From contig CM055273.1 of assembly GCA_029237695.1 (NCBI GenBank), forward strand, positions 55,231,968 to 55,295,967: a stretch of 64,000 nucleotides of DNA, in the 5' to 3' direction. Below the pieces are notes generated by a model, which did no database searches, was not told the origin of the DNA, and was given only the letters and a program-made list of their open reading frames with translations. Made by a program: the position numbers and the translations under genes. Positions 1 through 64,000 of the stretch are shown here, in pieces. This DNA is from Conchocele bisecta (Eukaryota > Mollusca > Bivalvia > Lucinida > Thyasiridae). Position 1 is the stretch's first letter. Each line of letters opens with the position of its first letter.

Positions 1-58
1 AACTACAACCCACGAGGAGGTGAAATTATGGCTCGTCGTCGCCCTCGTGGTGATCGTA

Positions 59-876
59 CTACTCGCGCTTTGGTTTTAGGAACTCTCGGGAGGAGAAGAG
101 TAGAAGACCGGCGATCGCCACGATTAAAGCCCAAGTATTTTTGGCGAGCCATCCGGCTGTTTTTGATAACATAGATAACAATTAGGAGACGACACTCCCG
201 ATCAACCCAGGCAGTGCGGCAACCGCCTTTACAGCTAATTTAGCCAGGAGATTGGCTAAGGCTTTTAGATGCTTTTTCGCCCACTCCTTTGCTCCGCCGG
301 ATGGCGCGGGTGCTGACGCGTGTGCAGCCGCCGCACCGCCTACGAGCAGCTCGATAGCTAGAACTATAGTGGATATGGTCATGCCGAGAGCTGCGAGGAT
401 GCTTGTATCGTGACGCCCTGCTCTCTGAACAGAGTGCGAAGTCGCTCACCGAGTGTCGTGTCCTCGTGCATAACCCTCGATATTGTTTCGAGGATCCGAC
501 TTATCTGGGTGCGGAGCGCCTCACGGCAAGCCGATGCAGCCTCCAAGCGAGCTTCTCGTTCATTCCGCAGGCGTTCGGTGATCCGCTCGGTAGATTCTCT
601 ATCGTCACGGACTTCCCCAAGTTTTCTTTCTTCTAGCGCGATATGTTCATCCAGCGCCGTTTGTTTGGAGAGGTTATGGACCAATTCACCCCGGACTGTT
701 TGCATAACCTTATCGAGGCCCCGGAGTTCACGAAGAGGTAACGTTGGGTCATCCATCGTGCTGAGTATTCCATCTATCTCGCTTTCGTTGAGCTCCATTG
801 TGTGAATAGCGTCGGTGGCTACACGAGGGACCTCGCTAAGCTCGACAGTTTCTATCGCGGCGGCCGTCTTCGCCAT
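59..876 (-). pseudogene. Polinton virion-type protein: coiled coil, amphipathic Ala/Lys region and C-terminal membrane segment; broken
   Basis: Three pieces belong to one gene. The first (876-379) starts with ATG and is mostly charged coiled coil, ending in a conserved LFREQGVTI segment. Near 400 a single-base loss moves the continuation into the frame of the piece at 382-182, which holds a hydrophobic stretch, an LLVGGAAAA junction and an Ala/Lys-rich amphipathic segment (KEWAKKHLKALANLL). A TAA at 184-182 interrupts it; the same frame runs on to a TAG at 61-59 through a likely transmembrane helix (ALIVAIAGLLLF) and a basic tail. Intact length would be about 270 codons. In related elements, as I remember them, these segments form one protein. 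An adenovirus pVI-like role is a guess from the amphipathic segment and possible protease site. It lies downstream of the 137-residue gene on the same strand with a 15-base gap. Confidence 0.7.
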
Positions 877-891
877 TGTTTCGTCGGTAGA

Positions 892-1305
892 CTATAGGGC
901 CTCTACAGCGCGGGCCGGCATAATTGTTTTACCACGCTTCCAATTTGGGAATCCGAATTCGTCCTTTACGATTTGGCCACCGCCCCTGTTTCCGGCAATG
1001 GTGTTCAGCGCTAGGGGTTTTCCGGTCCTCATATTGACTATCGGGATATTTGATGCTTTTAGTCGCAACCTACCCTTCAGATCCAATTCGAACTTGGAGT
1101 AGTCGCGGCCGACAAATGGGACCTCACCTTTTTCTGACAAACTGTTGTAGTAGTCGTCTACAGCTGACTTGACTAATTCCTGACTTAGACTAATGGTGCT
1201 GGTAGGGCCACCTATTTCCCCCAATTCACGAATTGGAACTGGAGTCTCTATGAAGGGCGTTTCGGCATCGATGTCATCATCGATGTCATCATCGATGTAT
1301 GACAT
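892..1305 (-). CDS. Conserved Polinton protein of unknown function (137 aa)
   Basis: An intact ORF of 137 codons starting at ATG 1305. The N-terminus is strongly acidic (SYIDDDIDDDID), followed by a Pro/Glu-rich stretch, a short helical section and a C-terminal half with a Gly-rich NRGGGQIVKDEFGFPNW segment that looks conserved. No transmembrane helix or catalytic motif is visible. It is divergently arranged with the capsid gene across a 97-base spacer and is followed after 15 bases by the broken coiled-coil gene, suggesting one leftward transcript. Part of the acidic N-terminus is encoded by the ATCGATGTCATC repeats that continue into the spacer, so the true start could be shorter and the repeat may have expanded into the coding region. 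I do not recognise its function; a minor virion role is a guess from position. Confidence 0.65.
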   Translation of the reverse strand: MSYIDDDIDDDIDAETPFIETPVPIRELGEIGGPTSTISLSQELVKSAVDDYYNSLSEKGEVPFVGRDYSKFELDLKGRLRLKASNIPIVNMRTGKPLALNTIAGNRGGGQIVKDEFGFPNWKRGKTIMPARAVEAL

Positions 1306-1402
1306 CGATGATTGTCATCATCGATGACATCATCGATGTCATCATCTCGGCCGACTTCGTCCATACGTCCAAAACCATACGGGTTTAATAGAGTATTTAA
1401 AT
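1262..1402. promoter_or_regulatory. Divergent promoter spacer with inverted ATCGATGTCATC repeats
   Basis: Between two diverging genes, ATCGATGTCATC units run in one orientation up to about 1300 and in the opposite orientation from about 1305 to 1345, making a long imperfect palindrome. A TATTTAAA sequence lies immediately before the capsid ATG at 1403. A shared bidirectional promoter or binding-site cluster is an inference; the repeats also code for the acidic N-terminus of the leftward gene. Confidence 0.4.
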
Positions 1403-2695
1403 ATGTCTTCGATTCAATACGGCCGCAAACTCAATCCATACCGCAGACTGCGGGAGCCCCTAGGGGCGAAAGGCGTGAGACAAAGCGTCGTTATTACGAA
1501 CAACCCATCGACGATCGACCAGAACCAGCAGCTCTTGGCCCGCTTTCCCAACCTCGGAGCTAATGACGTCATTGTGCCGGGGACTGTTCGCCTCGCTTTC
1601 ACTATTTCGCTGACGTCGACGGACGCGGACCGAACCGTCGTTCAGAACCTGGGTCGCGCCATCGTCAAGAAGACCATGATAATGATTTCTGGTAATGAGG
1701 TGATGTCGATCGACGACAGCGACGTCTACCATTGTTACCAGGATCTGTGGAAGACGGCGCAAGAGCGCGAAAATGCGGTCTATCAGGGTATTGACACTAG
1801 CAAAAATAAGAACGTAACCAGACTTAGAATCGGGGCTGGTAACAAGGCAGATAACGACGCGAGTGACAACGCGATCGCGGCCGCTTACGGCAATCGCTTC
1901 TACATCCCGCTCGACTTTGAGTTGCTGGAGAGTCACATGCCCTACTATCAGAGCGCGTTGGCTGACCGCGAATACGAACTAACGTTCAACGACTACGGCC
2001 GAGTTCTCATAGCCACCGACATGATATCGACGTATACGATCGATAATGTTTCGTTGGAGTACGACATGGTCACGATGCCCGAACTAGCGCGATTGATCAG
2101 AACCCAGTACGCCGGGCGCGTTGCCATACTTTACGACCGAGTTCTTCGTCACCGCAAGATGACGAAAGACAAAAGCGATACATTGTGGAATATTAATGTC
2201 AACGTACCCGCCCGCTCGATGAAAGGTACACTGATGCTGTTCGAGGAGGGTCGGTTCGCGCTCGGGGTTAGAAAAACCGATAAATTCTATAACCCCAAAA
2301 TCACAAAGGTCGAGGTGACGATCGAGGGAGTTCCCAATCAACTCTACAGCCAGGGCCTTCGCGCGCACCAGCAGTGGGACGAAGCCAGAAAGCAGTTTGC
2401 TGCCGGCTCTAAGCGCTCCCCGGAGGTTGCCGCGGTTGCTAAAGACCTGCAGCTGTCGGACGTCTCCCTCGCACAGTTCCTGACTTCCAAGTACGCGTTA
2501 TGGCTAGACATGCGAGCCAGAGACGACGACCAAATGCACGGTATTGGACGCCACGTTGAGAACGCTAGCGAGGGTGTGACGATCCAGATAACCAAAGAGG
2601 CGGATGGAGCTGGCGCATTGAACGTGTACTTATCTATAATCACAGACGCACAACTCAACATCGAAGATGGTCGATACGTCTCAGCGCTCTACTGA
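1403..2695 (+). CDS. MCP: Polinton/adintovirus major capsid protein (double jelly-roll type)
   Basis: An intact 430-codon ORF. It matches, from memory, the conserved animal Polinton capsid family that is often annotated as uncharacterized F54H12.2-like protein. Visible landmarks include the N-terminal PSTIDQNQ segment, DDVIVPGT-like beta strands near residue 55, YIPLDFELLESHMPYYQ near residue 165, SLEYDMVTMPELAR near residue 220, NVPARSMKGTLMLFEE near residue 265 and FYNPKITKVEVTIEGVPNQLYSQG near residue 300 (shown in part). Its role is to build the hexagonal shell capsomers; the double jelly-roll fold is established for the family but cannot be verified from sequence by eye. It is the best preserved large gene in the element, with no frameshift or stop. 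Its 3' end overlaps the start of the ATPase gene by 29 bases in another frame. Confidence 0.82.
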   Translation: MSSIQYGRKLNPYRRLREPLGAKGVRQSVVITNNPSTIDQNQQLLARFPNLGANDVIVPGTVRLAFTISLTSTDADRTVVQNLGRAIVKKTMIMISGNEVMSIDDSDVYHCYQDLWKTAQERENAVYQGIDTSKNKNVTRLRIGAGNKADNDASDNAIAAAYGNRFYIPLDFELLESHMPYYQSALADREYELTFNDYGRVLIATDMISTYTIDNVSLEYDMVTMPELARLIRTQYAGRVAILYDRVLRHRKMTKDKSDTLWNINVNVPARSMKGTLMLFEEGRFALGVRKTDKFYNPKITKVEVTIEGVPNQLYSQGLRAHQQWDEARKQFAAGSKRSPEVAAVAKDLQLSDVSLAQFLTSKYALWLDMRARDDDQMHGIGRHVENASEGVTIQITKEADGAGALNVYLSIITDAQLNIEDGRYVSALY

Positions 2696-3328
2696 TTTAA
2701 TAAAACATCATTCTACAGATTTAAATAAAAATAAAGTTTGTGATGCCCACTCTGCCATAATATGTGAGCAGACAGGATGTGGAAAAACAGTTTTCATCCT
2801 CAACTTGCTCGAGGGGTCCTACCGCGATATCTTTGGACACATTGTGATCCTGTGTCCCACTGTGCGGCACAACGAGACTTATCAGCGACGCCCGTGGATA
2901 TGGACCGACCCTGAGGTATACGTTATTGACCCCGGCGACAGGCTTCACGATTGGCTGCGTGGTTTATACCAATTGTTCAGGGCGCGAGCCCACCCTATAC
3001 GTATTGACGACTGCTCGGCCAAGGCGGCGATGACCAAAAAGAAGGACATGCTCTCCGAGCTCGCATTTTCTGGCCGCCAGCGGGGCAAAGCGTATGGATG
3101 TCCACTCAGAAGTACAACGCCGTCCTCAAGGATCTGCGCGAGCAAACGAAATGGGTCGCCCTCTTTCACTGCAAGGACCGAGACTCATTCGATGACTGTC
3201 TTCGAGAGAACAACGTTATCTCAACGCGCGAGGAGCGCCTGGAGGTTCGACAAATGCTTTCGGAAACTAAGCACGCCAAGCTTCTGCTAAAGACTGATCA
3301 ACCAACTGCTTACGAAGTTATTAATTAA
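2667..3328 (+). pseudogene. ATP: Polinton genome-packaging ATPase (FtsK/HerA type), frameshifted
   Basis: A P-loop ATPase that would pump the genome into capsids. Walker A reads EQTGCGKT near residue 35, followed by VFILNLLEG. Walker B is the IDDCSA segment near 3004-3021, and a sensor-like LSELAFSGR motif follows at about 3054-3080. The frame is lost in the C/G run near 3080-3087 and the conserved C-terminal part (STQKYNAVLKDLREQT, then FHCKDRDSFDDC) continues in the frame of 3098-3328. Just before Walker B, about 2977-3003, the family-like residues lie in a neighbouring frame, so two compensating indels seem to have scrambled eight or so residues. The first glycine expected in Walker A is glutamate (GAG), which by itself should weaken nucleotide binding. 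It starts inside the end of the capsid gene, as in a compact viral operon. Confidence 0.8.
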
Positions 3329-3599
3329 TTACTGAGCAATTGCTTAACGCTCGTTAGTAATTGCTGAGCAAATGCTTAACACTGCTGAGCAATTGCTGAA
3401 CAATGCTTAACAAATACTTAACAAATGTTGAACAAATGCTGAACAATGGTAAACAATGTGGGAATCAATTTGTTGCTCCGCTGCGAGCTTGGTTGTAAGT
3501 AAGTATCGGGTGGCGCACGTGGCAATATGTTAGACTGATGAGGCTAGTCAGAATAGTACTAATTATTAAAAATAAAATAATGAACTTCTCGATCAGCTA
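3329..3599. repeat. Gene-free spacer with degenerate TGCTGAGCAATTGCTTAACA repeats
   Basis: From about 3328 to 3455 the sequence repeats variants of TGCTGAGCAATTGCTTAACA, spaced every 12-20 bases with the subunits GCAATTGC and TGCTTAACA. The rest, to 3599, is AT-rich with no further structure that I see. It separates the ATPase from the small virion genes and could hold a terminator or promoter. Confidence 0.5.
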
Positions 3600-4234
3600 A
3601 TGGAAGAGACAGTCGTGTCGACTGCCGACGCGACATCTTTCCCAAAAGAAACTGTAGGAACCGACACGATATCTTTCCTGAAAGATGGCACGACTGCCGA
3701 TAATGTATCTTTCCTGAAAGAAAATGAAAACACGACGCGACGCGAGTGGCTAGCTGCGCTTGTTGCTGGGGACAATCGGAGCGGTATTTCGGTCGGCGTC
3801 TCTCAGTTTGCGATATGGACAAGATGTCAGATGTCGAGGTTGATAAAATGTATGCGCGATACGAATATAAATTGGGGGCAGAGATGACGAAAACTCTTGG
3901 ATCGGCGGCTATTCATTTGTACCCTACCGTTGTCAGTGCAATTCTCCCTATATCTGACACCGCGGGGTTGATTGGTGATCTAGAGACTGACCCTTTTGTA
4001 GGACACACTCTTAGAACAGCCTGCTGCTCAATTTATCACAAGTTTGGAATGTACTTAGCTCCGCTGACAACCGCGTTGACCACGGCTAAGCACTGTCAAT
4101 TTGGACATATATTCCCACGAACTATAAGCTCAGAAAATAATGACACAAGACGCGCCTGCGAGAGTGACGGAACAGACCTCAACTCACAATCGAGATTGGA
4201 TGAACCCGATTGTTCCCCCAACAGTGCTGGATGA
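3600..4234 (+). pseudogene. Polinton small virion-type protein (membrane-associated), frameshifted
   Basis: The N-terminal part opens at ATG 3600 with three imperfect copies of an SFLKD/E-type repeat, then a segment RREWLAALVAG. Around 3820 one base is missing and the family-like reading continues from ATG 3824 in the next frame (SDVEVDKMYARYEYKLGAEM), through PISD and DPFVGH blocks to YLAPLTTALTTAKHCQFGH. These blocks resemble a protein I remember from animal Polintons, always near the capsid genes; its function is not known to me. The C-terminal end probably belonged near 4140, where the next gene starts with an overlapping ATG, but the present frame runs on to 4234. The two frames cannot both be used without recoding, so I call it broken. 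Confidence 0.6.
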
Positions 4235-4637
4235 ACAAGCTCCACAGGAGCAAGCTCCGGTTGCACGACACAAAAACCCAAAAAGACAGGCAGCTGGGCG
4301 GGCAGCGGCTGCCACCCGAAAAGCTAAACAAGATAAGATTCTCGCCGAGCTTCGAGAGGCCAAACAGTCGTTGCAATCCCCGATTGCTGTTCCAGCCGCT
4401 CCAGCTCAGGAGCCACAATCGCAATTGGGGGTTCATCCGAAGACATCTGTTGCTGTAGCTCCTAACCGGATCATCCCGTGGGTTGTTGGTGGGGGTGTGA
4501 CAGTTGTGGGCACCCTGTGTGTGTGGAACTACCTTTCGAAACAACCTACAACAGTGTTGAAGACGGTTCCGAAGAAAGTTACGAAACCGATTGCGCCCCA
4601 TTTAAACATTAATCACGATCCCTTTTATATGCAATAA
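4140..4637 (+). CDS. Polinton Pro/Ala-rich single-pass membrane protein
   Basis: An intact 165-codon ORF. Residues 1-60 are polar and Pro/Gln-rich, residues 40-75 very basic (KNPKRQAAGRAAAATRKAKQ), residues 80-100 Pro/Ala-rich, and residues 103-128 form a likely transmembrane helix (IIPWVVGGGVTVVGTLCVW). A Lys-rich stretch and a short DPFYMQ end follow; the DPF-Y/F-M terminus looks like one shared by related elements. It starts at the end of the preceding broken gene and is followed after 5 bases by the next small gene, suggesting a tight rightward operon. A minor virion or membrane role is inferred from these features and position only. Confidence 0.6.
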   Translation: MTQDAPARVTEQTSTHNRDWMNPIVPPTVLDEQAPQEQAPVARHKNPKRQAAGRAAAATRKAKQDKILAELREAKQSLQSPIAVPAAPAQEPQSQLGVHPKTSVAVAPNRIIPWVVGGGVTVVGTLCVWNYLSKQPTTVLKTVPKKVTKPIAPHLNINHDPFYMQ

Positions 4638-4642
4638 ATATA

Positions 4643-4876
4643 ATGGCTGAAAACGAAGGTAAAATGATAGTGAATGCGGTTTATCACGCCGTGGTGATAT
4701 CAGGTCTCAGTATCGGGTTTGCTCGACTATCAAAGATGGTCTTCGGAGGGCCCTCTCCCAAATTGGACATGACTGCGAGAGACGTAGGGCTCGTGACCTT
4801 GAATGTAGCGTCCGCAATTTCGACCCGAGATTATCTAATTAAAGCCGGAATTCTACCTGCTAATATATGGAAATAA
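4643..4876 (+). CDS. Polinton small hydrophobic protein (77 aa)
   Basis: An intact 77-codon ORF. It has a likely N-terminal membrane helix (VYHAVVISGLSIGFARL, residues 13-29), a GGPSPKLDMT linker and a C-terminal helix ending in DYLIKAGILPANIWK. The RDYLIKAGILPANI end matches a small family I remember from animal Polintons. The TAA is followed directly by the ATG of the next gene at 4877, so translation is probably coupled. Function unknown. Confidence 0.65.
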   Translation: MAENEGKMIVNAVYHAVVISGLSIGFARLSKMVFGGPSPKLDMTARDVGLVTLNVASAISTRDYLIKAGILPANIWK

Positions 4877-5295
4877 ATGGCTTCTGCGGTCGCAACGGTA
4901 ATAGGTGGTGCGGTGGCGAACGCATTGTCGTTCAGCGGTAGCAACTATTTCTTCTCGCAACTAGGAAATGAATCGGATGAGGAGAAAAAGCGCCACGATT
5001 TAGCTACAGAACAATTTAATAGCGCAAAGGAAGCATGGGCGGAAAAACGAACCAACCGTGTGGACTAGATCAACGAAGAGCTTCGCCGCGAGAGTCACGC
5101 CGTGGAAACATTCAGGAACGTTGACGAAGCCATGCGCGATTACAAGCTGGCATATCCACAGAAAATTCTCTTACCGCTGGATCCCGAGCCCCAATTTTCA
5201 GATTTCTATGAACCGTCAGAGGCCGCGAGATCGAGTTCATCGTCGTGGGAATGGGCGTGGTGGGTCTCGTCAGCTACTATATTGAAAAAGCAATA
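4877..5295 (+). pseudogene. Polinton small membrane protein, broken by an amber codon and a frameshift
   Basis: It starts at ATG 4877 with a Gly/Ala-rich segment (GGAVANALSFSGSNYFF) and a charged helix. A TAG at 5066-5068 interrupts the frame, but the same frame continues with a clearly coding charged section (INEELRRESHAVETF, then FRNVDEAMRDY, then PEPQFSDFYEPSE). Near 5225 the frame shifts: the present frame gives a Ser/Trp-rich tail to 5295, while the +1-shifted frame encodes a typical hydrophobic helix (IVVGMGVVGLVSYYI). The family end is therefore probably the hydrophobic one. A run of AAGCAATAAGCA repeats follows at 5283-5322. The two lesions suggest long neutral decay. Confidence 0.65.
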
Positions 5296-5372
5296 AGCAA
5301 AAGCAATAAGCAAAAGCAATAAGAAATAATTATTTTAAATTTTTTTTTTAAATAATATATATATATAGAACG
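5296..5372 (+). promoter_or_regulatory. AT-rich spacer with TATA-like run
   Basis: Three AAAGCAATAAGC repeats are followed by T- and A-runs and a TATATATATATA stretch at about 5355-5367, six bases before the next ATG. It may serve as core promoter for the unknown protein and integrase genes; this is inferred from composition and position. Confidence 0.35.
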
Positions 5373-5705
5373 ATGTTAGTTGACGAGCTTTATTTTGCTC
5401 TAATCGATGTAGGCTACACGGCCCTTAAACACCGTTTAGCTGGCGCAAAGGGTCTGATCCGTCTGGCCCAAGATTCTCTTGAGACGTGGCGCGAGGACGA
5501 AAAAGCGGCCACACTATTCGAAAAGCGGATGTTAGATTCCTCCGAGTTCCCGCTCCCGAGCTGTAACCTAACCGGCAGTTGCAGCGAAACTTCCAACAAC
5601 GGTTTAGTATCGACGAAGCAGTTACCTTACGATCTAGCAAAGGCATGTTGGAGATTGTTCGCCCTACTAGAATACCTCGCATACGATGGACACGCGCAAG
5701 CTTGA
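5373..5705 (+). CDS. Unrecognised Polinton protein (110 aa)
   Basis: An intact 110-codon ORF that is mainly helical and charged, with a Cys-containing central segment (LPSCNLTGSC) and a C-terminal WRLFALLEYLAYDG stretch. No catalytic motif or membrane helix is clear. It overlaps the start of the integrase gene by 20 bases, so both are likely on one transcript. I do not recognise the family; it might be an accessory protein of this lineage. Confidence 0.5.
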   Translation: MLVDELYFALIDVGYTALKHRLAGAKGLIRLAQDSLETWREDEKAATLFEKRMLDSSEFPLPSCNLTGSCSETSNNGLVSTKQLPYDLAKACWRLFALLEYLAYDGHAQA

Positions 5706-6642
5706 TACCAAACTATCGGTTCGCCTAACGCGCAAGCTACTGAACACATACTACAGCCCACGCGGCTACTGGAAGGGACTCGCTGCCATCAAGAACCTTG
5801 CAGCGGCGACCAAGGTTTCCGAAAACGCCACCAAAGAATGGCTCAAGAAGCAGGCCCTCTGGCAGATCTATTTGCCAGCACCTCACAATATTCCGCGGCC
5901 TAAAATCGACGTGCCGGTGCCGAACGAAGTCCACCAAAAAGATCTCCTTTTTCTCCCTCACGATCGCGTCGGTCGCAAGACGTACAAGTACGCACGGACA
6001 ATCGTTGACGTAGCCAGACGATATAAGGGGGCTGAGCCGCTAGCCACTAAATAGTCTAAGGAGGTGGCCGATGCTCTTTCCCGAATGTATAAGAGGAGTC
6101 CTCTCAAATGGCCGAATCTTCTCCAGGTCGATCCCGGCCGCGAGTTCATGGGTGTGGTCTCAGTTTCTGTCAGACGCGGCGGCGTCAACATCCACCGGGA
6201 CCAGGGGATCGTGGAGCGGTTCAATCGATCACTAGCTGAGAGGCTGTTCGGGCACCAATATGCCAAAGAACTTGTAGACCCTCATTCGCGATCGACCGAG
6301 TGGGTGACCCGGCTGCCCGCCGTGGTCTCCGCATTGAACGGCGAGGTGTCCAGATTGATCGGTAAAAAGCCTGTAGATGCCATCAAGTCTAAAACGGTGT
6401 CGCACAAACCATCTGCCGTCTCGCGCGGGCGACCCATTGGTTTAGCTGAGAAACGGCTTCCATCGGATGTTACCGTCCGGTACCTCTATCAACCGGGAGA
6501 GCTCGAAGGTGGCCGCCGCCGCGCGACTGATCCCGTGTGGTCCCTAAATGTATATAATCTAGATCGATCTATTACCAAACCCGATGAGCCCGTGCTCTAC
6601 TATTTGGATGATGGTCCATCGCGCGGGTTTGTTGGCGAATAA
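5686..6642 (+). pseudogene. INT: Polinton DDE integrase (rve type) with in-frame amber codon
   Basis: A retrovirus-like integrase that joins element ends to host DNA. The N-terminal domain covers about residues 1-75. The catalytic core has the first Asp in HQKDLLFLPHDR, a VDVARRYKGAEPL block, the second Asp in LLQVDPGREFMG (6123-6158) and the Glu in GIVERFNRSLAERLFG. A basic C-terminal part follows, ending in a YYLDDGPSRGFVGE tail. A TAG at 6052-6054 splits the ORF between the first and second Asp; the reading frame is unchanged across it, so it is a simple point lesion. The three catalytic acidic residues are otherwise intact. It lies tail-to-tail with the polymerase. Confidence 0.85.
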
Positions 6643-6765
6643 TTTCTCCTGGTGGCTTCTGACACCCAGCTACCACCGGTCCGTCCATCGTCATAGTCGG
6701 TCAGACTCTCGTCAGAGTCTTTAGTATTCTCCCCTTTTTTCAGAGTTCTTTTTGTTTTACCTATC
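6643..6765. other. Spacer between convergent integrase and polymerase genes
   Basis: A 123-base gap between two converging genes. It is pyrimidine-rich near 6720-6760 (CTCCCCTTTTTT). I see no clear terminator hairpin or polyadenylation hexamer. Confidence 0.4.
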
Positions 6766-9700
6766 CTATAGGCTCGGTGTGTACCCCGTCTCCATCACTC
6801 TCCTCTTGTCGTAGTACGCCGACAACCCCAACTTCTCCTGCTTGTACGTCTTCATCACACCGTTAACAATTCGGAATCCCCTGTTCTCTGCCATGTCCAT
6901 ACCCCCTTCGAGAGCACTGTTGTACCTCCCCCAAGTCAGATTGTTAGATATCCTCGACATCCCCTTGGCCGAATGCTTAATTTGTTCGTCACCGCTCACG
7001 TAGTAACACTTGCTGCACAGCGCGATGGCTCTATCTCCATCGAATTCCAGCTTGAACAGTCCCGGAGTTCTGTTGCTCCACGCCAACCACGCCAACCACT
7101 CAGCCTTCTCCTTGTTGAACTTTCTCTTCATCTTCTTTCTCACCACCTTCGCCAGCGTCATCTCCGACAGCGCGAAGTACATGCTATCAGTGTCGATCTG
7201 TATAAGTTCGAAATCTCCGCGATCCACGTACTTGTCCAAGAAGTCGTAGTAGAACTCCAGCATCCGGAGCTTGGCCAACTGGTAGACCGCTATGCCACAC
7301 TGAAACGGTCTGTTGATCACCACTCGAGTCTTCCTGCTCGATATCTCGTAAGCCTCCCCAATCTCCTCCAGGTCTTCGAACCACGCCGACCTCAGTGCCC
7401 GATCGACAGTCTTCTCATCCTTCGTATATGTGGTGTTCAGGTGTCTCTCTTGTGCCTCTATCAGCTTGCCACAACACGCGTTGTCAACCAGTTTGAATAT
7501 CTCAGCCAACACCACCTTGCTCATGTCGACGTCCCCCTTCCGTCTGGCGGCGGTGACCTCTTTAATGAACCTTTGAAACGGTTTGCCGGGCGTGTAGTCT
7601 ATCACCCTATGCACCGCCTTGACGACCAGACCGTGCTCCAGATACCACTTTAGCAGCCGGGAGTATATGATCATATTCTTGGCGGACAGTGCACCCAATG
7701 AGCTTTATCTGTCCTTCGACCCTTTTCCTCCCGGTCCTGGTCAGATAGTCCTTCATGTGCTGAGGAACCTCGGTCTCGTCGACTTCTCGATTAACGAACA
7801 GCGGCGACATTTCAGAGAACTTGTCTCGCAACGTTTCCGGGACCTCTATATCCAACTCTGCAAATCCGAACAACTTGTCATTCCTGACCTTCCTCACGAA
7901 ACAGTCTATATACGACTGTCTTTCCGGGTGGTCACCCGTCCATATCGTCTCCTCCCCGCACGGCATGTCTTTCGACAGGGTAGACAGATACAGCGCATTG
8001 GCGTCGTACCCCAGCACCGCCTTGCACATCTTCTCCTCCCGACTCCCTACCTGACCCCCGATCGTCGACCTGCCAGACTCTGCGTATCTGGAGAACACTA
8101 TGGACGGACCACCGACCAATCCCTCCTTCATCATCGCGTAAGTCTCACCCTTCGGCGCCCACAGCTCGGGTGTGTCCACCTTCCCATCGATCGACCCGCG
8201 GAGAAGGTACTGAAGGGAAACACCAGGCAGAGACACAGCGTCCTTGAGTATGTCCACGCCTCTTCCCCTGTAGAACTCCGTCATTTTAGTCAGTGCCTCC
8301 AGGAGCGGTCCGACATCCAAGTCGTTGTAGTGTTGCAACCATTCATGGAACGTCTTCATCCCCTTTTCTCGGAATACCTTCTTGCACTCTTTCCACTCGG
8401 ACAGCGACAGTAGGAACTCACCCTTCAACTTCGAGTACCACTCGGGATAGTCGGGCAGCCCCGGATGGTCGAGTTTTTCTGATGAATCGAACCACTCGTA
8501 CGGGAAGTGAGACTTTACCGTTTTACAGTCGTACGCCTTAACCCACCGGTCATAACTGATGCCGGGTCCCAGATATTGTATGATATCGAGAAATCTGAAC
8601 TCCGTGGTTAACAGAAACATCGTCGTGCTGGCCCTCTTTCCGACCATCACCTTATTCACTGTGGCCGCCAACTTCTCGACAAGGTACCGCTTGATGAGAT
8701 TCAGGTCGTACCTGCTGCAGTTGAACCCCACCACTGGGATTTGGTCGATCCACGAGACGATCTTCTCTCGCTGAGGTTTCGACAGCATCTCTATGTCGAT
8801 CGGCAGATACTTCTTCCTAACCCCCTCCCTGATGACTTTACCTCTCCTCTGCAGCTCGGTCACGAACTTCTCGACCAGAGTGTCGGGGTCTCGTTCGCAG
8901 ATGTGGGTGATCCCCTCGTGCATCGTATCCCCCAACGACACCGACATAGGGACGTGCTCGACCTCGAAGGTCGAGGTGTTTGGTGGGTCGCTTGATTTTC
9001 GACTTGTCGAGATAAGCTTCGAAGTTGTAGACTATCTGGTGAGAGTACAGAGTCGTCTCCTCATCGCGCGGTGGTGGTTCATAATGGGCCTCCTTCAACA
9101 ACTCGCACTCCCACATCACCACCAGTTCGTAACCCGCCTCCCTTATCTTAGCGTCTTGTATTTTCGTCCTCTCGTACAGCGATCTAGCGTTACCTCTCAC
9201 GCAATGCGTCGGACACCCGTGCCAGTGGCATCCGTGAAACTGAAACACGTTCTTGATTTCGTGACAGTAGCCGTCTACCGGATCGCCGGCACCCACCTCT
9301 CGCCCCCGTGACGGCATCTCGCGTGATGTATGTGCTTTCCCACCCTCTCCTCTTCTCTGCTCAACCATCGAATCGACATCGCACTCGCTGACCCCTTGGG
9401 ATAGAACGCCTTCTCGTATGCCGTCTGCGGTCTCTCTACCCTCTTACCTGGACATATCACCACGGTCTTCCCACCCATGCAGGTGGTCGCGTGCCTGTGC
9501 ATGTTACACGACTTTGTGAACCATTGTTGACATCCGGAGCACCCGTACTCGTTCGTCATCTTGCGGAGGTTCGTTATGAGGAACGAGTGACCTGCAAACA
9601 TTCCTATCGTCATGATCTTCTCCCCAACCGCGTCGTAGTTTGCCGGAGACTTCATTAGGTACCACACTCCGTCGGCGGTGGGCTCGTAAACGCGAATGCC

Positions 9701-10603
9701 CAGCTTGAAGCGCTCTTCTACCTTCTTAATATCATCCAGGGGGATTCTCTTACTACCCGGTCCGTTATCGTGCCCGAGGTATTCACGAGCCAGAGATCGT
9801 GCCTTCTCACAACAGCAGTCGGGTCTCCCTCCACGGTGGATGGCTATGCACCTAAACAGACACAAGTAGTCGTCGTACTTGTCGACGGAATACATTCCCT
9901 TTTTCTGTCTTAACCAGTCGGGGAGTTTTCCCGCTCCCATGAGAAGTTGTTGCGCATCGATGATCATCTTTACCTCGATCGATATCCAACGAACGAAGGT
10001 CCATTTTGTGTTTGGTCTATCGACTTTGTCGTTGTCCATTCGACCTGTCTCTCTATCGGATATCCAACTCTCAGTTTTGGCGATCTCGTTTATCCACGGA
10101 CTGCCCTTTGATTGTTTGTGATAGATCATAGTAGCGTCGGTCTCTATGTTCCTAATACGATACGAGCACGAATACCTCAGATAACATGCCGTGGTCATCT
10201 CTGGGCGAATATTATTCATTATGCGATTAGCCATCTCCCCGTCTATCCCCCTCTCGAAAGTACTATCTTCCTCCTACCCCTATCAACAGTTTCCCTAGCT
10301 TCCGCATATTCAGCGAGAACCTTGGGACCCTCCTCCACCAAATCTTTGGCGAGCTCTATCCTACTCTTAGGAGGTCTCCCCACCAACCGTTGATAAATCT
10401 TATTGTAGTACGCCTTGCATAGTGGTTTTCTGCGCGCGCTGGGATCTTCTTTTACACGCTGCGCGTAAGCGGTGGCACGAAGACTGGCCGTTGTCACGTT
10501 CTTCAATTTCTCGGAGCGTTTTTCGGGGTTTCTTGAGTCTCAAACCTCTTAGGGAAATTCCCCAACTCTTAGCTTGCTCTCTCATTTGCTTTATGGTAGA
10601 CAT
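6766..10603 (-). pseudogene. POLB: Polinton protein-primed family B DNA polymerase, broken into several frames
   Basis: It replicates the linear element by protein priming. Pieces run 10603 to about 10500, 10506-10243, 10234-9275, 9368-8838, 8947-7607 and 7698-6766. The N-terminus (STIKQMREQAKSWGISLRG) looks like a SAP/HeH-type helix pair. A Cys/His cluster follows near 9480-9540 (CSGCQQWF, CNMHRHATTC), then a block FQFHGCHWHGC. Exonuclease motifs are NFEAYLD (Exo I, 9004-9026), GFNCSRYD (Exo II) and YNDLD (Exo III). Polymerase motif A is GYDANALYL near 8000-8020, motif B KLVDNACCGK near 7460, and motif C DTDSMYF near 7185. Frame changes near 10500, 10250 (G run), 9300-9330, 8950 and 7690 make at least five lesions, and Exo I has Asn where family B enzymes have Asp. 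Total about 1,280 codons, normal for Polinton polymerases. Confidence 0.88.
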
Positions 10604-10900
10604 TATACTGAGTATAACCAATGGATTCTTATCTCTAATAGGTGTCAGTTGTTATTTTATTTTTAATAAATGTATGACAAATTGTTGTATTATACTGAGT
10701 ATAACTTATGGATTTCTTATCTCTAATTGGGTGTCAGTTGATATTTATGACAGATTGCTGTATTATACTGAGTATAACATAGGGATTTCTTATCTCTAAT
10801 AGGGTGTAAATTGTTGGTAGGTATGACAGATTACTGTATATACTGAGTATAACATAGGGATTTCTTATCTCTAATACTAGCATTGTCCCAACATCTGCAA
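10604..10900. repeat. Subterminal tandem repeats with TATACTGAGTATA palindromes
   Basis: Four diverged units of about 65-90 bases each contain TATACTGAGTATAAC followed by GGATTTCTTATCTCTAAT and GGTGT. TATACTGAGTATA is nearly palindromic. They sit directly upstream of the polymerase start at the presumed right end of the element, so they could be subterminal repeats or a promoter array. No terminal inverted repeat can be confirmed because the left end is missing. Confidence 0.55.
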
Positions 10901-11110
10901 TAGGCGACAATGATATAACTCGGTTGACGTTTCGTGAGAGTCCGTTGTATCGAGGCCGTCAGGGTTCGGCCTATTAAAAAGTAAGCGACCTTGTATAATG
11001 GAGTATATGGAGGGGGTAAAAAAAAGAGTTAGCTTATTTTGTTTTCATTTATTGATGCTTTTAGGCATATTTAATGTATGTATAGACCTCGGTCCGTTAC
11101 TTCAACCTGT
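10901..11110. repeat. Flank with a one-sided fragment of the ACAGGTTGAAGTAAC MITE
   Basis: From about 11039 to 11109 the sequence matches the right half of MITEs at 39.9 and 40.2 kb (TTTCATTTATTGATGC, GACCTCGGTCCGTTAC, TTCAACCTGTG). A left half is not seen, so it is a fragment or the left half is too diverged. Positions 10901-11030 show nothing further. Confidence 0.55.
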
Positions 11111-14100
11111 GACTGAGCCCTGTAAAGAAAACATGTTAGGTAATCAATACAGCTTCAAATGATGATGATATGCTTATACAATAAATATAATCTAACATGT
11201 GCGTTGATTTAATTTATTAAACTGGCTGACTAACATCATAAGAAACGAGGCTATGCCGAGTAAACTCGTTTAATAAATATATAATTAAATCATCACTCTA
11301 TGTACATGTACATTGTAGTTCGGGCATTCGGGTTAAAGAGGTTCCATTCTAAGGCACATATGCGAGCGCTGCTAGATATAGAATAATAATGAAGTAATTA
11401 CAATTTTCGAGAGAAAAAAATCGAAAAGAACATTTTATTTTGTATGTGTGTTTTGCAGCAAAGAACAGAAAGTATCGCCAGAGATAACGAACAAGAAAAC
11501 CCTATCAAACTTCAACATACATATTATTTTCGAGAGGTTCAACTATACCTTGAGTCGAAAGCAAACCAATCCCAGCACTACCTCGGCCACAATCTCAAAC
11601 CTGTCGTCATCTTCCACCATCTTCTCGAACTCTTTGGCCAACCGGCAGTGCTGCACATAAAGAATACCAGACAGGTGACGTTGGTAAAAGGTGGCCAACC
11701 ACCATCGGCTTTACCTATACAGTGGAACCTATCTAAACCGGACACCCTGGGAGGTCCCCAGACGGATGACCACTTCAAGACACGCATTGTTGCCTTGCAG
11801 TTATACATATATTGTCATTGAATGTAATATCAATGGAATATGTAATAGTTACTGCCCTAATCGAGGTGTTCATGTGTTTGAACAACCTACATGTGCCTAT
11901 GGAACCCCGAGCCGCGAAGCGGCGAGGTGTTTCATGTGCACATGTAGGTTGCTTAAACACATGAACACCTCGATTAGGGCAGTAACTGACTTACACATCG
12001 ACTTATTGACAACCGTTGGCCAGTATTCAGTGGAAATTTTGAATTTCCATTTGACATTAAATGAACTGCAGTTATGACAGTCAATAAAATCCATGTACGT
12101 ATGCTGCCAGTGGGAGTATACGTGTCCCATTGACACATTTCTCATTATTATCTGTGTTTGATGTCTAACGTATACGTAGGCGAAGCAAGCACTTAATATG
12201 CTGTATAATATGCATTTGAACATGCTTGCATAAATCATACTAATTCACAGAGATTACCAGGCTAGTGTAGTTTGAAATACCAGTGTATCAGGCAAGACTA
12301 TGCCGTTTCCGAGCCGATCCTCATTATCTTGATATCGAAAGACACTAGACTAGTATTTTATTTATCAGGTAACGTTTTATGCTAGCCAATGATCAAATTT
12401 AAAACTGTTTTCGTTGAAAAGAACGCGGACTTGTTTACGTTACGTAGTATAGTACAGTGGAACATCCGCAGGGTGTCCGCAGGGTGTCCAGCTTATATAG
12501 GCATCACTGTAACAAGAAATGACAGCGTTTAACGAAGCTTATGCCCTCGCAGTCTGCCTTGATAATAATAAAAACACAAGTCATCGGTGACCTTGACCTT
12601 GGGCTGTCGTACTGGCAGCCTTGATAATGAAATAAGGACTTTAACAGTATTGCCTTACAAATGTGCCTTATTACCAACAAGGTGAATATAAGTCCTCAGT
12701 GACATTGACCTTGGGCGGTCGGATGTGGGTAGCATGCATAACAAAGCACCATCACATTATGGCCAAATATTATCAAAATTGGCAAAGCGGTTCATCAGTT
12801 TTTGAATAATGAAAGGTGTTACTAATGTACGTATGCATGTATGTACGTACGTATGAAATGACATTCATTTAATGAATGAAGAAATATTAGCATAATTAAA
12901 ACAACAATCAAATTTAAAGACACGTGGTCTTAGGTATGTGCATAAAGTGATGAAACATGTTTAATTTAGGAAACAATAATTTAATGGTAGATTTACATGG
13001 ACTGCCTTAACCAAATCATTCGTATAGGTCGTCTTGAAAAGAATCAGTATTTGGTAAAATATGTTTATTATACCAAATCATAAATAGCGTTGCGAACGCT
13101 AGTTTTGTTGACAGTCGATGGTACTATTTTTATTTAGTTGAATTAATTCCACACGTGTCTATAAATAGCAACATATTATATGTGTGGAACAGTATTTTGA
13201 TTTCAAACTAAAAAAAATTTTATGTTTCACAAAGTGTGCTTCCTGGTACTGAAATAGCGAACGGAAATGCGTTACCTACTTATCTCCCCTCTTCATCCGA
13301 GTTATTGTAGTACATTGTGTATAAGAAAACACACAGTCCTTGTATATGGCATTTGGAGTCAATAAAGCGAAAATGAAAATAAAATTGAATAGCTTCGACA
13401 TCATCTGAAACATCATGTGAGACACTGTTTCTTTAAAATACGTTAGCACATCTCTTTTGTCATATATCATCAATTGGGTCTCTGTAGAGTTCGCATCATT
13501 TACAATTTAATCATTCATATGTTTAGCCACTGTATTTTCACATGCAGTTTCAGTAATAAACCAACTGAAGTGATTGAACTTAATGTAAGTGATTGATGCA
13601 GTTGTCATTCAACAATGAAACATGCCCTTTTGTACGATAATATAACTATTCTCAGTCAAAATGCAGAATATATCAGAGTTGTATGCCAGTCCACGTGTAC
13701 AATGTACATGCATTTTATTAGTATAATGCATACATTTGACTTTCGTAGGTAGCGTATTAGTCATAATACACTAGTGTAATAAATGTGCAAATCAGACGGG
13801 TACAATAAAACACGTTAGGTAACCAGTATATGCTTAGTATTATGCTGTGCTCCTGCAATAAAGCAACTCTAACATTTGTGTTGATGTAATATGATATTTA
13901 TTATAGCTCCTTGACTGATTTATTAATAGTAAACTCGTTAATAAATATCATCGTAAATCATCACGCAAGTAAGATCCTCTCTATATATATATAATATAGA
14001 CCAGATGAAATATGCACTTCACGAGTGGCGTAGGTTTATAACACTTTTCTGTTACTTACTGAACGCCCCTCATTTATGTCCCTATTTTTGTAGGTGACAA

Positions 14101-14980
14101 TTGTCTTTCCACGTGCTAAACTATACGTAAATATAAATATACTGTATACTACGTGTGGGAGATTCACCAGGTAAGCTTTTATTTATAGTATTTCAACAAT
14201 ATTCTACATTATAGTTTAGACATTTCTGCCGCCCGTCTATATATATATATATTTGTTTATACGTCTGTCCACGGCATTGGCACGATTTGTGATTACATGT
14301 GCTTCACTGGCACGGAGTAGGACCTTGCAGCATTTGCAAGGCGAATATGTATACCTTTATCATCATTCACCATCCAAATTAGCGTTTTATGTTATACATG
14401 TAATCATTCTGGTGATCGCAAAACACCAACAACTGCTACATTGGTGACATGTAGTAAATACAGGAAATGGTATTGATCGAATTGCGACCAACACATGCAA
14501 TGATCAAACTCGCGGATGCGCAGACTGATCTGGGCTACGCTAGCCATCGTAAGACCGCTTTTCTTAGCCGGTGTTCCTTCTGTCAAGCTATCAATTCACA
14601 CAATGACCAACGTGTGCGGGTTTCGTGTGTCACGCATGTGGCTTAGAGTGAATAAAATGTATCGTACCACGACTTTTTCGTGCCCAGGTTTGCATAAGAT
14701 GCAAACTTTTCTTTTGTCTACAGAGGTGTTCAAGTTGCTTACCAACCTCTGACAAACAATAGAGTCGATGTGTAAATCAAGGTTAAGCACAACTAACCTT
14801 CCTCTGTGTCCGGTTTAGAGAGGTTCGACTGTATAAACTAACCAATTACCACACATTTTGCTATTCTCTGCTACTTTCATTTTTCGTATGGATGTTCTGG
14901 GACCTATATATTCCCATAACCTGCACCAATTCTGCTCTGGATATTCACTAATTAAAATATAGGTTTAAGTATTGTTAAGA
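11111..14980. repeat. Gene-free repeat-rich region
   Basis: No gene recognised. Two related AT-rich repeats, each with an inverted AAACTCGTTTAATAAAT-like segment, lie at 11120-11300 and 13795-13975. A pogo/Tigger-like terminal sequence (CAGTGGAACC, AAACCGGACACC) lies at 11720-11760, with a matching opposite end at about 14805-14832. A near-perfect fold-back palindrome spans 11851-11986. Positions 12540-12720 contain two diverged repeats with the GACCTTGGGC motif. Simple TATA runs occur near 13980 and 14238. The remainder is AT-rich sequence without a signal that I can name. Confidence 0.5.
11851..11986. repeat. Fold-back palindrome
   Basis: The arms beginning ACTGCCCTAATCGAGGTGTT and their reverse complement meet around GAGCCGCGAAGCGGCGAG near 11910. 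Arm identity is very high with only small differences, so the whole 136 bases could form a hairpin. No flanking duplication is obvious. Confidence 0.7.
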
Positions 14981-15290
14981 ACGATACATTCAATCTCCTG
15001 TGACCCCCATGGTGGTGGAGCAAAAAGTCAGCGGCTGGAATTGAAACCGCCTCACATGACAAACATGATCCCAAAACTTTTACTTGGAACTACTGATGTA
15101 CATGATACATTACTATGTCTGTGAAGTAGATTGGTACATCAATTGACCGGTTTCTGGAAGCAAAGAGTGTCTATGGCATAAACCATCTGAATTATGTTCT
15201 TTACTGCACTACACCGCGCATGGATATCTGATGATTTAGTGTGGCTAAACCTATAACGTGTATCTGGTGAGGCTATGAAAAGTTGCACAG

Positions 15291-15726
15291 ATAGAGAATA
15301 GTAGGTTAGTGCCGTGAATGGGAAAAAATATCCGGCAAGGCTCAATAATTGCTTTATTTCTCATCAGAAATATATGTTGTGACCACTCATTTGAACCGTC
15401 TCGCCGAGACGGTTCAAATGAGTGGTTACAACACATACTTTGGTTCAGAAATAAGGAAAATAGATAGAGAATAGTAGGTTAGTGCCGTGAATGGAAAAAA
15501 TATCTGGCGCGGCTCAGGAAACGGGATGGGCGAGGCTCTGCCGAGCACATCCCGTTTCCGTGCCGCGCCAGATATTTTTTCCCATTCACGGCACTAACCT
15601 ACTATTATATGTATCCCGTCAACACCTACAAATGGCTGTAAAATGCAAAAATAGTATTGACTGGATATCAAAAATGTTTCACGGCACCGTGTTTCACGGC
15701 ACATACGCACTGTGTTGACGGGATAA
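15291..15726 (-). mobile_element. Composite palindromic element (modules b-half, c, b, a), copy 1, reverse
   Basis: This is a full copy of the modular family. Half of module b (TAGTAGGTTAGTGCCGTG) comes first, then palindrome c (CCACTCATTTGAACCGTCTC and its complement), palindrome b (GTAGGTTAGTGCCGTGAATG arms around GGGCGAGGCTCTGCCGAGC) and module a (ends ATCCCGTCAACAC and GTGTTGACGGGATAA). No protein is encoded, so it would be non-autonomous. Confidence 0.8.
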
Positions 15727-16059
15727 AATGGGGTATTTGGCTTATTAAACTCTCGTACCAACTGATAATCTATGCAACACACCGAGAAACGAAAAGTTCC
15801 TGTTGAGGTGGCTCGCTGAGCATAGTACATTGGACATTTATCATTGAAAAAGTATAACTGTGATATCTTCGAACACGTTGTTTCAAATAATAAACGTTTC
15901 AGTGAGGCATCACGTGACAAAATACGTTTTAAAGTACCACAACGTACGTGTAGATCATGTGTCGATTTCTACTTCAAATATACAATTCGTATGGTGTGTG
16001 CTCCTACATGTATTGCATGTATTCATCTTGGTAAACGGCTGTTTTAACCCAAACAATGC

Positions 16060-16160
16060 GGAATTAAATGTGTCGTCTGCTGGTTAGTTTTTATATGCAA
16101 AATATGAAACAACAGCAGACGACAGTTATTGTTTCCAGCATTCAAGGGTTATAGACCCAG
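16060..16160. repeat. Short inverted repeat with GTCGTCTGCTG ends
   Basis: GTGTCGTCTGCTGG at 16070 is mirrored by CAGCAGACGACAG at 16112. The same ends flank the larger palindrome at 17360-17522, so this is probably a smaller relative of that MITE. Confidence 0.45.
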
Positions 16161-16174
16161 TCTCTCATTCGTTG

Positions 16175-16700
16175 TTAACCCTTTCAACACCGCATGCCTG
16201 TATAGTGGCATTGGCAAATAGTGTAGATCCAGATCAGCCGGATCGTGACGATCCGTCTCACCAAGATCTGCACTTTTTGAAAATAATTGTCATATTGTTG
16301 AGAACAAAAACACCCCCTTTTCATAACAGGACTAGTCTAAAATCATTTTGTGACGATTGGATTGGTTGAAATTAACGTATCAAAATCCATTCCAGTTACT
16401 TGGGTGTGAAAGGGTTAAGTTGCATTCAGACAAAAGCGATATACCCTACGAATGTATTCCTGGACGCCGCTAACGCCATAGGACCGCAGCATAAACCCCA
16501 ACTTCAGCGAGCGGAATCTGCCAGTGCTGAAAACGTCAATATCAAATTGTTGCCGAGTAAACTACATATATATGTAAACTTTGAATATGTGATTGGAGAA
16601 ATGAGGTTTCTGGGTTTTACGACCAGTGTAGATTCCGATCAGCCTGTGTATCCGCACAGTCTGATCAGAATCTGCACTGTTCGTCACTCAATCGATTAAC
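16175..16700. repeat. Dispersed repeat with GTGTAGATCCAGATCAGCC core
   Basis: Two stretches (about 16180-16420 and 16615-16690) contain AGTGTAGATYC followed by GATCAGCC and then TCTGATCAGAATCTGCAC or equivalents. Further fragments occur near 14520, 25500, 37950 and 42670. I remember this pattern as a common SINE-like dispersed repeat of heterodont bivalve genomes, which supports the organism call. Confidence 0.5.
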
Positions 16701-16826
16701 TATCCGCCATGGTTCTAACAAGCAATATCGATCGTCATCACGCTACACGAATGTGATATTTGATCAGGAGATACACTGGTGACAAATAACATACGTCCCA
16801 TTTCTCCAGTCACAGGCACATATGAG

Positions 16827-17034
16827 ACACGCCATGTGACTTTGTACCTTCGGACATTTGTCATGAAATACGCTAACAAATTTTACAACATTTTCCGTAA
16901 ATGACGTCAAAAATTAACAAAGTTTTCAGAGCATGTACTTTTGACTTTATTTATGAAAAATATTGTAAATTTTGTAAACGTATTTAATGAAATTACGCAG
17001 ATGTACGAAATCACATGGCGTGTCTCATATTTGT
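16827..17034. repeat. MITE with ATGAGACACGCCATGTGA inverted ends
   Basis: ATATGAGACACGCCATGTGA at 16820-16839 is repeated in reverse at 17011-17030 (TCACATGGCGTGTCTCATAT). The centre is AT-rich without coding signal. It lies in the decarboxylase gene region just downstream of the last recognised exon. Confidence 0.55.
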
Positions 17035-17357
17035 AAAGTTGAAACGCTGGAAGATTGCCATGGTCTCCGGTGTAGAGTGTGTCCACATGATGATCCAAAA
17101 CATTATTAATTAGTATGTGTTTTGCGAACGTGTAAACAGATTAGCATAATATAAACATTGTAAGTGCAAAGAAACCCATCATAGGTGTCATTGGGTGTTT
17201 TTGTGTGTCAGGTTTAGAGGTTCCGATGTTTAGGTAATAGTAATCATCTTGGCAAGTTCATTTAAATTGTCAAACAAAATTGCACGACTGGAGAGTTTTT
17301 GTCGTAAAATGGTGAGACTTTTCTAACCAATTGTGTTAACCCTTACTACGTTGAATT

Positions 17358-17523
17358 AAATTGTGTCGTCTGCAGGAAATGTTTTATTTTCAATGTTTCT
17401 CGATAAAAACCTGTTTTGACAGCGCATGAGAATCGTCTCCACTGGAAACGATTCTCATGTGCTGCCAAAACAGGTTTTTTGTTAAGAATTAAGGTAAAAA
17501 TGAAAAACAGCAGACGACAATTT
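17358..17523. repeat. Palindromic MITE with TGTGTCGTCTGC ends
   Basis: Ends GTGTCGTCTGC (17366) and GCAGACGACAA (17510) enclose a second, near-perfect inverted repeat AAAACCTGTTTTG / CAAAACAGGTTTTT around TGAGAATCGTCTCC. It lies 70 bases downstream of decarboxylase exon 10. Confidence 0.6.
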
Positions 17524-17591
17524 TCGTCTCCCGCGTAGTGAGGGTTAAACATCGAGCCAATTACAAAGGAATACTTGGTGCTTTCAATTAC

Positions 17592-17682
17592 CCTATAATC
17601 GGGGACGCGACCTTCATTCTCATGGCGGAGGTATATCGGGTCTACATTGAAGGCGTCCACCAAGTATGAGCTGTTCTTCATC
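17592..17682 (-). CDS. Decarboxylase exon 10 (last recognised)
   Basis: 91 bases after acceptor TGTTTCAG, completing Trp and continuing MKNSSYLVDAFNVDPIYLRH, then ENEGRVPDYR; donor GTAATT. The next family block (HWQIPLGRRF) should follow in phase 0 but was not identified downstream. Confidence 0.88.
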
Positions 17683-17755
17683 CTGAAACATCGTTGTTCA
17701 ATAATGTACATCAGGGGCGGGTCCAGCATTTGGGGAACGCGGGGGGGGGGTGTCT

Positions 17756-17852
17756 AGTTGCGAATGTAACTCTTGCAATGTACTCCCGTACCGTCCGTAG
17801 CTAGCTACGGACGGTACAGGAGTAATTGCAACAGTTACCGTTCGCAACTAGG
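17756..17852. repeat. Near-perfect short palindrome, copy 1
   Basis: Arms TAGTTGCGAACGGTAAC-like meet at CCGTAGCTAGCTACGG. A second copy is at 23036-23128. Both are inside decarboxylase introns. Two or three mismatches between arms. Confidence 0.7.
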
Positions 17853-17984
17853 GAGTTGTCCTATTTTCGAGCTCTTCGAAATGCACTTTCCCGTGTTTTA
17901 CGGCATTTAAATTCAGACTCCAACTGGTGGTAAACTGTGTATCTATGTAAACTCCGTGGCTGAACGTGGGGGTTGAACCCCTGA

Positions 17985-18015
17985 ACACACCCCCCCCCCC
18001 CCCCCCCCCCCCCCT
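17985..18015. repeat. Poly-C tract
   Basis: About 26 C residues interrupted only at the end; a likely length-variable tract where assembly may be unreliable. Confidence 0.8.
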
Positions 18016-18549
18016 CTAGATCCGACCCTGTACATGTGCACACGAATATTTCGCTTTCCAGGAAACTCGCTAACAACGAGGGAAATGATAGATTGATTGG
18101 AGTGGCTAGAAAATGGTGTACCATGCAGTGAAGCTGATACAATGTATAATAGTCAATCTGGAATTAACATATATGCAAATTACTAGCATTTACCGAAAAT
18201 CAAATGCGTTTGACATCAACATCACATGGAATCACAACAACGCCACCACCGGGATATTGAACTGAGGAAATCGAAGCTGATGTATCAATATTTATGTTAC
18301 ATAATTACACGCTTTAATTACATTAAAGACATGGATATACATGGATCGCGTTACTTGAATGCACAATGAAACCTCTCTACAACAAGCATATGTGGGAGGA
18401 GAAATTACTGTTAAATGTAAAATGTTAAATGTAAACTTAACGCAAATATACAATTGGGATACACAATAATGTCTCTTTCAGACAGATGGCTGTTGTGAAA
18501 CGTGGTGTTCAAACACATCCCTTATCACATCTGGTATACATTTACGGGT

Positions 18550-18695
18550 GTTCTTTCTGTATTAACACAGCTCATGTGCAATATATGTACATGAGGATGT
18601 GATACATAAGTTAGATCACGTTTCTCCGCATGTACGAACGATAATCCGCTCGCTCCTCGTACATGCGGACGAACATTGATCTAACTTACATAACT
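18550..18695. repeat. Inverted repeat with ATGTAAGTTAGATC arms
   Basis: ATAAGTTAGATCACGTTTCT...CCGCATGTACGA is mirrored by TCGTACATGCGGACG...GATCTAACTTACAT. A hairpin-type MITE in an intron. Confidence 0.55.
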
Positions 18696-18749
18696 CCAAC
18701 ATTTAATATACAAGGTTTTAAAGTTACGTGTATGGGGTGAGACAGAAGC

Positions 18750-19209
18750 TACGGAGCCCCGCAGGGGACGTATTTTTTTTTTGTATTAATTCGTTCCCAC
18801 GAAATAACAATTCATTCACTCAATTTAACAATTCGTTCCCATGAATTAATAATTCGTTCCCACGAAATAACAATTCGTTACCTCAATTTAACAATTCGTT
18901 CCCACGAATTAACATTTCGTTCCCGCGAATTAACAATTCGTTCCCTCAATTTAACGATTCGTTCCCACGAAATAGCAATTCGTTCCCACGGGAACGAATT
19001 GTTAATTCGTGGGAACGAATTGTTATATCGTGGGAACGAATTGTTAATTCGAGGGAACGAATTGTTAAATTGAGGAACGAATTGTCATTTCGTGGGAACG
19101 AATTGTTTTATCGTGGGAACGAATTGTTAATTCGAATTGTTAAATTGAGGGAACGAATTGTTATTTCGTAGGAACGAATTAATGAAAAAATCCCTTGCGG
19201 GGCTCCGTA
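18750..19209. mobile_element. Fold-back element 1 with AATTCGTTCCC minisatellite arms
   Basis: Ends TACGGAGCCCCGCAGGGG and its near reverse complement CCCTTGCGGGGCTCCGTA flank arms built of about 20-base units AACAATTCGTTCCCACGAAT, in one orientation up to about 18990 and inverted after it. It is flanked by direct repeats AGAAGC (18744-18749 and 19210-19215), a plausible 6-base target duplication. Non-coding, inside a decarboxylase intron. Confidence 0.82.
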
Positions 19210-19316
19210 AGAAGCAGACATAAAGAGCCAACAGTAAGCATAGTTGAACCGTACATGGGTCAGCAGGTAACATGCACCCACTCCATCATTCATAACAAGT
19301 GGAATAATAATCGAAT

Positions 19317-19753
19317 TTATCCCGTCAACACAGTGCGTATGTGCCGTGAAACACGGTGCCGTGAAACAATTTTGATATCCAGTCAATACAATTTTTGCAT
19401 TTTACAGCCATTTGTAGGTGTTGACGGGATAAATAGAATAGTAGGTTAGTGCCGTGAATGGGAAAAAATATCTGGCGCGGCACGGAAACGGGATGTGCTC
19501 GGCAGAGCCTCGCCCATCCCGTTTCCTGAGCCTTGCCAGATATTTTTTCCCATTCACGGCACTAACCTACTATTCTCTATCTATTTTCCTTATTTCTGAA
19601 CCAAAGTATATGTTGTGACCACTCATTTGAACCGTCTCGGCGAGACGGTTCAAATGAGTGGTAACAACATATACTTCTGATGAGAAATAAAGAAATTCTT
19701 GGGCCTTGCCGGATATTTTTTCCCATTCACGGCACTAACCTACTATTCTCTAT
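19317..19753 (+). mobile_element. Composite palindromic element, copy 2, forward (a-b-c-half b)
   Basis: Module a (TTTATCCCGTCAACAC to GTTGACGGGATAAA), palindrome b (TAGTAGGTTAGTGCCGTG arms), palindrome c (GACCACTCATTTGAACCG arms) and a second right half of b. The order is the exact reverse complement of the copy at 15.3 kb. Confidence 0.82.
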
Positions 19754-20235
19754 ATTCTGTTCATGATGCGTAGTATATTAGCGTTATTCATTTCATATTT
19801 TAATAGGAACGTGTGCCTTGTTGAAGCCTATGAGCCGATTGCTGTGTAATGCCGCATCGTGTTGAAATCGGTTCGTACGTATTAAGTTTGTATGCTGTGA
19901 TTTCCTTCGGGAATACAGTGTAGCACTCTGGTTATTTTGCTTCTTTCGGTATAATTATACCTTATCTTGCTTATTTTGCGCGGTGTATTTTTTAATGACT
20001 CTGTATTCCCCGTTCTATTGGGTGCCTTGTTTTACATTCACTTACGAAATAAGACATGATCGTTCTTTGTCGATATACGTGTACAAGCAGCCAGCAATGT
20101 CGTCATTCAAATAATAGTACATGTACATGTATCATGGAGTATCAGTTTGGCTGCATGTGTATTCGAGTTAATGATATATAATGTACATTTATTGTGATAC
20201 ATCTTTTCGTACACGTAGATGGAATAAAATGGAAA

Positions 20236-20392
20236 ACCTAATGTATATTTACAATATATATGTATTAATGTATATTTACAATGTGTATGTATTAATGTAT
20301 ATTTACAATGTATATGCATTAATGTATATTTACAATGTATATGTATTAATGTATATTTGCAATGTATATGTATTAATGTATATTTACAATGA
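20236..20392. repeat. Minisatellite, TTAATGTATATTTACAATG unit
   Basis: About six tandem copies of a 27-30 base unit TTAATGTATATTTACAATGT plus ATATGTA. Long open frames across it on both strands are artefacts of the repeat. Confidence 0.8.
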
Positions 20393-20462
20393 CAGTATTG
20401 TTCAGGAAAAAACATTTGGTAGGGGGTAAAACCACAGCCCATGTGATTAGTATGCATCTTAC

Positions 20463-20530
20463 CACATCACGGAGAGGTCGAAATTAACGAGCATCCATTT
20501 ATGTGGGTTAATGCTGAATGTTTGCCCATA
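20463..20530 (-). CDS. Decarboxylase exon 9
   Basis: 68 bases after acceptor GAATTGCAG: YGQTFSINPHKWMLVNFDLS, then VM and two bases of a Trp codon; donor GTAAGA. NPHKW contains the lysine that binds PLP. The phase matches exon 10 exactly. Confidence 0.9.
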
Positions 20531-20741
20531 CTGCAATTCAAACATGTGATATCACAAAACATTAGATAACGGTTCTTTAGGACATGGTTGCACGTGCATA
20601 GTCATCGTGTAGCATGTTGCAGCCTGTAACTATGTGACCCTCCCGTACGGGAGCAATGCATATGTATATACTTGAAATCGTGTGTTGTAAAGTGTGTACC
20701 GAACCTTCTTGTTTTGTCCGTTGACGTGATAGTGTGTGTTT

Positions 20742-21033
20742 TATCCCGTCAACACAGTGCGTATGTGCCGTGAAACATTTTTGATATCCTGTCAATACGA
20801 CCTAATCACTGCGTAAGAATATGTGCGGTGACTGGGGTTACTTTTTTTGCATTTTAAAGCCATTTGTAGGTATTAACGGGATAAATAGAATAGTAGGTTA
20901 GTGCCGTGAATGGGGAAAATATCTGGCGCGGCACGGAAACGGGATGTGCTCGGCAGAGCCTCGCCCATCCCGTTTCCTAAGCCTTGTCAGATATGTATTC
21001 CCATTCACGGCACTAACCTACTATTCTCTATAT
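20742..21033 (+). mobile_element. Composite palindromic element, copy 3, forward (long a, b only)
   Basis: Module a carries about 60 extra bases (ACCTAATCACTGCGTA, GCGGTGACTGGGGTT) and is followed by palindrome b. Module c and the second half of b are absent. The same long form of a is seen at 36.5, 38.3 and 38.9 kb, so two subfamilies exist. Confidence 0.78.
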
Positions 21034-21084
21034 TTTTAATCGTTTTCAAGAATTCAGGAGTCACTATAGACGATACTTCTGTAC

Positions 21085-21179
21085 CTGTATTCCTTCCATT
21101 ATATATCTGTATTCTGGACAGACAAACGCACTACCAGCGTATGCTGCATCAATATGCAGCCACATGTCGTGTTCCTCGC
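21085..21179 (-). CDS. Decarboxylase exon 8
   Basis: 95 bases after acceptor TACTTTTAG, phase 1, completing the Cys codon from exon 7. It reads [20 protein letters not shown] and [11 protein letters not shown]; donor [14 protein letters not shown] holds the aspartate that contacts the PLP pyridine nitrogen. Confidence 0.88.
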
Positions 21180-21735
21180 CTAAAAGTAAATGAAAATATT
21201 GATGCCGATGTTATGTATACATAATGCCGAGGAACACAAAAACGTTCCGTTCCTTTAAGAGTAATATTATTGATACAATACAGGGGATAATATGGACTGC
21301 ACGCATGTTATTTGATCAAAATAATACTAGGACATTGCGCTCAATATTTGCCTTATGGTGTTCCTTGCGAATACAGTTAACGAACACATTAGGATGGTCA
21401 CACACTTCAACGTGCTTGATTGGCAATTGATAATCGAAAAGTAAATATCAGAATATAATGCACATGTATAAAATAGCCAGATCGAGTGAGCGGAGGCTCA
21501 TGAATACATCGGTCGCCGCCTGGACCGACAAATAAAATCGTTAACGCAAATCGTACACACGGACAGACGGAATGACGAAAACTATAGACCCTTCAACATA
21601 CTTCGTATGCATGCGGTATAATCATTTAAACGTATAGCGAAGAAGCTATTAATACCAATAGAACACCATCAAAACAACAGTGTCGTAAAGCAGTAAATCA
21701 CTACAGACAGGATACAGTGCTTCTGTAGAACTAAT

Positions 21736-22033
21736 CTGTAGCCGATTTCACTAATTTGTCTAGCAAAGTATACTTTGAGGGAGTAATCATCTATTTTTTC
21801 CTGAAATGCATGATTTCATATAGAACTAACGACTGCATATATTTGATGATTAAAAGTATGCAGAATTATTATACTGAATTTATTACATTATCACAGCCAA
21901 AATGGCTGTGATAATGTAATAAATTCAGTATAATAAAAATTCAAATAAATTTATCCTAAAATTGAAAATTTCTCCCTCAAAGTATACTTTGCTAGAAAAG
22001 TATACTTTGCAATGTTGGTGAAATAGGCTACTG
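21736..22033. mobile_element. Harbinger-like palindromic MITE, copy 1
   Basis: Terminal TAGCC...GGCTA with subterminal AAGTATACTTTG repeats and a central palindrome CACAGCCAAAATGGCTGTG. Flanked by CTG on both sides, the 3-base duplication seen in all three copies. Lies 41 bases from decarboxylase exon 7. Confidence 0.75.
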
Positions 22034-22073
22034 GGAAGCATGTCATGCAAATGTATATAAATATATATCTTAC

Positions 22074-22140
22074 AAATTGGGCCCAGCTCCGCTAAATTAT
22101 CGAATGCACAGGAACCAGTCGTACCCAGAGACGCGCACAG
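22074..22140 (-). CDS. Decarboxylase exon 7
   Basis: 67 bases after acceptor TTATTGCAG: LCASLGTTGSCAFDNLAELG, then PI and one base of the next Cys codon; donor GTAAGA. LGTTGxCAFD is the family motif next to the PLP pocket. Confidence 0.88.
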
Positions 22141-22229
22141 CTGCAATAATAAGACAGTTCCATACACACTACACAGTTGCAAATACATACTAATTATAAG
22201 GGTCAGTCATTAATTCATAGTTATTAGTT

Positions 22230-22612
22230 ACTATAGGAATGAATGGCCTTTTTGTGGAATTTATCGGGGTAAAATTACAATTTTCGAAAAAAAATCTAAT
22301 TTTTTTTATTCTTTTTCGAAAATTGTAATTTTTTAAGGCCTCGTCCAGTATTCCCGCGACTTTTCCAAGTTTATATCCCCGATAAATTCCACAAAAATGC
22401 CATTCATTCCTTATAATTCCAGCATTTTAAATAAATTAATCAAGAACATGTGTTTATTTTCCGTTTTCTTAAGAATTATTTTAACTGCGCCTCACGGTTA
22501 CGGAAAGTAGTTCGGCGTGGGAGTTTACTGGGATATACATTTTGGACAGAGACTTGGTACGGGCCAATCAAATGTTAGGGAATTGTGAAAATATTTTTGT
22601 GCTGGAATTATA
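22230..22612 (+). mobile_element. MITE family B, copy 1
   Basis: Starts ATAGGAATGAATGGCCTTTT, has a hairpin with GTCCAGTATTCCCGCGAC, and ends GTGCTGGAATTAT. Other copies are at 35.1 kb (inverted, nested in a Harbinger-like MITE) and 44.5 kb. Here one hairpin arm is replaced by an AAAATTACAATTTTCG inverted segment. Confidence 0.65.
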
Positions 22613-23035
22613 TGTACATGAACGCTAATTTGGCATAATTCGTGGGGCATGTCTTGCCCGATGCCTTCGTATTAAAATGCCAATGGGAAGTGTGTCTCTG
22701 GAAGTAGAAGGACATTAGCAGACAAAGAAGCCATTAACAATATACATACGCTATGTCGTGGTCAATTATATCTTTTTCAGGTGTAGCCAGGACTGACTTG
22801 TGACAATGTAGGAATCGCTATAAGCTTGCGCTTAGCTTGAATGCATTTTTACTTTAATATGGCAGATAGCAATCATTTCATACAATGAATTAACTTGCGG
22901 TTAAATAATATTTACATACTCATATCACGATTAAATGGATATTCGTTGTTAAATGAAATATTAGCTGACGCTTGAATATGAATTCATAACATTTGTTTAA
23001 TATGGTGTTTAAGTCAAATTCCTGTGTGTGTTGTC

Positions 23036-23128
23036 TTTAGTTGCGAACGGTACCTCTTTCAATCTACTCCAATACCGTAGCTACGGACGGTACGGGAGTA
23101 AATCGCAAGAGTTACCGTTCGCAACTAT
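23036..23128. repeat. Near-perfect short palindrome, copy 2
   Basis: Same sequence as the palindrome at 17.76 kb: TAGTTGCGAACGGTA arms around ACCGTAGCTACGG. Confidence 0.7.
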
Positions 23129-23424
23129 GTTGTCTTCAGCTAGATTTGAAAAATCGCAATTCGTATTTCAAGAATTGGTTACTCCATTGAGTATTACGCT
23201 ACACTTTGCTACAATTTGCTAGCTGACATTCAAATATGCAGGTGTATACAATATATGTTGTGCGCCCGCAGTCAGTACGAATGACAGAACATCTGAGCCT
23301 CGATCAATTAAACATATTTATTTTAACCAAGAAAACAGAGTGTGTGCACCGAAAGCACAGCCATTGATCTATACTGTTTCAGCATGACAATGTCAGAATT
23401 AATATGATCGTGTCCATTGCTTAC

Positions 23425-23874
23425 GAAAAATGGAATTCGTCCTTCTGCCTTGTCCTTGGCTATGGCTTCACGTATGGTCTCTCCACGGAGACTGAATGTT
23501 CAGTCGCTGGGAAGTTTGGTCATTTTTACAGCACCGAGTAGACCTGTAGCCCATTTCACCAACATTGCAAAGTATACTTTTCTAGAAAAGTATACTTTGA
23601 GGGAGTAATCCTTTATTTTTCCTCAAATGCATTATGTCATATAGAACTAACTACTGCTTATATTTGATGATTAAAAGTATGCAGAATTATTATACTGATT
23701 TTTTTACATTATCACAGCCATTTTGGCTGTGAAAATGTAAAAAATTCAGTATAATAAAAATGAATAAATTTATCCTAAAATTGAAAATTTCTCCCTCAAA
23801 GTATACTTTGCTAGATAAGTATACTTTGCAATGTTGATGAAATAGGCTACTGGTGTATGAACCGAGGAGTTCGC
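23425..23874 (-). pseudogene. Decarboxylase exon 6, split by a MITE and an in-frame TGA
   Basis: The exon begins after acceptor ATTCCAG at 23874 with ANSSVHT, runs 25 bases to the CAG at 23852-23850, is interrupted by a 303-base MITE, then resumes past a second CAG (23546-23544) as GLLGAVKMTKLPSD. Removing the MITE and one CAG aligns it to the family without gaps. A TGA (about 23508) follows PSD, then TFSLRGETIREAIAKDKAEG and RIPFF to donor GTAAGC at 23424. The family AHSSV histidine, which stacks on PLP, is Asn. Both the insertion and the TGA should prevent a functional protein. Confidence 0.82.
23544..23852. mobile_element. Harbinger-like palindromic MITE, copy 2, inside decarboxylase exon 6
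   Basis: About 303 bases with ends TAGCC/GGCTA, AAGTATACTTT subterminal repeats and a central palindrome around CACAGCCATTTTGGCTGTG. CTG lies at both borders. The reconstructed empty site on the coding strand reads ACACCAGGTCT. Zebrafish Harbinger3-type elements are remembered to duplicate CWG within a target of the form ACACCWGGTCT. Confidence 0.8.
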
Positions 23875-24224
23875 CTGGAATTGTGGGTTTCTATGTTTAT
23901 ATGATTTAAACTGTGTACATGTAGGATTGTAATATAAAGCGCTGAAAAACGTATCGATCGTATGCTACTATTCAGTATGCATGTTAAAGGAATACTACGT
24001 GTTGTATATTAGTACAATTTGGCTAAACTCGCACATATCCGAATTATGTAATCGGACGAGTACAATGATTTTGGGAAAAAAATAACATTTCCTTTCAGAA
24101 CATAGCATTAGTATATTGTTTCTAAATTTGCGACAAGCACGCAGCTACATACCATTATATATTTAGTAGTGAAATATGTATGTGTATTGTCTGAGGAACT
24201 ATCGTGATATGAATGTCTGCATAC

Positions 24225-24359
24225 CTGATCCGAGCTATATCCAACCAGGCGCGAGATCAGCTCCATCTTGTTGACATCGGGGTCCTCCGCTTTGTACGTA
24301 GCCACCATTCTGCTGCGTGCAGCCAGCAGGCAGAGGAATACTGTCTCGCTAGCTGAGGA
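24225..24359 (-). CDS. Decarboxylase exon 5
   Basis: 45 codons after acceptor TTGACAG: SSASETVFLCLLAARSRMVA, ending LVGYSSDQ, donor GTATGC. The usual GTASE is SSASE here. It should continue directly into the AHSSV-type motif of exon 6. Confidence 0.88.
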
Positions 24360-24837
24360 CTGTCAATTTTCATTAAGTATGTACTACATTCGTATATACT
24401 AATTTTGTGTGTATTTGTTTCTCTAGTCCAGTGTAAAAATGCATGTCGAGGTTTATCATCGAGTACATTGACAAGAAATGCGATTATGGTAAAAATGTAC
24501 TACCCATAACATACACTACGCATACCCTATCGTATGTACATTCATGTGTTACCTTTATTGCATTGCGTCACCAAACTAGTTCATTATCTAATAGTTCCAC
24601 CACGAAAAAGTCATACATCGCTATATATAATCGTATCACATGTATTCGCACAACATATGGAACCCTAGTCAGGCTACTGTGACTGCTTAATGAAGTTCCT
24701 TGAATTCCGTACTTGGCATATGTGTGATTACATAACAACATATTGGAAGTAAGTATACGAATGTGTGTGATGGAGCAACTGCATGTTTCTGTCTACCGGT
24801 AAGCTACACAGGTATGACGACACACGGTCATGCGTAC

Positions 24838-24957
24838 CTGTATGACCCCGCCACCGGCTCCCGGCCCACAGTGCAGGAAGTCCTCCGTTAGGGCCAACAT
24901 CTTTCCCAGCCAATCCGTGGTGATCACTTCTAGCTCCGTACACGCCGGACTCGTCGC
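24838..24957 (-). CDS. Decarboxylase exon 4
   Basis: 40 codons after acceptor [28 protein letters not shown], continuing to [10 protein letters not shown], donor [14 protein letters not shown] and GGGVIQ are family signatures in the PLP-phosphate binding region. Confidence 0.9.
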
Positions 24958-25052
24958 CTGCAATTCCATTTAGTATGGCATACTATACAGCGACGCAAAT
25001 AAGTTTACAATAAAAAACAGCATGCCCAAAGGAGACGAAAGGAGCCAAACTA

Positions 25053-25467
25053 ATAGAGAATAGTAAGTTAGTGCCGTGAATGGGAAAAAATATCCGGCAA
25101 GGCTCAATAATTTCTTTATTTCTCATCAGAAGTATATGTTGTGACCACTCATTTGAACCGTCTCGCCAAGACGTATACTTTGGTTCAGAAATAAGGAAAA
25201 TAGATAGAGAATAGTAGGTTAGTGTCGTGAATGGGAAAAAATATCTGGCAAGGCTTAGGAAACAGGATGGGCGAGGCTCTGCCGAGCACATCCCGTTTCC
25301 GTGCCGCGCCAGATATTTTTTCCCATTCACGGCACTAACCTACTATTCTATTTATCCCGTCAACACCTACAAATGGCTGTAAAATGCAAAAATAGTATTG
25401 ACTGGATATCAAAAATGTTTCACGGCACCGTGTTTCACGGCACATACGCACTGTGTTGACGGGTTAA
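25053..25467 (-). mobile_element. Composite palindromic element, copy 4, reverse
   Basis: Same order as the 15.3 kb copy, but the right arm of palindrome c is missing (CGTCTCGCCAAGACG then directly TATACTTTGG). Module a is the short form. In the intron between decarboxylase exons 3 and 4. Confidence 0.8.
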
Positions 25468-25688
25468 AAGCGCATTGTGTGTACATGTATGGTGGGTAGT
25501 CTGATCATGATCTGCACTCGTCGCTATTCCATTAATGAAACATTCGCCATGCTTTCAACAAGCAACATAGATCGGGCTAGTTACCGGGCTACATGGCTGA
25601 GCTATTTGACCAGGAGCTACGCTGGTCAAAAGTACCATCATCCCCATGTCTTCAGTAACAGCCACATATACATGAAATACGTTTATAC

Positions 25689-25802
25689 CCATGAGAAGCC
25701 GATACAGCCGATGGCGTCAGAGAGCATGTCTCTCAGTATGGACGGGTAGGAACTGCCCGCTGCAAAGTAGCCATGGAAGAACGGACTGTGCCAGTGGGTA
25801 AC
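25689..25802 (-). CDS. Decarboxylase exon 3
   Basis: 38 codons after acceptor [28 protein letters not shown], then [18 protein letters not shown], donor GTATAA. It covers the family VTHWxSPxFxxYF active-site loop and the [14 protein letters not shown] helix. Confidence 0.88.
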
Positions 25803-25849
25803 CTGCAATCGTCAGTGACAGCAGCGTCAGACGATATGCAATGTAAATT

Positions 25850-26400
25850 AATCCCCACGTCAGGGTTGTGGTATCACTTTAAAGATGCATGTCCACTCAG
25901 TAGACACACAATGATATGTATATGAATTAAACAAGTGTATAATTATCTCACTATTCCGTCAGTTCTAACAATTGCAAGTGCCCGCTATACAAATATAAAC
26001 ATTTAGTAATAGTTAATTTACTGATAGTGACGCGCGGTGGTATCAGACTATTTTCATATGCAAATGAGGCATGCTATGTTTTAATTATTTATACTAATTG
26101 AATGCGTCACCTGAAAAACATAATATGTTCGACAGATTATAAAATATGATCATTGCACATCAAAAAATAAATACAGAGAATACATAGTAATGTCCGTTAA
26201 CATTTTAAGGAAACACGGTTATCGCCCCTGATATCAATGTTGACATTTAGGTCTGATATAAAATGTATAATAATGTCAATCAATGCGTGGAGTAATGGAG
26301 AATGAATGTTTATTTTGCAGATAATGTCTCAGATATAAAGAACAGTGGGAATGTAGCTTTAGTATAAGTTTATTGCATAAGGTGGGCTTTAGAGCTATTA
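25850..26400. repeat. Repeat family C, copy 1
   Basis: Contains GATGCATGTCCACTCAGTAG, CATATGCAAATGAGGCATG, ACACGGTTATCGCCCCTGA and GTCTCAGATATAAAGAACAG in the order seen in copies at 35.8, 37.4 and 42.9 kb. The full element has inverted ends GGTACATGCCCACTCAGTAG. Confidence 0.6.
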
Positions 26401-26406
26401 TATATC

Positions 26407-26478
26407 AATGAAATAAATATATGATCTTACACGAGTGCTATTTAGCACTCGTGTAAGATCATCTATTTCTTTCATTGA
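26407..26478. repeat. Short palindrome
   Basis: ATGATCTTACACGAGTGCTA meets its reverse complement TAGCACTCGTGTAAGATCAT at 26443, with further imperfect symmetry outwards. Confidence 0.7.
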
Positions 26479-26665
26479 AGACTTGGGACAATAATGACGT
26501 TATGAATAAGGTAGATGGTGATAAGGGAAACGCGTCGTTACATATGGATATATGAATTCATAAACACCGGCCTAATTTCATTGTAAATGTATAATATTTT
26601 GTAAATGCATTCTCATTTATATAGAGGACAAAAGAAAATTATATTTGTTCTTGTATCGAAGAATG

Positions 26666-26882
26666 TACAGTGAAACCTCGCTAAACCGGACACCCTGGGG
26701 ACCCCCAGGGTGTACGGTTTAGCGAGGTTTCACTGTAAATCAAGCATTTGATTATCCCGATACATAGTGGTGTGCTATGCGATCATGAACAGGCAGTGTC
26801 ACATGAGATAAATGACCAAGAAACCCATCAAAACTATGATCACACATGTTTCTTGTCGTCCGGTTTAGAGGGGTATACTGTA
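26666..26882. mobile_element. Pogo/Tigger-like MITE, copy 1
   Basis: Ends TACAGTGAAACCTCGCTAAA and TTTAGAGGGGTATACTGTA with TA duplication; an internal hairpin repeats the left end immediately. Ends of the CAGTGGAACCTCTCTAAACC type are typical of pogo/Tigger non-autonomous elements as I remember them. Confidence 0.6.
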
Positions 26883-27492
26883 TACATACAACGTCATAAA
26901 TATACAGACGGATGAACATAGAAAGCAATTTGGCCTTCATTTTATTCAGCGAATAAGTACAAACGGAAGTATCATATACGTGCACCATTCATGATTAGAT
27001 AAGAATGCATCGACCAGGTGTTAACAGTTTGAAACTTCAGAATGACCTAAAACTTTATTCTTAAGTTTGCTGTTTTACAATTCTTCCACAAATTGCTTTA
27101 AAGACCGTCCAAGGAACAGAAATATTAGTTTAAGCAATATTGATTTCAAATTATGGCAAGTGAGATGTATATACATATACATACAATTGAGACAGGATTA
27201 GAAAACAAGCGTTTACACGTATGTGAATTCTTCTCCTGGAATATAAAATACCAATCTACTGATTAATGGGTAAGTTCAATCAACAACCATTAATTAGTTT
27301 AATTGCATGGCAGACAATTACACAAAACAACACGCAGTTGTATCCGATGTTAAAACTATGATATAATACAAAAGTTGAACAGTTTGTTTCTTCTACATTC
27401 AATTAATAACACAGATTAATAACAGACAAATAAGAACAACAAAAAACACTTACATTATACATGAAACAATATGAACGTACCGTACACAAAAC

Positions 27493-27709
27493 TACAGTGG
27501 AACCTCTCTAAACCGGACACTCTGGGAGGTCCCCATGGTGTCCGGTTTAGAGATGTTCCACTGTAAATCACATTTTACCAGTCTGATACGTATTTGGATG
27601 TTTTGTAATCATGAACATACATTATCGTCAGAGATAAATTACAAGGAAACCCATCTAAAATAATATCACAGACGGTATATTGGTGTTCGGTCGAGAGGCT
27701 CCACTGTAT
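27493..27709. mobile_element. Pogo/Tigger-like MITE, copy 2
   Basis: Ends TACAGTGGAACCTCTCTAAA and GAGAGGCTCCACTGTA, same internal hairpin as copy 1. It ends about 30 bases from the donor site of decarboxylase exon 2. Confidence 0.62.
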
Positions 27710-27738
27710 AAAAAAAATAATGGCGAATGCGAACCTAC

Positions 27739-27822
27739 CCCTGGCATAATAACGCTCTCTATGTCTTTGAAAACCTCGCTGAGCTCCTCTGGTGTCTGCG
27801 GCGCTTCCTTCGGCAGAAGGTC
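27739..27822 (-). CDS. Decarboxylase exon 2
   Basis: 28 codons after acceptor CTCTCTGCAG, reading DLLPKEAPQTPEELSEVFKD and then IESVIMPG; donor GTAGGT. It joins exon 1 in phase 0 to give the family PGY-(x)n-PxxAPxxPE and IxxxIMPG pattern. Confidence 0.88.
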
Positions 27823-28148
27823 CTGCAGAGAGGTGTAGCATAGATATTTCTGGCTTATAACTGGTTAAGAAAGTGCTTGATTTGATGAATAAAGACTGTT
27901 GAAACGTCCATGTGAATAAATTTTAAATTATTTTATTTATCACAGTGTTTCTAATCAGAAAATATGTAGCAATTATCACAGGACCGCTTACAACGCTGAG
28001 TTCTATTTTGCCGTTTGCTGTTTTTATTTATTTTCTAAATTTCGCGAAGAAAACATTTTTCTGACAGTGCTTCAACACATTGACATTACAACATGAGGTA
28101 TCTAGCATGACGATATAAACAACACTATGCCTAATGCATATAGAAATC

Positions 28149-28578
28149 GTACGGAAGCTCATTAGGGCCACTTCACTTTTTTTTAATTTCCATTTATTCA
28201 AGATGTTTTCTTGAATTTTCAAGTTGTTTTCTTGAATTTTCAAGATCTTTCCTTGAATTTTCAAGAAAAGATCTTTAAAATTCAAGAAAACAACTTGAAC
28301 ATTCAAGAAAAGATCTTGAAAACAAGATGTTTTCTTGAATTTTCAAGATCTTTCCTTGAATTTTCAAGAAAAGATCTTTAAAATTCAAGAAAACAACTTG
28401 AACATTCAAGAAAAGATCTTGAAAACAAGATGTTTTCTTGAATTTTCAAGTTCTTTTCTTGAATTTTCAAGATCTTTTCTTGAATTTTCAAGAAAAGATC
28501 TTGAAAATTCAAGAAAAGATCTCGAAAATTCAAGAAAAAAGAAAAAAAAAGTGAAGTGGCCCTAATGGGCTTCCGTAC
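28149..28578. mobile_element. Fold-back element 2 with TTCTTGAATTTTCAAGA minisatellite core
   Basis: Unique inverted ends GTACGGAAGCTCATTAGGGC and its complement, each leading through CACTTCACTTTTTT into a core of TTTTCTTGAATTTTCAAGATC units in both orientations, including a direct duplication of about 110 bases. AATC flanks both sides (28145-28148, 28579-28582). Non-coding, in the first decarboxylase intron. Confidence 0.82.
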
Positions 28579-29015
28579 AATCGATATGCTAAATAACTGC
28601 TAAATTTATATAATATAAACATGTTTAAATAAGTTAGTTGGTCAAGTCAGATGGAGCGAACCGAATTTCTTTAAGAATATGAAAATGTTTTTTTGCGGAA
28701 TACATTTATTCTAATAATTTTAAAATTAACGAAAAGACAATGTGACTTTACTTAGCCGTTGTCGGCTTACCACCAGTGATATATAATCTGGAAATATGCA
28801 ACAATTAAAAAATAATTTAGAATTTGACACGTACGCATGTTTTTCATTAGCCCACACTGATTATATTTTGTTTCAGCGTTTTTGACATGACAATGGCATG
28901 AGTGAACATGGGTGTGGTTCCCTAAGTATGTACATTTATGGATGTGTTCCACCAAAGTGGCGCTGGTATGAGCACACCTTCAGCACTACAGATAAGTTGT
29001 GTATCTAAAGAGTAT

Positions 29016-29492
29016 TTTATCCCGTCAACACAGTGCGTATGTGCCGTGAAACACGGTGTCGTGAAACATTTTTGATATCCAGTCAATACAATGTTTGCAT
29101 TTTACAGCCATTTGTAGGTGTTGACGGGATAAATAGAACAGTAGGTTAGTGCCGTGAATGGGAATAAATATCTGGCGCGGCACGGAAACGGGATGTGCTC
29201 GGCAGAGCCTCGCCCATCCCGTTTCCTGAGCCTTGCCACATATGTTTTCCCATTCACGGCACTAACCTACTATTCTCTATCTATTTTCCTTATTTCTGAA
29301 CCAAAGTATATGTTGTGACCACTCATTTGAACCGTCTCGGCGAGACGGTTCAAGACCACTCATTTGAACCGTCTCGGCGAGACGGTTCAAATGAGTGGTC
29401 ACAACATATACTTCTGATGAGAAATAAAGAAATTCTTGAGCCTTGCCGGATATGTTTTCCCATTCACGGCACTAACCTACTATTCTCTATTT
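29016..29492 (+). mobile_element. Composite palindromic element, copy 5, forward
   Basis: Complete a-b-c-half b order. The centre of module c is duplicated (GACCACTCATTTGAACCGTC appears twice in direct orientation around the inverted arm), probably by slippage in the hairpin. Lies in decarboxylase intron 1. Confidence 0.82.
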
Positions 29493-29569
29493 ATTTTTAA
29501 AAATGTATTATTACTTTTGTTCCTTATTAAATAGAAAACAAATGATAAAACAAAACTAATTTAAAAATT

Positions 29570-29800
29570 CACTTATTAGAGCTGCAAAAAGTAAACACTG
29601 TTTGCTTTTTGCAGCTCAACTAAGTAAATGTTCAACTTTATTACAACATGTTCACTACTCAATTTGAAAATCAATACGTATTTTCGCATTGATGTGAGTA
29701 TTTTGTACTCTCACATTTGATCAATGCGTATTCTGCTAACTAAAATAAGTGCGTAAAATACGCTAATACGCATCTTATCTGGAGCTCTTTCAGGTAACCT
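29570..29800. repeat. Palindrome and MITE end near decarboxylase exon 1
   Basis: AGCTGCAAAAAGTAAAC and its complement form a hairpin at 29580-29615. ATACGCATCTTATCTGGAGC at 29767-29787 matches the right end of the CCAGATAAG MITE family. Confidence 0.45.
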
Positions 29801-29815
29801 TCCAACGAGCCATAC

Positions 29816-29932
29816 CTTCATGTAGCCCGGCTGTACCCTGTGCACAACCTCCCGCTCCCGGATATTCTCCACATAGTCGGCGATGTAGTCCACCATTTGG
29901 CGCCCATATTTGCGGAATTCATCGGCGTTCAT
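29816..29932 (-). CDS. Decarboxylase exon 1 (start codon exon)
   Basis: 39 codons from ATG at 29932 to PGYMK, then donor GTATGG. The sequence MNADEFRKYGRQMVDYIADY is typical of the family N-terminus. Phase 0 end. A MITE end (CTTATCTGGAGCTCTTT) lies just downstream at 29772. Confidence 0.88.
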
Positions 29933-31330
29933 GGTTTAACCTGCATAATGATAGTATATGTTAGATACATCTTTGTCGGGGCATGGTGTCTGTACTAAAT
30001 CTGTATTTACGTACATTTTATTCCAAGAAACTCAACATTCTCAACATATACAACTGACTGGACAGTGCTAAATGTGAAAGATATCAAATTAGATGAATAT
30101 TATGTAGCATAGCAATAAACATATGTATGTTAGTAATATGAAATAGGCACTACCTATGACGGACGACGTTAGTATATGAAACTAAATTTACCAATTGATA
30201 GCTTTACCATGATGTTAGTATGCTATAAACAGTACCGTAGTCTATTGTAGTATTGCAGAACTACTTCCCGCAACTACCATGGTGTTACAACTTCTCTATT
30301 ATAATTAAATGGTGTCATTGTCGCACTTCTCTTATTTGAACCAGTGATACAATTTAGATATTTCCGTTTCATATATAGTACATTAATAGCCTAGGCATAG
30401 TGGAGCGCGTGGTCGAGCGGTCTGAGGTGTCGGTCTGCTGATCTTACGATCGTGGGTTCGAGCCTCGCATGCGTTGTGTCCTTGATCCACTCTGCTTCAG
30501 CCCACCCAGATGTAAATGGCTAAATACCAGGAACATCGATTGTATTTGATTGTGTTTGATTGTATGTACATGTACTTATGAATAAGAATATGATCCACTA
30601 GTGATAAGCCTCAGTATTGAGGGTATACCAGTATTATGAGTATACTGGCAAAAGCAAAGCATAATAGAAACTGTATTAGTACATTTACGATCATTTTAGG
30701 AAAAAATAACAAGGCTAAGAATCTTCAGTGATATTATTCCCAATTTTCGCAATCTCAATCGTCATTGAGCACGACTGTCACTTCGAGAGTTATACACATT
30801 TTGCCCATTTTTGGTATGAATTGTGTTAAGTTTTACATTTACTTTTTTGGATTAACCCAGTGCTGTGTCAGATGTGTTTGTATCCTGGACTACAGCAACA
30901 GGTGCACTAGACGCACACTTGCAATGCATACTTTGTTCTGGTAGTCGTGTTCCCCAATTATCCCGGATCGCTTGACTATGTCTTATATTTTTAAACTCAC
31001 ATCAGCGAAGTTAAGTGCAGCGTGGCGGCTATAGAAATTCTCCAGGTGTGTCCTTCCAGTGATGCTATTATTTTCTCGATCCCTGGTGGTCTTTGAGCAC
31101 ATTTTGACCATTTTTCGTATTAGTTTTGTCCTTTTTACATACAGCTTCACTTAAGCTGTCGGTAAGAGGTACTTGTGTCATGAACTGTGAATACAGCACA
31201 GGCCGTGACACAACCGAGCAGGCGCAATAAAACAGCAGTTACAATGCATACTTGTTTCTGTTAGTCATGTCCACAGAGTATCATGGATCGCTTGACTTTG
31301 TCTTGTAAACAAAATCACAACATGTGCGCT
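29933..31330. repeat. Gene-free region upstream of the decarboxylase, with a SINE and a diverged 300-base duplication
   Basis: No coding exon recognised; the decarboxylase promoter should lie just above 29932, but no TATA or initiator is convincing. Two diverged copies of a roughly 300-base segment occupy about 30720-31000 and 31020-31300 (shared GGATCGCTTGACT and GCATACTT blocks). Confidence 0.4.
30398..30545 (+). repeat. tRNA-derived SINE
   Basis: A-box-like GTGGTCGAGCGGTCTGAGG and B-box GGTTCGAGCC (30455-30464) are spaced as in a tRNA; a CTGCTTCAGCCCACCCAG body follows, as in other invertebrate SINEs. No complete cloverleaf acceptor stem, so it is not a tRNA gene. Confidence 0.6.
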
Positions 31331-31399
31331 TTCTATCCAATGATATTGAGAGAGATATAGTGTGCTTCTATCTAACAATGTTGAAATATAGAGAGAAAA

Positions 31400-31645
31400 A
31401 ATATTATGGTTTCTATCTAATAATGTTGAGAGAAAGTGGGTGGGGTGCAGGGGAGAGATATATTGTGGTTTCTAGGTAATGATAGAGAATGAGACACACA
31501 GAGAGACATAGACAGACAGAGAGCGAGATAGAGAGAGACATACATACAGACAGACGGACATACAGATATAAAGATAGAGAGAGAGAACGACAGAAATATA
31601 GAGAGAGGGACAGATAGGGAGAGAGACAGACAGAGAGAGTCAGAC

Positions 31646-31686
<41 letters not shown>

Positions 31687-31721
31687 CGAGAGACATGGAT
31701 GTGGGAGAGAGTGAAAGAGAT

Positions 31722-31756
<35 letters not shown>

Positions 31757-31800
31757 GACAGACAGACAGACAGACAGAGACATGGGTGTGGGAGAGAGAA
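31400..31800. repeat. GA / GACA microsatellite
   Basis: From about 31480 to 31795 the plus strand is almost purely GAGA and GACAGACA. The long Ser/Leu/Cys frames on the other strand are repeat artefacts. Confidence 0.9.
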
Positions 31801-33850
31801 AGGTGTTAAAATAAATACGGAATAATGAAACTCCATTTCGTTGCAAATTGTTTTTCTTTTTTTTCACATAAAATATTCCAATGCGCATTTAAGGCATTTC
31901 TACTCCGATCATTTAAAACGCATATGTTCAAGCGTCTCTCGGGGGACTTTAGTCTTCCTAACGACAGCACAATTTTTAAATGCAGTAACTTCGTAAGCTA
32001 TATTATGTATACTTTCCGATGTTATCTACATTTTGTTTTAGAAGCAGTTGTCCCTTCGGGCCAAATTATTCGTCGCCCGTATTAGTAATAACAAGTGTCG
32101 TAAAAACACCTCCTGCTTGGTTTATCGGTTTACGGTAAAACAAATTTTACACTTTCAATCATATGTTCAACCTAGTTTCACTGAATGGTAAGTTTTCATA
32201 TACGCGTAACATAAAGCGGGCGACAAAGAGTCGCCCGTATAAACATTCATATTATGTTAAATGATGTAAATCACGAGCAAAACTCAAGGTAATATGAATG
32301 GGATTCAGAAGAAAGAAAGTTGCTTATGTGAATCTGTCTCCCGATGGGTGATAAGTCAATGTAACGGAGTGAACATGGATGGATTGAGTGAACCAGTCTA
32401 TGGATAACTGGTCCACTCATTCGAATACTAATTACATCATGTGCATGTGTGCGCTCAATCCAACTGTCGGCTAGTGGGACGTCCTATCCAACGCCATAGC
32501 TGTGCTTAGTCAAGTGATGATAGATTAGCAATATAATATGCACATGTAGTTCCCTTACAACAATACAGACAATATATCCGGGTATGGAAGTTCTTCGAGC
32601 CAATTCCCACCCTTAAATGTAAGAGAAAAAAACAATACAGACATATTATAACGGTTGCAATCTGTGCTTATCCAGATGATCCGGTTCGTAATGATATGTA
32701 CATGTATGTTAGTAGAGCAAACCAATATATATTTACAGCAGTGCTGACAAAAACTGCACGAGATGATTCCCAAATATGTTATCAATGTGGCCCATAAGTC
32801 TTGGGAAATCAGACGTTGTATATTCATTTGACGGAAACACCCACACTGGTCTATGATGTCTTTGGAACGTCTGACACTAATTAGTAGTGACGTGCTCATT
32901 ATATAATGTGTTGTCTGGTACGATATTGAGATCACAATGCATTGCGCAGTATACAGTGGGAACAGCGTGTAAGTGCACACACGAACGAACACGACAGGTT
33001 GGTTCCAACCTGTCGTGTTCGTTCGTGTGTGCACTTACACGCTGACCCCACTGTACATGCAATATACAGTAGCACGAACATATGTATTCACGTATGAGTT
33101 ATACATTCGATATCATGTGACCCGGTCACATTCACGAAACCATTTCCTTGAAACCAATGGCGCATCAAAAAACCATGTGCGCATGCGCATACGTATTGAA
33201 ATATCACATACATATATTATACATTAATGTTCTACTACGCGTCAGAATTATTATCATGGCCATAGACAAAGGTTTTCTAGGAAAATAAATCAAACGTTAT
33301 AGGCGTATTACATAATAGTCGTGTACTATAAAAAATGTTGATGGACATACGTCAACTGAATGTTAAGTTTCTAATACTAGTATGTGATAGTATACAATAA
33401 GTATCACATTCATTGGAATACGAATTCCTTCGAACATCTGGCTTATAAAATAAACTCAAATGTACGTACACAGACAGACATACAGAACACGTAACCCGAA
33501 ATTGTCATGTCAAGTGTGCATTTCTAGCCTTGGAATCAATTGTACCTGCAATAATTCCAGCAGAAAAATACTGACAAACATTGTAGATCATGAAGAGATG
33601 GCGTGTTTCACGACGGCTCTTCTGGAGCTACAGTGTTTGCACCGGTTGGCTTTATAGCATATGGGGTTTGAAAGGGCTAAGAGACAATTTGGGACGTATA
33701 TAAGAATTCAATCCGAAATTATAAATATCCTACCAGGGAACATCAGGTCCGGTTCGTGTTGATCCACTGAGAAACTCGCGGCATGTGAAGTACTGATACC
33801 GTGCTGGAACATATGCATGCACACAGACAGTGTGTCGTTTCCCAAACCCA
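31801..33850. other. Gene-free AT-rich stretch with one strong palindrome
   Basis: No gene recognised. A 102-base near-perfect palindrome lies at 32953-33054. A GGAATTGGCTCGAA/GGGTATGGAAG block at 32578-32622 recurs at 44.37 and 48.68 kb, marking a dispersed repeat. Nothing else nameable. Confidence 0.4.
32953..33054. repeat. Near-perfect 102-base palindrome
   Basis: ACAGTGGGAACAGCGTGTAA runs inward to CGACAGGTTGGTTCCAACCTGTCG and back. Only a few mismatches. Confidence 0.75.
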
Positions 33851-33856
33851 GTGACC

Positions 33857-34318
33857 TATAGTCTGTTTCACGAAAGCTGCCCAAATTTTACGGCCATATA
33901 AACAATTCAAAAACCATATTTTTTTCGATAATATTAAATTAAAGGAAAATTTAAGAATGAGCCTTCTTTTTATTTCGTGAAATTTGGTCAAATATTGATT
34001 CTGGACCGATTTTTAAAATTTAACTTTTGTTTTCTTAGTTAGATCATTTCCAAGCTACCTAGCTAGGTTTCGGAGTCAATTTCCAAAGAAAATCGTGTTT
34101 TGACTCCTCCCACAACTCCTCTACCTTTTTCCCCCGTGTTAAATTCCCATAGACAAATCAATTTTTCGTAATAAAACCAATATTTGACCAAATTTAACGA
34201 AATAAAAAGAAGGCACATTCTTAAATTTTCTTTTTATTTAATATTATCGAAAAAAATATTGTTTTTGAATTGTTTATATGGCCGTAATATTTGGGCAGCT
34301 TTCGTGAAACAGACAGTA
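33857..34318. mobile_element. Long inverted-repeat MITE with CTGTTTCACGAAAG ends
   Basis: Ends AGTCTGTTTCACGAAAGCTG and CAGCTTTCGTGAAACAGACA; arms of about 150 bases are nearly identical (GCCATATAAACAATTC, AAATTTAAGAATG, TTTCGTGAAATTTGGTC). The centre is unique. Separated left and right arms of another copy occur at 54.2 and 59.3 kb. Confidence 0.78.
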
Positions 34319-34814
34319 ATGTACTTTAACATATATGTGGCTCGTCGTGACAAGAAAAAAAGGCGAAGTTACTCTACGACCAACGCGGCTCCAGATTTAC
34401 AAATGCATGATTACGGAATGGTCTCTTGTTACACTGGTCAGCATCATCAGTTGATCCTTGATTCTTTATCATTAACTTGTTTATTCACTTTTAAATACAA
34501 CATGTACGAATAGGTAAATAGCTGACCATTCATGGAGATTCTAACCACAGGTGACTGAAAACATCGCATATCAGTAGCGTTTCTAGTATAACTACATACT
34601 AACTGTGTTTTTTTCTGGTACCAGATAAAAATACATTTAGTTATTATGTAGTTGTAATAAAATGATACTGATATGCTATGTTTCAGTCATGTAACGAACA
34701 TGTCCGATCTGTGGCACATTTCGAGAGTGCGTTAGCCCATTTCCCGATGAAACCTCACACCACAGCCCCGAATCGTGTTCGGATGGTCTAGAGTTCTCCA
34801 TTGGGCAACAGCAC

Positions 34815-35460
34815 CAGTAGCCTATTTCACCAACATTGCAAAGTATACTTTTCTAGCAAAGCATACTTTGAGGGAGTAATCATTTATTTTTCCTGAAATG
34901 CATTATTTCATATAGAACTAACGACTGCATATATTTGATGATAAAAAGTATGCAGAATTATTATACAGAATTTATTACATTATCGCAGCCAAAATGGCTG
35001 TGATAATGTAATAAATTCAGTATAAAATAAAAAATAATAAATTTGTCCTTAGATTGAAAATTTCTCCCTCAAAGTATACATTGCAATGATTCCAGCACAA
35101 AAATATTTACACAATTCCCTAACATTTGATTGGCCCATAGCAAGTCTCTGTCCAAAATGTATATCCCAGTAAACTCCCATGCCGAACTACTTTCCGTAGC
35201 CGTCAGGCGCAGTTAAAATTCTTAAGAAAACGGAAAATAAACACATTTTCTTGATGAATTTATTTAAAATGCTGGAATTATAAGGAATGAATGGCATTTT
35301 TGTGGAATTTATCGGGGATATAAACTTGGAAAAGTCGCGGGAATACTGGACGAGGCCTTCCGGCCTTCGTCCAGTATTCCCGCGACTTTTCCAAGTTTAT
35401 ACCCCGATAAATTCCACAAAAAGGCCACCATTCCTATAATGTTGATGAAATAGGCTACAG
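34815..35460. mobile_element. Harbinger-like MITE, copy 3, with nested family B MITE
   Basis: CAG flanks both sides. The MITE matches the copies at 21.7 and 23.5 kb, but a family B element (about 35093-35440, inverted, with the CGGCCTTCGTCCAGTATTCC hairpin) is inserted just before its right end, with AATG repeated at the junctions. Confidence 0.75.
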
Positions 35461-35779
35461 GAGTTCAACATTCCTGTCGATTCTAACAAATCATGTCATA
35501 TACGTAGCTATTTCGAGAGTGTGGCAGAACATATAACATATATGTTCCAACCAGACACAAATTCACCAGAAACTGTGAAGTCAATTGGATACAACTTGAG
35601 ATAATGGGTGCTAAACAGTTGCATATACATGTCTACTTTACTGTGGATAACTCGGGACATCCTCCGACGTGCCATCCCCAAACGGAATAAACAATACTGC
35701 GACACAGGAACACAGGCACCCAAGCAAATAGGCATTGCACATCAAACAATGAAAAGAGATAATAAACAATTGTTGCCCT

Positions 35780-36470
35780 TAGCCTTTTAAGGAAACACGG
35801 TTATCGCCCCTGATATCAAAAGTGACAATTCACATTTGTTTTAAAACACATAATAATGCCAATTAACACCTCCGGTAATGGTAAATGAGTGTTTATCTTG
35901 CCCGAAAAAATGTAATATCTAAAGAATGGACAAAAACAACTACATGGACGTGTCCCTATATTACAGCCTGGGATGTGGGACTCCAGGTTTAAAGGTACAT
36001 GTACAAAATGTTCGATATAGGAATTACATAAGTGTATAATTGAGTCACTATTCCACCAGTTTTAAAATATACGAGTGCCCGCGATACAGATAAAATCATT
36101 TAGTAATATTTATTTTACTGACGCGCTGTGGTATCAGACTATTTTCATATGCAAATGAGATATGATATTTTTTAATTATTTATACTAATTAAATGTGAAA
36201 AAAAATAGTTTCGACAGATTGTAAAGTATGAGCATTGCACATCAAAAGATAAATACAGATAATAAATAGTAATGGCCGTTAACAATTTAATGAAACACGG
36301 TTATCGCCCCTGATATCAGTGTGGAAATTTACATCTGATATAAAATGTATAATAATGCCAATAAATACGTGGGGTAATGGTGAATGAATGTTTGTTTTGC
36401 CAGAAAATGTCTCAGACGATGTTATGAGATAAAGAACAGTCTGTGCCTACTGAGTGGGCATATACCTTTA
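35780..36470. repeat. Repeat family C, copy 2 (partly duplicated)
   Basis: The blocks AGGAAACACGGTTATCGCCC and GCACATCAAA occur twice (35702-35900 and 36236-36420), with CTACTGAGTGGGCATATACC at the right end. Probably two overlapping or nested copies. Confidence 0.55.
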
Positions 36471-36527
36471 AGGCCGCTTTTTATCGTGGCAGGTCATTGT
36501 TACCAATTCCAAAACCCCACATATTCA

Positions 36528-36620
36528 TACGCAGTGATTAGGTCGTATTGACAGGATATCAAAAATGTTTCACGGCACCGTGTTTCACGGCACATACGCA
36601 CTGTGTTGACGGGATAAAAT
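36528..36620 (-). repeat. Composite element fragment: module a only
   Basis: TACGCAGTGATTAGGTCGTA to GTGTTGACGGGATAAAA, the long form of module a, truncated at its left side. Confidence 0.7.
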
Positions 36621-36647
36621 ACTATTATTGGATGAGAAACTTGGAAC

Positions 36648-36865
36648 CGTTTCACTAAAATGTTCGTAAGTGCAAATTTATAATAGTCTGTAAATTTCCC
36701 ATTAACAATGTTTTCTTGTAAACAATTATTGGATTTACATTTATTGAGCATAGGCTGCATATGCAGCCTATGCTCAATAAATGTAAATCCATCAATTGAC
36801 ATTTCCAAACGATCCTAAATTTGCACTTTCGAACATTTTAGTCGTACGATGTTTAGTGAAACGGC
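36648..36865. repeat. Inverted-repeat MITE with CCGTTTCACTAAA ends
   Basis: GGAACCGTTTCACTAAAATG and TTTAGTGAAACGGCC enclose a strong central palindrome AGCATAGGCTGCATATGCAG-type at 36747-36775. Confidence 0.6.
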
Positions 36866-36949
36866 CGCCAGACCCTTACGGCATATGTATCCAACATATA
36901 TCACGTTATTAATGCACTTATGCAATTAATTACACCACCGCCTGCGCTA

Positions 36950-37915
36950 ATATTGCCAATTTGTAGGGGGGGGGAACATATCATGCCTCATTTGCATATG
37001 AAAATAGCCCGATACCGCCGCACGTCACTATCAGTAAATAAATATTACTAAATGATTATATCTGTAAAGCGGGCACTCGTAATTTTTAAAACTGGTGGAA
37101 TAGCGACACAATTATACACTTATTTAATTCCTATAAAAACATTTTGTGCCTAGGCTGAGTGGGCATGTAGTAAACAGGGTAAAGCCAGATCAGAATATGA
37201 CGTCGGCACAGTTTTCTAATCCTGTTCTCAATTGTATGTATATATATATCACTTGCCACAACTTGAAATAAATATTGTTTAAACTAAATGATTATATCTG
37301 TATAGCGGGCACTCGTGTTTGTGTAGAACGTGTGGAATAGTGACACAAGTATACACTTATTTAATTCCCATAAATGACAGTTTGTGCCTACTGAGTGGGC
37401 ATGTACCTTTAAAGGTACATGCACACTCAGTAGGCACAAACTGTTCTTTATAGGAATTAAACAAGTGTATAATTATGTCACTATTCCACCAGTTCTAAAG
37501 ATTACGAGTGGCCGCTATACAGGTATAATCATTTAGTAATATTTATTTTACTGATAGTGACGCGCGTTGGAATCAGACTATTTTCATATGCAAGTGAGGC
37601 ATGATATTTTTTAATTATTTATACTAATTAAATGCGTCACCTGAAAAAAATAATATATTCGACAGATTATAAAGTATGATCATTGCACATCAAAATTAAA
37701 TACAGAGTATAAATAGTAATGTCCGTTAACATTTTAAGGAAACACGGTTATCGCCCCTGATAGAAGTGTGATATAAAATGTATAATAATGCCAATCAAAC
37801 CGTGGTGTATTGGTGAATGAATGTTTGTTTTGCCAGAAAATGTCTCAGATTATGTCTCTGATATAAAGAACGGTTTGTGTCTACTGAGTGGGCATGTACC
37901 TTTAAAATACGTTTC
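36950..37915. repeat. Repeat family C, copies 3 and 4
   Basis: An inverted partial copy lies at about 36980-37170. A complete one spans 37404-37910, from GGTACATGCACACTCAGTAG to CTACTGAGTGGGCATGTACC, so the ends are inverted repeats. No protein. Confidence 0.65.
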
Positions 37916-38310
37916 TTGTGGACATGCACGACGTTAGATTGGCAGAGCGGCGACCAGTGTAGACTCTGATCAGAATCTACGCTGGTCGCATTGGTGTGTT
38001 GGATCATTTTCTCAGTCGTGGGATTACAATTCACTTAGCGAACGAATAAATTGCTAATGGATATGGTGGCTTATTGGCTTATTCCGTCCATCGCCATTTC
38101 GCGATTTCGCATTTTGCACACATGAAATTGACATGATTTCGAGTTGTTGACTTTTGGCCTTGTAAAAGGCGCAAAATGTCGCGTTTTCACCTTTTCGCTC
38201 TTTTGAAATTCAGACTTTTTCGACTTTTCGAAAATAAACGTAAATTTCATTGTCGTATACTGTTAGAGGGCAATATAGTTGCATACCGGTCCGGGACTTG
38301 ACGTCCTGCA

Positions 38311-38549
38311 GTGAAACATTTTTGATATCCTGTCAATACGACCTAATCACTGCGTATGGATATGTGCGGTGGCCGGGGTTATTTTTATTGCATTTTAAAG
38401 CCATTTGTAGGTGTTTACGTGATAAATAGAATAGTAGGTAAGTGCCGTGAGTGGGAAATATATCTGGCTCGGCAGCCTCGCTCATCCCGTTTCCTAAGCC
38501 TTGCCAGATATGTTTTCCCATTCACGGCACTAACCAACTATTCTCTATT
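38311..38549 (+). repeat. Composite element fragment: long module a plus b, diverged
   Basis: GTGAAACATTTTTGATATCC to GCACTAACCAACTATTCTCT; several arm bases are lost in b. Confidence 0.7.
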
Positions 38550-38681
38550 TCTATGAAATACATATAGGCGTCAATTTTAGAATGTGTCCAAATTCCGATT
38601 TGTTTTGAAGTTGTCTGGCATACTAATATTTAATTAGTAAATGAATTGTGAACACCGTGAGTCTTCGTCTGACTGTGTGAT

Positions 38682-38988
38682 AGAGAATAGTAGGTTAGTG
38701 CCGTGAATGGGAAAAATATCTGGGAAGGCTTGGGAAACGGGATGGGCGAGGCTCTGTCGAGCAGATCCCGTTTCCGTGCCGCGCCATATATTGTTTCCCA
38801 TTCACGGCACTAACCTACTATTCTATTTATCCCGTCAACACCTACAAATGGCTTTTAAATGCAAAAACAAAATAACCCCAGTCACCGCACATATTCATAC
38901 GCAGTGATTAGGTAGTATTGACAGGATATCAAAAATGTTTCACGGCACCGTGTTTCACGACACATACACACTGTGTTTGACGGGATAA
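38682..38988 (-). mobile_element. Composite palindromic element, copy (b plus long a), reverse
   Basis: TAGAGAATAGTAGGTTAGTG to GTTTGACGGGATAAA. Same content as the 20.7 kb copy in opposite orientation. Confidence 0.78.
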
Positions 38989-39154
38989 ATGTGCATCCGG
39001 ATCGGTGACGCTGTAAACCCAGTTCACATGTCACGTCATACGGATTCGTTTGTCAAACGCTATCTATGTAAGATATATAAAATGTGAGAAAACGTTGAAT
39101 CTGTTATATGAATACAAAATAAAGAAATAATAATGAGTCCGAGGCTCGAAGTCG

Positions 39155-39222
39155 CACAAAAGGAACACGGCTCGAATACATGTACATTTAACGAGCGTTC
39201 TACCATCTGAGCTATGGGCACA
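39155..39222 (-). repeat. tRNA-like sequence (SINE head or tRNA pseudogene)
   Basis: On the minus strand ATAGCTCAGATGGTAGAACG is an A-box/D-arm and TATTCGAGCC a B-box. The anticodon arm is not well formed (CTCGTTAAATGTAC), so a functional tRNA is unlikely. Confidence 0.5.
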
Positions 39223-39227
39223 CTAAT

Positions 39228-39785
39228 CAAGGTGCATGATCACGTGGTTACCACAACAACAAAAATGTCTGAAAATGTTGAAAGCGCGCCCACTCCAAAG
39301 AAAATATTATTTGATATTGTCCTTAATATGCAACTGATTTTCAGATTTTTATGAAATATGGCGCAGCACACGCGTCTTCATGATCTGTATTTTGGTGGTC
39401 TCGGGGCTTCGGCACATACGTATGTCGTTTTTGTGAAAAATAGATTCCGTGTCAGCATTGACAGTAAACACGGAAATCGATTATTCGCAAAAACATCCGA
39501 AGTTTGGGCCAAAGTACCGAGACCACCAAATGCAGCTTAACAAGACGCGCTTGATGCGCCTTATTTCATTAAAATCCGTTACATAATACGAACCTCTGGA
39601 AGTTTCAGCAATTGTTTGTGCTGTTGTAACCACGTGATTGGCCAAAGTACCGAGACCACCAAATGCAGCTTAACAAGACGCGCTTGATGCGCCTTATTTC
39701 ATTAAAATCCGTTACATAATACGAACCTCTGGAAGTTTCAGCAATTGTTTGTGCTGTTGTAACCACGTGATCATGCACCTTCATA
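39228..39785. mobile_element. Inverted-repeat element with a 133-base tandem duplication
   Basis: Ends AAGGTGCATGATCACGTGGT and ACCACGTGATCATGCACCTT. The right part contains two perfect-looking tandem copies of a segment from GGCCAAAGTACCGAGACCAC to AACCACGTGATTGG (39507-39640 and 39641-39774). A 60-codon ORF at 39358-39540 is of doubtful value. Confidence 0.65.
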
Positions 39786-39887
39786 AGGTTTGTGCTGGGC
39801 ATTCAAAATAAACTATCGAACGTTTTACGTTTAAAAATATGGCATTTATTGTGATTTTCAATCGTCTATTTCACCAGTCAGCCACAG

Positions 39888-40013
39888 GTTGAAGTAACAT
39901 GTAAATGAAGAAAAACAAATATATTTTTTACCCATTTTTGTTTTCTTCATTTATTGATGCTTTTAGGCATATTTAATGTATTTATAGACCTCGGTCCGTT
40001 ACTTCAACCTGTG
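39888..40013. mobile_element. MITE with ACAGGTTGAAGTAAC ends, copy 1
   Basis: Left end ACAGGTTGAAGTAAC, right end GTTACTTCAACCTGTG. CAGTCAGCC lies on both sides, an 8-9 base target duplication. Non-coding. Confidence 0.78.
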
Positions 40014-40228
40014 CAGTCAGCCAGTTGGTAATTTAAATTATATCCGCTATCCGGAGCATATATTTTCAAGCTCTAAAATGCTCTAGATAATTAAGGCGTC
40101 GATTTGACCAGCTTAAATGCCTAGAAAACGGCTACATCCCGAGAAAGCTAAAATAGACATAGTCCGCTGACCCCGTGACCTTGCCAATTTATCGGTAAAC
40201 CAACAGTATCTCGTAAGTCGTACCCACA

Positions 40229-40409
40229 GGTTGAAGTAACGGACCGAGGTCTATAAATACATTAAATATGCCTAAAAGAATCAATAAATGAAGAAAAAAT
40301 AATTACCCCCTCCATCTAATCATTAAAATTATTTGTTTTCTTCATTTATTGATGCTTTTAGGCATATTTAATGTATTTATAGACCTCGGTCCGTTACTTC
40401 AACCTGTGG
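40229..40409. mobile_element. MITE with ACAGGTTGAAGTAAC ends, copy 2, beside the TRIM promoter
   Basis: Full inverted arms of about 75 bases (ACGGACCGAGGTCTATAAAT and complement). GTCGTACCC lies at both borders. Its right end is only about 20 bases upstream of the TATA box of the TRIM-type gene. Confidence 0.8.
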
Positions 40410-40417
40410 TCGTACCC

Positions 40418-40430
40418 GGTATATATATAG
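40418..40430 (+). promoter_or_regulatory. TATA box of the TRIM-type gene
   Basis: GGTATATATATAGG lies about 58 bases upstream of the ATG at 40488, a usual distance for a short leader (transcription start expected near 40450). Confidence 0.55.
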
Positions 40431-40487
40431 GTATTATCAGTTGTTACGTGACAGGCACTGTTGACTGACAATCAACATTAAAACAAA

Positions 40488-42466
40488 ATGGCGGATAATG
40501 TAGGACGTAGACTGAAGTCGATAGTGACGGAATGCTCAATTTGTTCGGAAACTTTGAAGTTTAAATTACCATGTTCACACACATTCTGTCAATCGTGTTT
40601 ATCGGGATATATATCATCCGAAAAATCATCAACAAAAGGTGGGATTAATTGCCCAATGTGTATAGACGGTTTATCCCTATAAACGCTGACATTGATAGGG
40701 AAAACTGGGTCAGTGAATTTCCGGAAAATCGCCAGGTCGCCGAGATAGCTATTGTGGAGGGTGTCACAGTGGAAACTATGCAGGTTAACAACGAGGATTG
40801 CCAAACCTGTGAGACGGACGGTAAACATGTAAAGGCGTTGTATTTCTGTTTTCATTGCAATGAGCAGATATGTAAGGAATGCCGCGAAATGCATTTGAAA
40901 ATGAAACAATTGAAGCATCATAATATAACTGACCTTGAATCAGTTGAGACGGGTAGAAAGCTAAAGACGAAGCTTGTCACGGATTGTGTTACACATCCTG
41001 GTAAAGAAATCGAATATTTCTGCCACGATCATAAGACACTGTGCTGTAGTAAATGTTTGTTTGTCACACATAGAAAGTGTTCAGATGTTGCTGGGGTTGA
41101 GGATTGTTTGGACAAGTTTAAGGCAAAGTCGGATTTGTCTGAGATCATTAAAGAGACCAAGCATATGTTGGATGGAATACATGCTATACAGACAAATGAT
41201 AGGGCCGTATTAACGTCTCTAAAAAGTGACGTTGAGAATGTTCAGCGGATTCTTGACGAATGCAGGAAACATATACTAGAGGTATTCAACGAGACAAGCT
41301 CTAGAATTTATAAAGCAGTCAATGAAAAATGCAAAGAAGAATGTGAAAAGATCAATTGCCACATGAGGGCCTGCAAAAAAATAGAAGATGATCTGGAGAA
41401 TGTTCAAAACGTCGCACAAATAGTTGCGGAACATGGCGATGATATACAGCAGTTTGTAGTTACAAGAAGATTTGGAGATGAAATGGCGATACATACGGGA
41501 GACATGGTACGGCTAGCAGGCGATACAACGTCTGTGACAATTCAACCAGCAGTTGGCGACGAATTCAAACGGCACGTCACGGAGCTTGACAGACATTTCT
41601 CTGTCAAAGTGAACGTATCCATTCCAAAACTCCGTGAGACGTACAAATGGACCCCCAATAAACCAATATCTGCACAACTTTTAACAACATTTTCCTGCGC
41701 TATACCGTCAGATGTAAATGTACCTTGTATTACCGGTATATGCTTCTTATCAGATTCTCGCAGTGTTCTGCTTGACTACAAAAACTCGACACTTAAGTTA
41801 TATTGCCCCAGCCATACGCTGTTAACATTTCATAAGCTAAAGATCAAGCCATGGAATGTAGTTTGCGTGAAAGACTCGCAGATTGCAGTAAGCTGTGATC
41901 GTGTGACAAATAAAATTTACATTTATGCCATTATTAACGATGTCTTCAAATGTACAAAGGAGGTCAATGTTTCAGAAACTGCTATGGGTATATCTCTTAC
42001 AGTGTTCACGGCAGAGGAAATAATTGCTACCGCATCAGTGAACCACCATTGTCATATTGAGCGTATATCCATTGATGGCACGCCGACATCACCAGTAATA
42101 AAGGTTCCCTGGGTATATGACCATGTATCAACCGTGGCTCTATCACCAGATGGCGAATCGATGTACATGACTAGTTACGCAACAAATAAGCTTATTAAAA
42201 CTGACAAACTAGGTAACATTAAACACACATACGGTGACTTGAACAAGCCGGTAAGTTTAGCGGTACATCCAAATGGTAGCCTGTTTGTCTGTTCAATGAA
42301 CGGAAAAGAACTTATCCATATGACACAAGACCTGAAATTAATACAAACAGTTATTTCTGCTGATGAAGGCAAACATCCAGCGCATGTTGTATTCAACAGT
42401 GACGCTGCAAATATGTGGGTTTCCTTCTTTGGCAGTAAAAGTGTTATAATTTACAAACTTCAGTGA
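40488..42466 (+). pseudogene. TRIM-type RING / B-box / coiled-coil / beta-propeller protein, intronless, 2-nt frameshift
   Basis: Probably an E3 ubiquitin ligase of the TRIM family. ATG 40488 has a good context (AACAAAATGG). The RING is ECSICSETLKFK, LPCSHTFCQSCL and CPMC (codons about 16-58), all eight ligands present. Directly after the last RING Cys (40659-40661) two extra bases (TA) shift the frame; the original frame stops at 40680, and the rest (40667-42466) is open in the second frame. There it has B-box 1 (CQTC...FCFHC...CKEC...HLKMKQLKHHNI), B-box 2 (CVTH...YFCHDH...CCSKC...THRKC), a coiled coil of about 110 residues and a C-terminal repeat domain resembling NHL/beta-propeller blades (TVALSPDGESMYMTS, SLAVHPNGSLFVCS). 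No introns, as in many expanded bivalve TRIM genes. The frameshift may be real or a sequencing error; a start at 40649 or lower would lack the RING. Confidence 0.82.
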
Positions 42467-42930
42467 ATTGTGGAGAAGTCGCGACTGGATAGTCTTACTT
42501 CAAGCCAACCCGTCTGGTGGATCGTTCGTTTACACATTTGTTGTTTGTGTTTGTTGTTGATAACCTGAAATTATTTTACATGGCCATAAAATTCCACATG
42601 TGTCATAAAGCGGTTTGACTATAATTGAGTTCAGAAATGTAGCTGTGACAGAAGAAATGGGGTCTATGGGTCTCGCGACCAGTGTTGATCCAGATCAGTA
42701 AGAAATCAGTTAGCGAAAAAACAAAGAGAGGTAACTCAAAATTCAGTGAGGCAAGAGTTTTCATTCTTGCCTGTGACACACCTTTGGGTAATGGTCTATG
42801 CATGTGTGAAGTTTCATGGAACTATTCCAAAAGGTATTCGAGTTATTCTCCGGACCAGAAGTGTCTGCGGACGCAGATGATGTTCGGTGTCAATTCCATA
42901 TAGTATCCCCAAAATTTCGTTCGCGGATTA
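42467..42930. other. TRIM 3' flank, no gene
   Basis: No clear polyadenylation signal directly after the stop. CAGTGTTGATCCAGATCAG at 42672 is a fragment of the bivalve-type dispersed repeat. A segment with GCAAGAGTTTTCATTCTTGC recurs inverted at 43.8 kb. Confidence 0.4.
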
Positions 42931-42932
42931 AA

Positions 42933-43135
42933 GGTACATGCCCACTCAGAAGGGACAAAATGTTCTTTATAGGAATTAAATAAGTGTATAATTGTGTCAA
43001 TATTACTGGCTATCAATACGTGGGGTAATGGTGAATGAATGCTTATTATTTTGACAGAAAATGTCATATCTACAAAATATACAAAACTATCTGTCTCCCT
43101 ATATTATAACCTACAGAGTGGGCATGTACCTTTTA
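42933..43135. repeat. Repeat family C, copy 5, internally deleted
   Basis: GGTACATGCCCACTCAGAAG to GAGTGGGCATGTACC, only about 200 bases against about 510 in the complete copy. Confidence 0.65.
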
Positions 43136-43960
43136 AGAGTATCCATCATACACACTGGTGTGGACAAGGACATTCCATCCGAGTGTCCGAATATGTCGTC
43201 AGAAACGCGGCTTTGTCTCGTTTCTGACATTTTATGGCATTTTCTGATTTATCTCGTTATGGTTTGTACCGCCTGTTATGGTGTAGAGTTTCCGCAAGCA
43301 ACTGCAGAAAATGATACGGTGTTGCGTGAAAACAAGCTACAGTTTGTACTGGTGAGACAAAGTAGATACGGTGTGTCGCACATTTCTGTTCAGAGCCAGC
43401 TGGCATAAGGTGCGTTGATTACAGCATCATTGACCGTCAGTTACTCATCTTCTCTTATTATAATTATAAAACAATATCAAATATGTCCAATCATGATGAT
43501 AGTCCTTAACCCGCTGACGCAGCTAGTTTTTCGATGGTATGTACGTCTAGACGTACCGGCGTATATATGTTAAATACGATGTCACGCCTATTATTTCTTA
43601 ATAACTTAAATTATGAATCCCTTCATCGATTTTAATAGTAGGCCACAATGTGTTTCTGCAGGATGGTTGTTGGTTTCGCACAAACCCCACAAATGCTGCA
43701 ACAAACATAACTGCATAACTCGAATACCCTTTGGAATAGTTCCATGAAACTTCACACATGCATAGACTACTACCCAAAGGTGTGTCGCAGGCAAGAATGA
43801 CAACTCTTGCCTCATTAAATTTTGAGTTACCTCCCTTTGTTGTTTTTTTCTCTCACTGATTTCTTATCTGGAGCGTTAAATCGAACTCCCTTTGGAATAT
43901 GTTCATGGAATGTCACACATGCATAGACCACGACCCAATGGGTGTGTCGCATGCAACTTC
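43136..43960. other. No gene recognised
   Basis: A 115-codon frame at 43061-43408 starts inside the family C repeat and has no recognisable domain, so I do not call it. Two diverged copies of a segment with ACTTCACACATGCATAGACY lie at 43750 and 43910. Confidence 0.35.
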
Positions 43961-43963
43961 ATA

Positions 43964-44060
43964 ACTTCACAGTCAATATGGTGTCATATTGCTCGTCTGA
44001 AGCTATCATTATATTCCCTTCGGGCAATATGACACCATATTGACTGTGTAGAATCACAAT
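43964..44060. repeat. Palindrome family E, copy 1
   Basis: CAGTCAATATGGTGTCATAT and its complement surround GAAGCTATCATTATATTC. Copy 2 at 44.5-45.0 kb is split by a family B MITE. Confidence 0.65.
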
Positions 44061-44504
44061 TATAACGTATTTGTCATACCGCAGATTCTATATATTTCTC
44101 CAGAAGTATTCTTTATAAGTATTGGTACATGTATAATGTAGAAATATGGCACCAAACGGCACGACGTCATGACATTACAAATAATATTTATTACCCGACA
44201 CTATCCCGAAATAAACATGTAGAAATCTGTTTAGGTTTAGGTGGTTTCCAAAATTGTCCGTTTCGACACGCCGCCATTTTGAGTCGAGCCATATTGACGG
44301 GCTTGACAGATAATATGGACATTTTTCGTTTTCTACTCCACCTATTTTCTATTCTATTCGGCTTATATTTAAGGGTGGGAATTGGCTCGAACACCTTCCA
44401 TACCCGGTCAACTCCACCTCATATATGGGCTCATTTTACCCGTCAAGCTGACCAATTAAAACGCGAGAAATTTATCTGCGGTTTGACAATATAAGTCATT
44501 GTTT

Positions 44505-45005
44505 TTCTACACAGTCAATATTATAGGAATTAATGGCCTTTTTGTGGAAGTTATCGGGGTATAAACTTGGAAAAGTCGCGGGAATACTGGACGAAGGCCG
44601 GAAGGCCTCGTCCAGTATTCCCGCGACTTTTCCAAGTTTATATCCCCGATAAATTCAACAAAAAGGCCATTAATTCCTTATAATTCCAGAATTTTAAATA
44701 AATTCATCAAGAAAATGTGTTTATTTTCCGTTTTCTTAAGAATTATTTTAACTGCGCCTCACGGTTACGGAAAGTAGTTCGGCGTGGGAGTTTACTGGGA
44801 TATACATTTTGGACAGAGACTTGCGACGGGCCAATCAAATGTTATGGAATTGTGTAAATATTTTTGTGCTAGAATTATGGTGTCGTGTTGCCCATCTGAA
44901 TCTATATTCACCCGAGGCGCAGCATTCACCTGAGGCGCATCCGATGGAGAATATAGCTTCATACGGGCAACATGACACCATATTGACTTTGTAGAAACAC
45001 AATAA
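44505..45005. mobile_element. Palindrome family E, copy 2, with nested family B MITE
   Basis: The left tip ACACAGTCAATAT (44507-44517) continues after the family B element as GGTGTCGTGTTGCCCATCTG (44878) and closes with CAACATGACACCATATTGAC. The family B insert (about 44520-44877) has ATAGGAATTAATGGCC and GTGCTAGAATTAT ends. Confidence 0.7.
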
Positions 45006-45021
45006 CAAGTTGTATAGCAGG

Positions 45022-45408
45022 GCTCCAGATAGGGAATTAGTAATTGAGTATTTTCACTCCATCATTTCAGAAGCATTTGGGTATTTCAAAATTTTAATTG
45101 TGTGAAATAAAATCACACTACTGTTTACACATCTACAGAAAGCAATTATTGAGTAGTTTGCTTCAAAATGAAAAAAATGTCTTGGCATGTCCTTGGAGAC
45201 AATTTAATGAAATTCCAAGATGTGTTTTCATGGAAAATAAGACAAATATGCTATATCTGTGATCTGTTTATTGTTTTCTGCAGCATGATAAAGGTACCAC
45301 AAAATTGTTATTGCTTTTTGATACTCGCTACTTCTGATTTCAATTGGGTTTTTGGCAATTTTAATTGGGTATTTAAGCAAATACGCAGCTTATCTGGAGC
45401 TCTGGTAT
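45022..45408. mobile_element. MITE with CAGGGCTCCAGATAAG ends, copy 1
   Basis: CAGGGCTCCAGATAGGGAAT to GCTTATCTGGAGCTCTG, flanked by GTATAG on both sides. The long frame at 45168-45410 is repeat sequence shared with 60.2 kb, not a gene. Confidence 0.65.
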
Positions 45409-48400
45409 AGAATGTCTCATTTCGTAACGAGCTGTGCCAGTAAATTGGAAGTACGTACTACATGAGCAGTGACCAGTAGGTCCAGATCACTATAAGTCCT
45501 ATGTTAAGGACATAGGACCAAGATGCTGCCATGATATAAGTGTAAATTCCCGTTACCGAGGAAAAAACCAACGAAATATCAACATCAAACTGCAAATGGG
45601 CCACCGACTAACAAAAAGATATGTCGTAAATTTGTATTCGGTTTAGATCTTTGTCATCTTGCGATTCTTCCAGTAAAATCAGGATTTGGATAGTTGGGAA
45701 ACGATCCTGACTGAATATAACTATATATATATATAGTATCTTATCAAGGGGAGAGTGGTCCAAATCGGTGTGTAAATCGTGTAGCCTCAGACCAGCCTGC
45801 GCATTGCTTCTAATGAACAATGTACACGTGTATCATGCTCCGGAAGTGCACTAGATTATCAGGGGCTACAGTGGTAAACAAAATCAATTGGGCCATTTTT
45901 CTCACGGTGCGTCAAAATGATTCTGGTAGTGGTACATGTATAAACATTTGCTAGGCGGTGGTTCAAATGCAGTTTCATCAAATGAACTGAAATAATAGAA
46001 ACATGAAACGTGATCTTAACAGTATTGTGCATATCCATGATATTGTATTACTAATCGCACATGAGACTTTAGACATGAACATACTTTACACAATGTACGC
46101 TATCTTCTGTAAATAATGCCGGAAGTGGACTAAGTGTTCAAAATACAGAATACTTCATTCCGCATTTGTCCTGAAATTTTCTTCAAAGTTAGTTCGGCTT
46201 TATTTACGAGAAATATCATGGACACTTTTTCAAAATATGTTTCGTGAAATATCGCATATGGGATTATAGTCATTAACTCTAATGGACGGATTCAATTACT
46301 TTTACATATTTTTTTCAATCAGGGCATTTGAAGGGGATGTGGATAAATCAGCGGAGGGGAGCTAATTTCCTCAGTTACTCAAAACTGGAAATGCTCACTG
46401 TGTTGTGTTTGTTTTACTTTTAACATAATGCAACAGTTATTCGGGCCTTTAAAGCTACTGTCTCTGAGTGATTTACTAATGGGGTATTTTGGTCAGAGTA
46501 TATCCGATTAATATGCTGGATGTACAAACTGATCTGGTTCTATGTTGGTTGCAAAATTCGTTACGGACCGTTTCGTAAGCTGGCTGTCCGAAATTTCTCA
46601 AAATTAAATGCATCCTCAATTTTCATCAAGTTTAAAACAAATCTGTGTCATTCCAATAAAGCAATAACACGCCTCAGTAGTATGCAGTATTAGATGTACG
46701 GACTTTCTATTAACCCGTATCTCACAATATATATGGTATAAGAACCATTCTGAAAAAGATCATTATACGTGTACCAGGGGGATAGCAAATCGGTTGCACT
46801 GTGTGAATGGGGTGGCCATGGTAGGAGAGTGGAGGGTGGGACGGTGTGCATGTGGGAAGATGACGCACATTCTTTCACGACTTTAATATAAACTTCATAA
46901 ACATGCAAGTTGGGAATGCTTTCGAATTGGTTAATGGATGTGAGTTTAAAGAACTTGCATCGTATATTTGTTTAGACGGACATACTAAATCGTATGTCAA
47001 AATATATTGCTCATCAGTAGTATTGTCTTCTATTGGCATCTATTTTGTCATGGTCACCCAAAATAAATGCTACGAACTAGGGTTCAATTTGTTCTATCCT
47101 CCGTGACACTTTTATGTCCTCCATAACGACCATTTAAGCTGCAGTGTCCACTAACATGTCAGGTTGTTGAAAATGTTTATTTCGCATTAGCTAAACACTG
47201 TCACAATCAGTGTCGTAGTTCATTTTCAGATGCGAACTGCCATTGAGTAGAATATATATAGTCATGCAATGTAGTTAAACTTTTGTCTGTCCTCCATAAC
47301 GGAATTGCACCCACATTACCCAAACTATACACACTTATTTCAACATGTAGTACACACCAATCGACATGTAAACGATTATAACAATAATTAATAATAAAAG
47401 TTTAATAATAATATAAAGTTTCCGAACAAAAATGTCCGTACATATACAGCAGCTTTAAATCCCTTCCAATGTTCCTGTCCTCCGTAACAAAATAGTTGAT
47501 TTATTTGCTGATGGCATGTATCTGCAAGCACACGTAATCAAATGATTGTTTAGTTTATAGATGCATCAATGGCCGTAATATAACTTGAGATAGCATCCAT
47601 AACGTATCCAAACTTGTATATTCGAATCACTGGTATGGTGTTTGCATATAAAACGGTTTATAATATAACTTTGAATATGAAGAAACCAAAAATTCCCAAT
47701 CGTAGCAGATGTCACTGACGGAAGATGACATACATACCGGGATCATATAAAACATAACGCCGTTGTTATTGCGCACCAGGGAACATAATTACATGACATT
47801 GAAAATAATATAACGGAGGAGGGGGGTTACGGAGGTAATAATTTATGTCTGATATATCATTTAGTTTTGCCTTTTAAAGAAGACACACTTTCATAAGCAT
47901 TTGTAATAAAGTCCATGGATACGAAAATAACGCTCATATTACATGTAAATGATTAACAGTAGATAGTGTAATTTCGTGGGAAAGTGCCGTTACGTCACCA
48001 TCACGTTTTCTGTGAAGTGGGCTTAATTATTATTTGAACAAACTTCTTTTTACCATTAACTGATGTTTTCACAAGAAAATAAGCACACTACATTGTGTGT
48101 TAACCGTTTCTACAGTTCCACATATGGTAGCTACAATTTCGTTATGGAGGACAGACAGGATTTTGTGACAACATAGTTTCGTAAAGAAATCACCATTTAC
48201 TTACAATTACTCTTGAATTTTGCAAAATGTTTGGGTGTGCCATAACGTAAGAAAAATAAAATTGGCCATTGAGTTCTTGTTGATTTGTGCCGATCGTGTG
48301 CATTCAATTAAAGTAAAACACAGAGCAAAATGATGTACCGTGAGCTTATATCAGCAAGTAGTTCCAGCAAATACGTCAACTACTTTGGAAAATACATATG

Positions 48401-49130
48401 TGTACTCACATATGGTTGTGGTTCAAAAGAAATTGAATGTTGAACACGTTTAAAGTGGCGACATGGTATTTTTGTAATGGTAAGGTTTATTGGAGAATGG
48501 CTGGGTAACGAGATGCTATCTCGTGGGAACGATGTCATGTTAACGAGTTGCTATGTCTATGTCACTTGGGGTGTGCTGGGGTGCGCTCTCTGCGCTCAGT
48601 GTTTGCATAATGAAATAAACGACCTTCACATTCTAAAATAAATCGATACGTCAGGTTATCTTATATTTAATGGTAGGAATTGGCTCACAGACCTTCCATA
48701 CCTGGGCATATGAGCCCAGAAAATGTATCCAGCCAATGGCCGCGTTGGCCCGTTTTTATTTCCGAATTTAGTATTGGTTGCAATGCAGTCGAAATGTGTG
48801 CTTTAAATTAAGGAGGTTAGTATATATAGACGGTTAATTTAACCTAGCTAATTCATTCTCCTACCGCACTGTGCAAGTATTTCAGACCGTGTTAAGGGCC
48901 GAGTATGGGTGCATATGATATATGGAGACTCAGCCGTAATGTTCAGTGTTATTATATGTAATGATGCTATTTGAGGGTTGGTCAATGCAAAGCAGATCAA
49001 AGAGTCATGGGAAAAAATCGACACGTCACCCATCCCTCTATTTATAGACTAATTTGCCATGTGACGGTAATTATGCAAATTAGCCCCACCCATTATGCAA
49101 AGTTGCGCCAAGGTAACGCACATTATACTG
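45409..49130. other. Long gene-free region
   Basis: No gene, exon or named repeat recognised apart from a short TATATATA run near 45723 and scattered GTCCTCCRTAACG motifs at about 47096, 47117, 47289, 47477, 47813 and 48141 (last on the minus strand). A GGAATTGGCTCACAGACC fragment of a dispersed repeat lies at 48678. Confidence 0.35.
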
Positions 49131-50220
49131 CTAGGTGCTCTTTGTATGTGACAAAACATATGTTTATGTTAATGTTGCATGTATTGAATAGATATGACAT
49201 CCTATGCCCTACTGCCACCTTTATATTTTGCTTACTATGTTTGGAGATGTATTCTGAACAATATTAATAGGAGTTGGTGGTGTCACATTCTCAATGAAGT
49301 GTGGCTATGGGTATGAGAACAATCATTGTTTACGGTAATTTTGCATGTATTATATATACATAGTCGATTTTAAACACCATATAGGCCCTATTGCGTCCCA
49401 GTTTATATATTGTGTATTATGTTTGGATATGTATTCTGGACAATACTAATAGGGGTTGGTGGTGTCACATTCTCATTGAGGGGTGGCTATATATATAGGA
49501 GCTCTTTGTTTGTGACCAAACATATTTGTATATTAACTGTACATGTAGTGAATAAATATGGTCTGTTTTAAACACCTTATATGCCCTACTGCACTACTTT
49601 ATATTGTGTTTACTATGTTTGGAGAATAATCTCAGATGTATTATGGACACTATTAATAAGGGTTGGTGGTGTCACATTCTCATTGAGGGGTGGCTAGTGG
49701 TCGTTTTTATGAGATAAAACATATTTTTACCACAATAGATAGAGCGTCGGACTGCGGTTCGGGAGACCCCTGGTTCGATTCCTACCTCGACACGCTCCGA
49801 ATGGCCGATTCGGTGTGTCCTTTGGCAAGACAACTTCGTGTTAGCCTAGTCCTATCGGATGTGGACTTAAATAGTCGGTCCCGACATGCAATGTCATCGA
49901 GCCAATGCCGTCGTTAAATCAAAGCATGTAGGCCTATACATACATGTTTTACAGTAATTTTGCATGTAGTAAATTTATATGGCCAGTTTTAAAACCCTAG
50001 GGCCTACTGTCCCAGTCTGTATATATATAGTGTGTTTCCTATGCTTGGATATGTATTCTGTACAATAATAAGTATGGGTTGGTGCATGTGTCACATTCTC
50101 ATTGAGGACTAGGTACGAGGATCTTTGAATGCAACAAAATTGTTACGTTAATTTTGCAGGAGTACGAATATATGGTTCATTTTAAACACCATGTGCCCTA
50201 CTGCCCACTTCGATTTGTTC
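49130..50220. repeat. Tandem repeat of about 175-200 bases, five diverged units, with a SINE insertion
   Basis: Units share TATGTTTGGAGATGTATTC, AATAGGRGTTGGTGGTGTCA, CATTCTCATTGAGGGGTGGC and GCATGTA-TGAATA. Unit borders fall near 49312, 49487, 49687 and 50105. A tRNA-derived SINE lies in the fourth unit. Confidence 0.65.
49735..49920 (+). repeat. tRNA-derived SINE inserted in the tandem repeat
   Basis: TAGAGCGTCGGACTGCGG resembles a D-arm/anticodon arm and GGTTCGATTCC (49781-49791) is a B-box. The body has CTTTGGCAAGACAACTTCGT and a GTTAAATCAAA end. The A-box is eroded. Confidence 0.6.
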
Positions 50221-51049
50221 TACTTCTACTTTGAATACTCAACTGTTGGAGGAAATTTAGAAGTACAAGAAGTAAACTTAGATATGGTCCATTATACACC
50301 TGGGCCGAAACACTATATACTGCGTTCTTGAAAAGGGAGGTAATGCTGCCTATGTTTGTATGTATAACACTACTGAATGCGGAGTCGTCACAGTTGGTAA
50401 TGTGATACGGTGGAGATTTTCCGTGATACGGTGCAGACAGGGTATATACATGTCGCCAAAATGGCGTGGCGGGATTGCGGCAGGTAAGTGTCAGTTTAAT
50501 CAAACATCGCTTGCAAAGATGACACCTTTTTGTACGTGGATTTTAAATCGAGGGAGCGTCATGAAAGTGCCAATTTTTGGCTAACAAACACTTGTTATAT
50601 ATAGTTTCCGTGAGAAGTACCAATTATTCGATCGATTTTTCTCTCTCCAAAAATACATACTTAATCGCCAATTAGCTAATGCGTAACTTCAATTACTGCG
50701 ATTACTGGTAACAACGTGTAAGGGCTATAAAACTGAATTGTACAAACTGTATTATAGACCCACTTCATGCACACACGTTGTATATTTCCTTACTGCACTG
50801 ATGCTATACTTGTATATATGTTATTGCACATGCTGTCTGTACTCTCCTATTGGAGGAAATAAAGATATACTACTAATACTACCAAAAGGATAAACTGCTA
50901 AGTATCTGTAATTTTTAAGTGTTTACTTTAATACACTTCAATGGGATTATGAGCTGTATACAAAATGATGATTAACACCTTGTATTTACTCTGTACATCC
51001 TTCGCTGTATCTACCACAATCGCCATTTATTCAAGGAAGTAACAGTATA
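50221..51049. other. No gene recognised
   Basis: AT-rich flank of the retrotransposon. GGAGGAAATTTAGA and GGAGGAAATAAAGA short repeats only. Confidence 0.35.
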
Positions 51050-53282
51050 ATGCTAAGCGTGTACATGTATGTGTGTGTGGAGGGAAAGTTGGGGTTCAGG
51101 TTCAGGTACAAACTCAAACCAGTTATCAGTAAACAAATTCCAAGATACATACCTATTTATAGAAAAACCAATTGGGACGGATTTGAACAATTTATGAATG
51201 AAAACAAAACAGATATACTGTCGAACAATGAAACCCTCTCCATAGATGAAGTCTGGTCAAAGTTTAAAAACACTCTACACTCAGGCATCAAAAAGTTTAT
51301 TCCAATTAAGCGATGCAGCACAAAACGCTCACTACATTGGGTAACACAAGAGGTTAAACGTCTAATTAGGAAACGAGATAAAAATTTCAAAAAAATTAAA
51401 AGTAGCAAAACACATGATCTCAGAAAGAAATTTGTGGAAATTAAACAAATTATAAAACAGAAGACAAAACTTGCATATAATAATTACCTTGAAAACATAC
51501 TTGAACTAGACGAGGATCAAAATTCTCCAAAATTTAACACAAAAAAAATATACAGCTTGATTAAAAATGCTAAACAGGACTCACAAGGTATTGCACCACT
51601 AAAAGACCAAATTACTGGAAATATCCTGTCAATGAACACTGAAAAAGGAAACATTTTAAACCGTCAATTTCAATCAGTCTTTTCCCCGCTAGAGCCGCTC
51701 TCACTCAGTCAGACATGCCTCAGCACCATTAGACACCTAGGTATATCCAGCAATCCATCGCACACTAGCAAATACCCACAAATGCCTCCCATACACATTA
51801 GTGAAGTCGGTGTACACAAACTTCTCAGCCGCCTCAAAACAGACAAAGCAGCTGGGCCTGACAATTAAACCACTAATACTCAAAGAACTGAAAGATGAAA
51901 TTTTTGATATTATACACATCATCTTTCAGAAGTCACTCAACACCAGCAAACTACCTTCAGACTGGATCAAAGCAAACGTCGCCCCCTTATATAAAAAAGC
52001 TAGCGACACCAGTAACCCAGCAAACTACAGACCTATCTCACTGACATGCATCTTATGCAAACTTATGGAACATATTGTTGCCTCAAACCTCACATCACAT
52101 TTTAATAAATATAACATTTTGTATGACTTGCAGCATGGGTTCCGGGAAAAGCGTTCTTGTGGGACTCAACTAATTCAGCTTATTGATGACTTGGCCTGTA
52201 CCCTAACACATGGAAAACAAGTTGACCTAGTCCTGCTAGATTTTAGCAAGGCATTTGATAAAGTTACCCATTTAAAACTTCTCTAAAACTTGACCCTAAG
52301 CTGGATACAGTCTTTTCTTATTGGTAGATCCCAGACCGTTGTTTTAGAAGGTGAAACCTCTTCCGAAGTCCCTGTTACGTCCGGTGTCCCACAAGGCTCT
52401 GTTCTCGGCCCATTGCTGTTTCTCCTCTACATAAACGACCTCCCAGACACTATCAAATCACAGGTCCGATTATTTGCAGACGATACAGCAGTTTACTTAA
52501 CACTTGACAGCAATTTGTCATGCAAATCTCTCCAAGACGACCTTGATCGTCTTGTTAAATGGGAAAACCAATGGGATATGGAGTTTAACCCACTGAAGTG
52601 CCAAGTCATGAACATTAATAGAAACAAAAATCCAATTAAATATGACTATATACTACATGGACAAACCCTTTCGACCGTAAATGATGCTAAATACCTCGGA
52701 GTTGACATTTCTCAAAATTTAAGTTGGAACACTCACATAAATCGTATTTCAAATTCGGCAAATAGAACTCTGTGGTTCCTAAAACGTAATATTGAAACTA
52801 AAAATGAAAAAGTCCGCGAACTTGCATATAAAACTTTAGTTCGGCCACAGCTTGAATATGCATCCACTGTGTGGTCGCCACACACTCAACTCAATACAGA
52901 CAAAATTGAAAAGGTTCAGAGACGGGCAGTTCGGTGGGTTAAACACAACTACTCAACATATGACAGTGTGACTACCATGCAGACCAATCTTGGATGGCGT
53001 ACGTTAGCAGATCGACGGATAGACTCAAGATTGGTAATGTTTTTCAAAATCTACCACCAACAGGTAGCTGTCATACTGCCCCCATACCTGCAGCAGCCCA
53101 TGAGACTGACAAGGCACATGCATCCCTTCTCCATCAGACAAATTCACACCACTGCCAATTATTACAAATTTTCATTTTTTCCGAACTCTGTTGTTCTCTG
53201 GAACTCCTTGCCCCACAATATTGCAGCCATGACCGATCCTGTTCTATTCGGACAGGCAGTCGGCCAACTGGCCCATTGCTAG
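51050..53282 (+). pseudogene. Reverse transcriptase of the non-LTR element, frameshift and stop
   Basis: The upstream linker is Lys-rich (RLIRKRDKNFKKIKSSK). RT motifs follow: KAAGPDN at 51846, ANYRPISLTCILCKLMEHIV, HGFREKRSCGTQLIQLIDD, LLDFSKAFDKV near 52240, GVPQGSVLGPLLFLLYINDL near 52390, FADDTAVY near 52470 (catalytic Asp pair) and AKYLGVDI. A C-terminal block VLWNSLPHNIAAMTDPVLF is common in this group. One base is lost at about 51865, and a TAA at 52284-52286 interrupts the frame, so the copy is inactive. Confidence 0.85.
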
Positions 53283-53461
53283 GAGCCAGAACCGATTGCT
53301 TTTATCTTGTTTTATCTACTTCACACTGTACTAACAAACTATCACTTTTCTTCTCTTAGCCATCAATCTGCTTTTATCTGTCACTATTTTACTCTACTAA
53401 AACACCGACGTGCACTTTTCCATGCTCATAATACCCGAAAGGGGCGTGAAAGCATTATCTG

Positions 53462-53499
<38 letters not shown>
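51050..53499 (+). mobile_element. 5'-truncated non-LTR retrotransposon (Jockey/CR1/L2-like group) with GATA tail
   Basis: Only the region from just upstream of the reverse transcriptase to the 3' end is present; the AP endonuclease is missing, as usual for 5'-truncated LINE copies. The 3' end is a (GATA)n tract at 53462-53499. No poly-A tail, which points away from L1 and toward groups with microsatellite tails. Clade not determined by eye. Confidence 0.85.
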
Positions 53500-53501
<2 letters not shown>

Positions 53502-53810
53502 TATGGGAGTGATAAAAGAGACACATGTTTATGGACACATACAAACCACTTAAATACCACATACTTGTTATTTTTATTGTATATATATGTATGTATTTAG
53601 CCATCTTTCTTGCATTCTTCTTTCTGTTATAGTCTTCTATATATCTTCTATTTGTCCTCCTCGTTGGCATCTGAAATGTATATTTATACAATATAAATTA
53701 TTTATTACTACCGCACATAACAATTGCTAAGGGTATGTACTACATCTAAAGACACTTTTTTTTCTTTATTAACATAAAAATCAGTGTTTATAGCAATTTT
53801 TTTTAAATTA
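53500..53810. other. AT-rich flank, no gene
   Basis: Nothing recognised beyond AT-rich sequence between the retrotransposon tail and the GGGCCGA minisatellite. Confidence 0.35.
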
Positions 53811-53811
53811 A

Positions 53812-53916
53812 GGCCGAAATGTCGATGTCTTTTAGGGCCGATGTGTAAAGGGGCCGACCTGTCGGGGGCCGAGGTGTCTGGGGCCAACGTGTCTTAGGGC
53901 CGAGGTGTCGCTTTAC
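53812..53916. repeat. GGGCCGAGGTGTC minisatellite upstream of NSFL1C exon 1
   Basis: Six variants of GGGCCGANNTGTC (GGCCGAAATGTCG, GGGCCGATGTGT, GGGCCGACCTGTCG, GGGCCGAGGTGTCT, GGGCCAACGTGTCT, GGGCCGAGGTGTCG) spaced 15-22 bases, ending about 85 bases before the ATG. A promoter role is possible but unproven. Confidence 0.6.
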
Positions 53917-54001
53917 CATTGAGGGAACGTGATAGGGTGCGAAAAGACGGTGACACTCTTTCTAAAAAGAGCAGAAACAGTCGCTAGTGAGAACCCAAAA
54001 C

Positions 54002-54103
54002 ATGGCCGATCAACAGAAGTTGGTAGACAATTTTGTCAGCGTTACTGGTGTTGATGCCGGTAGAGCCAGATTTTATTTGGAATCCTCAGGATGGAATCTT
54101 GAG
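54002..54103 (+). CDS. NSFL1C: First coding exon of NSFL1 cofactor p47 homologue (UBA domain start)
   Basis: 34 codons from ATG 54002: MADQQKLVDNFVSVTGVDAG, then RARFYLESSGWNLE, followed by a splice donor GTATCC. This matches the start of p47, an adaptor of the p97/VCP ATPase in Golgi and ER membrane fusion; the UBA helix pattern FVxVTGxxxxRARFxLESxGWxL is distinctive. The exon end agrees with the vertebrate arrangement, where IALASFYED follows. The next exon was not found in the remaining 9.9 kb, so intron 1 may be longer than the window or the exon may be an isolated duplicate. The leader at 53935-54001 looks ordinary. Confidence 0.78.
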
Positions 54104-54224
54104 GTATCCGTGTAAATAAATGTCAAACATAAAATGTTGTCACAAAAAGCACTGAGAAAAGATATTTGCACCAGACGAGTTATTTATGCTTGGTAATCCG
54201 AGTGGGTGGGGTAATTATTATCTA

Positions 54225-54292
54225 CAGTCTGTTTCACGAAAGATGACCAAAATCTTACGACTATATAAACAATTCAAAAACAATATTTTTAT
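54225..54292 (+). repeat. Left arm fragment of the CTGTTTCACGAAAG MITE
   Basis: AGTCTGTTTCACGAAAGATG to CAATTCAAAAACAATATTTT matches the left arm of the element at 33.86 kb, then stops at ATGCAACCG. A right-arm fragment is at 59.33 kb. Confidence 0.6.
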
Positions 54293-54350
54293 GCAACCGT
54301 GTTTCGAAGAAACGGGTGGCATATAGTGTTTGGACCGTCCATCTGTCCGT

Positions 54351-56192
54351 CCGCAGAGGTCCAGATAAGGTAATTAAAAAATGCAAAAACCCAATTAAAA
54401 TCAGAGACAATGCGTACCAAAAAGCAATTAAAATGTCCGGTACGCAATACTTTTTTATCCTGTAGCGTACTCCTCAAATATATTTTCAGTCTGTCGCATA
54501 CTGCTAGATTTGTTCATGTATACAATCCTACAAAATCATCGCCAATTATCTGTGCGGTCGGCCATTCAATGTTTACAAAGTCTGGTCCCGGCTCTAGCTG
54601 CGGACAATGTATCGCTGTATTTCACCGATAACGGCTGGAAACCAGTATTCGGGTGTACTCGATTTGAACTCCAGGATTTAGCGGGAGAGATTCCGACTCT
54701 CAGCGGGAAAAAATGGGTCCAACTCGATACGAAACTCTAGTAATCCACCACACGGCATTTGTTTGGAGTACCGTTCAAGTTAATGATCCCAAATCTAGAA
54801 TGTCCACCCTTATCGCATCGGCTGTTTTTGCCCATATTGATTTTGAGAAAAAAAATTGGATAAGACGGGGCCTATCAATTATGGCGAAAGTTAACACAAA
54901 CTTCAGAGCTCACGCAAGCCGGAATTGAATTCTCATTTACCTCGGAATTTGTTGTCATTTACGGAAAATATTACTGATTTTCAAATCAATAATTGTGGGG
55001 GAAAAACGGCGATGCGACACTATTGTGAACCCGAGATCCAGGCTCATTACTAGTCTATTTTCTTAAATTCAAATCGATGTGAAACTGCTTGTTTCGACGA
55101 CCCCGAGTCTACTCGAGGAGATGCAACGAAAAAGTCCGTAAACAGTCATAAACGACTATCCGCACGGATAAAACAAAAGATACAGTGGAATTGGTCCTGG
55201 GGGGAGGGCGGGGCACAGCAGACATTTTATTATTTTGGATGTGTCAGGTTTATATTTTACATGTGGGACAGTATCATAAGTAATAAATGAAAATATGGTA
55301 ACATTATTACTATTTCGACCAACGCACACGTTGAATAAAATGGCGGTCGAATTAACTAAGTTAAAATAGGACGAGTTGAACGGCGCCCGAATTCACCAAT
55401 TAATATAATCGTAGTAGCGATAGACACTATAAATAAAACAATCGGATCATGTCAGATTTTTTCGTAGAAAATTGGTGACACATGGCGCAACAAAATGGCG
55501 GCCACAACAAACAAACGTGGAAGAAACAAATTGCAAAAGTCTAGCACCAATGTTAACCTTATTTCAATTTATTTTACGACCGATGCAAAGGTGGAATCTC
55601 AATCCATTGCACAAGGCATCATACAGTAATTTTGTTGAGCTCGGTGTGTGGAGACCCCAAATTAATCGTGATTGACATTATTGATGAATTGCTGTCAAAC
55701 GTGGTCAGCCAAAAAAAAAATAGATCGCGTGTTGCAAAGATCAATCTGCCAATCAAAGCATTCTTGATCAGCGTATGCACTGTTTGTCATTCAGATAATG
55801 AAACATCTTGCATGGTTTTTTTAATACATGATACTGCTTGTTACATAACTTATAACTATAAGTGTGCTAGCATATCCGGAACTACACTGGTAACAAATGC
55901 CATAAGCCCAATTACTCTAGTAACAGTTACTTATATGTACTTGGTTTGAAAACTTGAACTAATCATTTTATGCTTCAATTAATTATATGAACAACAAAAC
56001 AGTACCATTAATACATAAATTAGTACGATTTGTTTCCGAATCGGTTTTTGTAATCAAAATATGGAAATACCCAATTGAAAAAAATGTATGGGGTAACGTT
56101 TTTAAAATAACCAATTGAAAATTGAGAATACCCAATTGATTTCAAAAGTATGGAGTAACAGTACCCAATGTCAAATTCCTTATCTGGAGCCC
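54351..56192. mobile_element. Candidate larger DNA element of the CCAGATAAG family, decayed
   Basis: CAGAGGTCCAGATAAGGTAA at the left and TTCCTTATCTGGAGCCCTG at the right are the inverted ends of the MITEs at 45.0 and 60.2 kb; short TCCGTCC-type similarity lies outside both ends. The 1.84 kb interior has several short frames (for example 54510-54740, ADNVSLYFTDNGWKPVFG) but no transposase motif that I recognise. It could be a degraded parent of the MITEs or two unrelated MITE halves. Confidence 0.4.
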
Positions 56193-56205
56193 TGCGTCCG
56201 TCACA

Positions 56206-59200
56206 CTTTTCAGTTAACCACTTTGTCACAGTTTCTCAAACTGGCCATAGCATCTACATAGGTTGCTTAATCGCTTCAATACTTCAACACTTCATTCATT
56301 GGTATGTGTGCCACACCTGCCTTTTCATAATTTATATGACTTTCGCCTTTTTTTGACCTTCATTTCCCCAGGTTACTTAAATGACTTAACAATTTTGGTT
56401 AACCAGTTCGTCACAGTTTCTCAAACTGGCCATATCATCTACATAAGTTGCTTAATCGCTTCAATACTTCAACACTTCATTCATTGGTATGTGTGCCACA
56501 CCTGCCTTTTCATAATTTATATGACTTTCGCCTTTTGACCTTCACCAGGTTACTTAAATGACTTAACAATTTTGGTTAACCAGTTCGTCACAGTTTCTCA
56601 AACTGGCCATATCATCTACTTTTTTTTTTTTTTATAAGTTGCTTAATTGTTTTCAATACTTCAACACTTCATTCATTGGTATGTGTGCCACACCTGCCTT
56701 TTCATAATTTATATCACCTTCGCCTTTTGACCTTCACCAGGTTACTTAAATGACTTAACAATTTGGTTAACCAGTTCGTCACAGTTTCTCAAACTGCCCA
56801 TATCATCTACATTTATAAGTTGCTTAATTGCTTCAATACTTCAACACTTCATTCATTGGTATGTGTGCCACACCTGCCTTTTCATAATTTATATCACCTT
56901 CGCCTTTTGACCTTCATCAGGTTACTTAAATGACTTAACAATTTTGGTTAACCAGTTCGTCACAGTTTCTCAAACTGGCCATATCATCTACATAAGTTGC
57001 TTAATCGCTTCAATACTTCAACACTTCATTCATTGGTATGTGTGCCACACCTGCCTTTTCATAATTTATATGACTTTTGCCTTTTGACCTTCACCAGGTT
57101 ACTTAAATGACTTAACAATTTTGGTTAACCAGTTCGTCACAGTTTCTCAAACTGGCCATATCATCTACATAAGTTGCTTAATCGCTTCAATACTTCAACA
57201 CTTCATTCATTGGTATGTGTGCCACACCTGCCTTTTCATAATTTATATCACCTTCGCCTTTTGACCTTCACCAGGTTACTTAAATGACTTAACAATTTTG
57301 GTTAACCAGTTCGTCACAGTTTCTCAAACTGGCCATATCATCTACATAAGTTGCTTAATTGTTTCAATACTTCAACACTTCATTCATTGGTATGTGTGCC
57401 ACACCTGCCTTTTCATAATTTATATCACCTTCGCCTTTTGACCTTCACCAGGTTACTTAAATGACTTAACAATTTGGTTAACCAGTTCGTCACAGTTTCT
57501 CAAACTGCCCATATCATCTACATAAGTTGCTTAATTGCTTCAATACTTCAACACTTCATTCATTGGTATGTGTGCCACACCTGCCTTTTCATAATTTATA
57601 TAACCTTCGCCTTTTGACCTTCACCAGGTTACTTAAATGACTTAACAATTTTGGTTAACCAGTTCGTCACAGTTTCTCAAACTGGCCATATCATCTACAT
57701 AAGTTGCTTAATCGCTTCAATACTTCAACACTTCATTCATTGGTATGTGTGCCACACCTGCCTTTTCATAATTGATATCACCTTCGCCTTTTGACCTTCA
57801 CCAGGTTACTTAAAATGACTTAATCAATTTTTTGGTTAACCAGTTCGTCACAGTTTCTCAAACTGGCCATATCATCTACATAAGTTGCTTAATCGCTTCA
57901 ATACTTCAACACTTCATTCATTGGTATGTGTGCCACACCTGCCTTTTCATAATTTATATCACCTTCGCCTTTTGACCTTCACCAGGTTACTTAAATGACT
58001 TAACAATTTTGGTTAACCAGTTCGTACACAGTTTCTCAAACTGGCCATATCATCTACATAAGTTGCTTAATCGCTTCAATAACTTCAACACTTCATTCAT
58101 TGGTATGTGTGCCACACCTGCCTTTTTTTCATAATTTATATCACCTTCGCCTTTTGACCTTCACCAGGTTACTTAAATGACTTAACAATTTTGGTTAACC
58201 AGTTCGTCACAGTTTCTCAAACTGGCCATATCATCTACATAAGTTGCTTAATTGTTTCAATACTTCAACACTTCATTCATTGGTATGTGCCGCACACCTG
58301 CCTTTTCATAATTTATATCACCTTCGCCTTTTGACCTTCACCAGGTTACTTAAATGACTTAACAATTTGGTTAACCAGTTCGTCACAGTTTCTCAAACTG
58401 CCCATATCATCTACATAAGTTGCTTAATTGCTTCAATACTTCAACACTTCATTCATTGGTATGTGTGCCACACCTCCTTTTCCATTCATAATTTATAACC
58501 TTCGCCTTTTGGACCTTCACCAGGTTACTTAAATGACTTAACAATTTTGGTTAACCAGTTCGTCACAGTTTCTCAAACTGGCCATATCAATCTACATAAG
58601 TTGCTTAATCGCTTCAATCTTTCAACACTTCATTCATTGGTATATGTGCCACACCTCCTTTTCATAATTATATCACCTTCGCCTTTTGACCTTCACCAGG
58701 TTTACTTAAATGACTTAACAATTTTGGTTAACCAGTTCTCACGTTTCTCAAACTGGCCATATCATCTACATAAGTTGCTTAATCGCTTCAATACTTCAAC
58801 ACACTTCATTCATTGGTATGTGTGCCACACCTGCCTTTTCATAATTGATATCACCTTCGCCTTTTGACCTTCACAGGTTACTTGAAATGACTTAAACAAT
58901 TTTGGTTAACCAGTTCGTCACAGTTTCTCAAACTGGCCATATCATCTACATAAGTTGCTTAATCGCTTCAATACTTCAACACTTCATTCATTGGTATGTG
59001 TGCCACACCTGCCTTTTCATAATTTATATCACCTTCGCCTTTTGACCTTCACCAGGTTACTTAAATGACTTAACAATTATTTTGGTTAACCAGTTTCGTT
59101 CACAGTTTCTCAAACTGGCCATATCATCTACCATAAGTTGCTTATCGCTGTCAAATTTTGGACTTCAACACTTCATTCATTGGTATTGTGGTGCCCACTG

Positions 59201-59290
59201 CCTTTTCATAATTTTATATCACCTTCGCCTTTTGACCTTCACCAGGTTACTTAAATGACTTAACCACTTTGTCACAGTTTCTCAAATATG
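56206..59290 (+). repeat. Satellite array, about 177-base unit, 17 or so copies
   Basis: Units share GGTTAACCAGTTCGTCACAG, TTTCTCAAACTGGCCATATC, CATTCATTGGTATGTGTGCC, CACCTGCCTTTTCATAATTT and TTTTGACCTTCACCAGGTTA. Starts fall at 56397, 56574, 56765, 56946, 57123, 57300 and 57476, giving 176-177 bases for clean units. Left-hand units are well preserved; units right of about 58.4 kb have many single-base indels. Open frames in it are repeat artefacts. Confidence 0.93.
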
Positions 59291-59329
59291 CTGCAGGTGG
59301 CATCCGCGTTCGACAGACGCATTTCTTGT

Positions 59330-59425
59330 TTTCTTTAATATTAAATTAAAGTAAAATTTAAGGATGATCATTCTTTTTATTTCGTGAAATTTGTTCAAAT
59401 ATTGATTTTATTGCGAAAAACAATT
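59330..59425. repeat. Right arm fragment of the CTGTTTCACGAAAG MITE
   Basis: TTTAATATTAAATTAAAGTA to TCAAATATTGATTTTATTGC matches the arm at 33.93-34.01 kb. Confidence 0.6.
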
Positions 59426-60230
59426 TCCGCAAGTTAAATCCCTATAGCCTCTTACTGCCGAACTCCGTGGGTGTAAAGAACATCCAGCGACTTTTGGGTA
59501 TTCATCTACATTTAAACATTGATTGCTTTACATATTTGTTTAGTTTGAAACATGTGAAAACACCATAATAAAACAAATAAACAAACAATAAACATTTCTT
59601 ACCTCGCAGCCGTCCGCCATCTTGCAGGTGCCCAGGACAGGAAGTTAACCCAACTCCGTAGGAAATGGTCTACTAGGCTGACTCTCTTTACTCCACATGG
59701 CAAAAGTCTCAAAATGTTCACCCCTGTCAAACGTGTGGCCCATCATTTTGCATTTCATCCAAAATTTTAGTTAATTTAGTAGTAGTTTTAGGTAGTTTTA
59801 GAATTTTAGGTAGTTTAGTTAATTGATTTGGAAATATAAGCCTATGAAATGGAGACAGTACTTTCATTTCGGCTAATTCTGCGCATCGGCTAATGCGCAA
59901 TTCACGTCAAATTTAGCCATGCGTACGTCATAATAAACTATGTGGATTTTGGAATAAACAAGCTGATTAATTGCTACACTGTGGCACAATTTTATCACAT
60001 TCCCATAGTTTGGTAAAAAGTTATTCCGAATATCACTGTGTGGTTACTTGGCGACAACGGGCCAGAAGTCTCCACAATAATGCCCCGGAGTCTACATGAA
60101 TATACATGTAGGCACGTAATGTGCGGATGTAGTGTAGCTTTTAGCACGCACAACTTTGATTTGCATATCAAATGGTCGGTATTCTATATTTTTATTGTTG
60201 AAGCTGGACATGTTTTGCTTGCTATCAGAC
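59426..60230. other. Spacer without confirmed gene
   Basis: A minus-strand ATGGCGGACGGCTGCGAG followed by donor GTAAGA (59620 down to 59603) looks like a start exon but has no partner exon. A repeated GGCTAATTCTGCGCAT motif lies at 59871 and again near 63250 and 63450. An AGTTTTAGGTAG short repeat lies at 59780-59820. Confidence 0.35.
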
Positions 60231-60231
60231 A

Positions 60232-60630
60232 GAGCTGCAGATAAGCTGCGTATTTGCGTAAATACCCAATTAAAATTGCCAAAAACCCAATTGAAATCCG
60301 AAGTAGCGAGTATCAAAAAGCAATAATAAATTTGTGGTACCTTTATCATGCTATAGAAAACAATAAACAGACCACAAATATAGCATATTTTTCTTATTTT
60401 CCATGAAAACACATCTTGGTATTTCATTAGAATTGTCTCCAAGGAGACAATTCTAATGAAATGCCAAGACATGTTTTCATTTTGAAGCAAACTATTCAAT
60501 AATTGCGGTCTGTTGATGTGTAAACGGTAGCGTGATTTTATTTTACCCAATTCAAATATTGAAATACCCAATTGCTTCAGATATGATGGAGTGAAAATAC
60601 TCAATTACTAATTCCTTATCTGGAGCCCTG
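60232..60630. mobile_element. MITE with CAGGGCTCCAGATAAG ends, copy 2
   Basis: CAGAGCTGCAGATAAGCTGC to CCTTATCTGGAGCCCTG, flanked by TATCAGA on both sides. Interior shared with the 45.0 kb copy in opposite orientation (AAAACCCAATTGAAATC, GGTACCTTTATCATGC). Confidence 0.68.
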
Positions 60631-60752
60631 TATCAGAGGTACATTAACACAATCGCGAGGTTTTTATTAGTAGTGCAAAAATATAAATTGGGTATGGGAT
60701 TTTGCATGTACATATATGAAGGAAGTGGATCTTTCGTTTTTGGTCATTTGTT

Positions 60753-62163
60753 TCAGCGAATGTAGGACATGGCGTTGTCTGATGTTTTTGCAACTGTCTC
60801 GATGTTGAAATGTATTGTACCTGTTTGATTGAAGTCTATGGTGAACTTGTTCATCTCATCTTTAAGGGATTTGATGTTTGGACATACAAAGTAAACTTTA
60901 GGTACATCGGGTGTTAGATCACTGTTTGTACTGTTCGAGTCGTCAGTGAGCTGGCCTACCCATTTCAATCCACCCATGAATCTAATGAACTTATCTTGAA
61001 ATAATGCTAACCCAACTGACCAAAATTGTTTAACTTCATCAGTGAAACGCATCGCGTGGATAGACTTGGCTTCATTGAAGCGGATTACGTCCAGAAATAA
61101 CTGCCCAGCCACATGGCTGACACTAACCTGTCCTTCAGATATAAGTATGAAAAACGTTATCCATTCATGAAGTCGGTTGTGCTGTCGCAAGTGTTCAGTT
61201 ACAGCAGGCAACAATTAATGTTTGCAATTCATCAACAAGTTTTAAAGTATCGTTGTCTGTAGTTACCTGCACATCAGACACGTCATCAAGAGCAACAACA
61301 TTTTCGAACACATCTTCCTGCCGTGATGGATTTGCAGTGAATAAGCATTTGTGGACATGTTTTGTTGGCGTATTTATTCTGGAAACCTTTGGTAACAGAC
61401 TTTTATGGACGGATTGGACATGCAACCGATTTACGTGCTCATAAAAAACACGTCTTTAGTATCGCACTGTATGTCTTCACCTTTAATGGGGAATGTGCGT
61501 GATCTACATGTTGCGCTATCCTTACAGGGACACAGCACGGTAATCGTCTCATGAGCGTGTATCAGTATTACATGTCTAACAGCATCCGTAATACTCGTAG
61601 AACTGCTTAGACAGGACCGGCAGCAAACTAAATTGTTCTGGAAAATAAGACCAATACTAGTTAGAAGTATCAGCCAACAAAGTTATTAATTAAATGGATC
61701 GACAATATAGTAATGCTCGTCAAACTGTTCATAGTTTACACATTTTTTGGTTTTTTTTTCCTTGAGTTCGTCTCCAGTTCGTTACAAGCGTTCAGTTACT
61801 ACGCATTTCCAAAGGTATAACATGTGTTACCCATTCCGAACGTATAGAAAATAGAAATATTGCAGTATTTGGACATCGAGAGCATATGAAATGTATCGTA
61901 ACCAAAATAGTAAAATGGAAAAGGGACCAGTTATGTGTTAATAGATCCTTGTAACACTACTTATCATATTGTGTTTCTTACGGAAAGAAAAACCCATATT
62001 GTTATATACTAACAGTTTAACATCATACCGGCCAACAACGACAACATAACCAGATATTGAGACAACAATTTCTTCAGGTTGATTACAATTTGTAGAAAAT
62101 AAATCACGAAGACTCTGTAGCCCTGAATTTCTTATCATGCTAACTCCGTAGCCCAGGTTTTTG
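60753..62163 (-). pseudogene. Exons of an unrecognised Cys/His-rich protein, frameshifted
   Basis: An exon from about 62163 (after AACTAG) to 62002 reads FKNLGYGVSMIRNSGLQSLR, continuing to EEIVVSISGYVVVVGRYDVK. A second exon starts at about 61639 after acceptor TTATTTTCCAG with a Cys/His cluster (NNLVCCRSCL, HVILIHAHET, LCPC), loses frame near 61447 in a T run, continues as YEHVNRLHVQSVHKS to a stop at 61195, and is extended in an overlapping frame by 60753-61214 (VSVSHVAGQLFLDVIRFNEA, FWSVGLALFQDKFIRFMGG). The layout suggests a zinc-finger-like N-terminus and a helical C-terminus, but I do not recognise the family; it may be a transposon-derived gene. Whether all parts form one gene is inferred from strand, order and splice signals. 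Confidence 0.45.
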
Positions 62164-64000
62164 AAACTAGTTAATCCCAAAATAATAGCAGATTAGTTAT
62201 TCATACACATCTCTTTCAAGTTGTTCATTTAGTGACATATAACAGTTAGTGTTACCACACGAGTTTATCGCAAATTCATCCTCAACTATTTATATATCCA
62301 CCGAGTTTTCAATAAATTAACTAAACTCACTTGTTTAATGGATATAAACATATTATATCAATACAACAGGATGTCGGTAGTAACAATTAATGTTTATTGG
62401 TTATTCTGAATCAATGCATTTACCATGGCAATTAATCATGCTGTGTGCCATTTAAGCACTAATGCATATGTCTGCATTCAGTCGCCACTGATCTAGAACT
62501 ACTCCGTTGCTATATTCACGTAGACTCCGGGGCATTAATCTTGTAGACTTCCTGCCCGCTGTCGCCAAGTAACCACACAGTGAATATAGTAAATGTGTAA
62601 AATCCTCAGACCCTGCTGATGTAATAGCTGTCTTATTACTTAGATATCAATTTTTGCCTAGAAATTGCCTGTATTTGCCTACAGCAATAACATACACAGT
62701 CCAGGCTGATACGGCGTGTTTTCCAGTCTGATACTGAAACTTCTAGTCTGATACCATCGTTACTACATGTAGTCTGATACCGCCGTTTCCAGTCCGATAC
62801 CATGTCTCTCGCGCGTATTAAACAAGTTCATTTGGGCATGCGCATTGCGTATGTTTACTTTATCGGCTGCGTAAATTTTGACAGATGCCGGGAATTTAAA
62901 TTTGTAGGCTCTGTATTTCATCATTCAATCATGGATAACGGTATAGATTTTAATATAGGATTATCACAACTGCCGGATGATTGATATTGAAATTTATATC
63001 TAAGTAATCTAAGTAATAAAGACTCGGACTTCGGTCTCAGGCTGATACCAAGTTACCTCGGGCCGATACCTAGGCCGATATCAAACAAGCCACGTAGTAA
63101 CCTCTAATTATTTGCTAAATTAACTGTTAAACGAAGAAAACTAACCTGCCATGATGTCACTGGATAGTTCTGCTTCAAGTTTAATACCAATTTTGCTATG
63201 CTGATCCAGTAAGCTGCTCGCTATTTTGTTTACACTACCAGATGCGCAGTATTAGCCGAAACAAATGTGACGTTGCAAACACGCATGTGATGTCATACAT
63301 CACACAATTTACTTCACTTACTGACGTCAGAACATTATGACATTTTACCTGCACAAACATTTTTGAACTGCGTTGAATATTCAGGAAAGTTTGACCGAAT
63401 ATGGAGATGGTAATTCCATATAAATGTGTTTGGAAAGCCTTAGGTGCGCAGAATTAGCCGACACCATTGTATACAAAATTAACTGTCTTTTTTTTTTTAT
63501 ATAAAAAAAATGGTTATTCAACAATACATTGTATAACCAATACCGAAACCGTGAAAATAAAGCTAATTACACAAAATAAAGCTATTTACAAGTTTGTTGC
63601 ATCTAATGCAGTTTATAGGCTACAGTGGGGCATAGAAATTGACTATGCCTCCGAACAACTGTAGCAGTTGTACAAAAGAAGAGGTGGGTCCAATGGCTAC
63701 ATATATCACAGCCTGCCCAGTTTACAATTTTCCTATCTGGGAAGTCATTGATATTAGGGGGTGACACACGTTTGCATACACAGCCAGGGATTCCGCTGGG
63801 GAAAATAAAAAAAGCGCCACTTCAAAAATTGCTTTTCAAATGGTTCTTCAGTTATAGCCTGCCCGCCCGGCGATGGTCTTTTGTTTACAGTCTGTTTTTT
63901 ATTTGCACAATTTGATGAAATTTCATTTGGCTTACAGTCACTCTGCATCTCTTCAACTTTCTTCATTAAGAACTTTTCTACGGCATCTTTGCCACTTTTC
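62164..64000. repeat. Gene-free right end with GCTGATACC-type repeats
   Basis: Variants of AGTCTGATACCG occur five times at 62705-62805 and CCGATACC variants at 63040-63085. TGCGCAGTATTAGCCGA at 63247 and TGCGCAGAATTAGCCGA at 63448 are in direct orientation and match 59.87 kb. No coding exon recognised; the 60-codon frame at 62802-62984 begins at the end of the repeat and shows no domain. Confidence 0.4.

Follow-up and report, generated by a model that had tools for sequence, protein, structure and literature searches.

A MITE lying within a coding exon in a 64,000-nucleotide stretch of DNA (hereafter the window) raises the questions of how the element was inserted, which type of transposase may have moved it and whether its arrival disabled the gene. 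We addressed these questions by placing the exons of the host gene with the help of its homologues, reading the unoccupied target from the coding constraint on the interrupted exon, and comparing the three copies of the element in the window with each other and with known transposon families.

The host gene and its residue at position 192

Judging from homology, the host is an aromatic-L-amino-acid-decarboxylase-like (AADC-like) gene on the minus strand, extending from 29932 to 11549. Homology follows the protein exon by exon over 12 exons, consistent with the PF00282 family. The exons were placed by tblastn using ten of the first 15 homologues as queries, and their borders were chosen by hand from the matches. 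AG precedes 11 of the 12 exons (exon 1 begins at ATG) and GT follows all 12:

29816-29932, minus strand: exon 1, begins at ATG
27739-27822, minus strand: exon 2
25689-25802, minus strand: exon 3
24838-24957, minus strand: exon 4
24225-24359, minus strand: exon 5
23425-23874, minus strand: exon 6, 450 nt with the MITE and 144 nt without it, in-frame TGA (SD*TF)
22074-22140, minus strand: exon 7
21085-21179, minus strand: exon 8
20463-20530, minus strand: exon 9
17592-17682, minus strand: exon 10
16445-16526, minus strand: exon 11, 82 nt against 99 predicted from homologues
11549-11650, minus strand: exon 12

A C-terminal exon beyond exon 12 could not be found by tblastn (E up to 0.1) in the remaining 11.5 kb of the window. 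When joined, the minus-strand pieces match solved structures of aromatic-L-amino-acid decarboxylases (best E 3.4e-37), and their best match is P0001 from the freshwater mussel Potamilus streckersoni (71% identity). A protein search yielded 7601 matches; the best 120 of these plus P0001 constitute the 121 homologues referred to below. The top one among the best 120 is P0121, with 68% identity to the joined pieces, and the first 15 of them comprise four proteins without an organism name (P0121 included) and 11 named bivalve or gastropod proteins (from Meretrix, Ruditapes, Mizuhopecten, Mytilus, Haliotis, Dreissena, Tegillarca, Littorina (two proteins), Pinctada, and Pecten). Among the best 120 of the 7601 matches and P0001, the closest named matches of the host gene are bivalve. 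To judge by these protein identities, the animal is probably a bivalve.

The start of exon 6 (23853-23874) encodes Asn at the position equivalent to His192 of Drosophila DDC. Asn is the residue found at this position in insect dihydroxyphenylacetaldehyde synthases. It is present in all 16 chosen mollusc or mollusc-like rows (P0001 and P0121-P0135, four of them without an organism name) and in 18 of the 121 homologues, the two besides the 16 being insects (P0186 and P0210). His occupies this position in the gastropod Batillaria (P0140), which is outside the 16 chosen rows and speaks against a clean rule. A tree was built from 29 chosen rows, of which 12 belong to the 16 mollusc or mollusc-like ones and 17 do not; in it, the molluscan rows and Batillaria form one group with a support of 100/100, and at least three changes of residue 192 are forced. 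The Asn of the ant Vollenhovia stands apart from the molluscan Asn and adjoins a bee with His, and the wasp Leptopilina lies on a long branch beside the root of the drawing, where its Asn is inseparable from the molluscan one. As a side result, a molluscan decarboxylase-like clade carries the residue that, in the cited account of the fly enzyme, switches it to aldehyde synthesis: replacement of His192 by Asn is described there as giving Drosophila DDC dihydroxyphenylacetaldehyde synthase activity (PMC6411801). Asn192 predicts aldehyde-forming enzymes in molluscs; our search of a paper library returned none with both "dihydroxyphenylacetaldehyde synthase" and "mollusc".

Several other features were recorded in the window. 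A Polinton/Maverick-like stretch occupies about 1-10400 and includes a match to DNA polymerase type B, organellar and viral (PF03175), at 7610-9031 on the minus strand, as well as frames that by eye resemble a capsid protein, a packaging ATPase and an integrase and have no Pfam match. A large inverted repeat at 18788-19180 consists of two facing tandem arrays whose unit is 21 bp long (AATTCGTTCCCACGAATTAAC). A long, TRIM/NHL-like open frame at 40649-42466 has, besides a B-box match, a beta-propeller-like match that is weak and falls below the cut-off, and a protein search with the B-box open frame (40757-42463) gave none of 4721 candidates at E <= 0.001. Reverse-transcriptase-like open frames lie in three pieces at 50972-53282; of two pieces tested, RVT_1 matches only the last (52287-53279). 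A satellite-like tandem array with a 177-bp unit (17 copies, 94% matches) spans 56213-59271. Nothing in the window reached the gathering scores of Rfam.

The insertion in exon 6 and its empty site

The three copies of the element and the duplication that borders the exonic one are located as follows:

21739-22030: MITE copy 1, 292 bp, CTG/CTG, in the intron that separates exons 7 and 8 of the AADC-like gene
23544-23546: left CTG of the target site duplication
23547-23849, gene strand (minus): MITE copy 2, 303 bp, within exon 6 of the AADC-like gene
23850-23852: right CTG of the target site duplication
34818-35457: MITE copy 3, 640 bp, CAG/CAG, carrying a nested hairpin element at about 35086-35440

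The first-pass annotation had described a 303-bp MITE in a coding exon with CTG on each side, and exon 6 contains exactly this at 23547-23849. The element is short and non-coding, has terminal inverted repeats and is present in three copies, all of them with target duplications. Copy 2 starts with TAGCCC and finishes with GGCTA, its terminal inverted repeats read TAGCC(C/T)ATTTCA(C/T)CAACATTGCAAAGTATACTT, and 55 of 60 positions pair in reverse complement; TAGCC begins the ends of all three copies. Folded as a single strand, copy 2 reaches -85.1 kcal/mol; shuffled sequences average -21.8 (z -17.5), and none of 100 was equally low.

When the 303 bases and one CTG are removed, an exon of 144 nt is left, the first 30 residues of which (ANSSVHTPGLLGAVKMTKLPSD...) align without gaps to all 121 homologues, so that the ungapped family alignment claimed earlier for this site was recovered. 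CTG was duplicated upon insertion at copy 2. The duplication is exactly 3 bp there because the base before CTG differs (C versus A), although the register of the cut cannot be fixed, since shifts of 1-3 bases yield an identical empty site. On the coding strand the empty site reads ATACACCAGGTCTAC, and therefore ACACCAGGTCT is exact. The earlier observation that CWG borders all three copies also stands (CTG, CTG, and CAG, identical on both sides), with homologue comparison establishing a 3-bp duplication for copy 2 alone. From base composition, the chance that each of three copies has the same 3-mer on its two sides is about 5e-6, a generous figure in that only W (T/T, T/T, A/A) would be informative should the element or the target dictate C and G. 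For a MITE that duplicates CWG, exon 6 thus offers one clean natural empty site in a bivalve-like genome, recovered from the coding constraint on the exon; as an insertion, it is a clear but ordinary example.

BLAST identities of the other copies to copy 2 are 92.0% (275 aligned positions) and 90.3% (267), and a three-way alignment gives pairwise values of 88.1 to 92.4%, the lower of which take in columns adjoining the nested insert of copy 3. Because the copies are only 88.1 to 92.4% alike, they probably do not represent a fresh burst. Interruption of exon 7 by copy 1 was considered and ruled out, as a GTAAGA donor closes the exon at 22074, 43 bases before the MITE. A separate repeat, about 364 bp in length and carrying a long hairpin towards one of its ends, occurs at about 35086-35445, 44515-44878, and 22232-22611; its copies are 94.5-95.7% alike, the third is rearranged, and one is nested in MITE copy 3.

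Searches for the element elsewhere used its terminal motif. The longer motif had no match in either the GTDB or the viral collection. The sole terminal-motif match in the viral collection (L001) was rejected as chance: it shares 24 exact bases and a few weak short matches with the MITE, its surrounding sequence differs, and comparison with the whole window gave no further blastn or tblastx match at E 1e-3. A literature search found no title or abstract describing this TAGCC-ended element.

Lesions of the gene and their order

This copy of the AADC-like gene is a pseudogene with two lesions besides the MITE. One is an in-frame TGA in exon 6, which lies outside the insert, after 14 further codons past the insertion site. 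The other is a 17-nt deletion in exon 11 that shifts the frame after HWQIPL, where the homologues' HWQIPLGRRFRSLK... needs 99 nt and 82 are present; slippage between two copies of AGATTCCGCT would account for the loss. The MITE itself adds 306 nt including the duplication. A multiple of three might have preserved the frame, but the insert contains in-frame stops, the first at codon 35 of exon 6, which rules this out.

The MITE may have killed the gene, with the TGA and the frameshift arising afterwards once selection had relaxed, although we regard this as less likely than not. The stops brought into exon 6 by the insert agree with such an order, as does the state of the ten remaining exons of the 12 placed, which have AG/GT borders and neither stop nor frameshift. 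However, one window gives no order for the three lesions, and the TGA or the frameshift alone would likewise disable the product. Because of these independent lesions, the gene's death cannot be put down to the MITE; the description "exon-disrupting" in the first-pass annotation is right for the sequence, but the MITE need not have been what killed the gene. That a product is still made, with the MITE-bearing exon 6 skipped or the insert spliced out, is highly improbable. In its favour, the length of exon 6 is divisible by three whether or not the insert is present, which means that skipping would leave the frame intact, and two acceptor-like AGs occur in the exon (one inside the insert, preceded by 12/15 pyrimidines). 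Against it, the two patterns scanned revealed no donor-like site in the exon, skipping would cost the protein the residues near position 192, the TGA is not part of the insert, and the exon 11 frameshift persists however exon 6 is spliced.

Target preference and transposon affinity

The integration target of zebrafish Harbinger3_DR is given in the cited account as AAACACCWGGTCTTT (PMC3016246). On the better strand, copy 2 fits this 15-mer at 12/15 positions, copy 3 at 10/15, and copy 1 at 6/15, scores which are reached by 1, 44, and 1219, respectively, of the 1714 CWG sites in the window. For the inner 11-mer, the copy 2 site scores 11/11, which none of the 1714 sites reaches, whereas copy 3 scores 8 (reached by 79/1714) and copy 1 scores 5 (1179/1714). 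A Harbinger3-like target with an ACACCWGGTCT core, as proposed before, has strong support at copy 2, weak support at copy 3 and none at copy 1. Since the match is strong at only one of three copies, the extended target amounts to no more than a preference of this MITE family. The CWG rule holds at 3/3 copies and the extended target is convincing at 1/3, and three copies are too few for a logo; a single good-looking target match makes no family rule until all copies have been collected.

With regard to the origin of the element, we consider it probable that a non-autonomous cut-and-paste element of a NuwaI/Harbinger3-like PHIS transposase was inserted in the decarboxylase-like exon 6 and duplicated CTG. 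NuwaI and PIF-Harbinger elements are mobilised by a PHIS DDE transposase together with a Myb/SANT protein. A CWG-duplicating transposase of this putative type would have moved the MITE in trans, insertion would have taken place at the centre of CCAGG within the exon, and strand transfer with a 3-bp stagger across CWG would account for the duplicated CTG. What was read directly comprises the MITE with its ends, the 3-bp duplication, the sequence of the empty site, exon 6 and the in-frame stops within the insert, and the one feature that points to the superfamily is the 3-bp CWG duplication. PIF/Harbinger in the strict sense is described as duplicating 5'-TWA-3' (PMC4482050), which does not agree with CWG at 3/3 copies. 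In the same account, CWG duplication defines NuwaI within PHIS, known from 16 animal genomes including one mollusc, and NuwaI ends usually begin with GGG. The duplications in the window (CTG, CTG, and CAG, with a homologue-read empty site for one copy) agree with the former feature, and the TAGCC ends of all three copies depart from the latter, for which the source says "usually".

A rather unlikely, though by no means negligible, alternative is that the MITE belongs to another 3-bp-duplicating superfamily (AcademX, Zator or a CACTA relative) and that its likeness to the Harbinger3 target is a one-site coincidence. Zator and CACTA relatives also make 3-bp duplications; we know of no CWG preference in AcademX, Zator or CACTA relatives. 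The TAGCC ends, unlike the usual GGG of NuwaI, would suit such an origin, as would the 3- or 4-bp duplications reported for AcademX in the cited text (PMC10045372) and the composition of a curated bivalve transposon library, in which 100 Academ and 3 Zator elements are stated against 58 PIF-Harbinger elements (PMC10294476). However, CWG at 3/3 copies and the exact 11-bp core at one site fit PHIS/NuwaI/Harbinger3, a reading for which the 58 PIF-Harbinger elements of that library also speak. Less likely again is that the TAGCC-ended elements form a separate, undescribed animal lineage with a NuwaI-like CWG duplication, possibly a loose extended target, and other ends; if this were true, the target rule would have been conserved through a change of the terminal sequence.

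Within the preferred reading, a NuwaI/Harbinger3-like PHIS element, three known systems offer the closest comparisons. Zebrafish Harbinger3_DR and Harbinger3N_DR (PIF/Harbinger) share a CWG-centred target, the copy 2 site agreeing with AAACACCWGGTCTTT at 12/15 positions and the other two copies at 10/15 and 6/15; the comparison covers the target, and only MITEs, with no autonomous element or transposase, were seen here. Likewise known here only from MITEs, the TAGCC-ended family resembles NuwaI, as portrayed in the cited source (PMC4482050), in CWG duplication, animal host and the presence of a mollusc among the known hosts, with inverted repeats of 12-61 bp there and about 60 bp in MITE copy 2, whereas the ends are TAGCC here and usually GGG there. 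Tourist-type MITEs such as mPing (PIF/Harbinger) are, in the cited description (PMC2836001), similarly short and non-autonomous, and they too have inverted ends and duplicate 3 bp, but the duplicated bases are TTA/TAA, whereas the element in exon 6 and its relatives in the window duplicate CWG.
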